41,944 nt of DNA, from the IMG/VR virus record IMGVR_UViG_3300009135_000006, positions 1-41,944 of that record; one strand, 5' to 3'. Of this stretch, positions 1 to 41,944 are shown piece by piece. The position numbers were made by a program, and so were the translations under genes. This DNA is from a virus. The stretch's first letter is position 1, and each line of letters starts with the position of its first letter. The notes under the pieces were generated by a model that saw only the letters and a list, made by a program, of their open reading frames with translations, did no database searches and was not told the DNA's origin.

Positions 1-69
1 ATGATACGGCGACCACCGAGATCTACACACTGCATATCGTCGGCAGCGTCAGATGTGTATAAGAGACAG
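1..69 (+). other. Illumina P5 / Nextera i5 library adapter (contaminant)
   Basis: Bases 1-28 match the Illumina P5 oligo lacking its first A. Bases 29-36 are the i5 index ACTGCATA, which matches the Nextera S506/N506 index. Bases 37-69 are the Nextera read-1 sequence, ending at 51-69 in the 19-bp Tn5 mosaic end. This is library-preparation sequence joined to the contig end and should be trimmed. Translating it produces well-known artefact peptides: MCIRDR on the plus strand and SYTHLTLPTICSV on the minus strand. Any gene start placed here is false. Confidence 0.98.
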
Positions 70-1321
70 GACATGGGACACGGAGATCGACAAGCATCTC
101 GATAACGACTGGGGATGCGAATTTTATATCGTCACGTACCAAGAGCCAGTGAAAGATCTCAAGCTGCGCAAGGAGTGGTACAAAGAAACAACGAAGTGGC
201 AGAAGGATGGCGTCAGCATCATGGTGATCGCTGACGAAGCGCACTACATCAAGAAGCCGGGGACTGCCCAGTCACGATTCACGCGGACCATTGCAAAGCG
301 CGCGCAGTGGAAGCTGGCACTGACAGGCACGCCAGTCGATAAAGGTTTCGAACAGTACTGGGCGATTTTCGACTTCATCGGCCACCACGAGATCTTTGGC
401 ACCTACGATAATTTTAAGGAGGAATACGTTGTCTATGACATCAAGACACGCAAAGACGGACGACAGTACCCTGTTCTCACGGGCTACAAGAACGAAGAAC
501 AACTCCTCGAAATTATCCATGAGTACATCTACCGAATCACATTCAATGAAGCGCGTGTCGCGATGGGTAAGTCGCCCGTTCGCGTCCGCCGGAAGAAAGT
601 GCGTTTCAGTCTCAACCGTAAAGCACGAACGATCTACAATGAATTAGAAACAGACATGGAAACCATCATAGGCGAGTTAACGGTGGGTGCTCCGCTACCG
701 GTCACACTGCCGCAGAAATTGCAGCAGGTTTGTGGTGGTTTCCTTTTACATCAGGAGCGCATTCCGGGACAGCGGAAACGCAGACGGACAGTGATCCCAT
801 GCGGTACGGAAAAGCTCGACAAGCTCATGGGTTTGCTATCAGGCTTTGGACAAGAGCGCGCTGTTATCTGCTGTCGATTCACGCACGAGATCGACGCCAT
901 CGCGGCCAAGTTCGAGGAGTTCGGATGGACCTACAAAATCATCGACGGACGCAACGAGTGGGATGGTGATTTCGATGTTGACTTCGTTATCCTGCAGGTT
1001 AAAAGCGGCTTGGGCTTCGACCTGTCTGCAGCGAATGCGTACGTTTTTTACAGCTGGGATCACAGCTGGCTCACGTTCGATCAGTCCCGCTTCCGCATCA
1101 TGCACATGGAGAACACCAACTGGGTGTACTACTATTTCTTGATGGCGGAAGACACTATAGAGGATGACTTTTATGAAGGCGTTGCGAAGAAAAAAGATTT
1201 CTCGACGCTCGTTCTCGACCGGTACCGTAAAAAAGCGGCACAAAAGCGTCGAGGACCAGCTCGCAGGGGTGCGCGAAGAATTCGCAAAACCCATCTCCTT
1301 GCCGATGCGCCCTATAGGTGA
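70..1321 (+). CDS. DEAH/SNF2-like superfamily 2 helicase, 5'-truncated
   Basis: The gene enters at the contig edge without its N-terminus, so the Walker A motif is missing. Visible motifs are a DEAH Walker B (ADEAHYIKK, about 228-254), motif III LTGTPVDKG (about 316-345), and a C-terminal helicase lobe with VICCRF (about 862-879), a motif V-like KSGLGFDLSAA (about 1000-1035) and a motif VI-like QSRFRI followed by YYYFLMAEDTIED. That order is typical of SNF2-type phage helicases used in replication or recombination. The tail is very basic (KKAAQKRRGPARRGARRIRK), suggesting DNA contact. The apparent ATG at 53 lies in adapter sequence. It heads the plus-strand early operon, 43 bases before a nuclease gene. 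Confidence 0.9.
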
Positions 1322-1364
1322 ATCGGTGAAATAGCGTGCAATATTTTTCGCGGAATACAAAATC

Positions 1365-1829
1365 GTGAACGAATCCAACTTATGGGAGTGGCTGCGAGAT
1401 GTTGCGCTGCCTCTGGGTCAATACTCCAGAATCGAATCTCCAGAGACCGCGCCGGGATTTCCTGACGTTCACTTCCAAGTGACCAAGGGCAAGACCAGTA
1501 CCAGTGGCACGCTGGAACTCAAGGCAACCGACCGTCGCCTGCGCGTGCCCTTTCCGAACGAGGAGAAGGGACTGCACAAGTCACAGCTGCGATGGATTAA
1601 ACAGAACGTCGCAGAGGGAGGAATTGTCTGGATCATTGCAGAAACTCCCGGCATCATCTACATTATCCACGGCAAGGAAGCCGAGAAATTTAATGGTGCA
1701 ACCCACGAGGATCTGGTTGAGCTGGCATGGAACATGATCCACCGAGACAACCCGAAAGGTGCTGCTACCGCATTGGATGGAGCGCTGAGAGTGCCGAGTA
1801 ACTATCGGCTTTACGCAGAGTACTACTGA
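1365..1829 (+). CDS. PD-(D/E)XK (VRR-NUC/resolvase-like) nuclease
   Basis: A 154-aa protein with the signature of the PD-(D/E)XK nuclease fold: an N-terminal Glu (RIES, E24), then GFPD (P33-D34), then a beta strand ending in LELKAT (E51, K53). Phages often carry a small single-domain nuclease of this kind next to a helicase, where it cleaves branched or damaged DNA in replication or recombination. The substrate cannot be deduced here. The start is GTG at 1365 with only a weak ribosome site, and no better start was seen. It follows the helicase in the same operon. Confidence 0.72.
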   Translation: MNESNLWEWLRDVALPLGQYSRIESPETAPGFPDVHFQVTKGKTSTSGTLELKATDRRLRVPFPNEEKGLHKSQLRWIKQNVAEGGIVWIIAETPGIIYIIHGKEAEKFNGATHEDLVELAWNMIHRDNPKGAATALDGALRVPSNYRLYAEYY

Positions 1830-1839
1830 GGAGACACCA

Positions 1840-2049
1840 ATGTTCGAAGACAACAATGAACGCGCAGTCATGGCAACAGAATCGATCCCGCACGCACCAC
1901 CGACGGTGTCGGAGAAGCTGCAGGCAGAGAAGAGAGATCTGGAGCTGCGCCTGCAGGCAGTCAACGGATTGATCGAGGATCTCGACAACAATCCTGAGAC
2001 CAAGCAGATCATCGACAGGCTGTCACAACTTGGGCACAGGATGTACTGA
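1840..2049 (+). CDS. Small coiled-coil protein, unknown function
   Basis: A 69-aa protein with a good ribosome site (GAGGAG, 6-7 bases before ATG 1840). Residues 23-66 form a charged heptad-like helix (SEKLQAEKRDLELRLQAVNG followed by IEDLDNNPETKQIIDRL), probably a short coiled coil that oligomerises or binds a partner. It ends in a TGATG overlap with the next gene, so the two are translationally coupled. No family was recognised. Confidence 0.72.
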   Translation: MFEDNNERAVMATESIPHAPPTVSEKLQAEKRDLELRLQAVNGLIEDLDNNPETKQIIDRLSQLGHRMY

Positions 2050-2465
2050 TGCGCACGTGCACCTACCGAAACAAACACAACGTCGAGTGCTGCACCGAGT
2101 GTGGCCTCGGCATCGACTTCTGTCAGTGCGTCGAACCTGATCACAGAGCGGATGATCGTCTTACAAGTGCAGACGGACTCGTCTTCACGATGATCCGTGA
2201 CGAACTAGTAGCTGCGCGCGAAGCATTCCCCGGCAAGACACACATGCTGTGCGCACTGGTCGAAGAGGTAGGTGAATTGGCACAGGGACTGATGGAACAT
2301 GACCGTCAGCAAGGGACCAGCGTGCAGGAAATACTGCGCGAAGCAGTGCAGGTAGCAGCGATGGCAGTACGCATCGCAGTCGAAGGGGACGACAACTTCC
2401 TGTACGAATTTCCTGCAGTTGAAGACGAGCTGCCACGCGGCCCAGTCGGAGGACAATACCAATGA
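2049..2465 (+). CDS. MazG-like protein with Cys-rich N-terminus
   Basis: 138 aa. Residues 1-30 carry a Cys cluster (C4, C14, C15, C18, C25, C27) likely to bind zinc. Residues 60-115 resemble the all-alpha NTP-pyrophosphatase (MazG/dUTPase-like) helices: ALVEEVGELAQGLME supplies the first metal-binding ExxE set (E72, E73, E76), and EAVQVAAMAVRIAVEGD is the second helix. In canonical MazG the second helix has an E-x-x-D pair; here the Asp position is Gln, so catalysis is uncertain. Enzymes of this type hydrolyse non-canonical or surplus NTPs. It overlaps its neighbours on both sides (TGATG at the start, ATGA at the end). Confidence 0.68.
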   Translation: MRTCTYRNKHNVECCTECGLGIDFCQCVEPDHRADDRLTSADGLVFTMIRDELVAAREAFPGKTHMLCALVEEVGELAQGLMEHDRQQGTSVQEILREAVQVAAMAVRIAVEGDDNFLYEFPAVEDELPRGPVGGQYQ

Positions 2466-2719
2466 GATTTGATCGTGAACGTGTGATCACCATCATCGAC
2501 AAGATGTTGGACAACGCTCGGCGCAAGGGCATCTACCAGACAGATGAATGCACCGACGAACTGGAGAAACTCATCGGTGAGGTGAGAGTCGAAGCAGTGG
2601 GGTACACATGGACCGAAGCCTGCTCGCAGTATGATCGAGGCATGGATCCACGCAACTTCACCATCCCATTGTTGATGGAGAAGGCAGCTGCAGATCTCAA
2701 TCCGGAGCGAGACAAGTGA
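2462..2719 (+). CDS. Hypothetical small protein
   Basis: 85 aa, starting in an ATGA overlap with the MazG-like gene. Mostly helical and mildly acidic, with two Cys residues and no recognised motif. Overlapping its neighbours on both sides supports it as a real gene of the early operon. The last codon and stop (AAGTGA) overlap the GTG start of the following small membrane protein. Confidence 0.68.
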   Translation: MRFDRERVITIIDKMLDNARRKGIYQTDECTDELEKLIGEVRVEAVGYTWTEACSQYDRGMDPRNFTIPLLMEKAAADLNPERDK

Positions 2720-2880
2720 CTTGGAGTTGGCTCTCATTTTTCGGGGGCATGATGCTCGGTGCATGCATGGGATTTTTAATCAACGGTTTATTTGGCGCGA
2801 ACGAGGAGAGAAAAGATGGCAGAGACCAACGGGAACGACGACCAGTTGGAGAACCCCCCAGAGACTACAGCGATTGGTGA
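2716..2880 (+). CDS. Small membrane protein with GTG start (54 aa)
   Basis: This short frame starts at GTG 2716, overlapping the upstream stop as GTGA. It encodes an N-terminal hydrophobic segment (residues 2-26, with WSWLSFFGG and MLGACMGFLINGLFG) followed by a highly charged tail (NEERKDGRDQRERRP) ending at TGA 2878. The layout fits a single-pass inner-membrane peptide with a cytoplasmic basic tail. It overlaps the next gene by 65 bases in another frame. The stop/start overlap and the clean hydrophobic-then-charged pattern argue that it is real. Function unknown; a host-interaction or superinfection-exclusion role would be speculation. Confidence 0.6.
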   Translation: MTWSWLSFFGGMMLGACMGFLINGLFGANEERKDGRDQRERRPVGEPPRDYSDW

Positions 2881-3082
2881 GGACGACGGTTCCGAAGACG
2901 CACCAGAGCTGGGCATCTCCGTCGGTGTAGAGAGCGGTAACGTAGTTATCCTGTACTCTCAACGACTTACAACGGTGGGCATGCCGCCTGAAGCAGCGGA
3001 AAGGATGGCGAACGCCCTGTTGGAACATGCTGCGACAGCCCGTGAGCAGCGTAAGGAAATGGAATCTGAGATCATCACCTAG
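2816..3082 (+). CDS. Hypothetical acidic protein
   Basis: 88 aa from ATG 2816, chosen over an ATG eight codons upstream because GAGGAGAG lies 5-8 bases before it. Residues 1-32 are acidic and probably disordered. Residues 33-55 look like two beta strands (GISVGVESGNVVILYSQRL), and the C-terminus is a helix (PPEAAERMANALLEHAATA). This resembles small phage proteins of unknown function. It is the last gene before the promoter at 3087-3114. Confidence 0.72.
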   Translation: MAETNGNDDQLENPPETTAIGEDDGSEDAPELGISVGVESGNVVILYSQRLTTVGMPPEAAERMANALLEHAATAREQRKEMESEIIT

Positions 3083-3086
3083 TTCC

Positions 3087-3114
3087 TTTACACGTAAGCG
3101 GATGTGTGTATACT
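3087..3114 (+). promoter_or_regulatory. Sigma70-like promoter
   Basis: The -35 element TTTACA (3087-3092, 5 of 6 to consensus), a 16-base spacer and the -10 element TATACT (3109-3114, 5 of 6) lie in the 62-base gap before the 61-aa zinc-ribbon gene. The likely transcript begins near 3121. The same TATACT -10 sequence is used in the promoter at the right end of the window, which supports use of the host polymerase. Confidence 0.7.
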
Positions 3115-3144
3115 GGGGATAACTTTTAACCAGAGGTAGGACTC

Positions 3145-3330
3145 ATGGCAGCAAGACCCGCAGCCCATAGCGACAGCGTCGGTGCACAGATGGCAATGAT
3201 GCGCAAGCGCGGCTGGAAGAAGTGTAAGAACCCGGAGTGCGGTAAGCGCTTTGAAGGTCTTACCATCACAAACTACTGCTCGGACGAGTGTCGTTTCCGG
3301 GCAGCTTACCTGCGACGCAAAGGAAAATAA
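3145..3330 (+). CDS. Zinc-ribbon/zinc-finger small protein
   Basis: 61 aa with a CxxxxC (KCKNPECGKRF) and a CxxxC (NYCSDECRF) pair spaced about 18 residues apart, a classic four-Cys zinc site. It sits on a basic protein with an Arg/Lys-rich end, consistent with nucleic-acid binding. The ribosome site AGAGGTAGG precedes ATG 3145. It is the first gene downstream of the 3087-3114 promoter, so it may be an early regulator; that role is inference. Confidence 0.78.
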   Translation: MAARPAAHSDSVGAQMAMMRKRGWKKCKNPECGKRFEGLTITNYCSDECRFRAAYLRRKGK

Positions 3331-3333
3331 AAC

Positions 3334-3579
3334 ATGGCGTTTCTTAAACAACACCGAAAGGCAGAGCTGCAGCTCGAAGGTCGGAAACTCATCGGCAAGT
3401 TTGCCGTGAGCCTGACCAACTCGGGTGACAGAGAGGTGATCACTGAGTTCATCAACGAGATGCGCAAGCAGCTCCGTGAATTCGATCCCAACAAGGGCAA
3501 GAAAAAGAAGAAGGTCGGCGCACGGAAACGCGCTACCAAGAAGAAGGCCAAGCGGAAGGTCATCAAGAGACGAAGATGA
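3334..3579 (+). CDS. Highly basic protein with Lys/Arg tail
   Basis: 81 aa. Residues 1-55 form a helical domain (AELQLEGRKLIGKFAVSLTN, then EVITEFINEMRKQLREF). Residues 55-81 are almost pure Lys/Arg (GKKKKKVGARKRATKKKAKR and onward), like a histone tail. Such a protein would bind DNA or RNA non-specifically and might compact phage DNA or shield it; this is inferred from charge alone. It follows the zinc-ribbon gene by 3 bases and ends in an ATGA overlap with the HAD gene. Confidence 0.72.
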   Translation: MAFLKQHRKAELQLEGRKLIGKFAVSLTNSGDREVITEFINEMRKQLREFDPNKGKKKKKVGARKRATKKKAKRKVIKRRR

Positions 3580-4040
3580 TCATGGTCGATCTGGAGGGGA
3601 CGTTAAGCGATCACAGCGTTCGCTTAGCAACCCTTCTGGAGAACCAAGAGAAGTACAAGAAGCGTGACCGAACTGCGTGGAAGACCTACTACGCAGGACT
3701 CATTGACGATCCACCACGCACGCACATCATGGAACTGGTGCGCGAGTACATCTCCGACGACATTCGTCCGCTCGTTTACAGCACTCGCTTCGTTAACAAG
3801 TACAAGCACGAAGAGGAGTGGCTGAAGCTGCACGGACTGTGGAACCAAGTCGATCTCCTGCAGCGTGAACCTCACATGACCAAGATCAAGGGACCTGACC
3901 TCGTCGTTCAGTGGGTACGGGAGTACGATCCCTTGCTCATCATCGACGACCGGGACGAGGTTCGGGAACTTGTACGTGCCCTACCGGGATCAACGGTAGC
4001 GTATGATCACAAAGCCTTCCTCAATCTGGAGGAACTATGA
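3576..4040 (+). CDS. HAD-superfamily phosphatase (polynucleotide 3'-phosphatase-like)
   Basis: 154 aa with the HAD motif order: motif I DLEGTL (residues 5-10), motif II-like LVYSTR (about 66-71), and motif IV LIIDDRDEV (about 120-128). This layout resembles the small HAD phosphatases of phages, including the phosphatase half of T4 polynucleotide kinase; no kinase domain is present. The usual acid/base Asp of DxDxT is Glu here (DLEGT), which could change activity. It overlaps both neighbours by 4 bases. A second ATG two codons in is an equally possible start. Confidence 0.75.
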   Translation: MIMVDLEGTLSDHSVRLATLLENQEKYKKRDRTAWKTYYAGLIDDPPRTHIMELVREYISDDIRPLVYSTRFVNKYKHEEEWLKLHGLWNQVDLLQREPHMTKIKGPDLVVQWVREYDPLLIIDDRDEVRELVRALPGSTVAYDHKAFLNLEEL

Positions 4041-4300
4041 ACATCCATTGCACAGACGGCTGGCTCTTCCATCAGTGGAAGGACAACAAGTGTGAGCGGT
4101 GCGGGATCCCTAGCGGTAGAAACCTGACCGACGTGACATGGGGGGACGACCCGTCCCTCTTTGGAGTGCCCGTGCCAGACCCCCCTGTTGGTCGCTCTGT
4201 CCGACGCGGTTCGGTGCGCCCCCTGCTCCGGCTGGTCCGGGTACACCGCGACGAGGACGATTCATCATCCGAGACTGCTGCAGGTAACCTCGTAAGTTAG
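4037..4300 (+). CDS. Small Cys/His protein, last gene of the left arm
   Basis: 87 aa, ATG 4037 with an ideal ribosome site (GGAGG, 4 bases upstream) and an ATGA overlap with the HAD gene. The first 30 residues carry C5, H3, H12 and a CxxC pair (KCERCGIP), consistent with a small zinc site. The rest, after about residue 45, is Arg/Val-rich and less protein-like. From base 4110 it runs antisense to the 3' end of the opposite-strand gene for 191 bases. Either the two genes truly overlap tail to tail or a frame error lengthens one of them. Confidence 0.6.
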   Translation: MNIHCTDGWLFHQWKDNKCERCGIPSGRNLTDVTWGDDPSLFGVPVPDPPVGRSVRRGSVRPLLRLVRVHRDEDDSSSETAAGNLVS

Positions 4301-6935
4301 GCGGGATCGGAGGTCCACCTCTCGGACCTCCCCTTCCATCGGAAGGAGGTACACCGGGTCCACCTCTCGGATCTACACCGGGTGTTGGACGCACGACGTT
4401 CCGACGCATCATCGGTGTGTTCATCGGAGTCTGCGGTGGTCGTCGTAGGTTTCCGGGCTGTCCTACAGGTTGCATCCCCCATCGTCGGAGCTTGCTCTGC
4501 AGACCGCGAGGCAGTCCACCACCGGGCATCTGACCGGGCATGAGACGTCCACCCGGTGGCATCGCTCTGGGAGGAGGTGCGCCTCTCCATGGCATGCCAC
4601 GTGGCGGCAAGTTCCTCACCGTCGGAGGCACCATGCGTGGCGCAGGTCTGCCCGGTCCAAGAGCCTGTTGCATATCACCGACTTGACCTTGGATGTTGCG
4701 CAAGTGTGCGGGCAATGAACTCTGCCCTGTCGTTGCACCACCACCGTAAGGTTGCGGAGGCATCGCACGAGGATCGAGGCGCGGAGGTACGCCACCCATG
4801 CGAGGCTTCATGGTGCCCGGAACCTGTCGAGGCACACCACCCATTGGAGGCCGACGGAAGAGATGGTTTGCTTGCGCAAGTCCACCGGCTTGATAGTTCT
4901 GGACGTAACCACCATACGCCTGCTCCATCTCTTCCAGCTCGCGCTCGGTGCGTGTCTCCGACGCTTCCTTCTTGCCCAACAGAGATGCAAGCCAACCGAT
5001 CTCTTCTTCTTCCTCTTCAGGAGGAGGTGGTGGAGGCGGATCTTTATGGAAGCGACTCTCCCAGTATCTGTAACTGGCAGTCCCTACCTTGTGAGGGTTC
5101 GGACCCTTACTCAGGTCTTCATGATGACCGGGACGGACTGCGCCCCCTTCTTCGTAACGTCTCACGGTTCCTCCTCCTGCGTACCCACCGGGGGGCACAG
5201 CTAATGATGCTCTAATGCGTTCTTGATGCTGACGGATGGCTTCAGAGAACTCAGTGTCTCTACCTTCCCTGCGTGGTGGTGGCACGTACGGACCCGGTAG
5301 TGTCGTTCCATCTCCACCGTCACCTCCGCCGGGTGGAATAATTCTGGGTGGATCCTCGGGCACACACCGTTGGGCTGGACCAGTACGTCGGAAGCCAGAC
5401 GGGCAGGTCTCGTCCGGGACAGGACCACCACCGGGACCACCACCTCCGCCTCCGCCACGTCCACCACCACCTCCACCTCGGCGACCACGCGGACCACGTC
5501 CACCTCCACGGGGACCTTGGACTTGAGCAGTAGTCGGAGTAGCTCCGTCCTCTGGCTGTAAAATTGTTTGTTGTGGCGTGTAAAGGAGTCCCGTCGCATC
5601 ATCCTTGTAGTAGGTGCCGTCTTCGATGCCTCGCATAATTTTGAGGACATTCCCCAGACCACCTCCCAGAGAACGCCAGAGTTGCTTAAACGATTGGCCT
5701 TCTACTTCACCACCCTCCTGAAAGCTCTGCTCACTACCAGTCAGTCCCGGTGCAAAGCCACGTTGAATGAGGTCACTCATCGGCGCGAGTCCACCTTCGA
5801 ACATACCGGGAGGGGGATTCCCCAACAGCTGCTCTTGATCTTCGATTGACAGCGCATCGAATGCAGCCCTGCTTGCGGCTTCATCATTCATGAAAATTGA
5901 CTCCCCTTCGTTGTTAACGCCAATGCGATTCAACTCTTCCGGTGTCGGCGCTTGGGATTCTTGTGCCTGTTGTTGCAACGCTTTGGTCCACTTATTGCGT
6001 AGCAAGTTAACCTCATGCTGCAGACCAGAGTAATCTCGGATCGAATAACCGCTACCGAAGTCAGCCTGACCGACCTTCTGCATTCTTTGCATTGCACGAA
6101 TCAGCAGGGGCTTAATGAATTGTACCTGCTCGGCACCACTCATCTCTGCCAACCTCGCATCGAGGTTCGTTTCTTTATCTATCGGCGTGCTCTTATCCCA
6201 CGCGTAGTCAATAGCTTCACCTTCTTCGGCACGCCGACGCTGCTGCATGTCGTTAAACATTTGTTCCAGTGCAGGTCCAACCTCCTCGGCTGACCGAGGA
6301 CTGTACTCTCCGGGTGCGGTCTGATAATCCACCTCGCCACCTTCTTGCATACCTGTTGAAATATATGACGCAGGATCTCGACGTATGATCTCTCGTCGGA
6401 AATAATCAACAGGTCCTGCTCCACCTGCAGAGGGAGGACGGTACCCACCAACAGTTTCTGGTGGATAAAACGTGGTGTCCTTGTTGAGACTGGTAGCGTA
6501 CTTCTTACCCTTCTTTCCTTTCGCACCTTGGACACCCTTGCGAGTGGCAGCAGGTGTATCTGCGTACCAACCAGCGCGCACCAATGCACGACGCTTGTCT
6601 GGATTCTTAACATTTGTGAGGATCTCATCACCGTAAGCACCACGCTCTTGTTTGCGCTGTGCTTTCTTGCGACGCTTGCGTTCCCCCTTCCCAACTTTGT
6701 GTTCCTGCGTACCTCCCGGTGCCATCAGGTCGTAGAGGGGGAGGCCTTTGTTCCGGCGCGAGCCCCAGTTACCTACCCACGAACTGCCACCGAACGCCAT
6801 GTTAAGTGCGCCCTCTTTGTCAGCATCATGAAACTCACGAGCAACACCCTGCGAAATACCTGCGCGTCTCGCGAAGTCAGGATTGTTAGCAGCTGCTGCC
6901 ATGAATCTGCGTTGTTTGTCTGACGTACTGGGCAT
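4110..6935 (-). CDS. Large disordered virion-associated protein with double-glycine motifs
   Basis: 941 aa from ATG 6935, which overlaps the upstream stop (TAATG) and has GGAGA upstream. Residues 2-40 (SDKQRRFMAAAA...SQGVAREFHDADK) resemble a short domain found on many phage structural and MuF-type proteins. Residues 75-145 are Lys/Arg-rich, 470-510 are nearly pure Gly/Arg, 632-645 are poly-Pro then poly-Glu, and 690-930 are Pro/Gly/Arg-rich. Several FQEGGEV/MFEGGLA/YEEGGAV/YQAGGLA motifs are spread through it. It is the last gene of the virion operon, after the ejection-type proteins. It is probably an internal or ejected, largely unstructured protein that may bind DNA; no enzyme domain was seen. 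Confidence 0.75.
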   Translation of the reverse strand: MPSTSDKQRRFMAAAANNPDFARRAGISQGVAREFHDADKEGALNMAFGGSSWVGNWGSRRNKGLPLYDLMAPGGTQEHKVGKGERKRRKKAQRKQERGAYGDEILTNVKNPDKRRALVRAGWYADTPAATRKGVQGAKGKKGKKYATSLNKDTTFYPPETVGGYRPPSAGGAGPVDYFRREIIRRDPASYISTGMQEGGEVDYQTAPGEYSPRSAEEVGPALEQMFNDMQQRRRAEEGEAIDYAWDKSTPIDKETNLDARLAEMSGAEQVQFIKPLLIRAMQRMQKVGQADFGSGYSIRDYSGLQHEVNLLRNKWTKALQQQAQESQAPTPEELNRIGVNNEGESIFMNDEAASRAAFDALSIEDQEQLLGNPPPGMFEGGLAPMSDLIQRGFAPGLTGSEQSFQEGGEVEGQSFKQLWRSLGGGLGNVLKIMRGIEDGTYYKDDATGLLYTPQQTILQPEDGATPTTAQVQGPRGGGRGPRGRRGGGGGGRGGGGGGGPGGGPVPDETCPSGFRRTGPAQRCVPEDPPRIIPPGGGDGGDGTTLPGPYVPPPRREGRDTEFSEAIRQHQERIRASLAVPPGGYAGGGTVRRYEEGGAVRPGHHEDLSKGPNPHKVGTASYRYWESRFHKDPPPPPPPEEEEEEIGWLASLLGKKEASETRTERELEEMEQAYGGYVQNYQAGGLAQANHLFRRPPMGGVPRQVPGTMKPRMGGVPPRLDPRAMPPQPYGGGATTGQSSLPAHLRNIQGQVGDMQQALGPGRPAPRMVPPTVRNLPPRGMPWRGAPPPRAMPPGGRLMPGQMPGGGLPRGLQSKLRRWGMQPVGQPGNLRRPPQTPMNTPMMRRNVVRPTPGVDPRGGPGVPPSDGRGGPRGGPPIPPNLRGYLQQSRMMNRPRRGVPGPAGAGGAPNRVGQSDQQGGLARALQRGTGRPPMSRRSGFYR
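4309..4331. terminator. Inverted repeat at the convergent gene junction
   Basis: A perfect 8-bp inverted repeat (GGAGGTCC / GGACCTCC, 7-base loop) sits 8 bases after the stop of the last plus-strand gene, the position expected for a terminator. No T-run follows on either strand, and the arms also encode Gly/Pro codons of the minus-strand gene. It could be a factor-assisted or bidirectional terminator, or just a by-product of repetitive codons. Confidence 0.3.
5411..5530 (-). repeat. Low-complexity Gly/Arg tract
   Basis: About 120 bases of CCACC/CCTCC-type sequence encode residues near 469-509 of the 945-codon frame, almost entirely Gly with spaced Arg (RGGGRGPRGRR, then two runs of six and seven Gly). 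On the minus strand it is G-rich, with many short GG runs. It resembles RGG-type RNA/DNA-binding tracts. Slippage here is a risk for both replication and assembly. Confidence 0.7.
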
Positions 6936-7669
6936 TACCGTCTCCACATTTGGGCGAGCCCACCTTCAGCAAAACCGGGTACGTTACCGACACGTAGTGT
7001 ACCGGGACGGGTTATCAACGGCATTGTATCTTCCAATTCCAGAGGATTTAATTCTTCATCTAGTGCTGGTGCACCTGCTGCTATGCCACCTGCGATAGCG
7101 CCACCAGTTCCTCCGAGACCTCCTGCAAACGTGGATGCTGCCGGTATCAATGATGAGCCAGCTATTGCTCCCGTTGTTGTTCCAGCTCCTGCCCCACCAG
7201 CAGCACCACCGACTGCACCTGCACCGGGAGCGAGTGCACCGAGTGCTCCACCTGCGTAGATGGATGCAATCGTTGCAGCTACCTGATGCGCAGTTGCTGC
7301 GTTCTTCGCAGCGCGTGGGTCACCACCCTGTGCAATGTAGTCTGCGTATCGTTGCGAAGTTGGACCACCCATCTGGTTCACAAGCGGATCGAGATTCTGA
7401 CCAGTGAGTACGTTACCGATCTTCGTACCGAGTGGGTCAACCATGGGCACCGGAGAAAGTAATCGCGCTGGATTTTCTCTGAGCTGTCGCCACATATCTT
7501 TGAAGTGCCACTTCTCAAAGTCGTAACCGAGAGCTTCCTTGACCTTGCCAGTCAGTTTCTCTTCATGACCGAACGGATCCTCAGGATCAAACCCGATAGC
7601 CTTCTTGATTGCTTTCTTCGGCTTCTTCGTGATGCCAAGGGGATCAGTAACTTTACTGAGCAGTCCCAT
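6935..7669 (-). CDS. Predicted internal virion/ejection protein with glycine-zipper membrane segment
   Basis: 244 aa, TAATG-coupled to the small terminase gene. Residues 1-75 are basic/helical (KKPKKAIKKAIGF). Residues 130-200 are a long Gly/Ala hydrophobic stretch (ASIYAGGALGALAPGAGAVG, then GGLGGTGGAIAGGIAAG), typical of proteins that insert in the host membrane during DNA ejection. The extreme C-terminus is GFAEGGLAQMWRR, carrying the same double-glycine motif as its neighbours. No homologous family could be named, and the ejection role is inferred from composition and position. Confidence 0.7.
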   Translation of the reverse strand: MGLLSKVTDPLGITKKPKKAIKKAIGFDPEDPFGHEEKLTGKVKEALGYDFEKWHFKDMWRQLRENPARLLSPVPMVDPLGTKIGNVLTGQNLDPLVNQMGGPTSQRYADYIAQGGDPRAAKNAATAHQVAATIASIYAGGALGALAPGAGAVGGAAGGAGAGTTTGAIAGSSLIPAASTFAGGLGGTGGAIAGGIAAGAPALDEELNPLELEDTMPLITRPGTLRVGNVPGFAEGGLAQMWRR

Positions 7670-8232
7670 TAGTCTTCCACCTCTCCGGTGCGCCCGTCGA
7701 TCACTGCGTTGTCGGGCTTCGGTTGAATCAGTGACAGGATGGACGACATGACTTCCATCTTCGTCTCGTCACGCAGGCCAATCGGTGAGTCCGCCTTGCC
7801 GCTGACTTGCGTCTCACGACGGTCGGACCAGTTGTCACGCTGACGGTTGGTCAGCCACAACTTGATCGCTTGCACGTCAGGTTTGTAATGCTTGACGGTG
7901 TCGGCACGGATTACGTCTCCGTCCCACATCATTATCTTTTCTTCGTCGTGCGTGTAACCGACGGCAGTCTGGAACAGTGCATTCAAAACAGCGGCGTCGG
8001 CATCGGTGTAACCTGCTTCGACAGCTTTCTTGAAGTGTGGGTACTGTGCTTTCCAGATACCCATCTGCTTACGACTGATGTCGAACACCTCAGAGATGTC
8101 GTCCTCGTCGAAGCCGTTCATCATGATCGCACGGATCTGATCCGGGTAGTCAGGTAGGAACACACGAGCGCCAGCCTTCATCAGCTGACCATGCGTGTTT
8201 CTCGCCTTGCGATTGATTCTCTTAGCTGCCAT
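7669..8232 (-). CDS. Terminase small subunit-like DNA-binding protein
   Basis: 187 aa. Residues 30-75 form a helix-turn-helix (DQIRAIMMNGFDEDDISEVF, DISRKQMGIWKAQYPHFKKA) followed by EAGYTDADAAVLNALFQTAVGYTH and, at about 115-140, KHYKPDVQAIKLWLTNRQRDNW. That pattern matches terminase small subunits with a homeodomain-like DNA-binding region. The protein would recognise the packaging site and recruit the large terminase. Unusually, the gene lies among ejection-protein genes and not beside the large terminase at 39559-41154. It overlaps both neighbours as TAATG. Confidence 0.75.
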   Translation of the reverse strand: MAAKRINRKARNTHGQLMKAGARVFLPDYPDQIRAIMMNGFDEDDISEVFDISRKQMGIWKAQYPHFKKAVEAGYTDADAAVLNALFQTAVGYTHDEEKIMMWDGDVIRADTVKHYKPDVQAIKLWLTNRQRDNWSDRRETQVSGKADSPIGLRDETKMEVMSSILSLIQPKPDNAVIDGRTGEVED

Positions 8233-10226
8233 TACGGTTGTGGCTGTACCACCTCCTCAAGTGCTCCGGGTGGAGCTGACGGTGCGAGACCGGGACCAAC
8301 AAACGGACTTCCTGAAAGGGGCATCATAGATGCATCTTCTGGCGACCCTGCACCCCCCATCAAGTTCATTGGACTGACTGCTTCCATGGTAGCTCCAGCA
8401 ATTTGACGTAGCGCACCCATGCTACTCTGCGCTGCTGCACCTGTATCCAATCCGGGCACGCGCTCAGGAGTCAACGTGACGTTAGGCATGTCCGCTCCCT
8501 CCTGCAAGTATTGATTACCTACACCGTTCACCAGTGGTCGCAACTCATTCATGATTGCTCGCGTCAGTTCAGGGTTGCCTTTTGCGTAACGCAAACGCAG
8601 AAACAATGCACGTGCCGCTCTGCTCTGCATAGCAGCACCGACCCGACCAGTCATCGCACCTGCGATGGCACCACCCAGTACGTCGAACAGGTAGAGTGCA
8701 CTGCCTGCACCCATGGCTGCTGTCATGCCAGCACCTTCTCCAATGTTACCTGCAGCATCAGTGATGCGAATGAACTCACGTACACCGTCAACGAATGCTC
8801 GGTCCTCCACGTCAGGGAAGATGTCCCGGATAACGTGATCGTGCTCGTCCAAAAATTTCACAAGTACTTTAGGATCTGGGATCGATGCCTGAATCTTGGG
8901 CTTCCACCCTGCACGACGCATTGCATTTGTTATGAACTGCGACTGCATCAGCTGCTGACCTTCAGGCGTCAGCTTGCGAAACAGTTCTTTCGCACGTCCG
9001 GGGAAGTTTTTGTTGAGTACGATGTCAACGAGCTGCTCGTCAATCAAACTGGGATCAGCTGCAGCATCTGCAATTCTTTTCTTCACTATGTCGTCGGTGA
9101 CTTCTGCAGTCTCCTTCGCCATGGCACGTGCCAGCATGTCAGGTGTCGCTGCACCGGGTTCCGCATACTTCTGGTTCTTGCCGAACCATCTCCAGTTACG
9201 GAAGCGCTCGCCCCATGACTTGACAATCTCTTCACCGAGGTCAGTCTCGACGTCTACGCCGAATCGTTTTGCAAGCTGTGACATTGCATCTGCACGATTA
9301 GCTTTCTGTGTGATACGTGCACCTGCAGTACCGAAGACAGGGATACGCTCAGTAACTTTGAGAAAGATATTCATCGCAGGCGTGATGCGTTCCTGCAGTG
9401 CGTCGGATGTCAGAACTCTATAGCCTTGTTTCTTCGCAAAGGCCAAGGCCTGCGTGATGCTTTCCGGCATCAGAGGCATGTCCTTGAGGGGACCGAACCA
9501 CTCTTTCATCTTGGTGCCTGCACCTACCAGTCCGGGCACAATGTATTCACCTGCACCACCGAACGCAGTCGCCAGTGCAACGTCTTCCGGATCGTACTCA
9601 CCACCCGATGCTTCTTGGATATTCTCTGCAACGTGTTGTGTCAGACCTGATGTGGCTGCACCAGTTGCTGCACGCCCAGAGAGTACTTTAGGAAGTGCAG
9701 TGGCTTTTGCTGCGGGTAGGAACTGTCCAACGAGACCGATAGTCTGCAGCACATCCATGCCGCTCATGCCGGGTTTGTTGATGACAGCTTCGTAACCTGT
9801 CTTCAGGTTCTTCGCAACGGGCACACCCTCAGGTGAGACACGTACCTCGATGTGACCGGGGAACGAGTTCTCCAAGATCATGCCCAGCTCCACAGGATCT
9901 GACGTCGTCATCTGCAACCACGCCTGACCGAACTCAGTGCCCATGCGTCGTGACGCGCCCGCTAGTTTGCCCAGCGTACTGTCATCAGCTACGTCTTCAC
10001 CTTGCACACCGAAGCCCTCGATCATGCGAGAGCTGTGCGTCATCTCTGGAAGATTCTCCATGTACTCGGGAGTCAGGTTGGGGTCAACTTTGAAGCGTGC
10101 CTCTGCGGCAGTCTGACCTGCAGTGGCACCGGGCTGGTTCCACCAGTCATCTTCACTTTGAGCCAGCATTGCTGCCACTTCGTCTTCCGAAGCGACTGCA
10201 CCTTCTTCTTCCCACCATTCAGCCAT
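8232..10226 (-). CDS. Large internal virion / DNA ejection protein
   Basis: 664 aa from ATG 10226 with AGGAG upstream. It has an acidic Trp-rich N-terminus (EWWEEEGAV), a mid hydrophobic stretch near 165-190 and another at about 510-545 (AAMGAGSALYLFDVLGGAIA), then ALFLRLRYAKGNPELTRAI. Long amphipathic helices lie between. Hydrophobic patches within a long helical protein are usual for podovirus ejection proteins (functionally like T7 gp16 or P22 gp16/gp20), which form the channel for genome delivery. There is no clear muramidase motif. It is followed directly by the small terminase gene. Confidence 0.72.
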   Translation of the reverse strand: MAEWWEEEGAVASEDEVAAMLAQSEDDWWNQPGATAGQTAAEARFKVDPNLTPEYMENLPEMTHSSRMIEGFGVQGEDVADDSTLGKLAGASRRMGTEFGQAWLQMTTSDPVELGMILENSFPGHIEVRVSPEGVPVAKNLKTGYEAVINKPGMSGMDVLQTIGLVGQFLPAAKATALPKVLSGRAATGAATSGLTQHVAENIQEASGGEYDPEDVALATAFGGAGEYIVPGLVGAGTKMKEWFGPLKDMPLMPESITQALAFAKKQGYRVLTSDALQERITPAMNIFLKVTERIPVFGTAGARITQKANRADAMSQLAKRFGVDVETDLGEEIVKSWGERFRNWRWFGKNQKYAEPGAATPDMLARAMAKETAEVTDDIVKKRIADAAADPSLIDEQLVDIVLNKNFPGRAKELFRKLTPEGQQLMQSQFITNAMRRAGWKPKIQASIPDPKVLVKFLDEHDHVIRDIFPDVEDRAFVDGVREFIRITDAAGNIGEGAGMTAAMGAGSALYLFDVLGGAIAGAMTGRVGAAMQSRAARALFLRLRYAKGNPELTRAIMNELRPLVNGVGNQYLQEGADMPNVTLTPERVPGLDTGAAAQSSMGALRQIAGATMEAVSPMNLMGGAGSPEDASMMPLSGSPFVGPGLAPSAPPGALEEVVQPQP

Positions 10227-10235
10227 TACCTACTC

Positions 10236-11546
10236 CTACTTCACTGTGGTGACTGTGCCGTTAGGCAACCGCACCCATGAACCCACTGCTGGCTTCGGCA
10301 TACCTGCGACAACGTCGATAGGATTGTCCCTACTTGAACCTTTGCCGCCGCTAACCTGTGAACCCGGAGGTACCTGAGACGCTTCAGGTGCATTAGGATC
10401 GATGCCCATAGCGAGCAAGTCACGATCCTGTCCGAAGTCACGTGCTGCTTTGATACCTCGATCACGTCGCAGGTTCATCCTACGGATGCCAGTCTCAAGC
10501 AGCCTACGGTTGACGCCTTCCGGTTTCGATAATGCCGTCTCCAAACTCTCCATGAACTTACGCTCGCCCTCGGAGATCTGACCGGGGAAATGTTTCAGCC
10601 CATCGAGAACTTGTCGGCCCAGTAAGTTACGCAACTCACCAAGATCCGAAACGGTTTCGCCGCTGTCACCCAGCCACTCAGACATGTGCTGCATGAGATT
10701 AACCCAACCACCTGTACCGGGTCCTCCTTCTCCAACACGATCAAGCAGGTAGAGTGCACGTTCGAACGGTTGGATGAGATCATGCGCCTCACGACCCATC
10801 ACGATGTCGTCGTTCGCACGATCTACTGCGCCCTTCGTAATGCCCGTGATCATTTCCAGTTGACCTCGACGCTCAACGTCGAGTGCGTGCATGGCACGTG
10901 GGATGCTACCGTCTGCGCCCCTTTCCTCCAGCCACTCAATGTCCATACCACCTGTGGTGCCATCCTCATTAATTTTGTCGGGATCCCACACTGCTTGACC
11001 ACGTGCAAGCCAATCCGGATTCTCCGGGTGAGTGTAGAGAGCGGGTGCACCGGTAGGTCTGCGAGTGCCGTACTCACCTGTTCGTTGTTTCTCCAACGCT
11101 CGTGCACGCATCAGGTCATCCAGATACTGTGATTCGATGATTCCTTCTTGCGCCAACATGTTAGCTTCTTCACTGATATAGAACTCGTCAGCCTCGCGAG
11201 CAGACTGCACCTCACCACGCAATGCACCTGCAGCCATGCCGATGTTTTCACCGAACGCTCCGGTACGTGTCGGCGCAAGCATACCTTCCGCCAGTGCAAG
11301 CCACCGTGCAGTTTCATCATCTTGCTCACGTTTCTTTCTACGCTCAGCGAGTGCCTGTTGACCTGCACGCAGTCGTTGGATTGCAGCTTCCCGGTTCATG
11401 CGAGCCAACTCTTGAATGCCACCCGGAGGTGGATCCGTAGCAGTGATCGACATGGGTGCCAGATCCAGAGTATCAGTCTCCATAACCTCTTCCAGAGGAT
11501 CAGGAACCGCTACCTCAGCTAGTCCACCTTCTTGAAATCTCTGCAT
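10236..11546 (-). CDS. Predicted internal virion protein (N-terminal EGG motif)
   Basis: 436 aa, mainly helical and charged (RLRAGQQALAERRKKREQDD, and EADEFYISEEANMLAQEGI), with a region around 205-330 that looks like a globular helical domain. The protein begins MQRFQEGGLAEV, so the double-glycine motif occupies the extreme N-terminus. The C-terminus (VGSWVRLPNGTVTTVK) is a short beta hairpin of the kind that caps some phage virion proteins. It lies 3 bases after the previous gene. The ejection-complex role is inferred from position in the block. Confidence 0.68.
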   Translation of the reverse strand: MQRFQEGGLAEVAVPDPLEEVMETDTLDLAPMSITATDPPPGGIQELARMNREAAIQRLRAGQQALAERRKKREQDDETARWLALAEGMLAPTRTGAFGENIGMAAGALRGEVQSAREADEFYISEEANMLAQEGIIESQYLDDLMRARALEKQRTGEYGTRRPTGAPALYTHPENPDWLARGQAVWDPDKINEDGTTGGMDIEWLEERGADGSIPRAMHALDVERRGQLEMITGITKGAVDRANDDIVMGREAHDLIQPFERALYLLDRVGEGGPGTGGWVNLMQHMSEWLGDSGETVSDLGELRNLLGRQVLDGLKHFPGQISEGERKFMESLETALSKPEGVNRRLLETGIRRMNLRRDRGIKAARDFGQDRDLLAMGIDPNAPEASQVPPGSQVSGGKGSSRDNPIDVVAGMPKPAVGSWVRLPNGTVTTVK

Positions 11547-11549
11547 AAC

Positions 11550-12863
11550 TCAGTCCTGTTTCTCGTCTCGCCAATTTTTCTGACGACCCGTCGATTCGCT
11601 GTTGTTCACAAGCAGCTTGCCTCGACTTACTCCGACACTGTCGCCGACATCAGGGTAGCCCCACTTGCCCATCCACCTATTGAAGCTCGGAAATCTATTA
11701 GCAATCCCTGATCGGATACGGTCGAGTACCTGTCCTCCGAAGGCGTACTGTGCAAGCCCGCCCTCAGCGTATCCTTTTGGGGACGCATACCCACCCTCCG
11801 CATAGTTACTTACGTCTTCGTAATCACCTTCAATGTAACCACCTTCCGCTGTCTCCCGTGGATTCATTCCACGAAACACACCGTAGGCACCGACAATCTG
11901 CGACAACGGTGACGGCTGGTATACAGCCGCTGGTCCAACGTCTGTGCGGCTGACCATCCTGTCCATCGGCAGACCACGAACGATGTTGCTCATGAATCCG
12001 AGTCGGTCGAACGGCAGGTTGCGCTGTTCGAGGAAGTCTTGGTACGCCAGATCCAGACTGCGTTGATCCAGTGCTTGTCGCTGCGCACCGATGCCTTCCA
12101 TCGCTGCAGCATCTGTGAGACCCATGCGTTGAGCTTCTGAACCCAGCATGCCAAGACCTTCGGCACCTCGGTACATGCTCGCTGCACCAGCTTCTTCGAG
12201 AGCACCGACGATGCGAGCCATCTCGGCCTGTCGTGTCTGGTCCCCTGCAAAAATGTCTGCGCCTTGACCGTACGCTCCATGAAGTGCTTCGAGCCGCTGG
12301 GCTTCGAGGCCTTCCTGAATGTCGCGTGCACCACTGGTAGCAATGTCTTGCATCGAGCCAGTGCCTCCACGGGAGCCATACTGACCTGCGCCACCAAACA
12401 TCCCAGAAATTCTGGGCATAAATTCTTCTTCCAGTGTCCGGGTAGCCAGCGCTTCCTGTCGGTCGAGTACGTTCCCGATGTAAGGGCTCATGTACTCACC
12501 GGCTACGCCTTCGTCGGTCCACTGTCGTGACCCTGCTTGGACGAAGGGAGATGCTGCGCGTCCAATGTTCGCAGCGCGACTGAGACCACCACCGTAACCA
12601 GCAGCTGCCCCTTCGAGGTACGGCATGTACGAACCCATCTGTGCTTCGGTCATGCCGAACGCAGCCTGCTGCTCGGGCGTGAAGCCAGCAACTCTTGGAC
12701 CACCGTATGGAATGTACGGCTCCGCTGCTGCTGCATTCGCTCGTGCGATCAGTCCCTGTGTGTAGTCCGACATCCACTTGGGGATGTTCTCCACCGTCTG
12801 TCCGTAAGTAGTGACAGATGCGGGGGGCTTACCCTCAAATAGGAAGTCTGTATTGCTAGGCAT
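11550..12863 (-). CDS. Predicted internal virion protein with clustered EGG motifs
   Basis: 437 aa, TAATG-coupled to the previous gene. The N-terminal part (PYIPYGGPRVAGFTPEQQAA) resembles a phage virion family with a PY-GGP-R-VAGFTP-Q motif. The middle (residues 90-290) is Ala/Gly/Gln-rich helical repeats. Residues 339-379 hold four double-glycine motifs in 41 residues: AEGGYI, YAEGGYA, YAEGGLA and YAFGGQV. The C-terminus is basic with Trp. No enzyme motif was found, and the function is inferred only from its ejection-block setting. Confidence 0.7.
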   Translation of the reverse strand: MPSNTDFLFEGKPPASVTTYGQTVENIPKWMSDYTQGLIARANAAAAEPYIPYGGPRVAGFTPEQQAAFGMTEAQMGSYMPYLEGAAAGYGGGLSRAANIGRAASPFVQAGSRQWTDEGVAGEYMSPYIGNVLDRQEALATRTLEEEFMPRISGMFGGAGQYGSRGGTGSMQDIATSGARDIQEGLEAQRLEALHGAYGQGADIFAGDQTRQAEMARIVGALEEAGAASMYRGAEGLGMLGSEAQRMGLTDAAAMEGIGAQRQALDQRSLDLAYQDFLEQRNLPFDRLGFMSNIVRGLPMDRMVSRTDVGPAAVYQPSPLSQIVGAYGVFRGMNPRETAEGGYIEGDYEDVSNYAEGGYASPKGYAEGGLAQYAFGGQVLDRIRSGIANRFPSFNRWMGKWGYPDVGDSVGVSRGKLLVNNSESTGRQKNWRDEKQD

Positions 12864-14797
12864 TACGCTCTCCCTGCCGCTGCTCTGAGCCTCGGCATGT
12901 AACTCTCAGGCGACTTGGCCTTATGGCTGAAGCCACCCTTGCTCAAGTTCTTCGCCTTGTGTCTGCGCATGTTCTGACGCATCTCATCCAACCGTTCCGC
13001 TCCCGCTTTACCGGATCCGTCACCCAAGAGTGCCACTGTTTCAGCGTCTATGACGTACTCACCGTCGCTCAGTCGCGCCGGGATGTCGTCGGACCTACCT
13101 GTGCCCGGTCCCTGTGTGAAGCCGCCAGAAGCGCTCACGTTGGGGCTGATGCGAGGTACGTCGGCGTTCTGCTCGAAGAAATTAGCTCCTCCCATGGCGA
13201 AGCCTGTGCCTTGCCCAAGCTGTTGCGGAGGTTCCCACGTGCGAGTTGCGGTGTTGATTGTATAGCCAGCTGCCTGCAGCTGCCCTTCTGAACCGGGGAA
13301 CAGACCCACTGGAACCGGCTGACCAGCTGCGATCATGCCTGCCACTCCAGCAGTCCCACCTAGTCCACCGGCTGGTCCCACAGTTGGCGTACCCACCTCT
13401 CCGGCGAAAGGATCTGGTGTGATGAACAGACTCTCAGCAGATTGAGGTGCACCTCTCTGCCCGTAGGACCAGTACTGACTGGGATCCGTAGGTCCAATGA
13501 ACTGACGTTGGCTCTCGTAAACAGGCAACCGCTCCAGCATGTGCGGTGGGATCGGAGGCGGCTCGCCTTCTTCGTACTCACCACCACCCAGTGCGCCCAT
13601 GCCTGCCATCAGTGGCAGTCCGTACTTCATGAGCATGTCTTCCTGTCCACCTGTAGCAGGTGCAGGAGCAGACGTAGTCGCTGGTGCTGCAGCAGCCTCG
13701 GCAGCTCCCGGAGGAGTAGCCCCATACCCAGAAACCTCAGCGAATGGATCCGGAGGTGCCAGCGCTGGATCTACCGGACTCATCAGCGGATCGATAGGTG
13801 GTTGCTTCGCACCTCCACCGAGGGTGATCAGATCTTGCGGGGGTTCAGCTACTGGCGACATTGAACCAGCTTCGACTGGTGCACGCGCCAAGATGCCACC
13901 GGCACCCGGATCTTCGAGGCCGAAGACGTTCTGTCCCTTCTCAACGATGCCTTCCATCGTGGGCTGCATCATCTGAGTGAGCGCGCCTGACATGGCACCG
14001 GAAGCGAAGTCACCACCGGTCAGTTCAGCACCGGCACCGCTCGCCAGACTGGATCCGACGATGGCTGCAGTACTGTCGGACAGACCCGGAGCAATATCTT
14101 TCACGAAGCCGCCTGCCACGTCGCCCAGACCTCCAGAGATAGCACCAGTCATTGCGCCCTGCATGAAGTCACCACCTCCAGCTGCGGACATGCCGCCCCG
14201 GAGCAGTGCGTTACCTACAATACTTGCCCCGGCTCCTGACACACCCGGTATCAGGTTGCCGACCCACGCACCCAGTCCGGGTGCAAAAATGCTCAGTGCA
14301 ATTGGAGCAACGACTTGGAAGATCTTGGAACTGAAGACTTTCTTCACTGCCTTCTTCACCTTCTTCCAGATCTTGGAGAAGAATCCGTACTCGGGCATAC
14401 CGGTGTTCGGGTTGATGTCGGCCTTGCCCCACATTCCTTCGAGAATTCCCAGCTCTTCTGGCGTCATGTGCACCATCATCGAGTCACCACCACGCCCACC
14501 TCGGCGTGTCGTCTCCGCAGCTTGCGCCAGACCCCCTTCGGCCTTATCGACGTAGCCACCGATTTCGTAAAGCTTCACCTGCTTGGTCTCTTCTGGCTTG
14601 ACGCCAGCTTTCTTCAGCAGTTCACCTGCAGCGAATGAGTACAGCAACTCGGGACCACCGGGTACGGACTCGATCAGCTCCGCAGCATCAACAACCTCTT
14701 GGTCGCCACCCTGCTCAACCAGCATGGATGCGAGGCCTCGTCTTGCACGGATGCCTTCAGCAGCTGTCGGTCCTCTGGAAGTATTTTGTTTAGCCAT
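12863..14797 (-). CDS. Internal virion / ejection protein with conserved C-terminal domain
   Basis: 644 aa. Residues 77-92 contain EIGGYV and KAEGGLAQ. Residues 135-160 are Lys-rich amphipathic (KIWKKVKKAVKKVFSSKIFQ), followed by a long Gly/Ala hydrophobic region to about 270 with two similar units (GDFMQGAMTGAISGG and GDFASGAMSGALTQM), well suited to membrane insertion. Residues 340-400 are Pro/Ala linkers. The C-terminus has a domain common in podovirus virion proteins: RSDDIPARLSDGEYVIDAET, then ALLGDGS and AGAERLDEMR. This supports a virion protein delivered with the DNA. Confidence 0.78.
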   Translation of the reverse strand: MAKQNTSRGPTAAEGIRARRGLASMLVEQGGDQEVVDAAELIESVPGGPELLYSFAAGELLKKAGVKPEETKQVKLYEIGGYVDKAEGGLAQAAETTRRGGRGGDSMMVHMTPEELGILEGMWGKADINPNTGMPEYGFFSKIWKKVKKAVKKVFSSKIFQVVAPIALSIFAPGLGAWVGNLIPGVSGAGASIVGNALLRGGMSAAGGGDFMQGAMTGAISGGLGDVAGGFVKDIAPGLSDSTAAIVGSSLASGAGAELTGGDFASGAMSGALTQMMQPTMEGIVEKGQNVFGLEDPGAGGILARAPVEAGSMSPVAEPPQDLITLGGGAKQPPIDPLMSPVDPALAPPDPFAEVSGYGATPPGAAEAAAAPATTSAPAPATGGQEDMLMKYGLPLMAGMGALGGGEYEEGEPPPIPPHMLERLPVYESQRQFIGPTDPSQYWSYGQRGAPQSAESLFITPDPFAGEVGTPTVGPAGGLGGTAGVAGMIAAGQPVPVGLFPGSEGQLQAAGYTINTATRTWEPPQQLGQGTGFAMGGANFFEQNADVPRISPNVSASGGFTQGPGTGRSDDIPARLSDGEYVIDAETVALLGDGSGKAGAERLDEMRQNMRRHKAKNLSKGGFSHKAKSPESYMPRLRAAAGRA

Positions 14798-14801
14798 CGC
14801 T

Positions 14802-15071
14802 CTATCCCATAAAATTTGATGTTGAGAACATTCTCATTGCCCAATCTTTCCAGTTGTCGTAGTCCATGGGGTCAGGCACATCTTGCCCCAGTGCATCGAC
14901 ACCCCCAAACACACCCATAGCCCAGCCCTGCCACTGGGATGGATCGTCGAGCCGTTCGTAGTTGGCATCCGATCCGCTTATCTCATCGGAGAAGAAACCC
15001 AGCTCGCCAGTCATGCGGTCAGCCCACTGGATCACCTCGTTGTCAGCAAAGCCTCGGGGATCAATGATCAT
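14802..15071 (-). CDS. Small hypothetical virion-operon protein
   Basis: 89 aa, ATGA-coupled to the tail-hub gene. Acidic and Trp/Met-rich, with two similar units: DDPSQWQGWAMGVF near residue 42 and MDYDNWKDWAMRMF near residue 69. This internal similarity suggests a duplicated helical element. No family was recognised. Tight coupling between a tail-hub gene and an ejection gene makes a structural or assembly role likely but unproven. Confidence 0.66.
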   Translation of the reverse strand: MIIDPRGFADNEVIQWADRMTGELGFFSDEISGSDANYERLDDPSQWQGWAMGVFGGVDALGQDVPDPMDYDNWKDWAMRMFSTSNFMG

Positions 15072-16612
15072 GACTCGATCCTTCCGTCTGCCGGTTCGAT
15101 GTGGGCATACGTCTTGCCCATTTCGTAGTTGCCTCCGCCGATGTTCGACTCGAATTTGAAGCTCATCAGCCGACGGATGTCCTTAAATTTAACAGTTTCT
15201 TCGTCACTACTCGAAGGCGTCTCGAATATGGTCTCTGGATCTGAGGTAACGACGTCGGCTTTGGCATTCGCACGACCCTTCACCTCTACCGTCATGTCAC
15301 CTGACTGAACGAAGTCAGGTTCAATGCGTGCAACGCGCAGTGACTTGTCAGCTACCTGCTGATCAAGCAAGGAGAACTCATGCGTCTCGAAGCTCGAACG
15401 GATGGCACTGATGTTACTCAGGCGGATCTTGTCGAACGCTGTCTCGTGCTGCCAGAGTGTACGACCGTTTGCCGTCTCGAAGTTGTCCACCATGAAGGGA
15501 CGTTGGTACACGTCGGCGTAGATGCCAGCAGTGCGTCCCTGATTAGCGTCGTCGTGATCAGGCAACGGAGTGTCGAACCAGTACCCTTCGCGCACGTTGT
15601 AAACGATTGCGTGTGTGCACTCCGTAGCAGTGCCACGTGGGTAGCACCACCACAGCTCACCGTAACGCGGGATCTTAAAGCCGAAACATTTCTGACGTGC
15701 GTTGAAGTTGATGTTGTCGAAGAACCAATTCTGATTCATGTTGTTGGGGATCTCACGTACGACACCGTTGAACATGTACCACCGATCCACACCGGGCCAG
15801 TAGTAGATGCCGTCCATCTCGATCACGCCCTGCGAACTCATGATGGTTATGCCACGAGCAATGATGTCGTACGCGAAGGGAGGGGTAGCACCCGGAGCAA
15901 AGGTCGCACGAATTAAAATGTCGAGACCCCAGAATAGTGCAGCAGGACCCTGACCAGCACCGCGAAGAGGCATCCCCTTCACGATCTTTTGCGTACCAAT
16001 GTTGATAGCGACTGGATCCATGGTTAAGTTGTTCGCTTGCGACTGCACGATGAGTCCTTCGCTGCCATAGGTCCAGATATAAACACCACTCACTACGCAA
16101 CCACCACTGGTTGCTTCTGAACCGTTCCAAAGAGCAGATAGACCAGTCGTGTTAAGTATGCCTGTCGCTTCGATGGATTCGATGTACAGCGTACCGTTGA
16201 TGGAGTTGTCGATGTTCGTTGCGTTCTCTGCAACGTGCGCCACGATCACATGGTTACCGGTGCCGCCAGTGTCAGCGAAGACATCGAACTGCCACAGGTT
16301 ATTGAGATCTGCATTGAAACCTGCAGGCGTGCGATCACTGAACAGGTTGAGCGAACCGTTCGAGACTTGGTACTGGCCGATGGTGTTCGGGTGACCGAGG
16401 TGCAAGTACTGAATGTCATCACTGGAATACGAGTGTATGCCGCGAGTGACTTCAGGCACCGTGTCAGTGACCTGCTGATAGCCACCAATCTTTTTCGGTT
16501 TCCCACGCTGGAACCTGCACCACTCACCATCGAGGTAGTGTTCGCTATCAAAACGCGTCCCGTCTCGTTTGATGCCGGGAGCGGACGCTAACAATGCAGG
16601 TTGTTCAGCCAA
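15068..16612 (-). CDS. Tail hub / packaged-DNA stabilisation protein (P22 gp10-like)
   Basis: 514 aa. The N-terminus (APGIKRDGTRFDSEHYLDGE, WCRFQRGKPKKIGGY) and the middle region (IYYWPGVDRWYMFNGVVREI, PNNMNQNWFFDNINFNARQK, GELWWCYPRGT) match the beta-propeller tail hub family typified by P22 gp10 and nozzle proteins of short-tailed phages, which plug the portal channel and retain packaged DNA. The start is TTG at 16612 with AAAGGA upstream; it fits the usual distance to PGIKRDG and overlaps the previous gene by 8 bases. Confidence 0.82.
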   Translation of the reverse strand: MAEQPALLASAPGIKRDGTRFDSEHYLDGEWCRFQRGKPKKIGGYQQVTDTVPEVTRGIHSYSSDDIQYLHLGHPNTIGQYQVSNGSLNLFSDRTPAGFNADLNNLWQFDVFADTGGTGNHVIVAHVAENATNIDNSINGTLYIESIEATGILNTTGLSALWNGSEATSGGCVVSGVYIWTYGSEGLIVQSQANNLTMDPVAINIGTQKIVKGMPLRGAGQGPAALFWGLDILIRATFAPGATPPFAYDIIARGITIMSSQGVIEMDGIYYWPGVDRWYMFNGVVREIPNNMNQNWFFDNINFNARQKCFGFKIPRYGELWWCYPRGTATECTHAIVYNVREGYWFDTPLPDHDDANQGRTAGIYADVYQRPFMVDNFETANGRTLWQHETAFDKIRLSNISAIRSSFETHEFSLLDQQVADKSLRVARIEPDFVQSGDMTVEVKGRANAKADVVTSDPETIFETPSSSDEETVKFKDIRRLMSFKFESNIGGGNYEMGKTYAHIEPADGRIES

Positions 16613-16997
16613 AATCGAAGTCCTTTGGATCTACAGGTTTGATGTGATTCCCGTCCGTAATCGGCAGCTTGCACGTGTCACATACAAACGGCTGCTCAGG
16701 GTGGGGGTTGTGATTGTCCAGTAGCTTGGCGTGGTTAGCGTTGATGACCTCGTTGTCGTCAGGCCAGTGATCGTAGAACAATGCAATCAGACCACAGCCT
16801 TCCGGGCCGACGTGGACCATGGGGATCATGTCCTTGATGTGCATGTGCGTGAAGCCATCGTCACTGAACTCATAGTGCGGACGAATGACGACGTCATCGC
16901 TGAGCAAGATTTTGTGATCATCAAGACAGCGCTCCATCGTCTCACGCTGCAGTGGCGTGTAGCCCTTGGGTATCCGATGTAGATCCAGAAAAACCAT
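16605..16997 (-). CDS. Hypothetical protein with C-terminal CxxC
   Basis: 130 aa from ATG 16997, which overlaps the stop of the fibre gene (TAATG); a GTG 11 codons upstream lacks a ribosome site. Residues 1-60 are mixed alpha/beta with several His (PHYEFSDDGFTHMHIKDMIP). The C-terminus has VCDTCKLPITDGNH, half of a possible zinc knuckle. The protein lies between a fibre-type gene and the tail hub. No family was recognised. Confidence 0.68.
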   Translation of the reverse strand: MVFLDLHRIPKGYTPLQRETMERCLDDHKILLSDDVVIRPHYEFSDDGFTHMHIKDMIPMVHVGPEGCGLIALFYDHWPDDNEVINANHAKLLDNHNPHPEQPFVCDTCKLPITDGNHIKPVDPKDFDFG

Positions 16998-19378
16998 TAC
17001 GGTGCATCCGTCCTCGTCCAGCGTTGCCACGTGTTCTCATTCAAGAAGGAGTTGCTTGCAAACGCGACTACCTGAGCCCACTGCAAAGTGAGTGTCCTCG
17101 AATTTGTATCGATGCCACACAAGCCCTGCCAGAAGCCGTACATCTCACCGGTCTGCAGCGCATTGATCAACGCACCTGTCACTCCATTAACCGTTGTCCA
17201 GTACATGTCACCATCTGATGGGCTCGCGCCTGTGTCAGCTCGATACACAATCGAGTAACCCTGACTGCCACCGAAGGTACCTGTTCCCGTGCTTGACCAC
17301 CTGAACTTCAGACCAGTGGCTGCGTTAGGCTGAGTTCCTTGCCACGCTCCCTCCAAAGAATACTTACCCGGCACCAGTTCCATGCCGAAGATGTGGTTGT
17401 CGTTCTGGTAAGTCGTACTGTTGTTGACCGACTCGTCAGCCGTCTTCACACGCTGCACGATGGCAGGTGCGTCGCTTTCAGTGAGCACACGCTCAAAGCC
17501 GGAGGCTGTCAGTAAGTTGTTGACCTCGAAGCCACCGTCACCATCGTCAAGTGTGCGTGCTACTTCGATGGCACCTCCACCCGGCTGGTAATACAGCTTG
17601 ACGTCAGCGTTCGGGTTCAGCTGCACCATAGTGCGCGCCTGACTCAAACTGTCTCGAACAATAAGCTCCAGCTGCGCACTGTCGAGACTGTTTTGGAAGA
17701 CCAAGGTGTTGCTCGACGAGTAACCGATGAACGCCCTGCCGCCGAAAGAGGTGGTCATGAGGTTGATGCCGACAGTGTTATCGGCAGCTCCTCTGAACTG
17801 TGGGTTACCTGCGCCCTGCCGGTAGTTGGTATTGATCGACACGTATGCACTGGCGTGTGTCGTGCTGATTCGGATGAGTCCATCAGCTGCGTTGATCCGG
17901 TTCTGGATGTCCATCTCTTCCGAGAAACTATCCTGACCGATGAACAATGCAACGGTACCGTCCTGATGTGTGAACGCTAGCTCACGAGGCAATGCGTCTG
18001 CGTTAGCATCACTGCGTAACTGCAGCAAGCCACCAGTAGAAGCGAATGCACGGACGTTGCCGCCACTGTCGATCAGGCTGTCAGGCGAAGGCACTACGTC
18101 CTCGATGAGGAACTTGCGCATCGCTGCTGCATCAGCATCATAGACAGCGAGGAAGTCAGCTGCGGTATCGATGGTCGTCTCTGCTGTCAGGTTATCGACG
18201 TCCAGCAAGAGCTGCATGTTCGCTGTGAGATCACCCCCACCAGCCAGACCAGAGAGTGCTTGCGTCTCGATCAGGATGCCGTCAAAGGCAGCGTTCAAAT
18301 TTGTGCGCGCACCTGATGCTGTCGTCGCACTCGTGCCACCCTGCCCAATGGTGATTGGGAACGCTACACTGGTAGATGACGTCGCGTTGATCACGTCGGT
18401 CGCATCGCAGTAAGTAATTACGCTCTGCCCTTGCGGAATAGTTATTCCTGCACCAGCAGCTGTCACTACTTCCAAACTAAACGCACCGCTCGTCTGGTTG
18501 TCTGCCCAGTACTGCTGCGTTGTGTTGGGCACAATGATGCGCCGGTTACCTGTCAAAGCACCTGTGAATCGATAAGAGATTCTGTTGAGATTCGCACCAC
18601 TAAGTACGAAGTCACCAGAGCCCGGTACGGCAAGCGACACGAAGTCGAAAGCAATAACCGACGATGTCGTCAGGCCGACAGTGAACCAGTCAGTGCCGTC
18701 CGTAAAAAGGAACGTACTCGCATCAGGATCAAGATTGATGCTGGCAGCACCGTCGATCTGACCAGCCGCAGGCACGACATTGAGCGTACCGCTGCCAGAG
18801 TTTCGGATCATGCAGAAAAAATTGTCATTCTGTGCCTGCAGGTTGCACGTACCTGCACCTGCTGTGTAGATCAGGCACTTCGCTCTGTCACCTGTGACCA
18901 CGTCGAAAGGTGTTGCAGCTTCGACGTCAGAAGCCATGATCTGTTCGAGCAGAGAACCACTAGGCTGCAGACCTGCACCAGCCAGCGCAGATGAATCAGA
19001 GATCGTAGTACCTGCTCCTAACTGGAACGTAGTCCACGTGCCTGCCTCGGTCGTGTTGTCTGTGAGCACGATGACCCACGCCTGTCCGCTATCGACACTT
19101 TGAATCGTGCCGCCAGTAGCATCACGCAACACAAAATCATCACCTATGCCGTTGACCGTTGTCTTGTTGCCGGTGCTCGCGTTGCGCGCGTCAGGCATGT
19201 CAACGTTAAGGTTAGGTACAGTGCCGTTGATGTCCATGACATCAGCAACGACGTTGACACCTTCGATCTGCTGCTCTCTCGGCCACTGCAACGTGACATC
19301 AACTGCGGTGTCGATGCGGTTGTAGCTAACCAAAGATGGGAATAGTAGGTTGCCGCCAAATACGTCGGTGTAACTCAT
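16997..19378 (-). CDS. Tail fibre / receptor-binding structural protein
   Basis: 793 aa, TGATG-coupled to the SU10-like adaptor. The N-terminus (MSYTDVFGGNLLFPSLVSYN) is typical of phage fibre anchors with FGG-x-FPS-x-SY. Most of the protein is Thr/Ala/Gly-rich short beta repeats. Near residue 620 is GGFEVNNLLTASGFERVLTE, shared with the fibre at 23069-25252. The last 130 residues (YQNDNHIFGMELVPGKYSLE...GTFGGSQGYSIVYRAD) form a compact beta-rich domain that is probably the receptor-binding or trimerising tip. Fibre function is inferred from composition and neighbours. Confidence 0.78.
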   Translation of the reverse strand: MSYTDVFGGNLLFPSLVSYNRIDTAVDVTLQWPREQQIEGVNVVADVMDINGTVPNLNVDMPDARNASTGNKTTVNGIGDDFVLRDATGGTIQSVDSGQAWVIVLTDNTTEAGTWTTFQLGAGTTISDSSALAGAGLQPSGSLLEQIMASDVEAATPFDVVTGDRAKCLIYTAGAGTCNLQAQNDNFFCMIRNSGSGTLNVVPAAGQIDGAASINLDPDASTFLFTDGTDWFTVGLTTSSVIAFDFVSLAVPGSGDFVLSGANLNRISYRFTGALTGNRRIIVPNTTQQYWADNQTSGAFSLEVVTAAGAGITIPQGQSVITYCDATDVINATSSTSVAFPITIGQGGTSATTASGARTNLNAAFDGILIETQALSGLAGGGDLTANMQLLLDVDNLTAETTIDTAADFLAVYDADAAAMRKFLIEDVVPSPDSLIDSGGNVRAFASTGGLLQLRSDANADALPRELAFTHQDGTVALFIGQDSFSEEMDIQNRINAADGLIRISTTHASAYVSINTNYRQGAGNPQFRGAADNTVGINLMTTSFGGRAFIGYSSSNTLVFQNSLDSAQLELIVRDSLSQARTMVQLNPNADVKLYYQPGGGAIEVARTLDDGDGGFEVNNLLTASGFERVLTESDAPAIVQRVKTADESVNNSTTYQNDNHIFGMELVPGKYSLEGAWQGTQPNAATGLKFRWSSTGTGTFGGSQGYSIVYRADTGASPSDGDMYWTTVNGVTGALINALQTGEMYGFWQGLCGIDTNSRTLTLQWAQVVAFASNSFLNENTWQRWTRTDAP

Positions 19379-20022
19379 CAGACTGTATCCCTTGTGACAT
19401 TTCTATCGACAATGCGCTTGAGGTCTTGCCCTTCAAGAATCGCAACGTCTTTCTCGTAAATTGCCTCCCACGTAGGGATGCGTTCGTCGTTCTTTAAAAA
19501 TGGAGTTGCCTGCAGGAGCGCACCATGAAGCAGGGCGTTCGGGGCAAAGTCCGTCGTCCAGTTCGTTTGGTTAGTGCTATCCAGTAACGCAGGCAACTCC
19601 CAATAGCTCACCTCGAACGGATACGCTGCATCCGCTGAAGGTGCGATCAACCAGTTGAAGTAATCGTAGTCAGCATAAAATTTCGGCTGAGCCGTGAGAT
19701 CTTCGTCAGGCCAGTAACGCCGACAGTACTCATACGAACGAGCGAACAAGGGGGTGCGTACCTGTTCAGTGCCCACTCCGAAGTTGATGCTGATGGTGTC
19801 ACGCCAGCGATCAGGCTTCGCTATAACTGATTGACCAATCCCCATGGTGTCTGTGACGACACTGACGAAGCCGAGGATCTTCAATCGGTTCGCCAGCTCC
19901 CGCTCTGCAAGGTTAATCAGGGACGGAAGCTGGTCAAACACAGTCGGATCCACACTCGTACCCCGCTCCAAATATTTTCGGAGATCTTCTTGGAGCGAGT
20001 CGAATGTCATCGAGACAGCCAT
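19378..20022 (-). CDS. Head-to-tail adaptor protein (SU10-like)
   Basis: 214 aa with a good ribosome site (AAGGAG, 7 bases before ATG 20022). MTFDSLQEDLRKYLERGTSV, LPSLINLAERELANRLKILG, KPDRWRDTISINFGVGTEQV, FYADYDYFNWLIAPSADAAY and LLHGALLQATPFLKNDERIP match the widespread podovirus adaptor family typified by phage SU10, which docks under the portal and carries the nozzle. This supports a short-tailed particle. It is coupled to the fibre gene downstream. Confidence 0.8.
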   Translation of the reverse strand: MAVSMTFDSLQEDLRKYLERGTSVDPTVFDQLPSLINLAERELANRLKILGFVSVVTDTMGIGQSVIAKPDRWRDTISINFGVGTEQVRTPLFARSYEYCRRYWPDEDLTAQPKFYADYDYFNWLIAPSADAAYPFEVSYWELPALLDSTNQTNWTTDFAPNALLHGALLQATPFLKNDERIPTWEAIYEKDVAILEGQDLKRIVDRNVTRDTV

Positions 20023-20032
20023 GGGTTACTCC

Positions 20033-20494
20033 TTACGCGTTGGGATCGACGACAGGCTCGTCATCATCCGGCAGCGTATCTTCTGCGGGTGAGGGGTCCG
20101 GAGTTTCAGGTTCTTCCGGTTCCTCGGGGGTTTCAGTTTCGAGTGGGTTGCCTCCTCGATCTACGGGGACAAATTCTTCCTCGGGCTCTTCTTCGCCAAG
20201 CAGTTCTTCCTTCGCTGCCTGCAGACGCGCGTGCGCATCGTCGGACCTTGCGCGCATGACGTCCCACTCACCGGGAGTAGGTGCTCTACCTTTCGCAGCC
20301 ATCTCTTCGATGGTTGCAGTGAACTCCTTGAGGTCGTCGAGCGCATCGTCACCCTGTGAAATCAGGGCACCGAGTATGCCGAGTAGCTCAGCAGCTTGGC
20401 CCATCTTTACGCTGCTGCCACCACCCAGTGCAGGGTTGGACAACACCGTACTCAGACCGTTGATTGCGAGTAATGCAAGTGAAATTGGATCCAT
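20033..20494 (-). CDS. Hypothetical acidic protein near the lysis genes
   Basis: 153 aa from ATG 20494 (AAGGAG is present but about 11 bases upstream). Residues 1-25 are moderately hydrophobic (MDPISLALLAINGLSTVLSN), then a helical section (about 35-105) and a very acidic, Pro/Glu-rich disordered tail (TETPEEPEEPETPDPSPAED). It may associate with the membrane or act in assembly; nothing identifies a function. It is 2 bases from the lipoprotein gene. Confidence 0.66.
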   Translation of the reverse strand: MDPISLALLAINGLSTVLSNPALGGGSSVKMGQAAELLGILGALISQGDDALDDLKEFTATIEEMAAKGRAPTPGEWDVMRARSDDAHARLQAAKEELLGEEEPEEEFVPVDRGGNPLETETPEEPEEPETPDPSPAEDTLPDDDEPVVDPNA

Positions 20495-20496
20495 TG

Positions 20497-20904
20497 TTAT
20501 TGTGCTCCTTTGATGTTTCGAATTAATTCATTCATCAGGGGAGCTAACTCTGTAACCCAATCGTTGAGTTCCTTCGACGCGATAGCAAAGCGCTGTTCGC
20601 TTGTTTCTCCCGCGTCGAATTCTGCTTTCACAATTAAGAACGCTGTGTAAGCGGTGAGCAAACTGTCGGCCACCGGCTTCGCTCGTTCCTCTGCCTGAAT
20701 GATGCGTAGTTTGGCACCACGAGGGATAGCTGGATCTTCAGCAAGATCAGCAGCCGTCTCCTGTAAAATGACAAACGTGCCGTAAGCAGCAAAGGCTCGC
20801 TGCTCTGGCGTTTCCGCTGCCGCAATGGGATTTGCAGTTTGACACCCTGCAAGAGCAAAGAGCCAGAGCATTAACCATGCGTAGCGGTAGTCGAGTTTCC
20901 TCAT
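20497..20904 (-). CDS. Lipoprotein, candidate outer-membrane spanin
   Basis: 135 aa from ATG 20904 (GGAGGT upstream, directly after the holin stop). The N-terminus is a lipoprotein signal: basic MRKLDYRYAW, a hydrophobic core, then lipobox LALAGC-like (FALAGC), predicting acylation of Cys21. The mature part is helical. In a lysis cassette, a phage lipoprotein of this kind commonly acts as the outer-membrane spanin that disrupts the outer membrane after peptidoglycan is cut. It is longer and less Pro-rich than Rz1-type spanins, so the role is probable, not certain. Confidence 0.72.
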   Translation of the reverse strand: MRKLDYRYAWLMLWLFALAGCQTANPIAAAETPEQRAFAAYGTFVILQETAADLAEDPAIPRGAKLRIIQAEERAKPVADSLLTAYTAFLIVKAEFDAGETSEQRFAIASKELNDWVTELAPLMNELIRNIKGAQ

Positions 20905-20905
20905 A

Positions 20906-21142
20906 CTAGATACCTCCATCACCCGATCCTGTGACCTTATTCACCAAGCGACGGGTGGACAACGCTTGATAGTCTTTCAAGAACTGCACACCTGCACCGA
21001 CGATGATGCCGACCCATGCAGCTTGTGTAATCATTCCGAATGTGAACTCGGGATTATTCAAAAAGAGTGCGAGTACTGCGTTGCAGAAACTGATCAACGC
21101 AGCGATCACTGCTCCTGAAATCGTGTTTACGTTAACGCTCAT
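20906..21142 (-). CDS. Holin (two transmembrane segments)
   Basis: 78 aa from ATG 21142 (GGAGGAAAGG upstream), overlapping the endolysin by 11 bases. Two hydrophobic helices are visible, about residues 8-27 (SGAVIAALISFCNAVLALFL) and 36-55 (MITQAAWVGIIVGAGVQFL), followed by a charged tail (STRRLVNKV). Size, topology and position next to the endolysin fit a small class II-type holin that makes the inner-membrane lesion releasing the endolysin. A longer in-frame start at 21184 exists but lacks a ribosome site. Confidence 0.78.
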   Translation of the reverse strand: MSVNVNTISGAVIAALISFCNAVLALFLNNPEFTFGMITQAAWVGIIVGAGVQFLKDYQALSTRRLVNKVTGSGDGGI

Positions 21143-21590
21143 GTCCTTTCCTCCAGCTGTTGATGTACTCGTCCGTCGTGCCACGTCCGAGGTCAGTGTT
21201 GTAGTGCTCCTTCCAGTAAGCCGCTTGCTGTTTTAAGTCACCCGACTGCGGGAGAGGAGCGCGTACACGCCTGTAATGCACACGACACATTGCAACTGCG
21301 TACTTCAAATTCCAGATCAGCTCGCGCGAATCTGGTCCTCCGATTTCTAGGATCGCATGCGAGAGGTTGTCGCGGTAGCGCAGGTAGTTGTCCCAGATGT
21401 CATCATGCGTTGCAGGTTCCATCTGGCACACACCCAGTGCAGGTCCGCTGCCCAACTGTTTGATGTAAACCAATCGGGACTCTTGCAGGCACGTGCCCAG
21501 CACCAGCTCGGAGGCTGCTGCAGAATACAAACCCAGATCTTCGAGCGTTGGCTCGATGATCAGGTCGATAAATTGTTCTCGGTCAATCAA
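21132..21590 (-). CDS. Endolysin, lysozyme/lytic transglycosylase-like
   Basis: 152 aa. The region LGTCLQESRLVYIKQLGSGP, ALGVCQMEPATHDDI has the lysozyme/SLT layout: the catalytic Glu in QES (E37), then G-x-x-Q-M-x-P-x-T. The later AVAMCRVHYRRV and KQQAAYWKEHYNT also fit the fold. It would cut peptidoglycan glycan strands at lysis. No signal peptide or SAR segment is visible, so export likely depends on the holin. It overlaps the upstream gene by ATGA and the holin by 11 bases. Confidence 0.82.
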   Translation of the reverse strand: MIDREQFIDLIIEPTLEDLGLYSAAASELVLGTCLQESRLVYIKQLGSGPALGVCQMEPATHDDIWDNYLRYRDNLSHAILEIGGPDSRELIWNLKYAVAMCRVHYRRVRAPLPQSGDLKQQAAYWKEHYNTDLGRGTTDEYINSWRKGHER

Positions 21591-21934
21591 GATGTATCTT
21601 CCGTTTTCAATTCTTCCTTAGCTTCTTTCAATGCTTCCAGCTCGATTTCCAGATCAGCCAGATACTCTGCGTCGTCCTCTGACCAGTCCGTATCCTGTCG
21701 CTGCCGGAACTTCAACGCTGCGATCTCTTTGCGCAGCAAATTGATGTCACGCGTCAGTAATACGGAGAACGCAGACTTAATTGGTTCAGCCTGCTGTTGT
21801 GCGATGTCTTTGAAGTCTTCGGCCAACGCTTCAGATATGAGAGGCTTCCCCACATACCAGAGAATAGGAGTTACGACCGCAAGAGACGCCACGGTGCTTA
21901 TGATTGCGCTTAGTGAAAATTCTTTTGCGGCCAT
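21587..21934 (-). CDS. Membrane-anchored coiled-coil protein, candidate inner-membrane spanin
   Basis: 115 aa, GGGAGAG ahead of ATG 21934. One N-terminal transmembrane helix (about residues 8-32, SAIISTVASLAVVTPILWYV) is followed by a charged helix from 35 to 110 with strong coiled-coil character (DINLLRKEIAALKFRQRQDT, YLADLEIELEALKEAKEELK). This is the usual layout of an inner-membrane spanin (Rz-like). It precedes the endolysin with an ATGA overlap. It could instead be a pinholin or an unrelated membrane protein. Its partner lipoprotein lies two genes downstream. Confidence 0.66.
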   Translation of the reverse strand: MAAKEFSLSAIISTVASLAVVTPILWYVGKPLISEALAEDFKDIAQQQAEPIKSAFSVLLTRDINLLRKEIAALKFRQRQDTDWSEDDAEYLADLEIELEALKEAKEELKTEDTS

Positions 21935-21945
21935 AACTCTCTCCC

Positions 21946-22257
21946 TTATGCGTCAGCGCTTGGGTCGCCCCCGTTTCCGTTTGCCCCTGCGTCGTCTGCC
22001 GGAGGCTGGTCCCCTTGGGGTAGGGTTTCCACGGGAGCCATAGAGGGGTTTGGCGCACCTCCTGCAATATTTTCCGGGTTAGGATCTGCAAGCACGATTT
22101 CACCATTTGCCAGTGCAGTCAGCATCCCTTCCAAAATACCCAGTGCGCCAGACTTCGCTACCTTCAGCGGCACCGGTAGATCGTCTACCTGCAGTAACGT
22201 CACACCTGCTGCTGCCGCCATCTGAACCTGAACTGCTGTTACTTCTTGCTTTGCCAT
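21946..22257 (-). CDS. Hypothetical small protein
   Basis: 103 aa with a strong ribosome site (AAGGAG). Residues 1-50 are helical and Ala/Val/Leu-rich (VQVQMAAAAGVTLLQVDDLP), while 55-103 are Pro/Gly/Asp-rich and probably disordered (GGAPNPSMAPVETLPQGDQP). No motif identifies it. Its place just before the lysis genes suggests a late role. Confidence 0.65.
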   Translation of the reverse strand: MAKQEVTAVQVQMAAAAGVTLLQVDDLPVPLKVAKSGALGILEGMLTALANGEIVLADPNPENIAGGAPNPSMAPVETLPQGDQPPADDAGANGNGGDPSADA

Positions 22258-22289
22258 TTTTATTTTCTCCTTACTTCACGTGATGTGGC

Positions 22290-23072
22290 TTAGCTGTCGC
22301 CACTCTTAAATGTTGATGAAATTGAAAAGACGTCGCCTGTCCATGTACCACTCAAAGGATAATTACCCGTTGGCGTATCGACTGCAGTCTCTTCAAATTT
22401 GTAACCACACCCAACGACCATACCCTGATCGAAACCGTTGTCGCCAACATTGATAGTGTCGAGCGCAATAATTCCTTGGTCAGTGTTCGAGACGGTTTCA
22501 CCTGACTGCGCTGCCGCACTCTGCTTGGCAGTCAAGAAACCTTTCACCGTGGCTGCGAACCCCCCCGGTGGACCATTCTCTCGGAACATGCTGTTCACAT
22601 TGTCATTATTGATTTGCGAGTTTTCATTGTCGGATGTGATGTTGGCTAACGTCCCTCCCCACACACTGCCTCCAAAAATTGCACAGCCCAAGAAGATCGG
22701 GAAGTTCTGGCCGAAGATTAAACAATCGTCTTCACTGTCTCCACTCGCAAGGCGCGGCTGGATCCCAACAACAAAACTACTAACGCCACTGTCAAAATGA
22801 ATGATGCCACCCGTCGAACTCCAAACCTGAAACGTTGGCGTCCTGATTGTGCCACTCGACTGACCTGCATAACCCGGACCCGCTGCCCAGAAGGCAAGGA
22901 TCAAGTCACCTGCAATCGCATTGCTGTTGTCTAGCGTACGCTGCGCATTGTTAAGTGAGCTACCAAGCCCAGCGGACAAGCTGCTGTAGCTAGTAAACGT
23001 ATAGCCGAACGATGGGGGTGGCCCACCAGCCACGCCCATAGTGCCAAACGGAAATTGGTTATGACTGCTCAT
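22290..23072 (-). CDS. Beta-rich structural protein, candidate receptor-binding or fibre-tip protein
   Basis: 260 aa from ATG 23072, which overlaps the stop of the fibre gene (ATGA). Gly/Ser/Asn-rich with alternating beta strands (AIAGDLILAFWAAGPGYAGQ, TPTFQVWSSTGGIIHFDSGV, GFDQGMVVGCGYKFEETAVD), like the C-terminal receptor-binding or lectin-type domains found after fibre genes. It has no enzyme motif. Being the next gene after a large fibre, it may be a separate fibre tip or attachment protein; this is inference. Confidence 0.65.
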   Translation of the reverse strand: MSSHNQFPFGTMGVAGGPPPSFGYTFTSYSSLSAGLGSSLNNAQRTLDNSNAIAGDLILAFWAAGPGYAGQSSGTIRTPTFQVWSSTGGIIHFDSGVSSFVVGIQPRLASGDSEDDCLIFGQNFPIFLGCAIFGGSVWGGTLANITSDNENSQINNDNVNSMFRENGPPGGFAATVKGFLTAKQSAAAQSGETVSNTDQGIIALDTINVGDNGFDQGMVVGCGYKFEETAVDTPTGNYPLSGTWTGDVFSISSTFKSGDS

Positions 23073-25252
23073 GGAGTGAAGCCGCTCCCCCACTCGTAGT
23101 AGTCGGTGGCCGATGCGCGATAGATCGTTATGACACCTGCCGTTAATGTGCCACCACCGACAGTGTCGGTACCGTCTGCCTCAAACAGGGTCGTACCCGA
23201 TCCCTCAACAATAGTGATGGTGCCTGACGTAGGTGCGAGGATCTGTATCGCTGTGCCCACTTCCCAGTTCGTCGTCGAACCGCTGTCTTCGGTCGTGACA
23301 GTGTAGTTGTTGCTGTCATCATAGAAGAGCACACGGTTGGGCGCGACGTTGTTGGCAGTATTGAAGTTGAATGTTGCGTTCGAATTCTGTCGTGCTTTCG
23401 CGTAGCCGACCGGGAAGTCCTCACCGGTATCGTCGGTGAAGTAAAGATTGTTCGGTGCTGTACTACGGACCCACACCTGACCGTCACCCGCGATGTTCGT
23501 CTCTGCTGCTGCCTGCTCACCAATTTGAAGAACAGGACACGACACGTGCGCAAAACTGGACTGGGCAATCTCGAAGATACCTGAGCCGAAGTCTCCGCCT
23601 GCGATACCGAACTGCAGCGTAGGACCAAGGTTCTGGATGAACGTAGTCGAGTTGTCTGCGCTGTTGCGTAGGTCAAGTTCGCAGCTCGGACCAAACTCAA
23701 CACCCAGAGCGTTGGTGAATTCCCACGAACCAGACATGACGTAATTTGCTGCTGTATCGAAAGCACCTTGGGTCAGATCAAAGTCAGTACCAGCATCGTC
23801 AGTGAACATAGGTTTGTTCGGAGCATCATTGCGCACCCAGAACTGACCGTCACCCGCGACAAATGCTCCTTGGTTTGCTTGCTCCTCCATGTACAGACCA
23901 CCGTTGCCGGTATCCAGACAGATCATCTTATGGGTAGAGCCCATGCCAGTGATCTGCAATGAACCTTGGTTCTGGTCTCCGCCTAGCGTCATTTCTCCCG
24001 ACGCATCGAGGACTATGTACGGTGGGCTAAGCGTGTTGTGGATCCACTCCAACCGATGATTGGGAGCACTCAACCCGTGGTCATCTCGCAGTCCCCAGTA
24101 GTTCGCACCACCGTTATCGACGGACTGCCAGATCAACCAATTCGTTGACCCAGATCCTGAGCCTCCTACTGAAAAGCAGACGCCACCGGGAGGAACGTTA
24201 TTTACCCGTATTACAGGATTAGCACCTGTGCCGGTTTTATCAAAACGGAGTATTCGGTTCGTCAAATCCCACGTGAAGTTAGCGTCACCACCGAACGCAC
24301 CAGCATTGTTGTACTGAACGTTCGTGTCTGCGCCACCCGGAGTGCCACCACTTGGAGGAACGGAATACGCTCCTGTTTCATCAAGGTAATTGGTAGCGGC
24401 ACCACCTGTATTCAGGACTACACCGTTGACCGTCATACCTGTGATCGCAGCATCGAGGTTAACGATTGGGTTCACTGGGTCAGCAGCGTTGACACTTATG
24501 TTCGTGCCACCAACGACGCTGTCTACCTGACCACCAGATGCGAGATCGCTTAGGGTCAGGACTCTCTCAAGGCCTGCGCCCGTCAGCGTATTGTTGACAG
24601 ATAATCCGCCTGCTGCAGGAGCGAGGCTCAATGCAATTTGATCCACTCCGTTGCGAACAATGTCCACTTCCGCACCGGACTGCAGCGTCGTGTTCTGCGT
24701 ACCACCTGACATGCCGAACAGAGCCAGACCGTCATCACGGATACGAATGACATCGTTGCCCAAGTTGACGGAGTACTGGTACTGACCTCCGCCCAGAAGA
24801 TTGTTGTCGATGAAGACGTCGCCATTCGCATTGCGTATCGCGATGCCAGCTTCAGCGACGTAGGTCAGCTGACTGACCAGTTCGAAGCCAATGAGATCTG
24901 CGATCAGTTCAGAGAACGGGTCGTAGTCCATGCCGGTGTTATCCCACCGCAGCATCTGTCCTTCGACCGTGCCGGGGTTAACCGTTGAACCTCCCGGTAT
25001 CGTGATTGTCTTCGTTGAACCAGCACCACTTGCCGTTACGCCTGCGCCAACAAAATTGAGGGTGCTGGCTCCACCTGCAAGAGGAGTACCTTCATCCTCA
25101 ACCACAATGGCAGAGGATAGGTTTATATCGTCAGCCGCAACCTTGCGACTGACTGTCACACCAGCTTCGACAGTCTGCACTTCGAAGAAACTGTTAGGTC
25201 CGTCCAACGGTAACGTCGCAAATGGCAGACCTGAAATTGTTATGTTAGGCAT
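23069..25252 (-). CDS. Tail fibre-like structural protein with internal repeats
   Basis: 727 aa from ATG 25252 (AGGAAG, 6 bases upstream), overlapping the previous gene by 8 bases. Near residue 50 is the module VVEDEGTPLAGGASTLNFVG, AGVTASGAGSTKTITIPGG, shared with the fibre at 28377-30860. Near 220 is GGLSVNNTLTGAGLERVLTL, shared with the fibre at 16997-19378. Two internal copies of AGDGQxWVRxxAPNxxxFTDDxGxDF lie in the C-terminal half. Its composition and neighbours fit a fibre or baseplate-like attachment protein. No chaperone (intramolecular autoprotease) motif was recognised. Confidence 0.76.
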   Translation of the reverse strand: MPNITISGLPFATLPLDGPNSFFEVQTVEAGVTVSRKVAADDINLSSAIVVEDEGTPLAGGASTLNFVGAGVTASGAGSTKTITIPGGSTVNPGTVEGQMLRWDNTGMDYDPFSELIADLIGFELVSQLTYVAEAGIAIRNANGDVFIDNNLLGGGQYQYSVNLGNDVIRIRDDGLALFGMSGGTQNTTLQSGAEVDIVRNGVDQIALSLAPAAGGLSVNNTLTGAGLERVLTLSDLASGGQVDSVVGGTNISVNAADPVNPIVNLDAAITGMTVNGVVLNTGGAATNYLDETGAYSVPPSGGTPGGADTNVQYNNAGAFGGDANFTWDLTNRILRFDKTGTGANPVIRVNNVPPGGVCFSVGGSGSGSTNWLIWQSVDNGGANYWGLRDDHGLSAPNHRLEWIHNTLSPPYIVLDASGEMTLGGDQNQGSLQITGMGSTHKMICLDTGNGGLYMEEQANQGAFVAGDGQFWVRNDAPNKPMFTDDAGTDFDLTQGAFDTAANYVMSGSWEFTNALGVEFGPSCELDLRNSADNSTTFIQNLGPTLQFGIAGGDFGSGIFEIAQSSFAHVSCPVLQIGEQAAAETNIAGDGQVWVRSTAPNNLYFTDDTGEDFPVGYAKARQNSNATFNFNTANNVAPNRVLFYDDSNNYTVTTEDSGSTTNWEVGTAIQILAPTSGTITIVEGSGTTLFEADGTDTVGGGTLTAGVITIYRASATDYYEWGSGFTP
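23411..23518 (-). repeat. Internal protein repeat, copy B
   Basis: Encodes EQAAAETNIAGDGQVWVRST followed by APNNLYFTDDTGEDF in the large fibre-like gene. It matches copy A at 23777-23887, with the core GDGQ(V/F)WVR and FTDD(T/A)G(E/T)DF conserved. At DNA level both copies retain CTGACCGTCACCCGCGA. This appears to be a duplicated folding unit within the fibre. Confidence 0.72.
23777..23887 (-). repeat. Internal protein repeat, copy A
   Basis: Encodes EEQANQGAFVAGDGQFWVRN followed by DAPNKPMFTDDAGTDFD, the N-terminal-side copy of the unit also found at 23411-23518. The copies are about 85 residues apart, which suggests an ancient tandem duplication. Confidence 0.72.
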
Positions 25253-25610
25253 TAGAGGCTTCCTCGTTTCCGTCAATCTCTGACGCTTCCAGCACGCGTA
25301 ACCTGCCATCTTCCGTCGCACGGGGACTGTCACCGAAGGCTTCACGTACACCACCGAGGAAGTTCACGTTTGGATCCGGACCTCCTGTCGTCAGATCCTC
25401 ATCAGGACGATAGAACGGCAACGTGATGCGATCAGCCTGACGCGGTGCAAGACGATACGGATCATAATCATCAAGGTCATCGATGCACACCTTGATACCC
25501 GGACTGTTCGGGTCTGAGTGCAGATCTTCCAAGAAGAACTTGCGCGAGCAACGTTGACAGATGCCAAGCCCGTACGTCGTCTTCCCTGTTGGATCCAAAA
25601 AGATGCTCAT
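25245..25610 (-). CDS. Small virion-operon protein with a Cys motif
   Basis: 121 aa. The N-terminal half (GLGICQRCSRKFFLEDLHSD, PNSPGIKVCIDDLDDYDPYR, LAPRQADRITLPFYRPDEDL) matches a small family found beside adaptor genes in podoviruses, with a CxxC plus a further Cys that may hold zinc. The C-terminal 45 residues are acidic and variable. It begins 2 bases after the adaptor gene and overlaps the fibre start by 8 bases. Function unknown; probably tail or neck assembly. Confidence 0.7.
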   Translation of the reverse strand: MSIFLDPTGKTTYGLGICQRCSRKFFLEDLHSDPNSPGIKVCIDDLDDYDPYRLAPRQADRITLPFYRPDEDLTTGGPDPNVNFLGGVREAFGDSPRATEDGRLRVLEASEIDGNEEASNA

Positions 25611-25612
25611 GA

Positions 25613-26686
25613 TTACCTCGTATACGGTGAGATGTTAGGACGCAGGTATGCTTCCGACTCGTCGGTCTCACCGTCCCATGCGTCTGCTAAATATTTGTCT
25701 GCGTCAGTGTCAATGTACGGCAGCTGCGCCAGATCCACCTCTTTTATTTCACGACTCAGTTGTCGTGCAAGCTCACAAACGATAGCGAGGTACCAACGAT
25801 CCGGCATCTCCAGTTCGTCTGTGAGTGCACCAACGTCCTGCACCTGTCGTTGAATGAATCCTGTCACCTGATCAAACGTGAACTCAGCACCGGGACTCGG
25901 CCACAACTCAATCTCCGGTAGCGTGCGTTGTCTGTCATACCAGAACTGCGTCGGTCGCCCAGTGCTTGCCTTGTCAGGCAGGTTTGCGTAGTCGTTCCGA
26001 TTGAGTTTGTACATCGGGATCTCGTTTGGCTTGTTCCCGTAGTACAGCTCAACCACATCAAGCACTGTCGTGCCGGTCGCACGCAAACGCCAGTACTGGT
26101 ACTCAGTCACACGACTCGGTGCCTGCACGTCTTGCCAGATCCACTCGTCTTGCACGACGTCCAACTCGGTGCGTGTGATGTACGTCACAGCGGTCACGAA
26201 GTTATCGTTCGACGCTTCGATCACATAGTCCCACGTCCCAGAAACGTTGGGCATGATCCCGAAGATAGGAATTGCAGTCGCACCATCGGTTCCCAGATCC
26301 ATGGTGATCGTGCCGAGAGCAGCCACTTGCGTACACGCTGTGGTCAGATCCCCGTCGAACGCATTGTCAGCGACGCCTTCCGATGCAGTCGCAGTGCCAG
26401 TGACTCGATTCGAATTGCGCAAGTTGATTGTGTAAGTGTCTTCGGTACCCAGAGGACACGGCACAGTCTGGTTGCGCTCGTAGATCGGCAGGATGATCGG
26501 GTCAACATTCCAGAGCTTGATGCCCTTGTTGCTCAACGTCATGACGTAAAGCCACAGCAGGTCGAGAGCAATCTGCAAGTGCTCACCTGTGATCTGTTGC
26601 TCGACCATCTTGCAACGTCTAAAAGCGTGGTCGATGATCTGCTGGTTCAAGAAAGTTGTTGAACCGACTGTTCCTGATGTAGGCAT
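25613..26686 (-). CDS. Head-to-tail adaptor / tail accessory protein (P22 gp4-like) with inserted domain
   Basis: 357 aa. The N-terminal (FLNQQIIDHAFRRCKMVEQQ, LDLLWLYVMTLSNKGIKLWN) and C-terminal parts (QFWYDRQRTLPEIELWPSPG, MPDRWYLAIVCELARQLSRE, YIDTDADKYLADAWDGETDE) together look like a helical adaptor ring protein of the P22 gp4/tail-accessory type. Between them, residues about 95-215 hold a beta-rich insert with a discoidin/galactose-binding flavour (VADNAFDGDLTTACTQ, ITMDLG, DYVIEASNDNF, YWRLRATG). The insert could decorate the neck or bind carbohydrate. The stop of a 29-codon frame abuts its ATG. Confidence 0.7.
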   Translation of the reverse strand: MPTSGTVGSTTFLNQQIIDHAFRRCKMVEQQITGEHLQIALDLLWLYVMTLSNKGIKLWNVDPIILPIYERNQTVPCPLGTEDTYTINLRNSNRVTGTATASEGVADNAFDGDLTTACTQVAALGTITMDLGTDGATAIPIFGIMPNVSGTWDYVIEASNDNFVTAVTYITRTELDVVQDEWIWQDVQAPSRVTEYQYWRLRATGTTVLDVVELYYGNKPNEIPMYKLNRNDYANLPDKASTGRPTQFWYDRQRTLPEIELWPSPGAEFTFDQVTGFIQRQVQDVGALTDELEMPDRWYLAIVCELARQLSREIKEVDLAQLPYIDTDADKYLADAWDGETDESEAYLRPNISPYTR

Positions 26687-26776
26687 CTATCTCGCTCCGC
26701 GTGCGCTACTTCCCCGTCCACCACGTGGACGTTGTTGATGTCCGCGTGGGCGAGGAGCTTTGACGTGTTTATCCAT
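26687..26776 (-). CDS. Arg/Gly-rich micro-ORF (29 aa)
   Basis: In the only sizeable gap of this operon (26687-26799), ATG 26776 opens a 29-codon frame ending in TAG exactly before the next ATG (TAGATG). The product begins MDKHVKAPRPRGHQQRPRGG and ends RGSSARGAR: extremely basic and probably nucleic-acid binding. GAGAAGG lies just upstream of the ATG. Precise abutment to the adaptor gene favours a real coupled gene, but a spacer or leader is possible. Confidence 0.45.
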   Translation of the reverse strand: MDKHVKAPRPRGHQQRPRGGRGSSARGAR

Positions 26777-26799
26777 CACCTTCTCAGCTTCTCGCCTCG

Positions 26800-27567
26800 C
26801 TATTTTTTTACGCTGCCACCTCGCGCTTTGTGCACTGCGCCGCCTGTTGCAGACCGAGTAGTGCCGACTGCACGACGCGCCGCACTCGGGTGCAAGTTGA
26901 CCTTCCCACCTTTGGCTTTGACGTTCTTCGGCATGCCCTTTCTCGATGCCGCAGTACCAGCTCTCTCAGGCTTTTTCATATCCTTGCTAGGCTTCAGCAC
27001 CGCACGAGCGCGACGAAGAGCAGCATCAGCCAGTGCGCCACCACCAGAAGAAGCCACACCTTTCATTTTCGACTTCTTGACCTTGCCACCCTTTTTCAGT
27101 CCGGGCGTGAGTCGGCCAGTGCCACCAGCTTCAGCTTCCTGAGCATTGCGAGCATTCTTGCCGCGACGTGCAGGCTGCACACCATGGTCCATTGGATCCT
27201 GCTTGCCGCGTTTGGCTTTGAACTCGCCGGAGGTGTCCTTCACCTGACCACCGTACTTGTAGCCCATCTGCTTGCCATGCGCTTTCAGTTTCTGATGCAC
27301 TGCGCCGCCTTTCATCTTCGGCACTGTGATCGTTACGTCATCGACTGCGATCTCACGCTCCGGACCCATGAAGCCGCCCATGGCTGCGTTCGTTGTGCCC
27401 TTCGCAAGCTTCCGCTTCGTGCATGGCTTGTTACGTTTACCACCCTTCACAGATCCGCCGCGCATGTAGCCCTTAACTTCGGACCTGCCTGCGGAGCCCG
27501 TGAAGCCCTGATCAGCCGGGAAGGAAAAGTCCTTCACGTACTGTAGTCCACCGGTACTTTTCTTCAT
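26800..27567 (-). CDS. Lys/Gly-rich basic virion protein with double-glycine repeats
   Basis: 255 aa, very basic. About nine units of the type x-GG-(S/A/K/Q)-V recur: YMRGGSVKGG, MKGGAVHQK, YKYGGQVKD, KKGGKVKKS, AKGGKVN, TGGAVHK and ARGGSVKK at the C-terminus. They are spaced through otherwise disordered Lys/Arg sequence. Such a protein is likely to bind packaged DNA inside the capsid or to be injected with it. It relates in motif style, but not sequence, to the EGG motifs of the ejection block. It overlaps its upstream neighbour by ATGA. Confidence 0.68.
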   Translation of the reverse strand: MKKSTGGLQYVKDFSFPADQGFTGSAGRSEVKGYMRGGSVKGGKRNKPCTKRKLAKGTTNAAMGGFMGPEREIAVDDVTITVPKMKGGAVHQKLKAHGKQMGYKYGGQVKDTSGEFKAKRGKQDPMDHGVQPARRGKNARNAQEAEAGGTGRLTPGLKKGGKVKKSKMKGVASSGGGALADAALRRARAVLKPSKDMKKPERAGTAASRKGMPKNVKAKGGKVNLHPSAARRAVGTTRSATGGAVHKARGGSVKK

Positions 27568-28073
27568 GAGTCTGGGTCTCCTGTAATTTGCTTAATCTGG
27601 TTACGCACTTCTTCCTTGTGTCCGCGTAAGTTGTCCTTCCCGTGTCGAAGCACTTCTTTGACAAGCCGCCCCACTGGACCAGCAGGCTCCGCAGCAATCA
27701 AAACATTGCAACGATCTATCGCTGCATCGATGTTGTCACGATCTTCTCGCAGCAACTGTAATTCAAGAGCATTCTCGACCGGCTTACTCTCCGGGAGCTG
27801 GGCCACCGTTGTCAGTGATTCGTAGAATGCAAGCGACGCTACGTCTCCGCGACTAACGATGTCACCACGCAGGCTGCTGTAGGTCGGATTGTTGATACTG
27901 CCCAGCCTGTTGTACTCAGCTGCGACTGCATCGACGTAATCGTTGCCTTCCTGATTGGACAGTCCTTGCGTGATGACCGTCTGCATCGCATCAACGAAAC
28001 CCTGTCGGTTGATCGTGTTATCTGCAATGACAGCATCGATGCCTGCCTTCCATACGTCTGAAATTGTGCTCAT
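27564..28073 (-). CDS. Hypothetical helical protein
   Basis: 169 aa, ATGA overlaps at both ends. Helical and charged (DVWKAGIDAVIADNTINRQG, DAAIDRCNVLIAAEPAGPVG), without a recognisable motif. Its place between a fibre-associated gene and a basic virion protein, with tight coupling, suggests an assembly or virion role. Confidence 0.65.
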   Translation of the reverse strand: MSTISDVWKAGIDAVIADNTINRQGFVDAMQTVITQGLSNQEGNDYVDAVAAEYNRLGSINNPTYSSLRGDIVSRGDVASLAFYESLTTVAQLPESKPVENALELQLLREDRDNIDAAIDRCNVLIAAEPAGPVGRLVKEVLRHGKDNLRGHKEEVRNQIKQITGDPDS

Positions 28074-28384
28074 ACCACCACCGATAATTCTGGGTTTGCC
28101 ACGCCTGTCACGACCCGAAAGTCAATCGAATCAGGATCAATCGCTCCTGCTGTCGGATTGAACAGCGTGAAGCGTAATACATTTGTCACCGGCACGAACA
28201 CTTGGAGGATCAGATCATCCAGACTGGTCGCGTCCGTGATCGGTGCAAACGAGATAATCTCCGTGCCCTGCGCAGCCGTAACAGCCACATCAGTGAACAC
28301 GGAGGCATTCGAGCCCACAGACGGAAAGTTAATCGTCGTCTCGAAGACCTGAATGTTCTGAAAGACTGTGTCGAATCTACGCAC
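28070..28384 (-). CDS. Small beta-rich virion-operon protein, GTG start
   Basis: 104 aa. The GTG at 28384 was chosen because GGAGGG lies 6 bases upstream and the start overlaps the stop of the large fibre gene; the longer upstream frame would run far into that gene. The sequence (VRRFDTVFQNIQVFETTINF, ILQVFVPVTNVLRFTLFNPT, IDPDSIDFRVVTG) is beta-rich, like a small fibre-attachment or decoration domain. No family was identified. Confidence 0.66.
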   Translation of the reverse strand: MRRFDTVFQNIQVFETTINFPSVGSNASVFTDVAVTAAQGTEIISFAPITDATSLDDLILQVFVPVTNVLRFTLFNPTAGAIDPDSIDFRVVTGVANPELSVVV

Positions 28385-30860
28385 CGGTACCCTCCAACAT
28401 CCTCCAGCGTGCTGTGCCCGTGTCATCGTACCAGAGCCACACACACTCGTTAGGCCCAAGGACATAGCCTACGCCTGTCGAGGTAATGATGCGATTCGCT
28501 GCGAGGCTCAACACATCTTGGTTGGTCAACGTCAGGTTAAATGCGCCAGTGTTGTACAGGCAGATTCGGTCGCCATCCTGTCCAAACCCAAACGAAGAAT
28601 CGATGCCAGTGATGTTGTACGCGGCATCACTGTCGAGCAGATTCATCGTTCGTTGATTGTTATTGGTACCTAGCTGATAGTCATTCTGGTTCGCAGTGAT
28701 CTGCGCTTCGACGTTACTGCCGTTGTTCATGTGTCCGTCGATTCGGGCACGTCCAAGAACTCGGAGAGACTGCACTCGCGTAGCGTTTGCGCTCGCCTGT
28801 CCAGCAACGTACAGCGTTGAAGAATCTTGGACTGTGCCACCATTCAAGATGGTAGCTACCGAGTTGATCTTAAACGCTTGGAGGTCAGAGACAGCTTGAC
28901 CGTTGACGTCTATGCTGCCGCTTGCAGTCCACAGTACGTCTGAGTACTCGCCACCAATCTGTACCTGTCGCAGGTTAGGACCAGCGAACTGTACAAACCA
29001 GTTGTTGGAATTAGGGGTCGGAGCCGTGACACCGAAGACAACAGCGTTGACGTTGAAGCCGATCCCGATGTCCTGCGTTCCAGAGTTGTTCTGTTGGAAC
29101 GTCCACTCATCTTGCGCAGTAGGTCGCAAGTAAAGCGGATTGCCACCGACACCGGCAAAGGTCGAGAAGAGAAGCGCGGACTGAGACGTGTTCCAACCAA
29201 GCCAGATGTCTCCATCAGCAATCGTGCCACCGTACTTCGTGTAGGTGTTGTCGTTGAAGTGGATGTCACCAGTACCAAAGTCTGAATCCGCTCCGCCATT
29301 ATTCTGTAAGAAGAAATTGATAGCCGAGACGGTCAACGCTGACCGGACAACCGCACGAACACCTGTTGTGGTGAGCGTGATGTTGTTCATGTCGAGACCG
29401 ATGTAGTTCGCCATCCGCTCGGTACCGACTGACTGTCCGAATAGAGCCTGAGCCGGGTTGAGCATATGGACGCCGCGAACCGTACCGAAGTCAACGGTGG
29501 CTGTTGCGTTGTTCGTATTCCACAGTGGACCTACCGTCACACCGTTCACGTTACCAAGGGTCAGCGTGTCACCAGCATTCCGTGCTCGAAGAATCGGAGC
29601 AAAACTTAATGCTCGGTAAGTGCCAACACTTGTTGCTCCAGATCCTTGAATGTCATAAGCGCATTGCGCTGCGTACACGAAGGTCTGAGCCGGAGAGATA
29701 CCCGCAGTCAATGATCGGTAAGTCTGGCGAGCAAAGAATAGGGTTGTAACTGAGAAGCCGGGATTGACTACCCACTCAAGGAGAGAGTTGTCATCAAGCG
29801 CTGACATGATGAACAGAGCGTTATTGACCGTGATGTCATTCGCTAAGAAGATGCTCGCCGATATCAGACCACCGGATGCGGGAATGGTATTCGCAAACCG
29901 AAGACCACCTTGAGTGACAGCGTCAGTCGTCCAGTCCCAGTCAACGTCTGCACCACCATGAAGCTCAATACGTCCTCGGTCAGCATCCTGAGATCCCTGA
30001 AGTGGCAGTGTCCCACCCGGATCAACACTCCCGTATACAAATTGATCAGAACCTAGAAGCAGTGACAGGAGTGCAATGTTCGAGCCATCAGGAACAGTGA
30101 AGAACGCCAACTCAGCCGGAGACGATGTCGAACTGATGGTTCCTGTAGGAGCCATGCGAGCATCAATCACTGCTCCGAAGTCGTAACCGGAAGCACCAGT
30201 CCATGCCGTGAAGATAATCGACCCGATAGTCTGACCGAGAGTGACAGGGACGTGAGCAGCCGTATCGCTGTTGGTCAAAGCGAACGTCATGATCGGCGGA
30301 GCTACTGTCGAATGTCTGTGAAGGATAAAGGTAGCGTCAAGAACGCCACCGATGTCATTGACCTTCATGTGAGCATCGTAGTTAGCACCGTTGACCAAGA
30401 TGCCGCTTTGTTCAGTACCCGGATTACCAAACCCGACGTTCTCAGTGAGCATCATCGGGATCGTAAGGTCACCCATCGCGACAGTGTCAACGTCAAAGTT
30501 GGAACCGTCATCTTGGTAGAGGGTGTTGGCTGCTACTACGCCCGGATTGACCGCTTGAGAGACAAACTCAAGCCAATCGGTTGAGGCAGGTCCGCCTCCT
30601 CCGGGGATCGTTATCGTTTTGGTTGTGCCTGCGCCTGACGCGGTTACTCCTGCGCCGACGAAGTCAAGGGTGTCCGCCGGAACACCGACAGGAGCACCCT
30701 CATCTTCGACAATGATGGTGCTGGCACCACCTCCGCCGGGAAGCCAGTCGTAGTCGTAGTTGTCTGCGGTGAGCTTGGTGAGTACTGTACCGGGCGCACC
30801 GTCATCCGGAATCTGTATTGCTACGATCCCAGAGAAACCCAGACCCGACTGCGCAGTCAT
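28377..30860 (-). CDS. Large tail fibre/structural protein
   Basis: 827 aa, GAGG ahead of ATG 30860. Near residue 50 is IIVEDEGAPVGVPADTLDFV, then GAGVTASGAGTTKTITIPGG, shared with the fibre at 23069-25252. The rest is Thr/Ser/Asn/Gly-rich beta repeats. The C-terminus (GQDGDRICLYNTGAFNLTLT, GPNECVWLWYDDTGTARWRM) resembles the end domain of many phage fibre or tailspike-like proteins. It is the largest fibre-like gene of the window and probably mediates host attachment. No glycanase motif was recognised. Confidence 0.76.
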   Translation of the reverse strand: MTAQSGLGFSGIVAIQIPDDGAPGTVLTKLTADNYDYDWLPGGGGASTIIVEDEGAPVGVPADTLDFVGAGVTASGAGTTKTITIPGGGGPASTDWLEFVSQAVNPGVVAANTLYQDDGSNFDVDTVAMGDLTIPMMLTENVGFGNPGTEQSGILVNGANYDAHMKVNDIGGVLDATFILHRHSTVAPPIMTFALTNSDTAAHVPVTLGQTIGSIIFTAWTGASGYDFGAVIDARMAPTGTISSTSSPAELAFFTVPDGSNIALLSLLLGSDQFVYGSVDPGGTLPLQGSQDADRGRIELHGGADVDWDWTTDAVTQGGLRFANTIPASGGLISASIFLANDITVNNALFIMSALDDNSLLEWVVNPGFSVTTLFFARQTYRSLTAGISPAQTFVYAAQCAYDIQGSGATSVGTYRALSFAPILRARNAGDTLTLGNVNGVTVGPLWNTNNATATVDFGTVRGVHMLNPAQALFGQSVGTERMANYIGLDMNNITLTTTGVRAVVRSALTVSAINFFLQNNGGADSDFGTGDIHFNDNTYTKYGGTIADGDIWLGWNTSQSALLFSTFAGVGGNPLYLRPTAQDEWTFQQNNSGTQDIGIGFNVNAVVFGVTAPTPNSNNWFVQFAGPNLRQVQIGGEYSDVLWTASGSIDVNGQAVSDLQAFKINSVATILNGGTVQDSSTLYVAGQASANATRVQSLRVLGRARIDGHMNNGSNVEAQITANQNDYQLGTNNNQRTMNLLDSDAAYNITGIDSSFGFGQDGDRICLYNTGAFNLTLTNQDVLSLAANRIITSTGVGYVLGPNECVWLWYDDTGTARWRMLEGTGA

Positions 30861-30868
30861 GGGCTACC

Positions 30869-31420
30869 TCACAAAGCAGCGTTGATTGCGTCTCGTGCTG
30901 TAACGAGTCGCGCTCGATCTCCTTTAAGCTCGTTCTCTCGACTGGCGAGTTCTTCAGCTTTCTGTTGGAGTGCAGCTTCCACATCACCCAGTTCGTCCTC
31001 ACGGACTTGAAGGGCTCTCTTATCTGATTCCACGGCAGCTATAGCATTCTCGGCACGGTTGAGCGCTAATTTTGCGCCCTCGTTCCGACTTGCTGCCTCT
31101 TCGATCAGTTTGTTCGCTTCTTGTGTGGCTTTTTCTACGATCAGTGCCGCCTGATTCTTGGCTTCTGCCGTAATGGCTTCACCTTGATCAAGCGCGTCAT
31201 CGACCGCTTGCTGTGCAGCTTTCTGGTCTTCGTCGATTGCCGCACGTATGGAAAGAATCTCACTGGCAGGACCAGCGAGTGCGATCTGCTCTCGTGCCGA
31301 TTCCTCCGCAGCTTTCAGTGAATCAATCTTCGACTGAAGCTGCGTCGGATTGGCGAGCAGTTCCAACGCAGCGAATGACTGCGATTGGTTTCCGGCAATA
31401 CCGGCTCCTGCTCCGCTCAT
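30869..31420 (-). CDS. Long coiled-coil virion-operon protein
   Basis: 183 aa, TAATG-coupled to the small gene upstream. Nearly the whole sequence from residue 25 is alpha-helical heptads (QSKIDSLKAAEESAREQIAL, QAALIVEKATQEANKLIEEA, ESDKRALQVREDELGDVEAA). It probably forms an elongated trimer or dimer, such as a fibre connector or an assembly chaperone. The placement directly before the largest fibre gene supports a fibre-related role. Confidence 0.68.
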   Translation of the reverse strand: MSGAGAGIAGNQSQSFAALELLANPTQLQSKIDSLKAAEESAREQIALAGPASEILSIRAAIDEDQKAAQQAVDDALDQGEAITAEAKNQAALIVEKATQEANKLIEEAASRNEGAKLALNRAENAIAAVESDKRALQVREDELGDVEAALQQKAEELASRENELKGDRARLVTARDAINAAL

Positions 31421-31743
31421 TAGTCTATCGCTCCTGCTTGGATGAGTTGAAGGATTGCCGACCCGGCTCCCACTGTCTGGTTCAACCTGACACCAGTTGG
31501 AGGGAACGCATAGTTGCCATCGTCATCTGCCGTGACACCTGCGAGGGTTGGATGAGGGAACCAGACTGCCGTAGCGGGGTTGAAGTTTTCGTCGAATACA
31601 TCGTCGAAGGTGTGCTCAACCGTCACGGTGGCCGGTGCAGTGATGTCAATACCCAACCCGATGTTAGTCGGGTTGAGATACTGATCAATAGGAATCACCG
31701 CAGAAGTACTGACTCCCGAAGTAGTTACTCTTACGGGTCTCAT
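31420..31743 (-). CDS. Small head/virion protein
   Basis: 107 aa, AAGGAG before ATG 31743. Beta-rich throughout (MRPVRVTTSGVSTSAVIPID, PATVTVEHTFDDVFDENFNP, NYAFPPTGVRLNQTVGAGSA). This pattern of MRPV-start, VEHTFDD, and GNYAFP-VRLN resembles a small conserved protein near capsid genes of many podoviruses, probably a decoration or fibre-base subunit. That assignment rests on remembered resemblance. Confidence 0.68.
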   Translation of the reverse strand: MRPVRVTTSGVSTSAVIPIDQYLNPTNIGLGIDITAPATVTVEHTFDDVFDENFNPATAVWFPHPTLAGVTADDDGNYAFPPTGVRLNQTVGAGSAILQLIQAGAID

Positions 31744-31754
31744 GTCAGCTCTCC

Positions 31755-32441
31755 TTAGCTACGCTCAGTCGCTGCGAAGAGGTAATCGAGATCCAGAGTT
31801 ACGGCACCTGCAGCACCTGCGAACACACTGAGTGTCGGAGACAGAACTCCGGCAGGCAGCGTTGCCGCATCGAGGAAGCCCAGAGCGTTACCGTTCATGC
31901 CGTAGTAGATACGGTCGATACCGTCCCAGTAGAACTCGACAGTGAACGACGTGGCGTTCGCGATCTGCGCAACAGCAGTATCGACATCGACGTCTGCGCT
32001 CGCAGAGCGAAGCAGCACATCCATGTCGAGATCAGCAGTGTCCTTGCGGAACTGGATGCAGTTGTTCGGAGCCAGTGCAGCGCTGTCGGCCAGACCGACA
32101 TTGATGTTGCACTCCGTTGCCTCGTCCACCTCGATCTTCGCGCGGAAGTACGTGGGGATAGATGCAAGCAGCTCGAAGTTGCCGACCGCTTTGAACAGCG
32201 ACTCTTCGTTGGTTGCTACCGCGCCAGTTACGAGACGAAGCACGCCACCGTCGAGAGCCTGTAGAGCCGTCGAACCAGTAGTGACGAGCGTCCAGTCAGC
32301 AGCGACGAAAGCATCGAAATCTTCCATGAAGTTATGGAAGCGTGTGGGATCGAGTTGCGCCATCGAACCGAAAGGATCGGCAGCGTTACGGTTGTTTACA
32401 CCGTTCTCGAAGTTGGTCATTTGGATATTAACTAAACCCAT
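31755..32441 (-). CDS. Beta-sandwich virion protein, decoration candidate
   Basis: 228 aa, GGAG before ATG 32441. The N-terminal FGSMAQLDPTRFHNFMEDFD and the following DWTLVTTGSTALQALDGGVL, YFRAKIEVDEATECNINVGL, and TLSVFAGAAGAVTLDLDYLF suggest a concanavalin/laminin-G-like jelly roll. It follows the major capsid gene across a hairpin at 32475-32498. A capsid decoration or head-fibre protein is the best guess. Confidence 0.68.
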   Translation of the reverse strand: MGLVNIQMTNFENGVNNRNAADPFGSMAQLDPTRFHNFMEDFDAFVAADWTLVTTGSTALQALDGGVLRLVTGAVATNEESLFKAVGNFELLASIPTYFRAKIEVDEATECNINVGLADSAALAPNNCIQFRKDTADLDMDVLLRSASADVDVDTAVAQIANATSFTVEFYWDGIDRIYYGMNGNALGFLDAATLPAGVLSPTLSVFAGAAGAVTLDLDYLFAATERS

Positions 32442-32474
32442 CTTGGTTTCTCCAATTCGCGTATGGAGAAGTTA

Positions 32475-32498
32475 GGGGAGCCATTCGATAGGCTCCCC
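32475..32498 (-). terminator. Hairpin after the major capsid gene
   Basis: A perfect 8-bp stem (GGGGAGCC / GGCTCCCC) with an 8-base loop lies 21 bases after the capsid stop on the minus strand. The following sequence (TAACTTCTCC) has only a weak T content, so it is a partial terminator or an mRNA-stabilising 3' hairpin. Attenuation directly after a capsid gene would favour capsid expression over downstream genes. Confidence 0.55.
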
Positions 32499-32518
32499 AC
32501 CCTTCTGCGTCTTGAGGC

Positions 32519-33448
32519 TTAGAGCCCCGGTGTGCCGTACACAGCTCGCGGATCTGTCCAGTTCGGAATGTAACGTTCCGTGGACTTGTACCGCATGCTG
32601 TCAGTCTCGAAGTCACCTTCCATCGACTTCTCCAGCCCGCGACGTTTCATGAGCTGCAGACCACGAGGTGCATCCGTCTGGACCCACCATGCAGTCGTGC
32701 TCGTGATGCGCGACAGGTTGGCCTGACCCTGAGACAGAAGCCCCATGGACAGGATCGGGTTGATGTCATTGTTAGCCGTTCCTGCACGCAGGACAGACTT
32801 CAAGAGGACCTCAGCTTGGAAGACCTGACTCGGACCCGTGACGATCTTCAACGGCTGCAGACGAATCCGCTTACCGTTGTTATCGACCGCATTGCGGATC
32901 TGAATCAGCATCTGCTCCAGTGACGTTTGCGACAGAGCCGCAGCAGTCGTGAGCAGATTCGAGAACACGCCACCAGCCGTTCCACCCGGTGCAATCGGGT
33001 GATTGGTAACGTTGAGCGCTACACCATCACCACCCACGAACGCACCGTTGAAGGCACGGTTCAGGATGTTGGCGCAGAGCGTCTCTTTCGTTTCGATCAT
33101 CGACTGAGCGAGATGCTCAGAGTAGATCCGACCGATACGAATGTGGTCGCCGTCTTCAACCAAGACCTTGGTCAGCGCGAACGCCAAGCCAAAGACCTTG
33201 TAGACGTAGCGCTGAATGAACAGCACGCCGCCAGCGTCGAAGGTCACCGGGGTGCCGTCAGGCATCTCCGGCGCAGCATTGAAACCGAACAGGACTGGCT
33301 CTTCATGGTACGAACGGGGGGTACCCTTTCGATCAGTGAAGACGCCTTTCCACTCGTCGGCACGTTGGTTGTAAATTCCGTCAAAAGTCTCGTTAAGGAT
33401 CGGCTCAACAATTGATCGGAAGTCAGTACTTCTCATTGGCACTGCCAT
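32519..33448 (-). CDS. Major capsid protein (HK97-fold)
   Basis: 309 aa, with AAAGGAG before the start. The order of an N-terminal arm, E-loop-like region (YHEEPVLFGFNAAPEMPDGT), a long spine-helix region (AQSMIETKETLCANILNRAF), the P/A-domain segment (TSLEQMLIQIRNAVDNNGKR) and the C-terminal KIVTGPSQVFQAEVLLKSVL, APRGLQLMKRRGLEKSM fit an HK97-type shell protein. The position after scaffold and before decoration genes agrees. The length is typical of an uncleaved capsid protein; no delta-domain was seen. Confidence 0.85.
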   Translation of the reverse strand: MAVPMRSTDFRSIVEPILNETFDGIYNQRADEWKGVFTDRKGTPRSYHEEPVLFGFNAAPEMPDGTPVTFDAGGVLFIQRYVYKVFGLAFALTKVLVEDGDHIRIGRIYSEHLAQSMIETKETLCANILNRAFNGAFVGGDGVALNVTNHPIAPGGTAGGVFSNLLTTAAALSQTSLEQMLIQIRNAVDNNGKRIRLQPLKIVTGPSQVFQAEVLLKSVLRAGTANNDINPILSMGLLSQGQANLSRITSTTAWWVQTDAPRGLQLMKRRGLEKSMEGDFETDSMRYKSTERYIPNWTDPRAVYGTPGL

Positions 33449-33472
33449 GATTTAACTCCTTTCAGTTGTCAG

Positions 33473-34021
33473 TTAGATCGCTGCACGAGTAGCGACGTAC
33501 TGGTGATCAGACAGCTGCACCTGAACAATGGTGAACGCGTCACCAAAGACATTATCAGGAGCAGGGTTCACACCAACGATCCGGCAGTCCGTACCTGCAC
33601 CACCCGCGTGGTCGAGCGCAACGCTTGACAGCCCAGTCGTGTTGTTACCCGACAAGGCTACGAAGTCAAACTGTGCACCGACGTCAGCAAGAGGCACTGA
33701 GTCATTGGACTGTATCTCGTAGATGAGATACGGATCTTCGGTGTAGTAGGCCACAATATCTGTTCCTACCTCGTTCGCAATCCAGCGATTACCGACGCGC
33801 CGACGACCGTCGGTTCCCGTCCACTCGACGCCCATGAAGGCTCCGATGACCGGGTTACCGGGGGCAACGAGCCCCAAGGTACCGTCGGTCAGTATCGCTA
33901 CTGGCGAAAATTGATAGATGTCCGTGGCGAAGCCCGACGCGATTGTGCTCTGCAGCTGGCGGATGATGCCAGATGGATGGAACGCCGGTTTCAACCCGAA
34001 CGGAGATGCTACTGAACTCAT
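33473..34021 (-). CDS. Capsid stabilising/decoration protein candidate
   Basis: 182 aa. MSSVASPFGLKPAFHPSGII, VIGAFMGVEWTGTDGRRRVG, and AYYTEDPYLIYEIQSNDSVP match a conserved structural protein found next to capsid genes in podoviruses. It is beta-rich and of the size of decoration or cement proteins. Located just upstream of the major capsid gene in the same transcript. Confidence 0.7.
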   Translation of the reverse strand: MSSVASPFGLKPAFHPSGIIRQLQSTIASGFATDIYQFSPVAILTDGTLGLVAPGNPVIGAFMGVEWTGTDGRRRVGNRWIANEVGTDIVAYYTEDPYLIYEIQSNDSVPLADVGAQFDFVALSGNNTTGLSSVALDHAGGAGTDCRIVGVNPAPDNVFGDAFTIVQVQLSDHQYVATRAAI

Positions 34022-34041
34022 TATAGAGCCCTCCGGTTAAG

Positions 34042-34626
34042 TTAATACTCTTCCGGAACTTCCCCTGTCGCGTGAGCGAACGCGGGAGGTTCTGGAGCCA
34101 CTCCCAACGCTGCTGTGCCATCCTCTAATTCCAAAGATACTGTGCCGCGTTTCGCGGCGGCATTCATCTCTTGTTCCATCGCACGAATCTGGCTGCTGAG
34201 TTTCTCCTCTTCGGAAAGAGGTTGCTCGTGATGATTGATGTACATGTACGACTCGTACAGTTCGAGAGGAAGCTTGAAAGCGATCATCTCGTTAACACCA
34301 ATGCAGCCTTCCCACTCGCCCGTTTTAATGGACGCGTGGTCCCACCCTGCGATGTCGTGCACTTTGATCGGCTCGTAGCCCAGCCGAATGCGCGCATGAA
34401 TCGGGTCGCGTGGATTCTCCGTGGTCAACCAACAAACGTGGAAGCCATCGATCTTCGGAATGTCTGGCAATGCAGATTGGAAATACTGCTGGCGAAACTC
34501 AGCCACCCTCTCATCGTCTGACAGTGCTCGGTCTTGCGTCACATTACGGTCTTGCATGTGACGATCTGCGCGCGCTCCCGATAGATCGGAATTCAGTCTC
34601 GTGTCACTTCGTCTTTTCGCTACCAT
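34042..34626 (-). CDS. Conserved head-module protein of unknown function
   Basis: 194 aa, 2 bases after the scaffold gene. PDIPKIDGFHVCWLTTENPR, DPIHARIRLGYEPIKVHDIA, and CIGVNEMIAFKLPLELYESY are characteristic of a podovirus protein located between scaffold and capsid. The C-terminus has a helix (EEEKLSSQIRAMEQEMNAAA). Role in head assembly is likely from position only. Confidence 0.7.
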   Translation of the reverse strand: MVAKRRSDTRLNSDLSGARADRHMQDRNVTQDRALSDDERVAEFRQQYFQSALPDIPKIDGFHVCWLTTENPRDPIHARIRLGYEPIKVHDIAGWDHASIKTGEWEGCIGVNEMIAFKLPLELYESYMYINHHEQPLSEEEKLSSQIRAMEQEMNAAAKRGTVSLELEDGTAALGVAPEPPAFAHATGEVPEEY

Positions 34627-34628
34627 GA

Positions 34629-35612
34629 TTATGCTCCCTCCGCCGAAGCCTGTTTATCGTAATCAGAGTACGACTTCAGGTACTTGTTGCGGAGCACTGG
34701 ATCATCCCACACACCTGCCTCGATCATTGCTTCTTTTCGCTCGGGGCTGATGTAAACCTCGTTCTTTCTCAGCGGACGTTCCCGTCCACCAGTTCGGAAT
34801 TGAGGACCTTTATTTCGATGTTGGGTATCTGCACCGTTACCAGTGCCACCCCCACCTCGATTGCCGGATCGCGAATCAAACCGGCTGGGAACTGCTTCTT
34901 CGGTACGAGCACGCAGCTCGTCCCAGTATTCTTTGGTCACAGGGTCGAATCCCTCTTGGACCAGTGATCTGTCAATCTGCAGCACTGCCGCAGACTCCTG
35001 ATCACGTCCAGCTGGATCCCACCAGTCATTGTCGATCATGAACTGCTGTGCATGCGCTACGTGACGTGGGTCTAATTCTCGCGGAGGAGGTGCCTCACGT
35101 CGTTGCGGCTGCGACAGGTAATTTTTCGCCTGTTCGAGATCACGTAAGTTGTCGCGGATAGTGTCACGATGGTCGAGTGCCTCAGCGAGGTTCTTTCCAT
35201 CGTTAGCAGCGACTGCCTGTTCAATGACTTGGTTGGCGAGAGCGAGATCCGCTCGGCCTTTGGAGAGTCCCTGATCGATGCTGTGAATTTCACTGCCAGC
35301 AATACGGGCGTCAGTCTCCTGTTCGAACTTACTGAAACGCTGTTCCAGCTGCTCGTTACGGTTGCGAAGGAAATTTAACTCGCGATCACTACGGTCACGC
35401 GCTTCCTTCTGCCGCTGACGACGCGTTTTATTTTCAGAGCGACGTCGTTCCTGCTTATCTTCGGGATCCTCTTGGTCACCAGCTAAACGCTCGTCTTGCT
35501 GACCACCGTCATCATCGAGATCGTCGTCACCCTCCTGACCTTCAGTTTCTTCGACGGCAACGAATTCTTCTTCCTGCTCGTCGTCAGTTTGTTGAATGTT
35601 TTCTTCTGGCAT
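34629..35612 (-). CDS. Scaffolding protein
   Basis: 327 aa, AGGAG before ATG 35612. Residues 1-60 are extremely acidic (EETEGQEGDDDLDDDGGQQD), 60-175 are charged coiled coil (LNFLRNRNEQLEQRFSKFEQ), and the C-terminus is a basic helical end with RKNEVYISPERKEAMIEAGV and WDDP. A disordered acidic/coiled protein before the capsid genes is the standard scaffold layout; the C-terminal helix usually binds the capsid protein. No protease domain was seen. Confidence 0.78.
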   Translation of the reverse strand: MPEENIQQTDDEQEEEFVAVEETEGQEGDDDLDDDGGQQDERLAGDQEDPEDKQERRRSENKTRRQRQKEARDRSDRELNFLRNRNEQLEQRFSKFEQETDARIAGSEIHSIDQGLSKGRADLALANQVIEQAVAANDGKNLAEALDHRDTIRDNLRDLEQAKNYLSQPQRREAPPPRELDPRHVAHAQQFMIDNDWWDPAGRDQESAAVLQIDRSLVQEGFDPVTKEYWDELRARTEEAVPSRFDSRSGNRGGGGTGNGADTQHRNKGPQFRTGGRERPLRKNEVYISPERKEAMIEAGVWDDPVLRNKYLKSYSDYDKQASAEGA

Positions 35613-35622
35613 GCTCTATCTC

Positions 35623-36066
35623 CTACAGATAAGCGATGACGTCCATTGGGTTACATGTGATCTCACCAATGAGATCAAGATCGTTGTACAAAACAAAAGC
35701 TGCCTTATCGGCACCGGTTTTCTGACGCATGACATCGTCAAGGTCAACGAACCATTTGTCGCCGCCATACTTCGGCACGCGTACATAGGCTCCTACTTCA
35801 CACCAGTCGCCTTCCGGCCAAACCTCCAGAGAGTCGCGATTCTTAAAAGCGGCTGGTCCAAGCGCGATGACTTTCGCTACCTGAGTATTCCAGAACTCGG
35901 TCTCTTGGGTCTCATCTGGAACAATGATCCCCCCTCGGGTGACCTCACGCGGTGAACGTTTCTGAACCAAAACCCGTGAACCAAACGGTACCAGACCCGG
36001 ATCGGCCTCCGGAAATGCTTGGTCGATTGAGTCGTAATCCAAAATTGTTCTTTGCGCTGCTACCAT
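35623..36066 (-). CDS. GroES-like co-chaperonin
   Basis: 147 aa from ATG 36066 (AGGTGA upstream; a GTG two codons earlier is possible). Residues about 25-130 follow the Cpn10 fold: LVPFGSRVLVQKRSPREV, the mobile loop TRGGIIVPDETQ (compare GGIVL of GroES), VAKVIALGPAAF, and GDWCEVGAYVRVPKYGGDKW. It has about 25 extra N-terminal residues and a C-terminal extension. A phage co-chaperonin can replace host GroES on GroEL to fold the capsid protein, as gp31 does in T4. Its place just before the scaffold and capsid genes fits. Confidence 0.82.
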   Translation of the reverse strand: MVAAQRTILDYDSIDQAFPEADPGLVPFGSRVLVQKRSPREVTRGGIIVPDETQETEFWNTQVAKVIALGPAAFKNRDSLEVWPEGDWCEVGAYVRVPKYGGDKWFVDLDDVMRQKTGADKAAFVLYNDLDLIGEITCNPMDVIAYL

Positions 36067-36072
36067 AGTCAC

Positions 36073-36270
36073 CTAAGTCCTGTCTTCGTCTTCCCCAACC
36101 ACTTCCTCGAACAGCTGCTCGGCGCGACACAGACCTTGATAAATGCCACTTGCTTCACCGTATCCGAAAGCTGATTTATCTTTCGGTGTCGCGAGCAATG
36201 CGATGCATCCGGTCTGTTCCTCCTTCAGCCTTTGAAGAAACTTCCGCAAAACAGTGTCTTCGGCGGACAT
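36073..36270 (-). CDS. Small hypothetical protein
   Basis: 65 aa, AAGGTAAG before ATG 36270. VLRKFLQRLKEEQTGCIALL and YGEASGIYQGLCRAEQLFEE are compact and helical, with two Cys. No function is suggested. It precedes the co-chaperonin gene by 6 bases. Confidence 0.66.
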   Translation of the reverse strand: MSAEDTVLRKFLQRLKEEQTGCIALLATPKDKSAFGYGEASGIYQGLCRAEQLFEEVVGEDEDRT

Positions 36271-36294
36271 ACTAGCGCTTACCTTATGTAAAAT

Positions 36295-36504
36295 CTAATA
36301 GTTGGGCATTTTGGATGCCGTCGGTCGTCCGCCCGTCGGGCCTCCGGTGTCGCCAGACGACGAAATTTTGCCGCCTTTGCCCATGCCGCCCTTCAGGTTT
36401 ACGTCGCCACCTTTGTTGGCAGTATTGGCTTTGCGCAGGGTGTCACCTGTTGCCAGCGCTTTGTGCTGGTTGATTGCGCCTTTCGGATATTTCTTTTTCA
36501 TCAT
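36295..36504 (-). CDS. Small Lys/Gly-rich protein
   Basis: 69 aa with AGGAGA upstream; either of two consecutive ATG codons could be the start. The sequence is basic and Gly-rich (MMKKKYPKGAINQHKALATG, VNLKGGMGKGGKISSSGD) with no hydrophobic core, so it is probably disordered and nucleic-acid or capsid-associated. It follows a 75-base gap after the portal gene that holds no clear promoter. Confidence 0.65.
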   Translation of the reverse strand: MMKKKYPKGAINQHKALATGDTLRKANTANKGGDVNLKGGMGKGGKISSSGDTGGPTGGRPTASKMPNY

Positions 36505-36579
36505 CTCGTCTCCTGTTAAATTATGGAGTCCTTACGGAACAGTTCTAGCGGTCAAACATCTGCTTCTCGGATCCACTCG

Positions 36580-39213
36580 TCAAGTATCCGTGCGAGGCCG
36601 GGGGTTCGTAGAGCCCTCTCCGGACTTGATCTTCGACCGATCCGTCACTGCCTTGACGCCTGCGATTTTAAGTGCCGTGGTGTTGTCCTCAGCATTGATA
36701 ACCTCGCTGGAAGCGATTTTCATTTCAGTACGCTCGTCCTCAGATCGTTCGCGCTCCACTAGCTCTTCGAGTCGAGCAGCGTACTCTTCAGCTTTTCGGG
36801 CGTCGTCACGAGCTGAGTCTAGAGCCTTCTGTCGCTCCTCTGCCTCAAGCTCCATAAACGTTTTCTCGCGGTCATGCTCACGCTGTTCGCGCTTGTCCAC
36901 GAGAGTTAGTTGCGTGCGTTCGCGCTCTCTTGAATCTCGCGCCTGATCTGCTTCGCGTTCCTGTTCGATAGCAGCCATGGCATTCGGATCGACCGGTGGC
37001 TCTGGCTCTTCTGGCTGGAATTCCTGCATCGCTTCTTGTAGCTGTTGAATGACAGGCATCAAACCAGACAAAACTTGGTCCATCGCAGGGATAACATCTG
37101 CAGATTGGAATGCAAGAGTTTTATCCATCTCTTTAAGCACAGCAGGGTCTCGTAACTTCATCATCTGCGAGAACTGGTCTTCGTCCATGCCGCTCGCTGT
37201 TTTCAACAGATCAACATTGTACGAGACGTAGTAGAGCGCCACGTGTTCGATGATGTGCCCCATCAACTGCGGTATGTAACGTGGCGCTATCAACGGATTC
37301 ATTCCGAGTGCAGGTGACGTCGCGTAATCGAGGTGCACCTGCAGGTGAGCTAAATGATTTTGTTCCGGGAACGCAGCCACAGGTCTCCCCATGGTCATAG
37401 CTGCATTCTCATTGACGGCATTCATCTCATCCGGTGTGTCATCCGGTAAGAGCAACTCGTCAGGATTCGGTATCTTCGTTCGTTCGAGAATGCGTTTCTC
37501 GACTTCTTTTACGTTGTACACCTCTGGCATTTGCGCTGCACGATCTGCAACGACCTGCAACTGCGCCATGCGCTGTACATCAGAAAAGATCTCTGGATCT
37601 GCGACCGGCATGACGTCATACGGTGGATCAAAGTCTTTCCGGTAAGCGAGCAGAGTACCGTGCTCGTCTTTTAGCTCCTCTTCGTCGAGGTACATCCGGT
37701 TGATGCGGCACAGGATGTCGAGGATCTTGTCCATCGCTTGGAACATACGCAAGTGAATTGCGCTGAAGACGGTCATGCCCTCTTCGATCAGTGCGAGCGT
37801 CGTGCCAACTGGCATCTCTGTGCTCTGCTCGCCCAGTTTCTCGAACGTCGTCTGAACAAGACCACGCCCAAGACCGTCGCAGATCCCCAGTAGCTCGACC
37901 AGTACGTTCGACGGTGGATTGAACGGCACCGGCATGATCAGTTTGCGAATGTCGTCGCCAGCTACGCCACCCTCAATCTCAGTAATGGCAGCAACACGCA
38001 GCTCCTTGCTCTGCCCACTGAAGTTCGCCCCTTTTAGTCGAATGAGTGTGGGCAGGTTGTTCATATGAGCGGAGTCAAGGAGTGCGCGAAGTGCGCCTGT
38101 AGCAGCTCCGGACAGGGATCCGATCATCTGGCCGAGGCCGACAGAGCCAGCTCCACGCCATGGGATGAACGGGAACTCAGCAGCCCAGTCCAGTTTCAGT
38201 TTGTGTGTATCGTGCTCTTCCCAGTTGCGATTAATTGCGCAAATCTTCTTGGAAGGACCGTGAATGGTGATTCGGTACGGGCAGTAAGTTTTGTCGTCTT
38301 CCTTGCCGCCTTCGTTGGTCAATTCGTCAGAGAAACAATTGACTTCGTAGATGTTGTGCAATCCGTCCTCGTTGAACGCCTGCATTTTTTCTTTGCCCTC
38401 TACCGCATCGGTTGCTTTCTGAGGGCGAGACTCTTCGTCTTCTGCAGCTCCCGCTTTGACCATCTCGGTGCCAAGGTCGGAGTACATGCCGCCTTTGACG
38501 CGCTGCTCGTATTCGAATTCTGTGATGTGATCAACGAAGGTGACCCGGTCAGAGGTGTAAAAGTTCGAGGCCGCGTAGGGGATGTAAACGTCATCAGAAG
38601 GCCAGAATTGTGGCACCGGACGTCTCTTTTGGTCATCCCAGACGAGTCGCAGATACTGCGAGCCACCCAGCGGCGTTTGTGACAAGAGCTGTTCCAGCTC
38701 CGTGCGAAAGTCGGGCATCTGCTTCAAGAACTGCCAGTTCATGTAGTCCTTGATGCGCTCGCCTTTCTTAAAGCGATCTACCTCGGGATTGTCTCCGGGG
38801 ATATATGTCTTCACAGGACCGTTCGGTGGCATCAGCTCCTTGATCGCGCGTGATTGGAAATCCACCACCGCTTCGGTAAGCATGGGATGTACCGCTTTAG
38901 ATGCACCCTCAAAATCCGCACCTCCGGGCGTTTCTTTGCCCAGCCCTGTTCGCTTGATCGCTTCTTCGTAATCCTTCTCCCGTTTTTCGCGTGCTCTACG
39001 GTCGCGTTCGAGATCCTCCAGTAAGCGTGTCGCTATCTTGCCTTTGACCTCATCGTCGAAGTCGTCCGCGATGTTATCGAACCATTCGCGGTTGGGGCGT
39101 TTGTCATCGTCCCCCATTTTGATGATGGCACCACCGTCATCAGTATCGATGATCTCTTCCTTAACGTCGGTGAATGTTTCTACTGACCCTACTTGGTCTT
39201 CAGGTGTCGCCAT
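36580..39213 (-). CDS. Portal protein
   Basis: 877 aa, TGATG-coupled to the small gene upstream. The N-terminal half (VHPMLTEAVVDFQSRAIKEL, QLLSQTPLGGSQYLRLVWDD, SDDVYIPYAASNFYTSDRVT) and the middle (ALLDSAHMNNLPTLIRLKGA, ELLGICDGLGRGLVQTTFEK) fit a podovirus portal of the large type. The C-terminal 200 residues are a long charged coiled coil (READQARDSRERERTQL), comparable to the barrel/tail extension of P22-like portals. It forms the 12-fold ring through which the terminase packages DNA. Confidence 0.82.
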   Translation of the reverse strand: MATPEDQVGSVETFTDVKEEIIDTDDGGAIIKMGDDDKRPNREWFDNIADDFDDEVKGKIATRLLEDLERDRRAREKREKDYEEAIKRTGLGKETPGGADFEGASKAVHPMLTEAVVDFQSRAIKELMPPNGPVKTYIPGDNPEVDRFKKGERIKDYMNWQFLKQMPDFRTELEQLLSQTPLGGSQYLRLVWDDQKRRPVPQFWPSDDVYIPYAASNFYTSDRVTFVDHITEFEYEQRVKGGMYSDLGTEMVKAGAAEDEESRPQKATDAVEGKEKMQAFNEDGLHNIYEVNCFSDELTNEGGKEDDKTYCPYRITIHGPSKKICAINRNWEEHDTHKLKLDWAAEFPFIPWRGAGSVGLGQMIGSLSGAATGALRALLDSAHMNNLPTLIRLKGANFSGQSKELRVAAITEIEGGVAGDDIRKLIMPVPFNPPSNVLVELLGICDGLGRGLVQTTFEKLGEQSTEMPVGTTLALIEEGMTVFSAIHLRMFQAMDKILDILCRINRMYLDEEELKDEHGTLLAYRKDFDPPYDVMPVADPEIFSDVQRMAQLQVVADRAAQMPEVYNVKEVEKRILERTKIPNPDELLLPDDTPDEMNAVNENAAMTMGRPVAAFPEQNHLAHLQVHLDYATSPALGMNPLIAPRYIPQLMGHIIEHVALYYVSYNVDLLKTASGMDEDQFSQMMKLRDPAVLKEMDKTLAFQSADVIPAMDQVLSGLMPVIQQLQEAMQEFQPEEPEPPVDPNAMAAIEQEREADQARDSRERERTQLTLVDKREQREHDREKTFMELEAEERQKALDSARDDARKAEEYAARLEELVERERSEDERTEMKIASSEVINAEDNTTALKIAGVKAVTDRSKIKSGEGSTNPRPRTDT

Positions 39214-39566
39214 CAGTGAGTGCTCCCGTACTTGGCATGCATGAGGTCACCCGCATGCTGGATGATATTGGCGAACGCACATACGGGGCACCCGGCGTTC
39301 TCTTCAGTAATTTTGTCTGGTCCGAAAATTTCGAGTGCGCCCATGTTGATCATGTTGCACGCTTCCCAGCAAGGATCGAGTTCACCATTCACAAACTTGG
39401 CGTTGAGTTCTTCAGGTGTGTCGGCGATTTGGTCTTCGAGGCCGCGATCTCTCAGGGCGAACATCAGCTCTGTCCAGTGTCCGTCACACCATTTGATGCG
39501 CTTCAGATCGCAGCTCTCGGGGAGTTCTACGGTAGGGACGTCAAGCACCAGAGGCTTCTCATCCAT
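39213..39566 (-). CDS. Small Cys-rich protein between terminase and portal
   Basis: 117 aa, overlapping the terminase gene by 8 bases and the portal by 1. Five Cys: C19, C27, C66, C70 and a CxxC (CPVCAFANII). The pairing suggests a zinc site. The first half is mixed (PTVELPESCDLKRIKWCDGH) and the second is helical (GDLMHAKYG). Its tight coupling suggests a packaging-related role, but no family was recognised. Confidence 0.68.
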   Translation of the reverse strand: MDEKPLVLDVPTVELPESCDLKRIKWCDGHWTELMFALRDRGLEDQIADTPEELNAKFVNGELDPCWEACNMINMGALEIFGPDKITEENAGCPVCAFANIIQHAGDLMHAKYGSTH

Positions 39567-41154
39567 AGGGATTCTCTTTCTTTTTCAACCGTCGCTCCGC
39601 AATTTCACGTGCACGTGCACGTTCACGAGATTCGACGGAGTCTACCACGGTAAACGGACCAAAGAATTTATCCATGAGCAGACGCAAGCCTTGCGTGGCT
39701 GTGTCGAGCAGATCGTCGCGCTCTGTAGAGCCGGGACCGACGTAAGAGCAAACTTGTGAAATAAGTGGATCTGCCCATGTTTTGAACTGTCCCGGATTGA
39801 TCTCCGACTCAACTGCCCAGACGCGACCGGCTGCGAACATCGGGGAGACGTAGTGCAACCGCGTCAACTTGTCTTCATTACCCGGATTGTAGCCGTGAGT
39901 CAAGATGTTCTCCTCCGCGAGCTGTTGACGGATGGAGATTCCGGACGCTTTCTCTTCGATCAAAATGATGTCAGCCAGACGTCCCTGATGCTTCGCGCGC
40001 TGTGCTTTTGGCCTGATAATCGGCTTTACAATTGGCTCATCCGCGTCACCGTAGGTGTACGACATCTCTTTCTTGATGCGACGCACGAGGTTCGGGAAGC
40101 CCAACCAGTCCTCCCATGCGTCAAGCAAGATGACGTGCGGGATCGGCGGCTTACCCTGTCGCGGTTGCATGAACACACCCCACACTGACGACGCTGTCGG
40201 ATCGTTCTCCATCTTGCGCTTGTCGTAGTTGCGTTCCTTGAAAGCGGGATCGATGGACATGACGATGAAGCTGAACTTCGGCAGCGGTTTGTCGTTCGGC
40301 CAAACGCGCCACTGGCTGCGCTTGACGAACCCTTCCTCTTCCGGATCCAACACCTCACCGTGGATCTCTTGCCGACCGACACGCGTGCCTTCGTACTTAG
40401 CGATGGACTCGAAGAAGTAATCGGTCAGGTTATCGCGGTTCTCATACGTTGCACCGACCACGTCCACTGTGCGCTTGTCGCTCTGCAATCTGCGCACGAA
40501 AGGTGTCGGTTTCGGTGTACCTGTTACGCACAGGCGTGGCGTTTCGCCGAGACGCAGGCCGAACTGCATGTTGTCCCACGCTTCCTGCGGATACTTCCAC
40601 GACGCGATCTCATCCGCCCAGATAGCTGCGTGCTGTGGTCCGCGCAATCGTTCAGGGGTATCCCCCGCAAACCCACGAATGATCGACCCGTTCTTCAGGG
40701 TGATGGAAGGCAGGGCTTGGTTCCGATCATGAATGAGCTGCGGGGGAATTACTGACATGAGACCAGTAGGTCCCTCGAAGCAGGTGTACCGCACGTCGTC
40801 ATGCGTGGGGGAGACGCATGCATAGAAGCTCGGGAACATCCACGCTTGTTCACCCAGCCAGTTCGCGCCAGTTAGTGTCTTGCCGAATCCACGTCCCGAC
40901 CTGATCAACCAGATCGGTTTGGACATGTTGATGAATTCTTCTGGCGGGAGCTGCTTGGCTCGTGCCATCGCTTGCCAACAGATGCGCCAGCGCAGGAAGT
41001 GGAGATCCTCGTCGGAGAACATCTGCAAGATCTCTGCAGTGTCCTCGGGAAGTTGTTCTCTTATCTCTTCGTCAAGGTCATCGAAATCGAACTCGTAATC
41101 GAATTCGGGGGGCTGGTGGACGAGCCCAAAGTTGAGTGAAACAATCTGACCCAA
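39559..41154 (-). CDS. Terminase large subunit
   Basis: 531 aa. ATPase part: Walker A SGRGFGKT (residues 86-93), Walker B AIWADE (177-182) and the coupling motif TGTP (211-214). Nuclease part: SIDPAF (D302), IIEEKASG (E400/E401) and DDLLD (480-484), the acidic triad of RNase-H-like terminase nucleases. The order is complete. The start is TTG at 41154 with AGGAAG upstream; the next ATG is 44 codons in and lacks a site. It powers DNA packaging at the portal and cuts concatemers. Its presumed small partner is at 7669-8232. Confidence 0.92.
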   Translation of the reverse strand: MGQIVSLNFGLVHQPPEFDYEFDFDDLDEEIREQLPEDTAEILQMFSDEDLHFLRWRICWQAMARAKQLPPEEFINMSKPIWLIRSGRGFGKTLTGANWLGEQAWMFPSFYACVSPTHDDVRYTCFEGPTGLMSVIPPQLIHDRNQALPSITLKNGSIIRGFAGDTPERLRGPQHAAIWADEIASWKYPQEAWDNMQFGLRLGETPRLCVTGTPKPTPFVRRLQSDKRTVDVVGATYENRDNLTDYFFESIAKYEGTRVGRQEIHGEVLDPEEEGFVKRSQWRVWPNDKPLPKFSFIVMSIDPAFKERNYDKRKMENDPTASSVWGVFMQPRQGKPPIPHVILLDAWEDWLGFPNLVRRIKKEMSYTYGDADEPIVKPIIRPKAQRAKHQGRLADIILIEEKASGISIRQQLAEENILTHGYNPGNEDKLTRLHYVSPMFAAGRVWAVESEINPGQFKTWADPLISQVCSYVGPGSTERDDLLDTATQGLRLLMDKFFGPFTVVDSVESRERARAREIAERRLKKKENPYG

Positions 41155-41203
41155 GGGAGGTGCTTCCTATACGGTTGACCAAAGCTGACCTCGCCGAGGG
41201 TAC

Positions 41204-41233
41204 AGAAAAAAGAAGGGGCTCGCTAGGAGCCCC
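41204..41233 (-). terminator. Intrinsic terminator overlapping a stop codon
   Basis: On the minus strand a 7-bp stem (GGGGCTC / GAGCCCC) with a 5-base loop (CTAGC) is followed by TTCTTTTTT. This is a strong Rho-independent terminator. The stop codon TAG (41223-41225) of the zincin-like gene lies inside the loop. It separates that gene from the terminase by 68 bases, without an obvious sigma70 promoter in the remainder, so late transcription probably reads through it. Confidence 0.85.
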
Positions 41234-41765
41234 GTTCAGCTAACACCTTGTCGTAATAGCGTTTCTTCTTCTTCAGCTTCTTCAGCGCGTTGGTCGCACG
41301 CTTCAGCTTGGTCTCCCAGCGCTCGATGTTCGCGTCCACTCTGGCGGCACGCAACGCTTGCACATCCTTCTCGGGTTTCGTCTCCGCGTAGGGTTCGTCG
41401 CGCAGGAACTTGCGACAGATGAGTGTCGCTCCGTCACGTTCGAACCGCAGTTGCTGGTTAGAGTGCGCCTCCCCTGTGAGCTGACGTTCGAGCCAGTGAC
41501 CCATGTCGTGGTTGATGTCGTGCCATCCCTGATCAGGGTTGACCGTGAACACTCCCCAGCGACACCACGTGCGTCGGTTACCTGACCCGATCCGCAACTT
41601 GTACGGAAAGGGCTTCTTCATGACTTGCTTGTAAAAGGCCCGGATGAAATTCTTCGCAAGGTTCGGGTGAACGTTGCGTCGCTGCTCCGGCGTAGATTGC
41701 TCTTTCCAGATTGATTCAACCACTCGATTGAAATCTTCTGGTGTTGGGACTTTTCTAGCGTACAT
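41223..41765 (-). CDS. Zincin-like (HDxxH) protein with C-terminal coiled coil
   Basis: 180 aa from ATG 41765 (AAGGAG, 7 bases upstream); a longer frame reaches into the promoter and was rejected. Residues about 75-105 hold WHDINHDMGHWLERQLTGEA followed by HSNQQLRFER. HDMGH is an HExxH-type zinc helix with Asp for Glu, and the later AHS/FER may complete the site. The C-terminus from 135 is a basic coiled coil (NIERWETKLKRATNALKKLK). It resembles a phage family of unknown function. It is transcribed from the promoter at 41796-41824 and terminated inside its own stop region. Confidence 0.72.
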   Translation of the reverse strand: MYARKVPTPEDFNRVVESIWKEQSTPEQRRNVHPNLAKNFIRAFYKQVMKKPFPYKLRIGSGNRRTWCRWGVFTVNPDQGWHDINHDMGHWLERQLTGEAHSNQQLRFERDGATLICRKFLRDEPYAETKPEKDVQALRAARVDANIERWETKLKRATNALKKLKKKKRYYDKVLAERGS

Positions 41766-41795
41766 CACTTTGCTCCTTGTTTGCACAGAAGCGTT

Positions 41796-41824
41796 AGTAT
41801 AGCACATCTAGAAAATTATTTCAC
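41796..41824 (-). promoter_or_regulatory. Sigma70-like promoter with extended -10
   Basis: Reading the minus strand: -35 GTGAAA (41819-41824, 4 of 6), a 17-base spacer, and -10 TATACT (41796-41801) preceded by TGC, an extended -10. It lies about 31 bases upstream of the zincin-like gene's ATG and reads into the virion operon. Confidence 0.72.
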
Positions 41825-41842
41825 GGGAGCTTTCCGGGTCAA

Positions 41843-41944
41843 TTAGCAATAAGACTCGTCACCCTTCGGAACTGAGCCGGAACTGATGTGTTTCGCAGGT
41901 GGGTCGGTGAGAGAGCCAGTCGCGCAATAAATGTAACTGCCGTC
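41843..41944 (-). CDS. Partial gene at the window edge (C-terminal 33 aa)
   Basis: On the minus strand, a frame entering at the window edge ends in TAA at 41843. Its product starts DGSYIYCATGSLTDPPAKHI and ends SVPKGDESYC, with a Cys at the C-terminus and protein-like composition. The stop lies 18 bases before the downstream promoter, as expected of the end of an upstream operon. The other two minus frames are also open for most of this short stretch, so the frame choice is tentative. No family is recognisable. Confidence 0.38.
   Translation of the reverse strand, partial: DGSYIYCATGSLTDPPAKHISSGSVPKGDESYC

Follow-up and report, generated by a model that had tools for sequence, protein, structure and literature searches.

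A spacing-specific double-glycine motif recurs in unrelated proteins of a phage ejection block and may serve as a docking peptide

The window (the whole stretch of 41,944 nucleotides analysed, from one IMG/VR virus record, IMGVR_UViG_3300009135_000006) carries its late gene block on the minus strand. A preliminary description had reported a short double-glycine (GG) peptide motif in five proteins of this block, with no other sequence shared between them, which raises the question of what such a motif does there. Every copy listed in that description was found in the five proteins, read on the minus strand (Table 1). Two boundaries were amended. The protein placed at 4110-6935 contains the copies described and runs to 6947. 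The four copies placed within 41 residues at 11727-11849 are all present and span approximately 42 residues, as tabulated. AYGGYV is a further copy in the 945-aa protein. As far as was seen, the five proteins have no other sequence in common; the 644-aa protein does contain a known tape-measure element.

Table 1. Positions of motif copies, their carrier proteins and neighbouring genes in the window
Feature	Coordinates	Strand	Remarks
945-aa Pro/Gly/Arg-rich protein	4110..6947	(-)	at least six strict copies; conserved C-terminus DQQGGLARALQRGTGRPPMSRR
Copy MQEGGEV	6330..6350	(-)	in 945-aa protein
Copy MFEGGLA	5784..5804	(-)	in 945-aa protein
Copy FQEGGEV	5703..5723	(-)	in 945-aa protein
Copies YAGGGTV and YEEGGAV	5136..5183	(-)	in 945-aa protein
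Copy YQAGGLA	4875..4895	(-)	in 945-aa protein
C-terminal QQGGLAR	4173..4193	(-)	in 945-aa protein; retained in relatives
244-aa protein	6935..7669	(-)	C-terminal end FAEGGLAQMWRR; motif at 6953-6973
Small terminase	7669..8232	(-)	inside block; motif in no relative; internal negative control
DNA-transfer/transglycosylase-like protein	8232..10226	(-)	PHROG/Pfam; best DNA-transfer match; without motif in window
436-aa protein	10236..11546	(-)	N-terminal tag MQRFQEGGLAEV; motif at 11517-11537
437-aa DNA-ejection-type protein (PHROG 4287)	11550..12863	(-)	four successive copies past helical body
Copies TAEGGYI, YAEGGYA, YAEGGLA, YAFGGQV	11727..11852	(-)	in 437-aa protein
644-aa protein	12863..14797	(-)	conserved LYEIGGYV-x-KAEGGLA (14525-14569); C-terminal tape-measure-type element
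SGGFTQGPGTGRSDDIPARLSDGEYVIDAETVALLGDG element	13010..13135	(-)	common to tape-measure proteins; in 644-aa protein
P22 gp10-like stabilisation/virion structural protein	15068-16612		PHROG/Pfam matches
255-aa Lys/Arg-rich protein	26800..27567	(-)	outside block; six loose copies; densest carrier
69-aa small basic protein	36295..36504	(-)	GG-rich repeats (GKGGKI); adjoins 36580-39213 protein
Large terminase	39559-41154		PHROG/Pfam matches

By coordinates, the block runs from the 945-aa and 244-aa proteins through the small terminase, the DNA-transfer/transglycosylase-like protein and the 436-aa, 437-aa and 644-aa proteins to the gp10-like protein. The 244-aa, 945-aa and 436-aa proteins are unknowns by PHROG and Pfam. 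PHROG matches and gene order lead us to place the five motif carriers, by inference, among the virion or ejected proteins. The gene for the small terminase, within the ejection block, is approximately 31 kb away from that for the large terminase. A GroES-like co-chaperonin is encoded at 35623-36072, between head genes (Pfam Cpn10, 1.2e-8), and an annotated GroES is similarly placed in the HTVC027P and CRP-901 records. Two fibre-region proteins (23069-25354 and 28377-30860) have a common module, VEDEGxP...LxFVGAGVTASGAGxTKTITIPGG, with 39% identity over 149 residues. Residues 5-49 of the 945-aa protein matched PHROG 16759 and two virion structural PHROGs; this 45-aa N-terminal module would be a second short block module common to other phage virion proteins. 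In a relative (L015:10576-12432), one 619-aa ORF matched both the 244-aa and the 945-aa protein, which suggests a fusion of the two genes. Positions 1-69 of the window read as sequencing adapter, with an exact match to AGATGTGTATAAGAGACAG (Nextera mosaic end) at 51-69, preceded by what we take to be Illumina P5/index sequence. The first codons of ORF 53-1321 (MCIRDR) are therefore an artefact.

Enrichment was measured against composition shuffles. The window proteome has 16 occurrences of the strict form [YFM]xxGGx[VAI] against 2.8 expected, and 32 of a loose form against 11.2. Taken singly, the 244-aa, 436-aa and 644-aa proteins did not have significant copy numbers, and relatives were needed because these are three of the five carriers. 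Approximately 40 distinct related IMG/VR contigs were collected by scans with the small terminase, which is motif-free, and with the family of the 437-aa protein; the latter scan started from a protein that has the motif, but its search patterns (VE[NG]IPKW and EPYIPYG) lie elsewhere in the sequence. In these contigs the strict motif was observed 80 times against 6.4 expected in the 945-aa family, 8 against 0.7 in the 244-aa family, 37 against 2.1 in the 436-aa family, 40 against 5.9 in the 437-aa family and 63 against 10.8 in the 644-aa family. The comparison with shuffled sequences thus upheld the motif, at 6-18 times expectation across the five families. At least one copy was present in 23/23, 4/5, 25/29, 23/25 and 30/30 members, in the same order. 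No enrichment was seen in the DNA-transfer family (1 against 3.8), the gp10-like family (3 against 3.2), a fibre (2 against 4.0) or the small terminase (0). One relative (L011) has a DNA-transfer-type protein with an N-terminal KYQEGGEV, placing the motif at a new terminus.

The cleanest test of the motif is a grid of spacings. Across the five families, aromatic/Met-x-x-GG-x-small gave 228 matches, other spacings 14-98 (the two highest match the same GG sites and differ solely on their downstream side), and the reversed motif 53. In 200 distinct copies, position -3 is Y, M or F by definition (Y in 67%), position -2 is Ala (35%) or Gln (32%), position -1 accepts nearly any residue, position +1 is Leu in 35%, and position +2 is Ala (53%) or Val (42%). 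Glu, which had been made part of the motif, precedes GG in 28% of these copies, so that x-E-GG is too narrow and [Y/F/M]-[A/Q]-x-G-G-[L/x]-[A/V] describes the motif better. In the 436-aa family, the N-terminal consensus Y-Q-x-GG-L-A-A persists at a mean whole-alignment identity of approximately 31%; with flanks unconstrained, the site has Y/F in 16/19 members, Gln in 14/19, Leu in 13/19 and Ala in 15/19. The tag is followed by a variable, often acidic linker. Three members (L006, L018 and L025) lack the N-terminal motif, possibly through start choice. Codons for the two glycines match background use in the same genes, which indicates that the peptide and not the DNA is selected.

Placement differs between families. 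Copies are N-terminal in the 436-aa family, confined to the last 90 residues in the 437-aa family (all 40 copies), close to residue 80 and close to the C-terminus in the 644-aa family, and scattered in the 945-aa family. AlphaFold pLDDT was below 50 at the motif stretches, although both models were poor overall (mean pLDDT 48 and 56) and give modest support to the view that these regions are probably disordered. The motif is a real, protein-level feature. Its specific spacing and its terminal, tandem and scattered placement support the first argument against a globular domain and suit a short linear motif. Literature searches returned no description of it; subscription journals and preprints were mostly outside their coverage.

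The densest carrier lies outside the block and had been overlooked. The 255-aa basic protein contains YMRGGSV, KMKGGAV, YKYGGQV, LKKGGKV, KAKGGKV and KARGGSV, and related proteins, found in 14 other contigs, have 2-8 copies each against 0.2-0.9 expected. The 69-aa basic protein is perhaps a further carrier, though the case is weak. In cultured Pelagibacter phage HTVC027P, gp47 is a small basic protein with YKVGGRV and YKKGGSV, gp82, from the block, has a GG-linked module, and gp84 has a near-N-terminal MFRKGGNV. Planktothrix phage Pag-Yong1 has a comparable pair. Caulobacter phage GB2A shares the block; no such basic protein was seen in it, and copies were few. In a handful of phages, then, co-occurrence of the basic protein and block carriers is suggestive. 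The motif was absent from the GB2A orthologue of the 437-aa protein and from the annotated N-terminus of the adjacent gp063c, which occupies the position of the 436-aa gene, so it is not needed in every relative. A PcfJ-like protein of phage DSL-LC04 (L083:1-1222) has FAMGGPV, MADGGLV and FAEGGEV in approximately its first 60 residues.

P-SSP7 and HTVC011P have no motif and HTVC010P has it at chance level, and the motif is therefore not a general podophage property. The proposed clustering in ejection-type proteins is borne out within this phage group, in which five families are enriched. It has to be widened to the basic protein outside the block and to a subset of tape-measure-like proteins, and it does not reach the T7-like phages checked or HTVC010P. 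The bacterial and archaeal genome collection yielded no relative of the 437-aa family. A fold search with the (poor) model of the 437-aa protein gave nothing at E<0.001, and a PDB profile search with its family gave nothing useful.

The most likely of several readings, to which we give a probability of approximately 0.42, is that the motif is a multi-copy docking peptide that gathers ejection proteins onto a common partner. The pattern (short, spacing-specific, selected in the protein, multi-copy and restricted to certain families) reads as that of a short linear binding motif. Each protein bound for head packing and ejection ahead of the DNA would have at least one copy, either terminal or within a stretch that is probably disordered, through which it would bind the partner. 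That partner could be a repeated binding site on a scaffold or portal core, or the basic motif-rich protein itself, and unrelated proteins would thereby be gathered into one assembly. Binding, the identity of the partner and a purpose in incorporation or ejection are all extrapolated from sequence patterns. Support for docking comes from enrichment and near-universal presence in five families together with absence from the terminase, the gp10-like protein and most fibres; from retention of YQxGGLAA at low overall identity; from the specific spacing; from the background-like glycine codons, which point to selection on the peptide; from the multi-copy basic protein of the 14 relatives and the new terminal copy in L011; and from low pLDDT at the motif, in models poor overall. 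Tape-measure-like carriers, if they are tail proteins, would not be packed in the head and would fall outside a role directed purely at the head.

The nearest known parallel is in T4, in which basic, mutually divergent internal proteins share a 10-19 residue N-terminal targeting peptide that binds the core (PMC9026906). As with the T4 peptide (CTS; IPI-III and Alt), a short conserved peptide here occurs on divergent, often basic proteins (YQxGGLAA and four other families) that would be head-internal, and it is N-terminal in the 436-aa family. In contrast to the single T4 propeptide, which is removed by gp21 after Glu, copies here are N-terminal, C-terminal and internal, often successive, and have no conserved Glu and no recognised protease. 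Because copies are C-terminal, internal and successive without a conserved cleavage residue, the motif is not a member of the T4 CTS class and may at most work like one. In P22, ejection proteins have been proposed to dock on the scaffold columns (PMC12005531). The neighbourhood of gp7, gp16 and gp20, which are recruited on scaffold gp8, resembles that of the window (a gp10-like stabiliser and a DNA-transfer protein), and in both cases ejection proteins have to be brought to the procapsid. In the window, the protein with a DNA-transfer PHROG match has no motif, which argues against docking. We are aware of no similar short peptide shared among proteins in P22.

Two rivals remain live. According to the first, which we consider unlikely, the aromatic-GG segments are homotypic stickers that bind each other as beta or kinked sheets, so that the carriers and the basic protein would co-condense with no receptor. 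Adhesive low-complexity segments are known to have such an aromatic and glycine make-up, and the many copies per genome, their low-confidence regions, the tandem array of the 437-aa family and the 2-8 copies in the basic protein would all suit it. The fixed spacing and the preferred GG-L-A-A form look more like recognition at a specific site.

The second, rated a little lower, takes the motif as a local turn or hairpin that begins tape-measure-type modules, is spread by recombination and is kept for folding with no partner. In viral contigs, the exact FAEGGIA pattern was found in at least 120 stretches against 47 for the reversed peptide. Among the matches listed, 68 distinct sites were in an open frame, of which 17 are closely followed by GE-x-GPEAVIPL and 6 by GPGTGxSDxIPA; these downstream elements followed 0/33 reversed-peptide sites and approximately 3% of random positions in the same proteins. 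PHROG annotation was not decisive, because tape-measure matches occurred in both FAEGGIA-bearing and reversed-control proteins, and the downstream-element count is the better comparison. The GG motif is often the leading part of the tape-measure C-terminal elements (GG...GPGTGxSDxIPAxLSxGEFV and GG...GE-GPEAVIPL). The 644-aa protein has the whole GPGTG element, and its residues 547-595 matched tape-measure profiles (PHROG 6090, 3.6e-8; mycobacteriophage Douge gp16, 9e-9); a single-sequence search with this protein found nothing where its profile found Douge. Douge gp16, a tape-measure protein with a solved-structure entry, contains GGFLSGxGTGRSDSM twice, each time after YA-G or YA-N (AGGGF, ANGGF). 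In the cryo-EM model of gp16, residues 1658-1699 alone were assigned, and the GG element lies outside the model (PMC13033339). Against this explanation, most copies in the window stand alone, terminal and module-free, in low-confidence stretches and in proteins that are not tape measures; no GPGTGxSDxIPA element accompanies those in the 945-aa, 244-aa, 436-aa, 437-aa and 255-aa proteins. Tape-measure proteins with PF10145 from bacterial genomes were also not enriched (13 observed against 9.4 expected, in short loci), and FAEGGIA in bacterial genomes was tape-measure-related in 1 of 81 cases. A general tape-measure property is therefore not supported, and the link is limited to some tape-measure-like proteins.

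Proteolytic cutting at the motif, by a virion protease as first suggested or by a prohead protease, is very improbable, whether behind Glu or behind GG. T4-type proteases cut after Glu in L/I-X-E or A-X-E (PMC9026906, PMC5694885); some copies resemble such sites, and two proteins have the motif at a terminus. The residue before GG varies too widely, however, for a cut after Glu to be favoured, and the 437-aa and basic proteins would be broken up if their successive internal copies were cut. Pfam and PHROG scans of 27 of approximately 48 window proteins, including the head genes at 32519-39213, found no prohead protease domain; with few matches and poor coverage, this is weaker evidence. GG itself could possibly form P2-P1 of a cleavage site. 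A double-glycine (C39) leader was rejected, as the carriers are 244-945 aa long, with most of their copies lying internally or C-terminally, and no C39 domain was found in the scanned proteins.

Equally doubtful is contact with the envelope, in which the segments would insert into the host inner membrane after ejection or bind it or a periplasmic factor. Podophage ejection-type and some tape-measure-like proteins both have the motif, and such proteins are thought to line the path of the DNA through the envelope (PMC8402733, PMC13033339). Hydrophobicity at the motif flanks is, however, no higher than elsewhere in the proteins, and copies in the basic protein are flanked by Lys/Arg. A DNA-level repeat or recombination seed, which recurrence of copies in one genome might recall, is effectively ruled out by the glycine codon use, with a third-position match between copies of 0.34 and no shared silent-site sequence seen beyond codon bias.

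A broader extension of the docking reading, improbable at present, is that many phages use a common, uncleaved, multi-copy peptide code on the proteins that accompany their DNA, read by one conserved receptor surface. Stand-alone copies would then lie on podophage ejection proteins and a basic hub, and module-linked copies on some tape-measure proteins. If this were true, injection cargo could be defined by a seven-residue tag. Most environmental podophages have ejection proteins without recognisable homology, and a shared tag would allow such proteins to be found from sequence. It would also account for unrelated proteins joining a single assembly for ejection, and it might offer a route for loading phage heads with foreign proteins, as is done with the T4 targeting peptide. 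An element that is common in marine phage proteins and tape-measure-like proteins, but has had no name, would thereby become open to testing.
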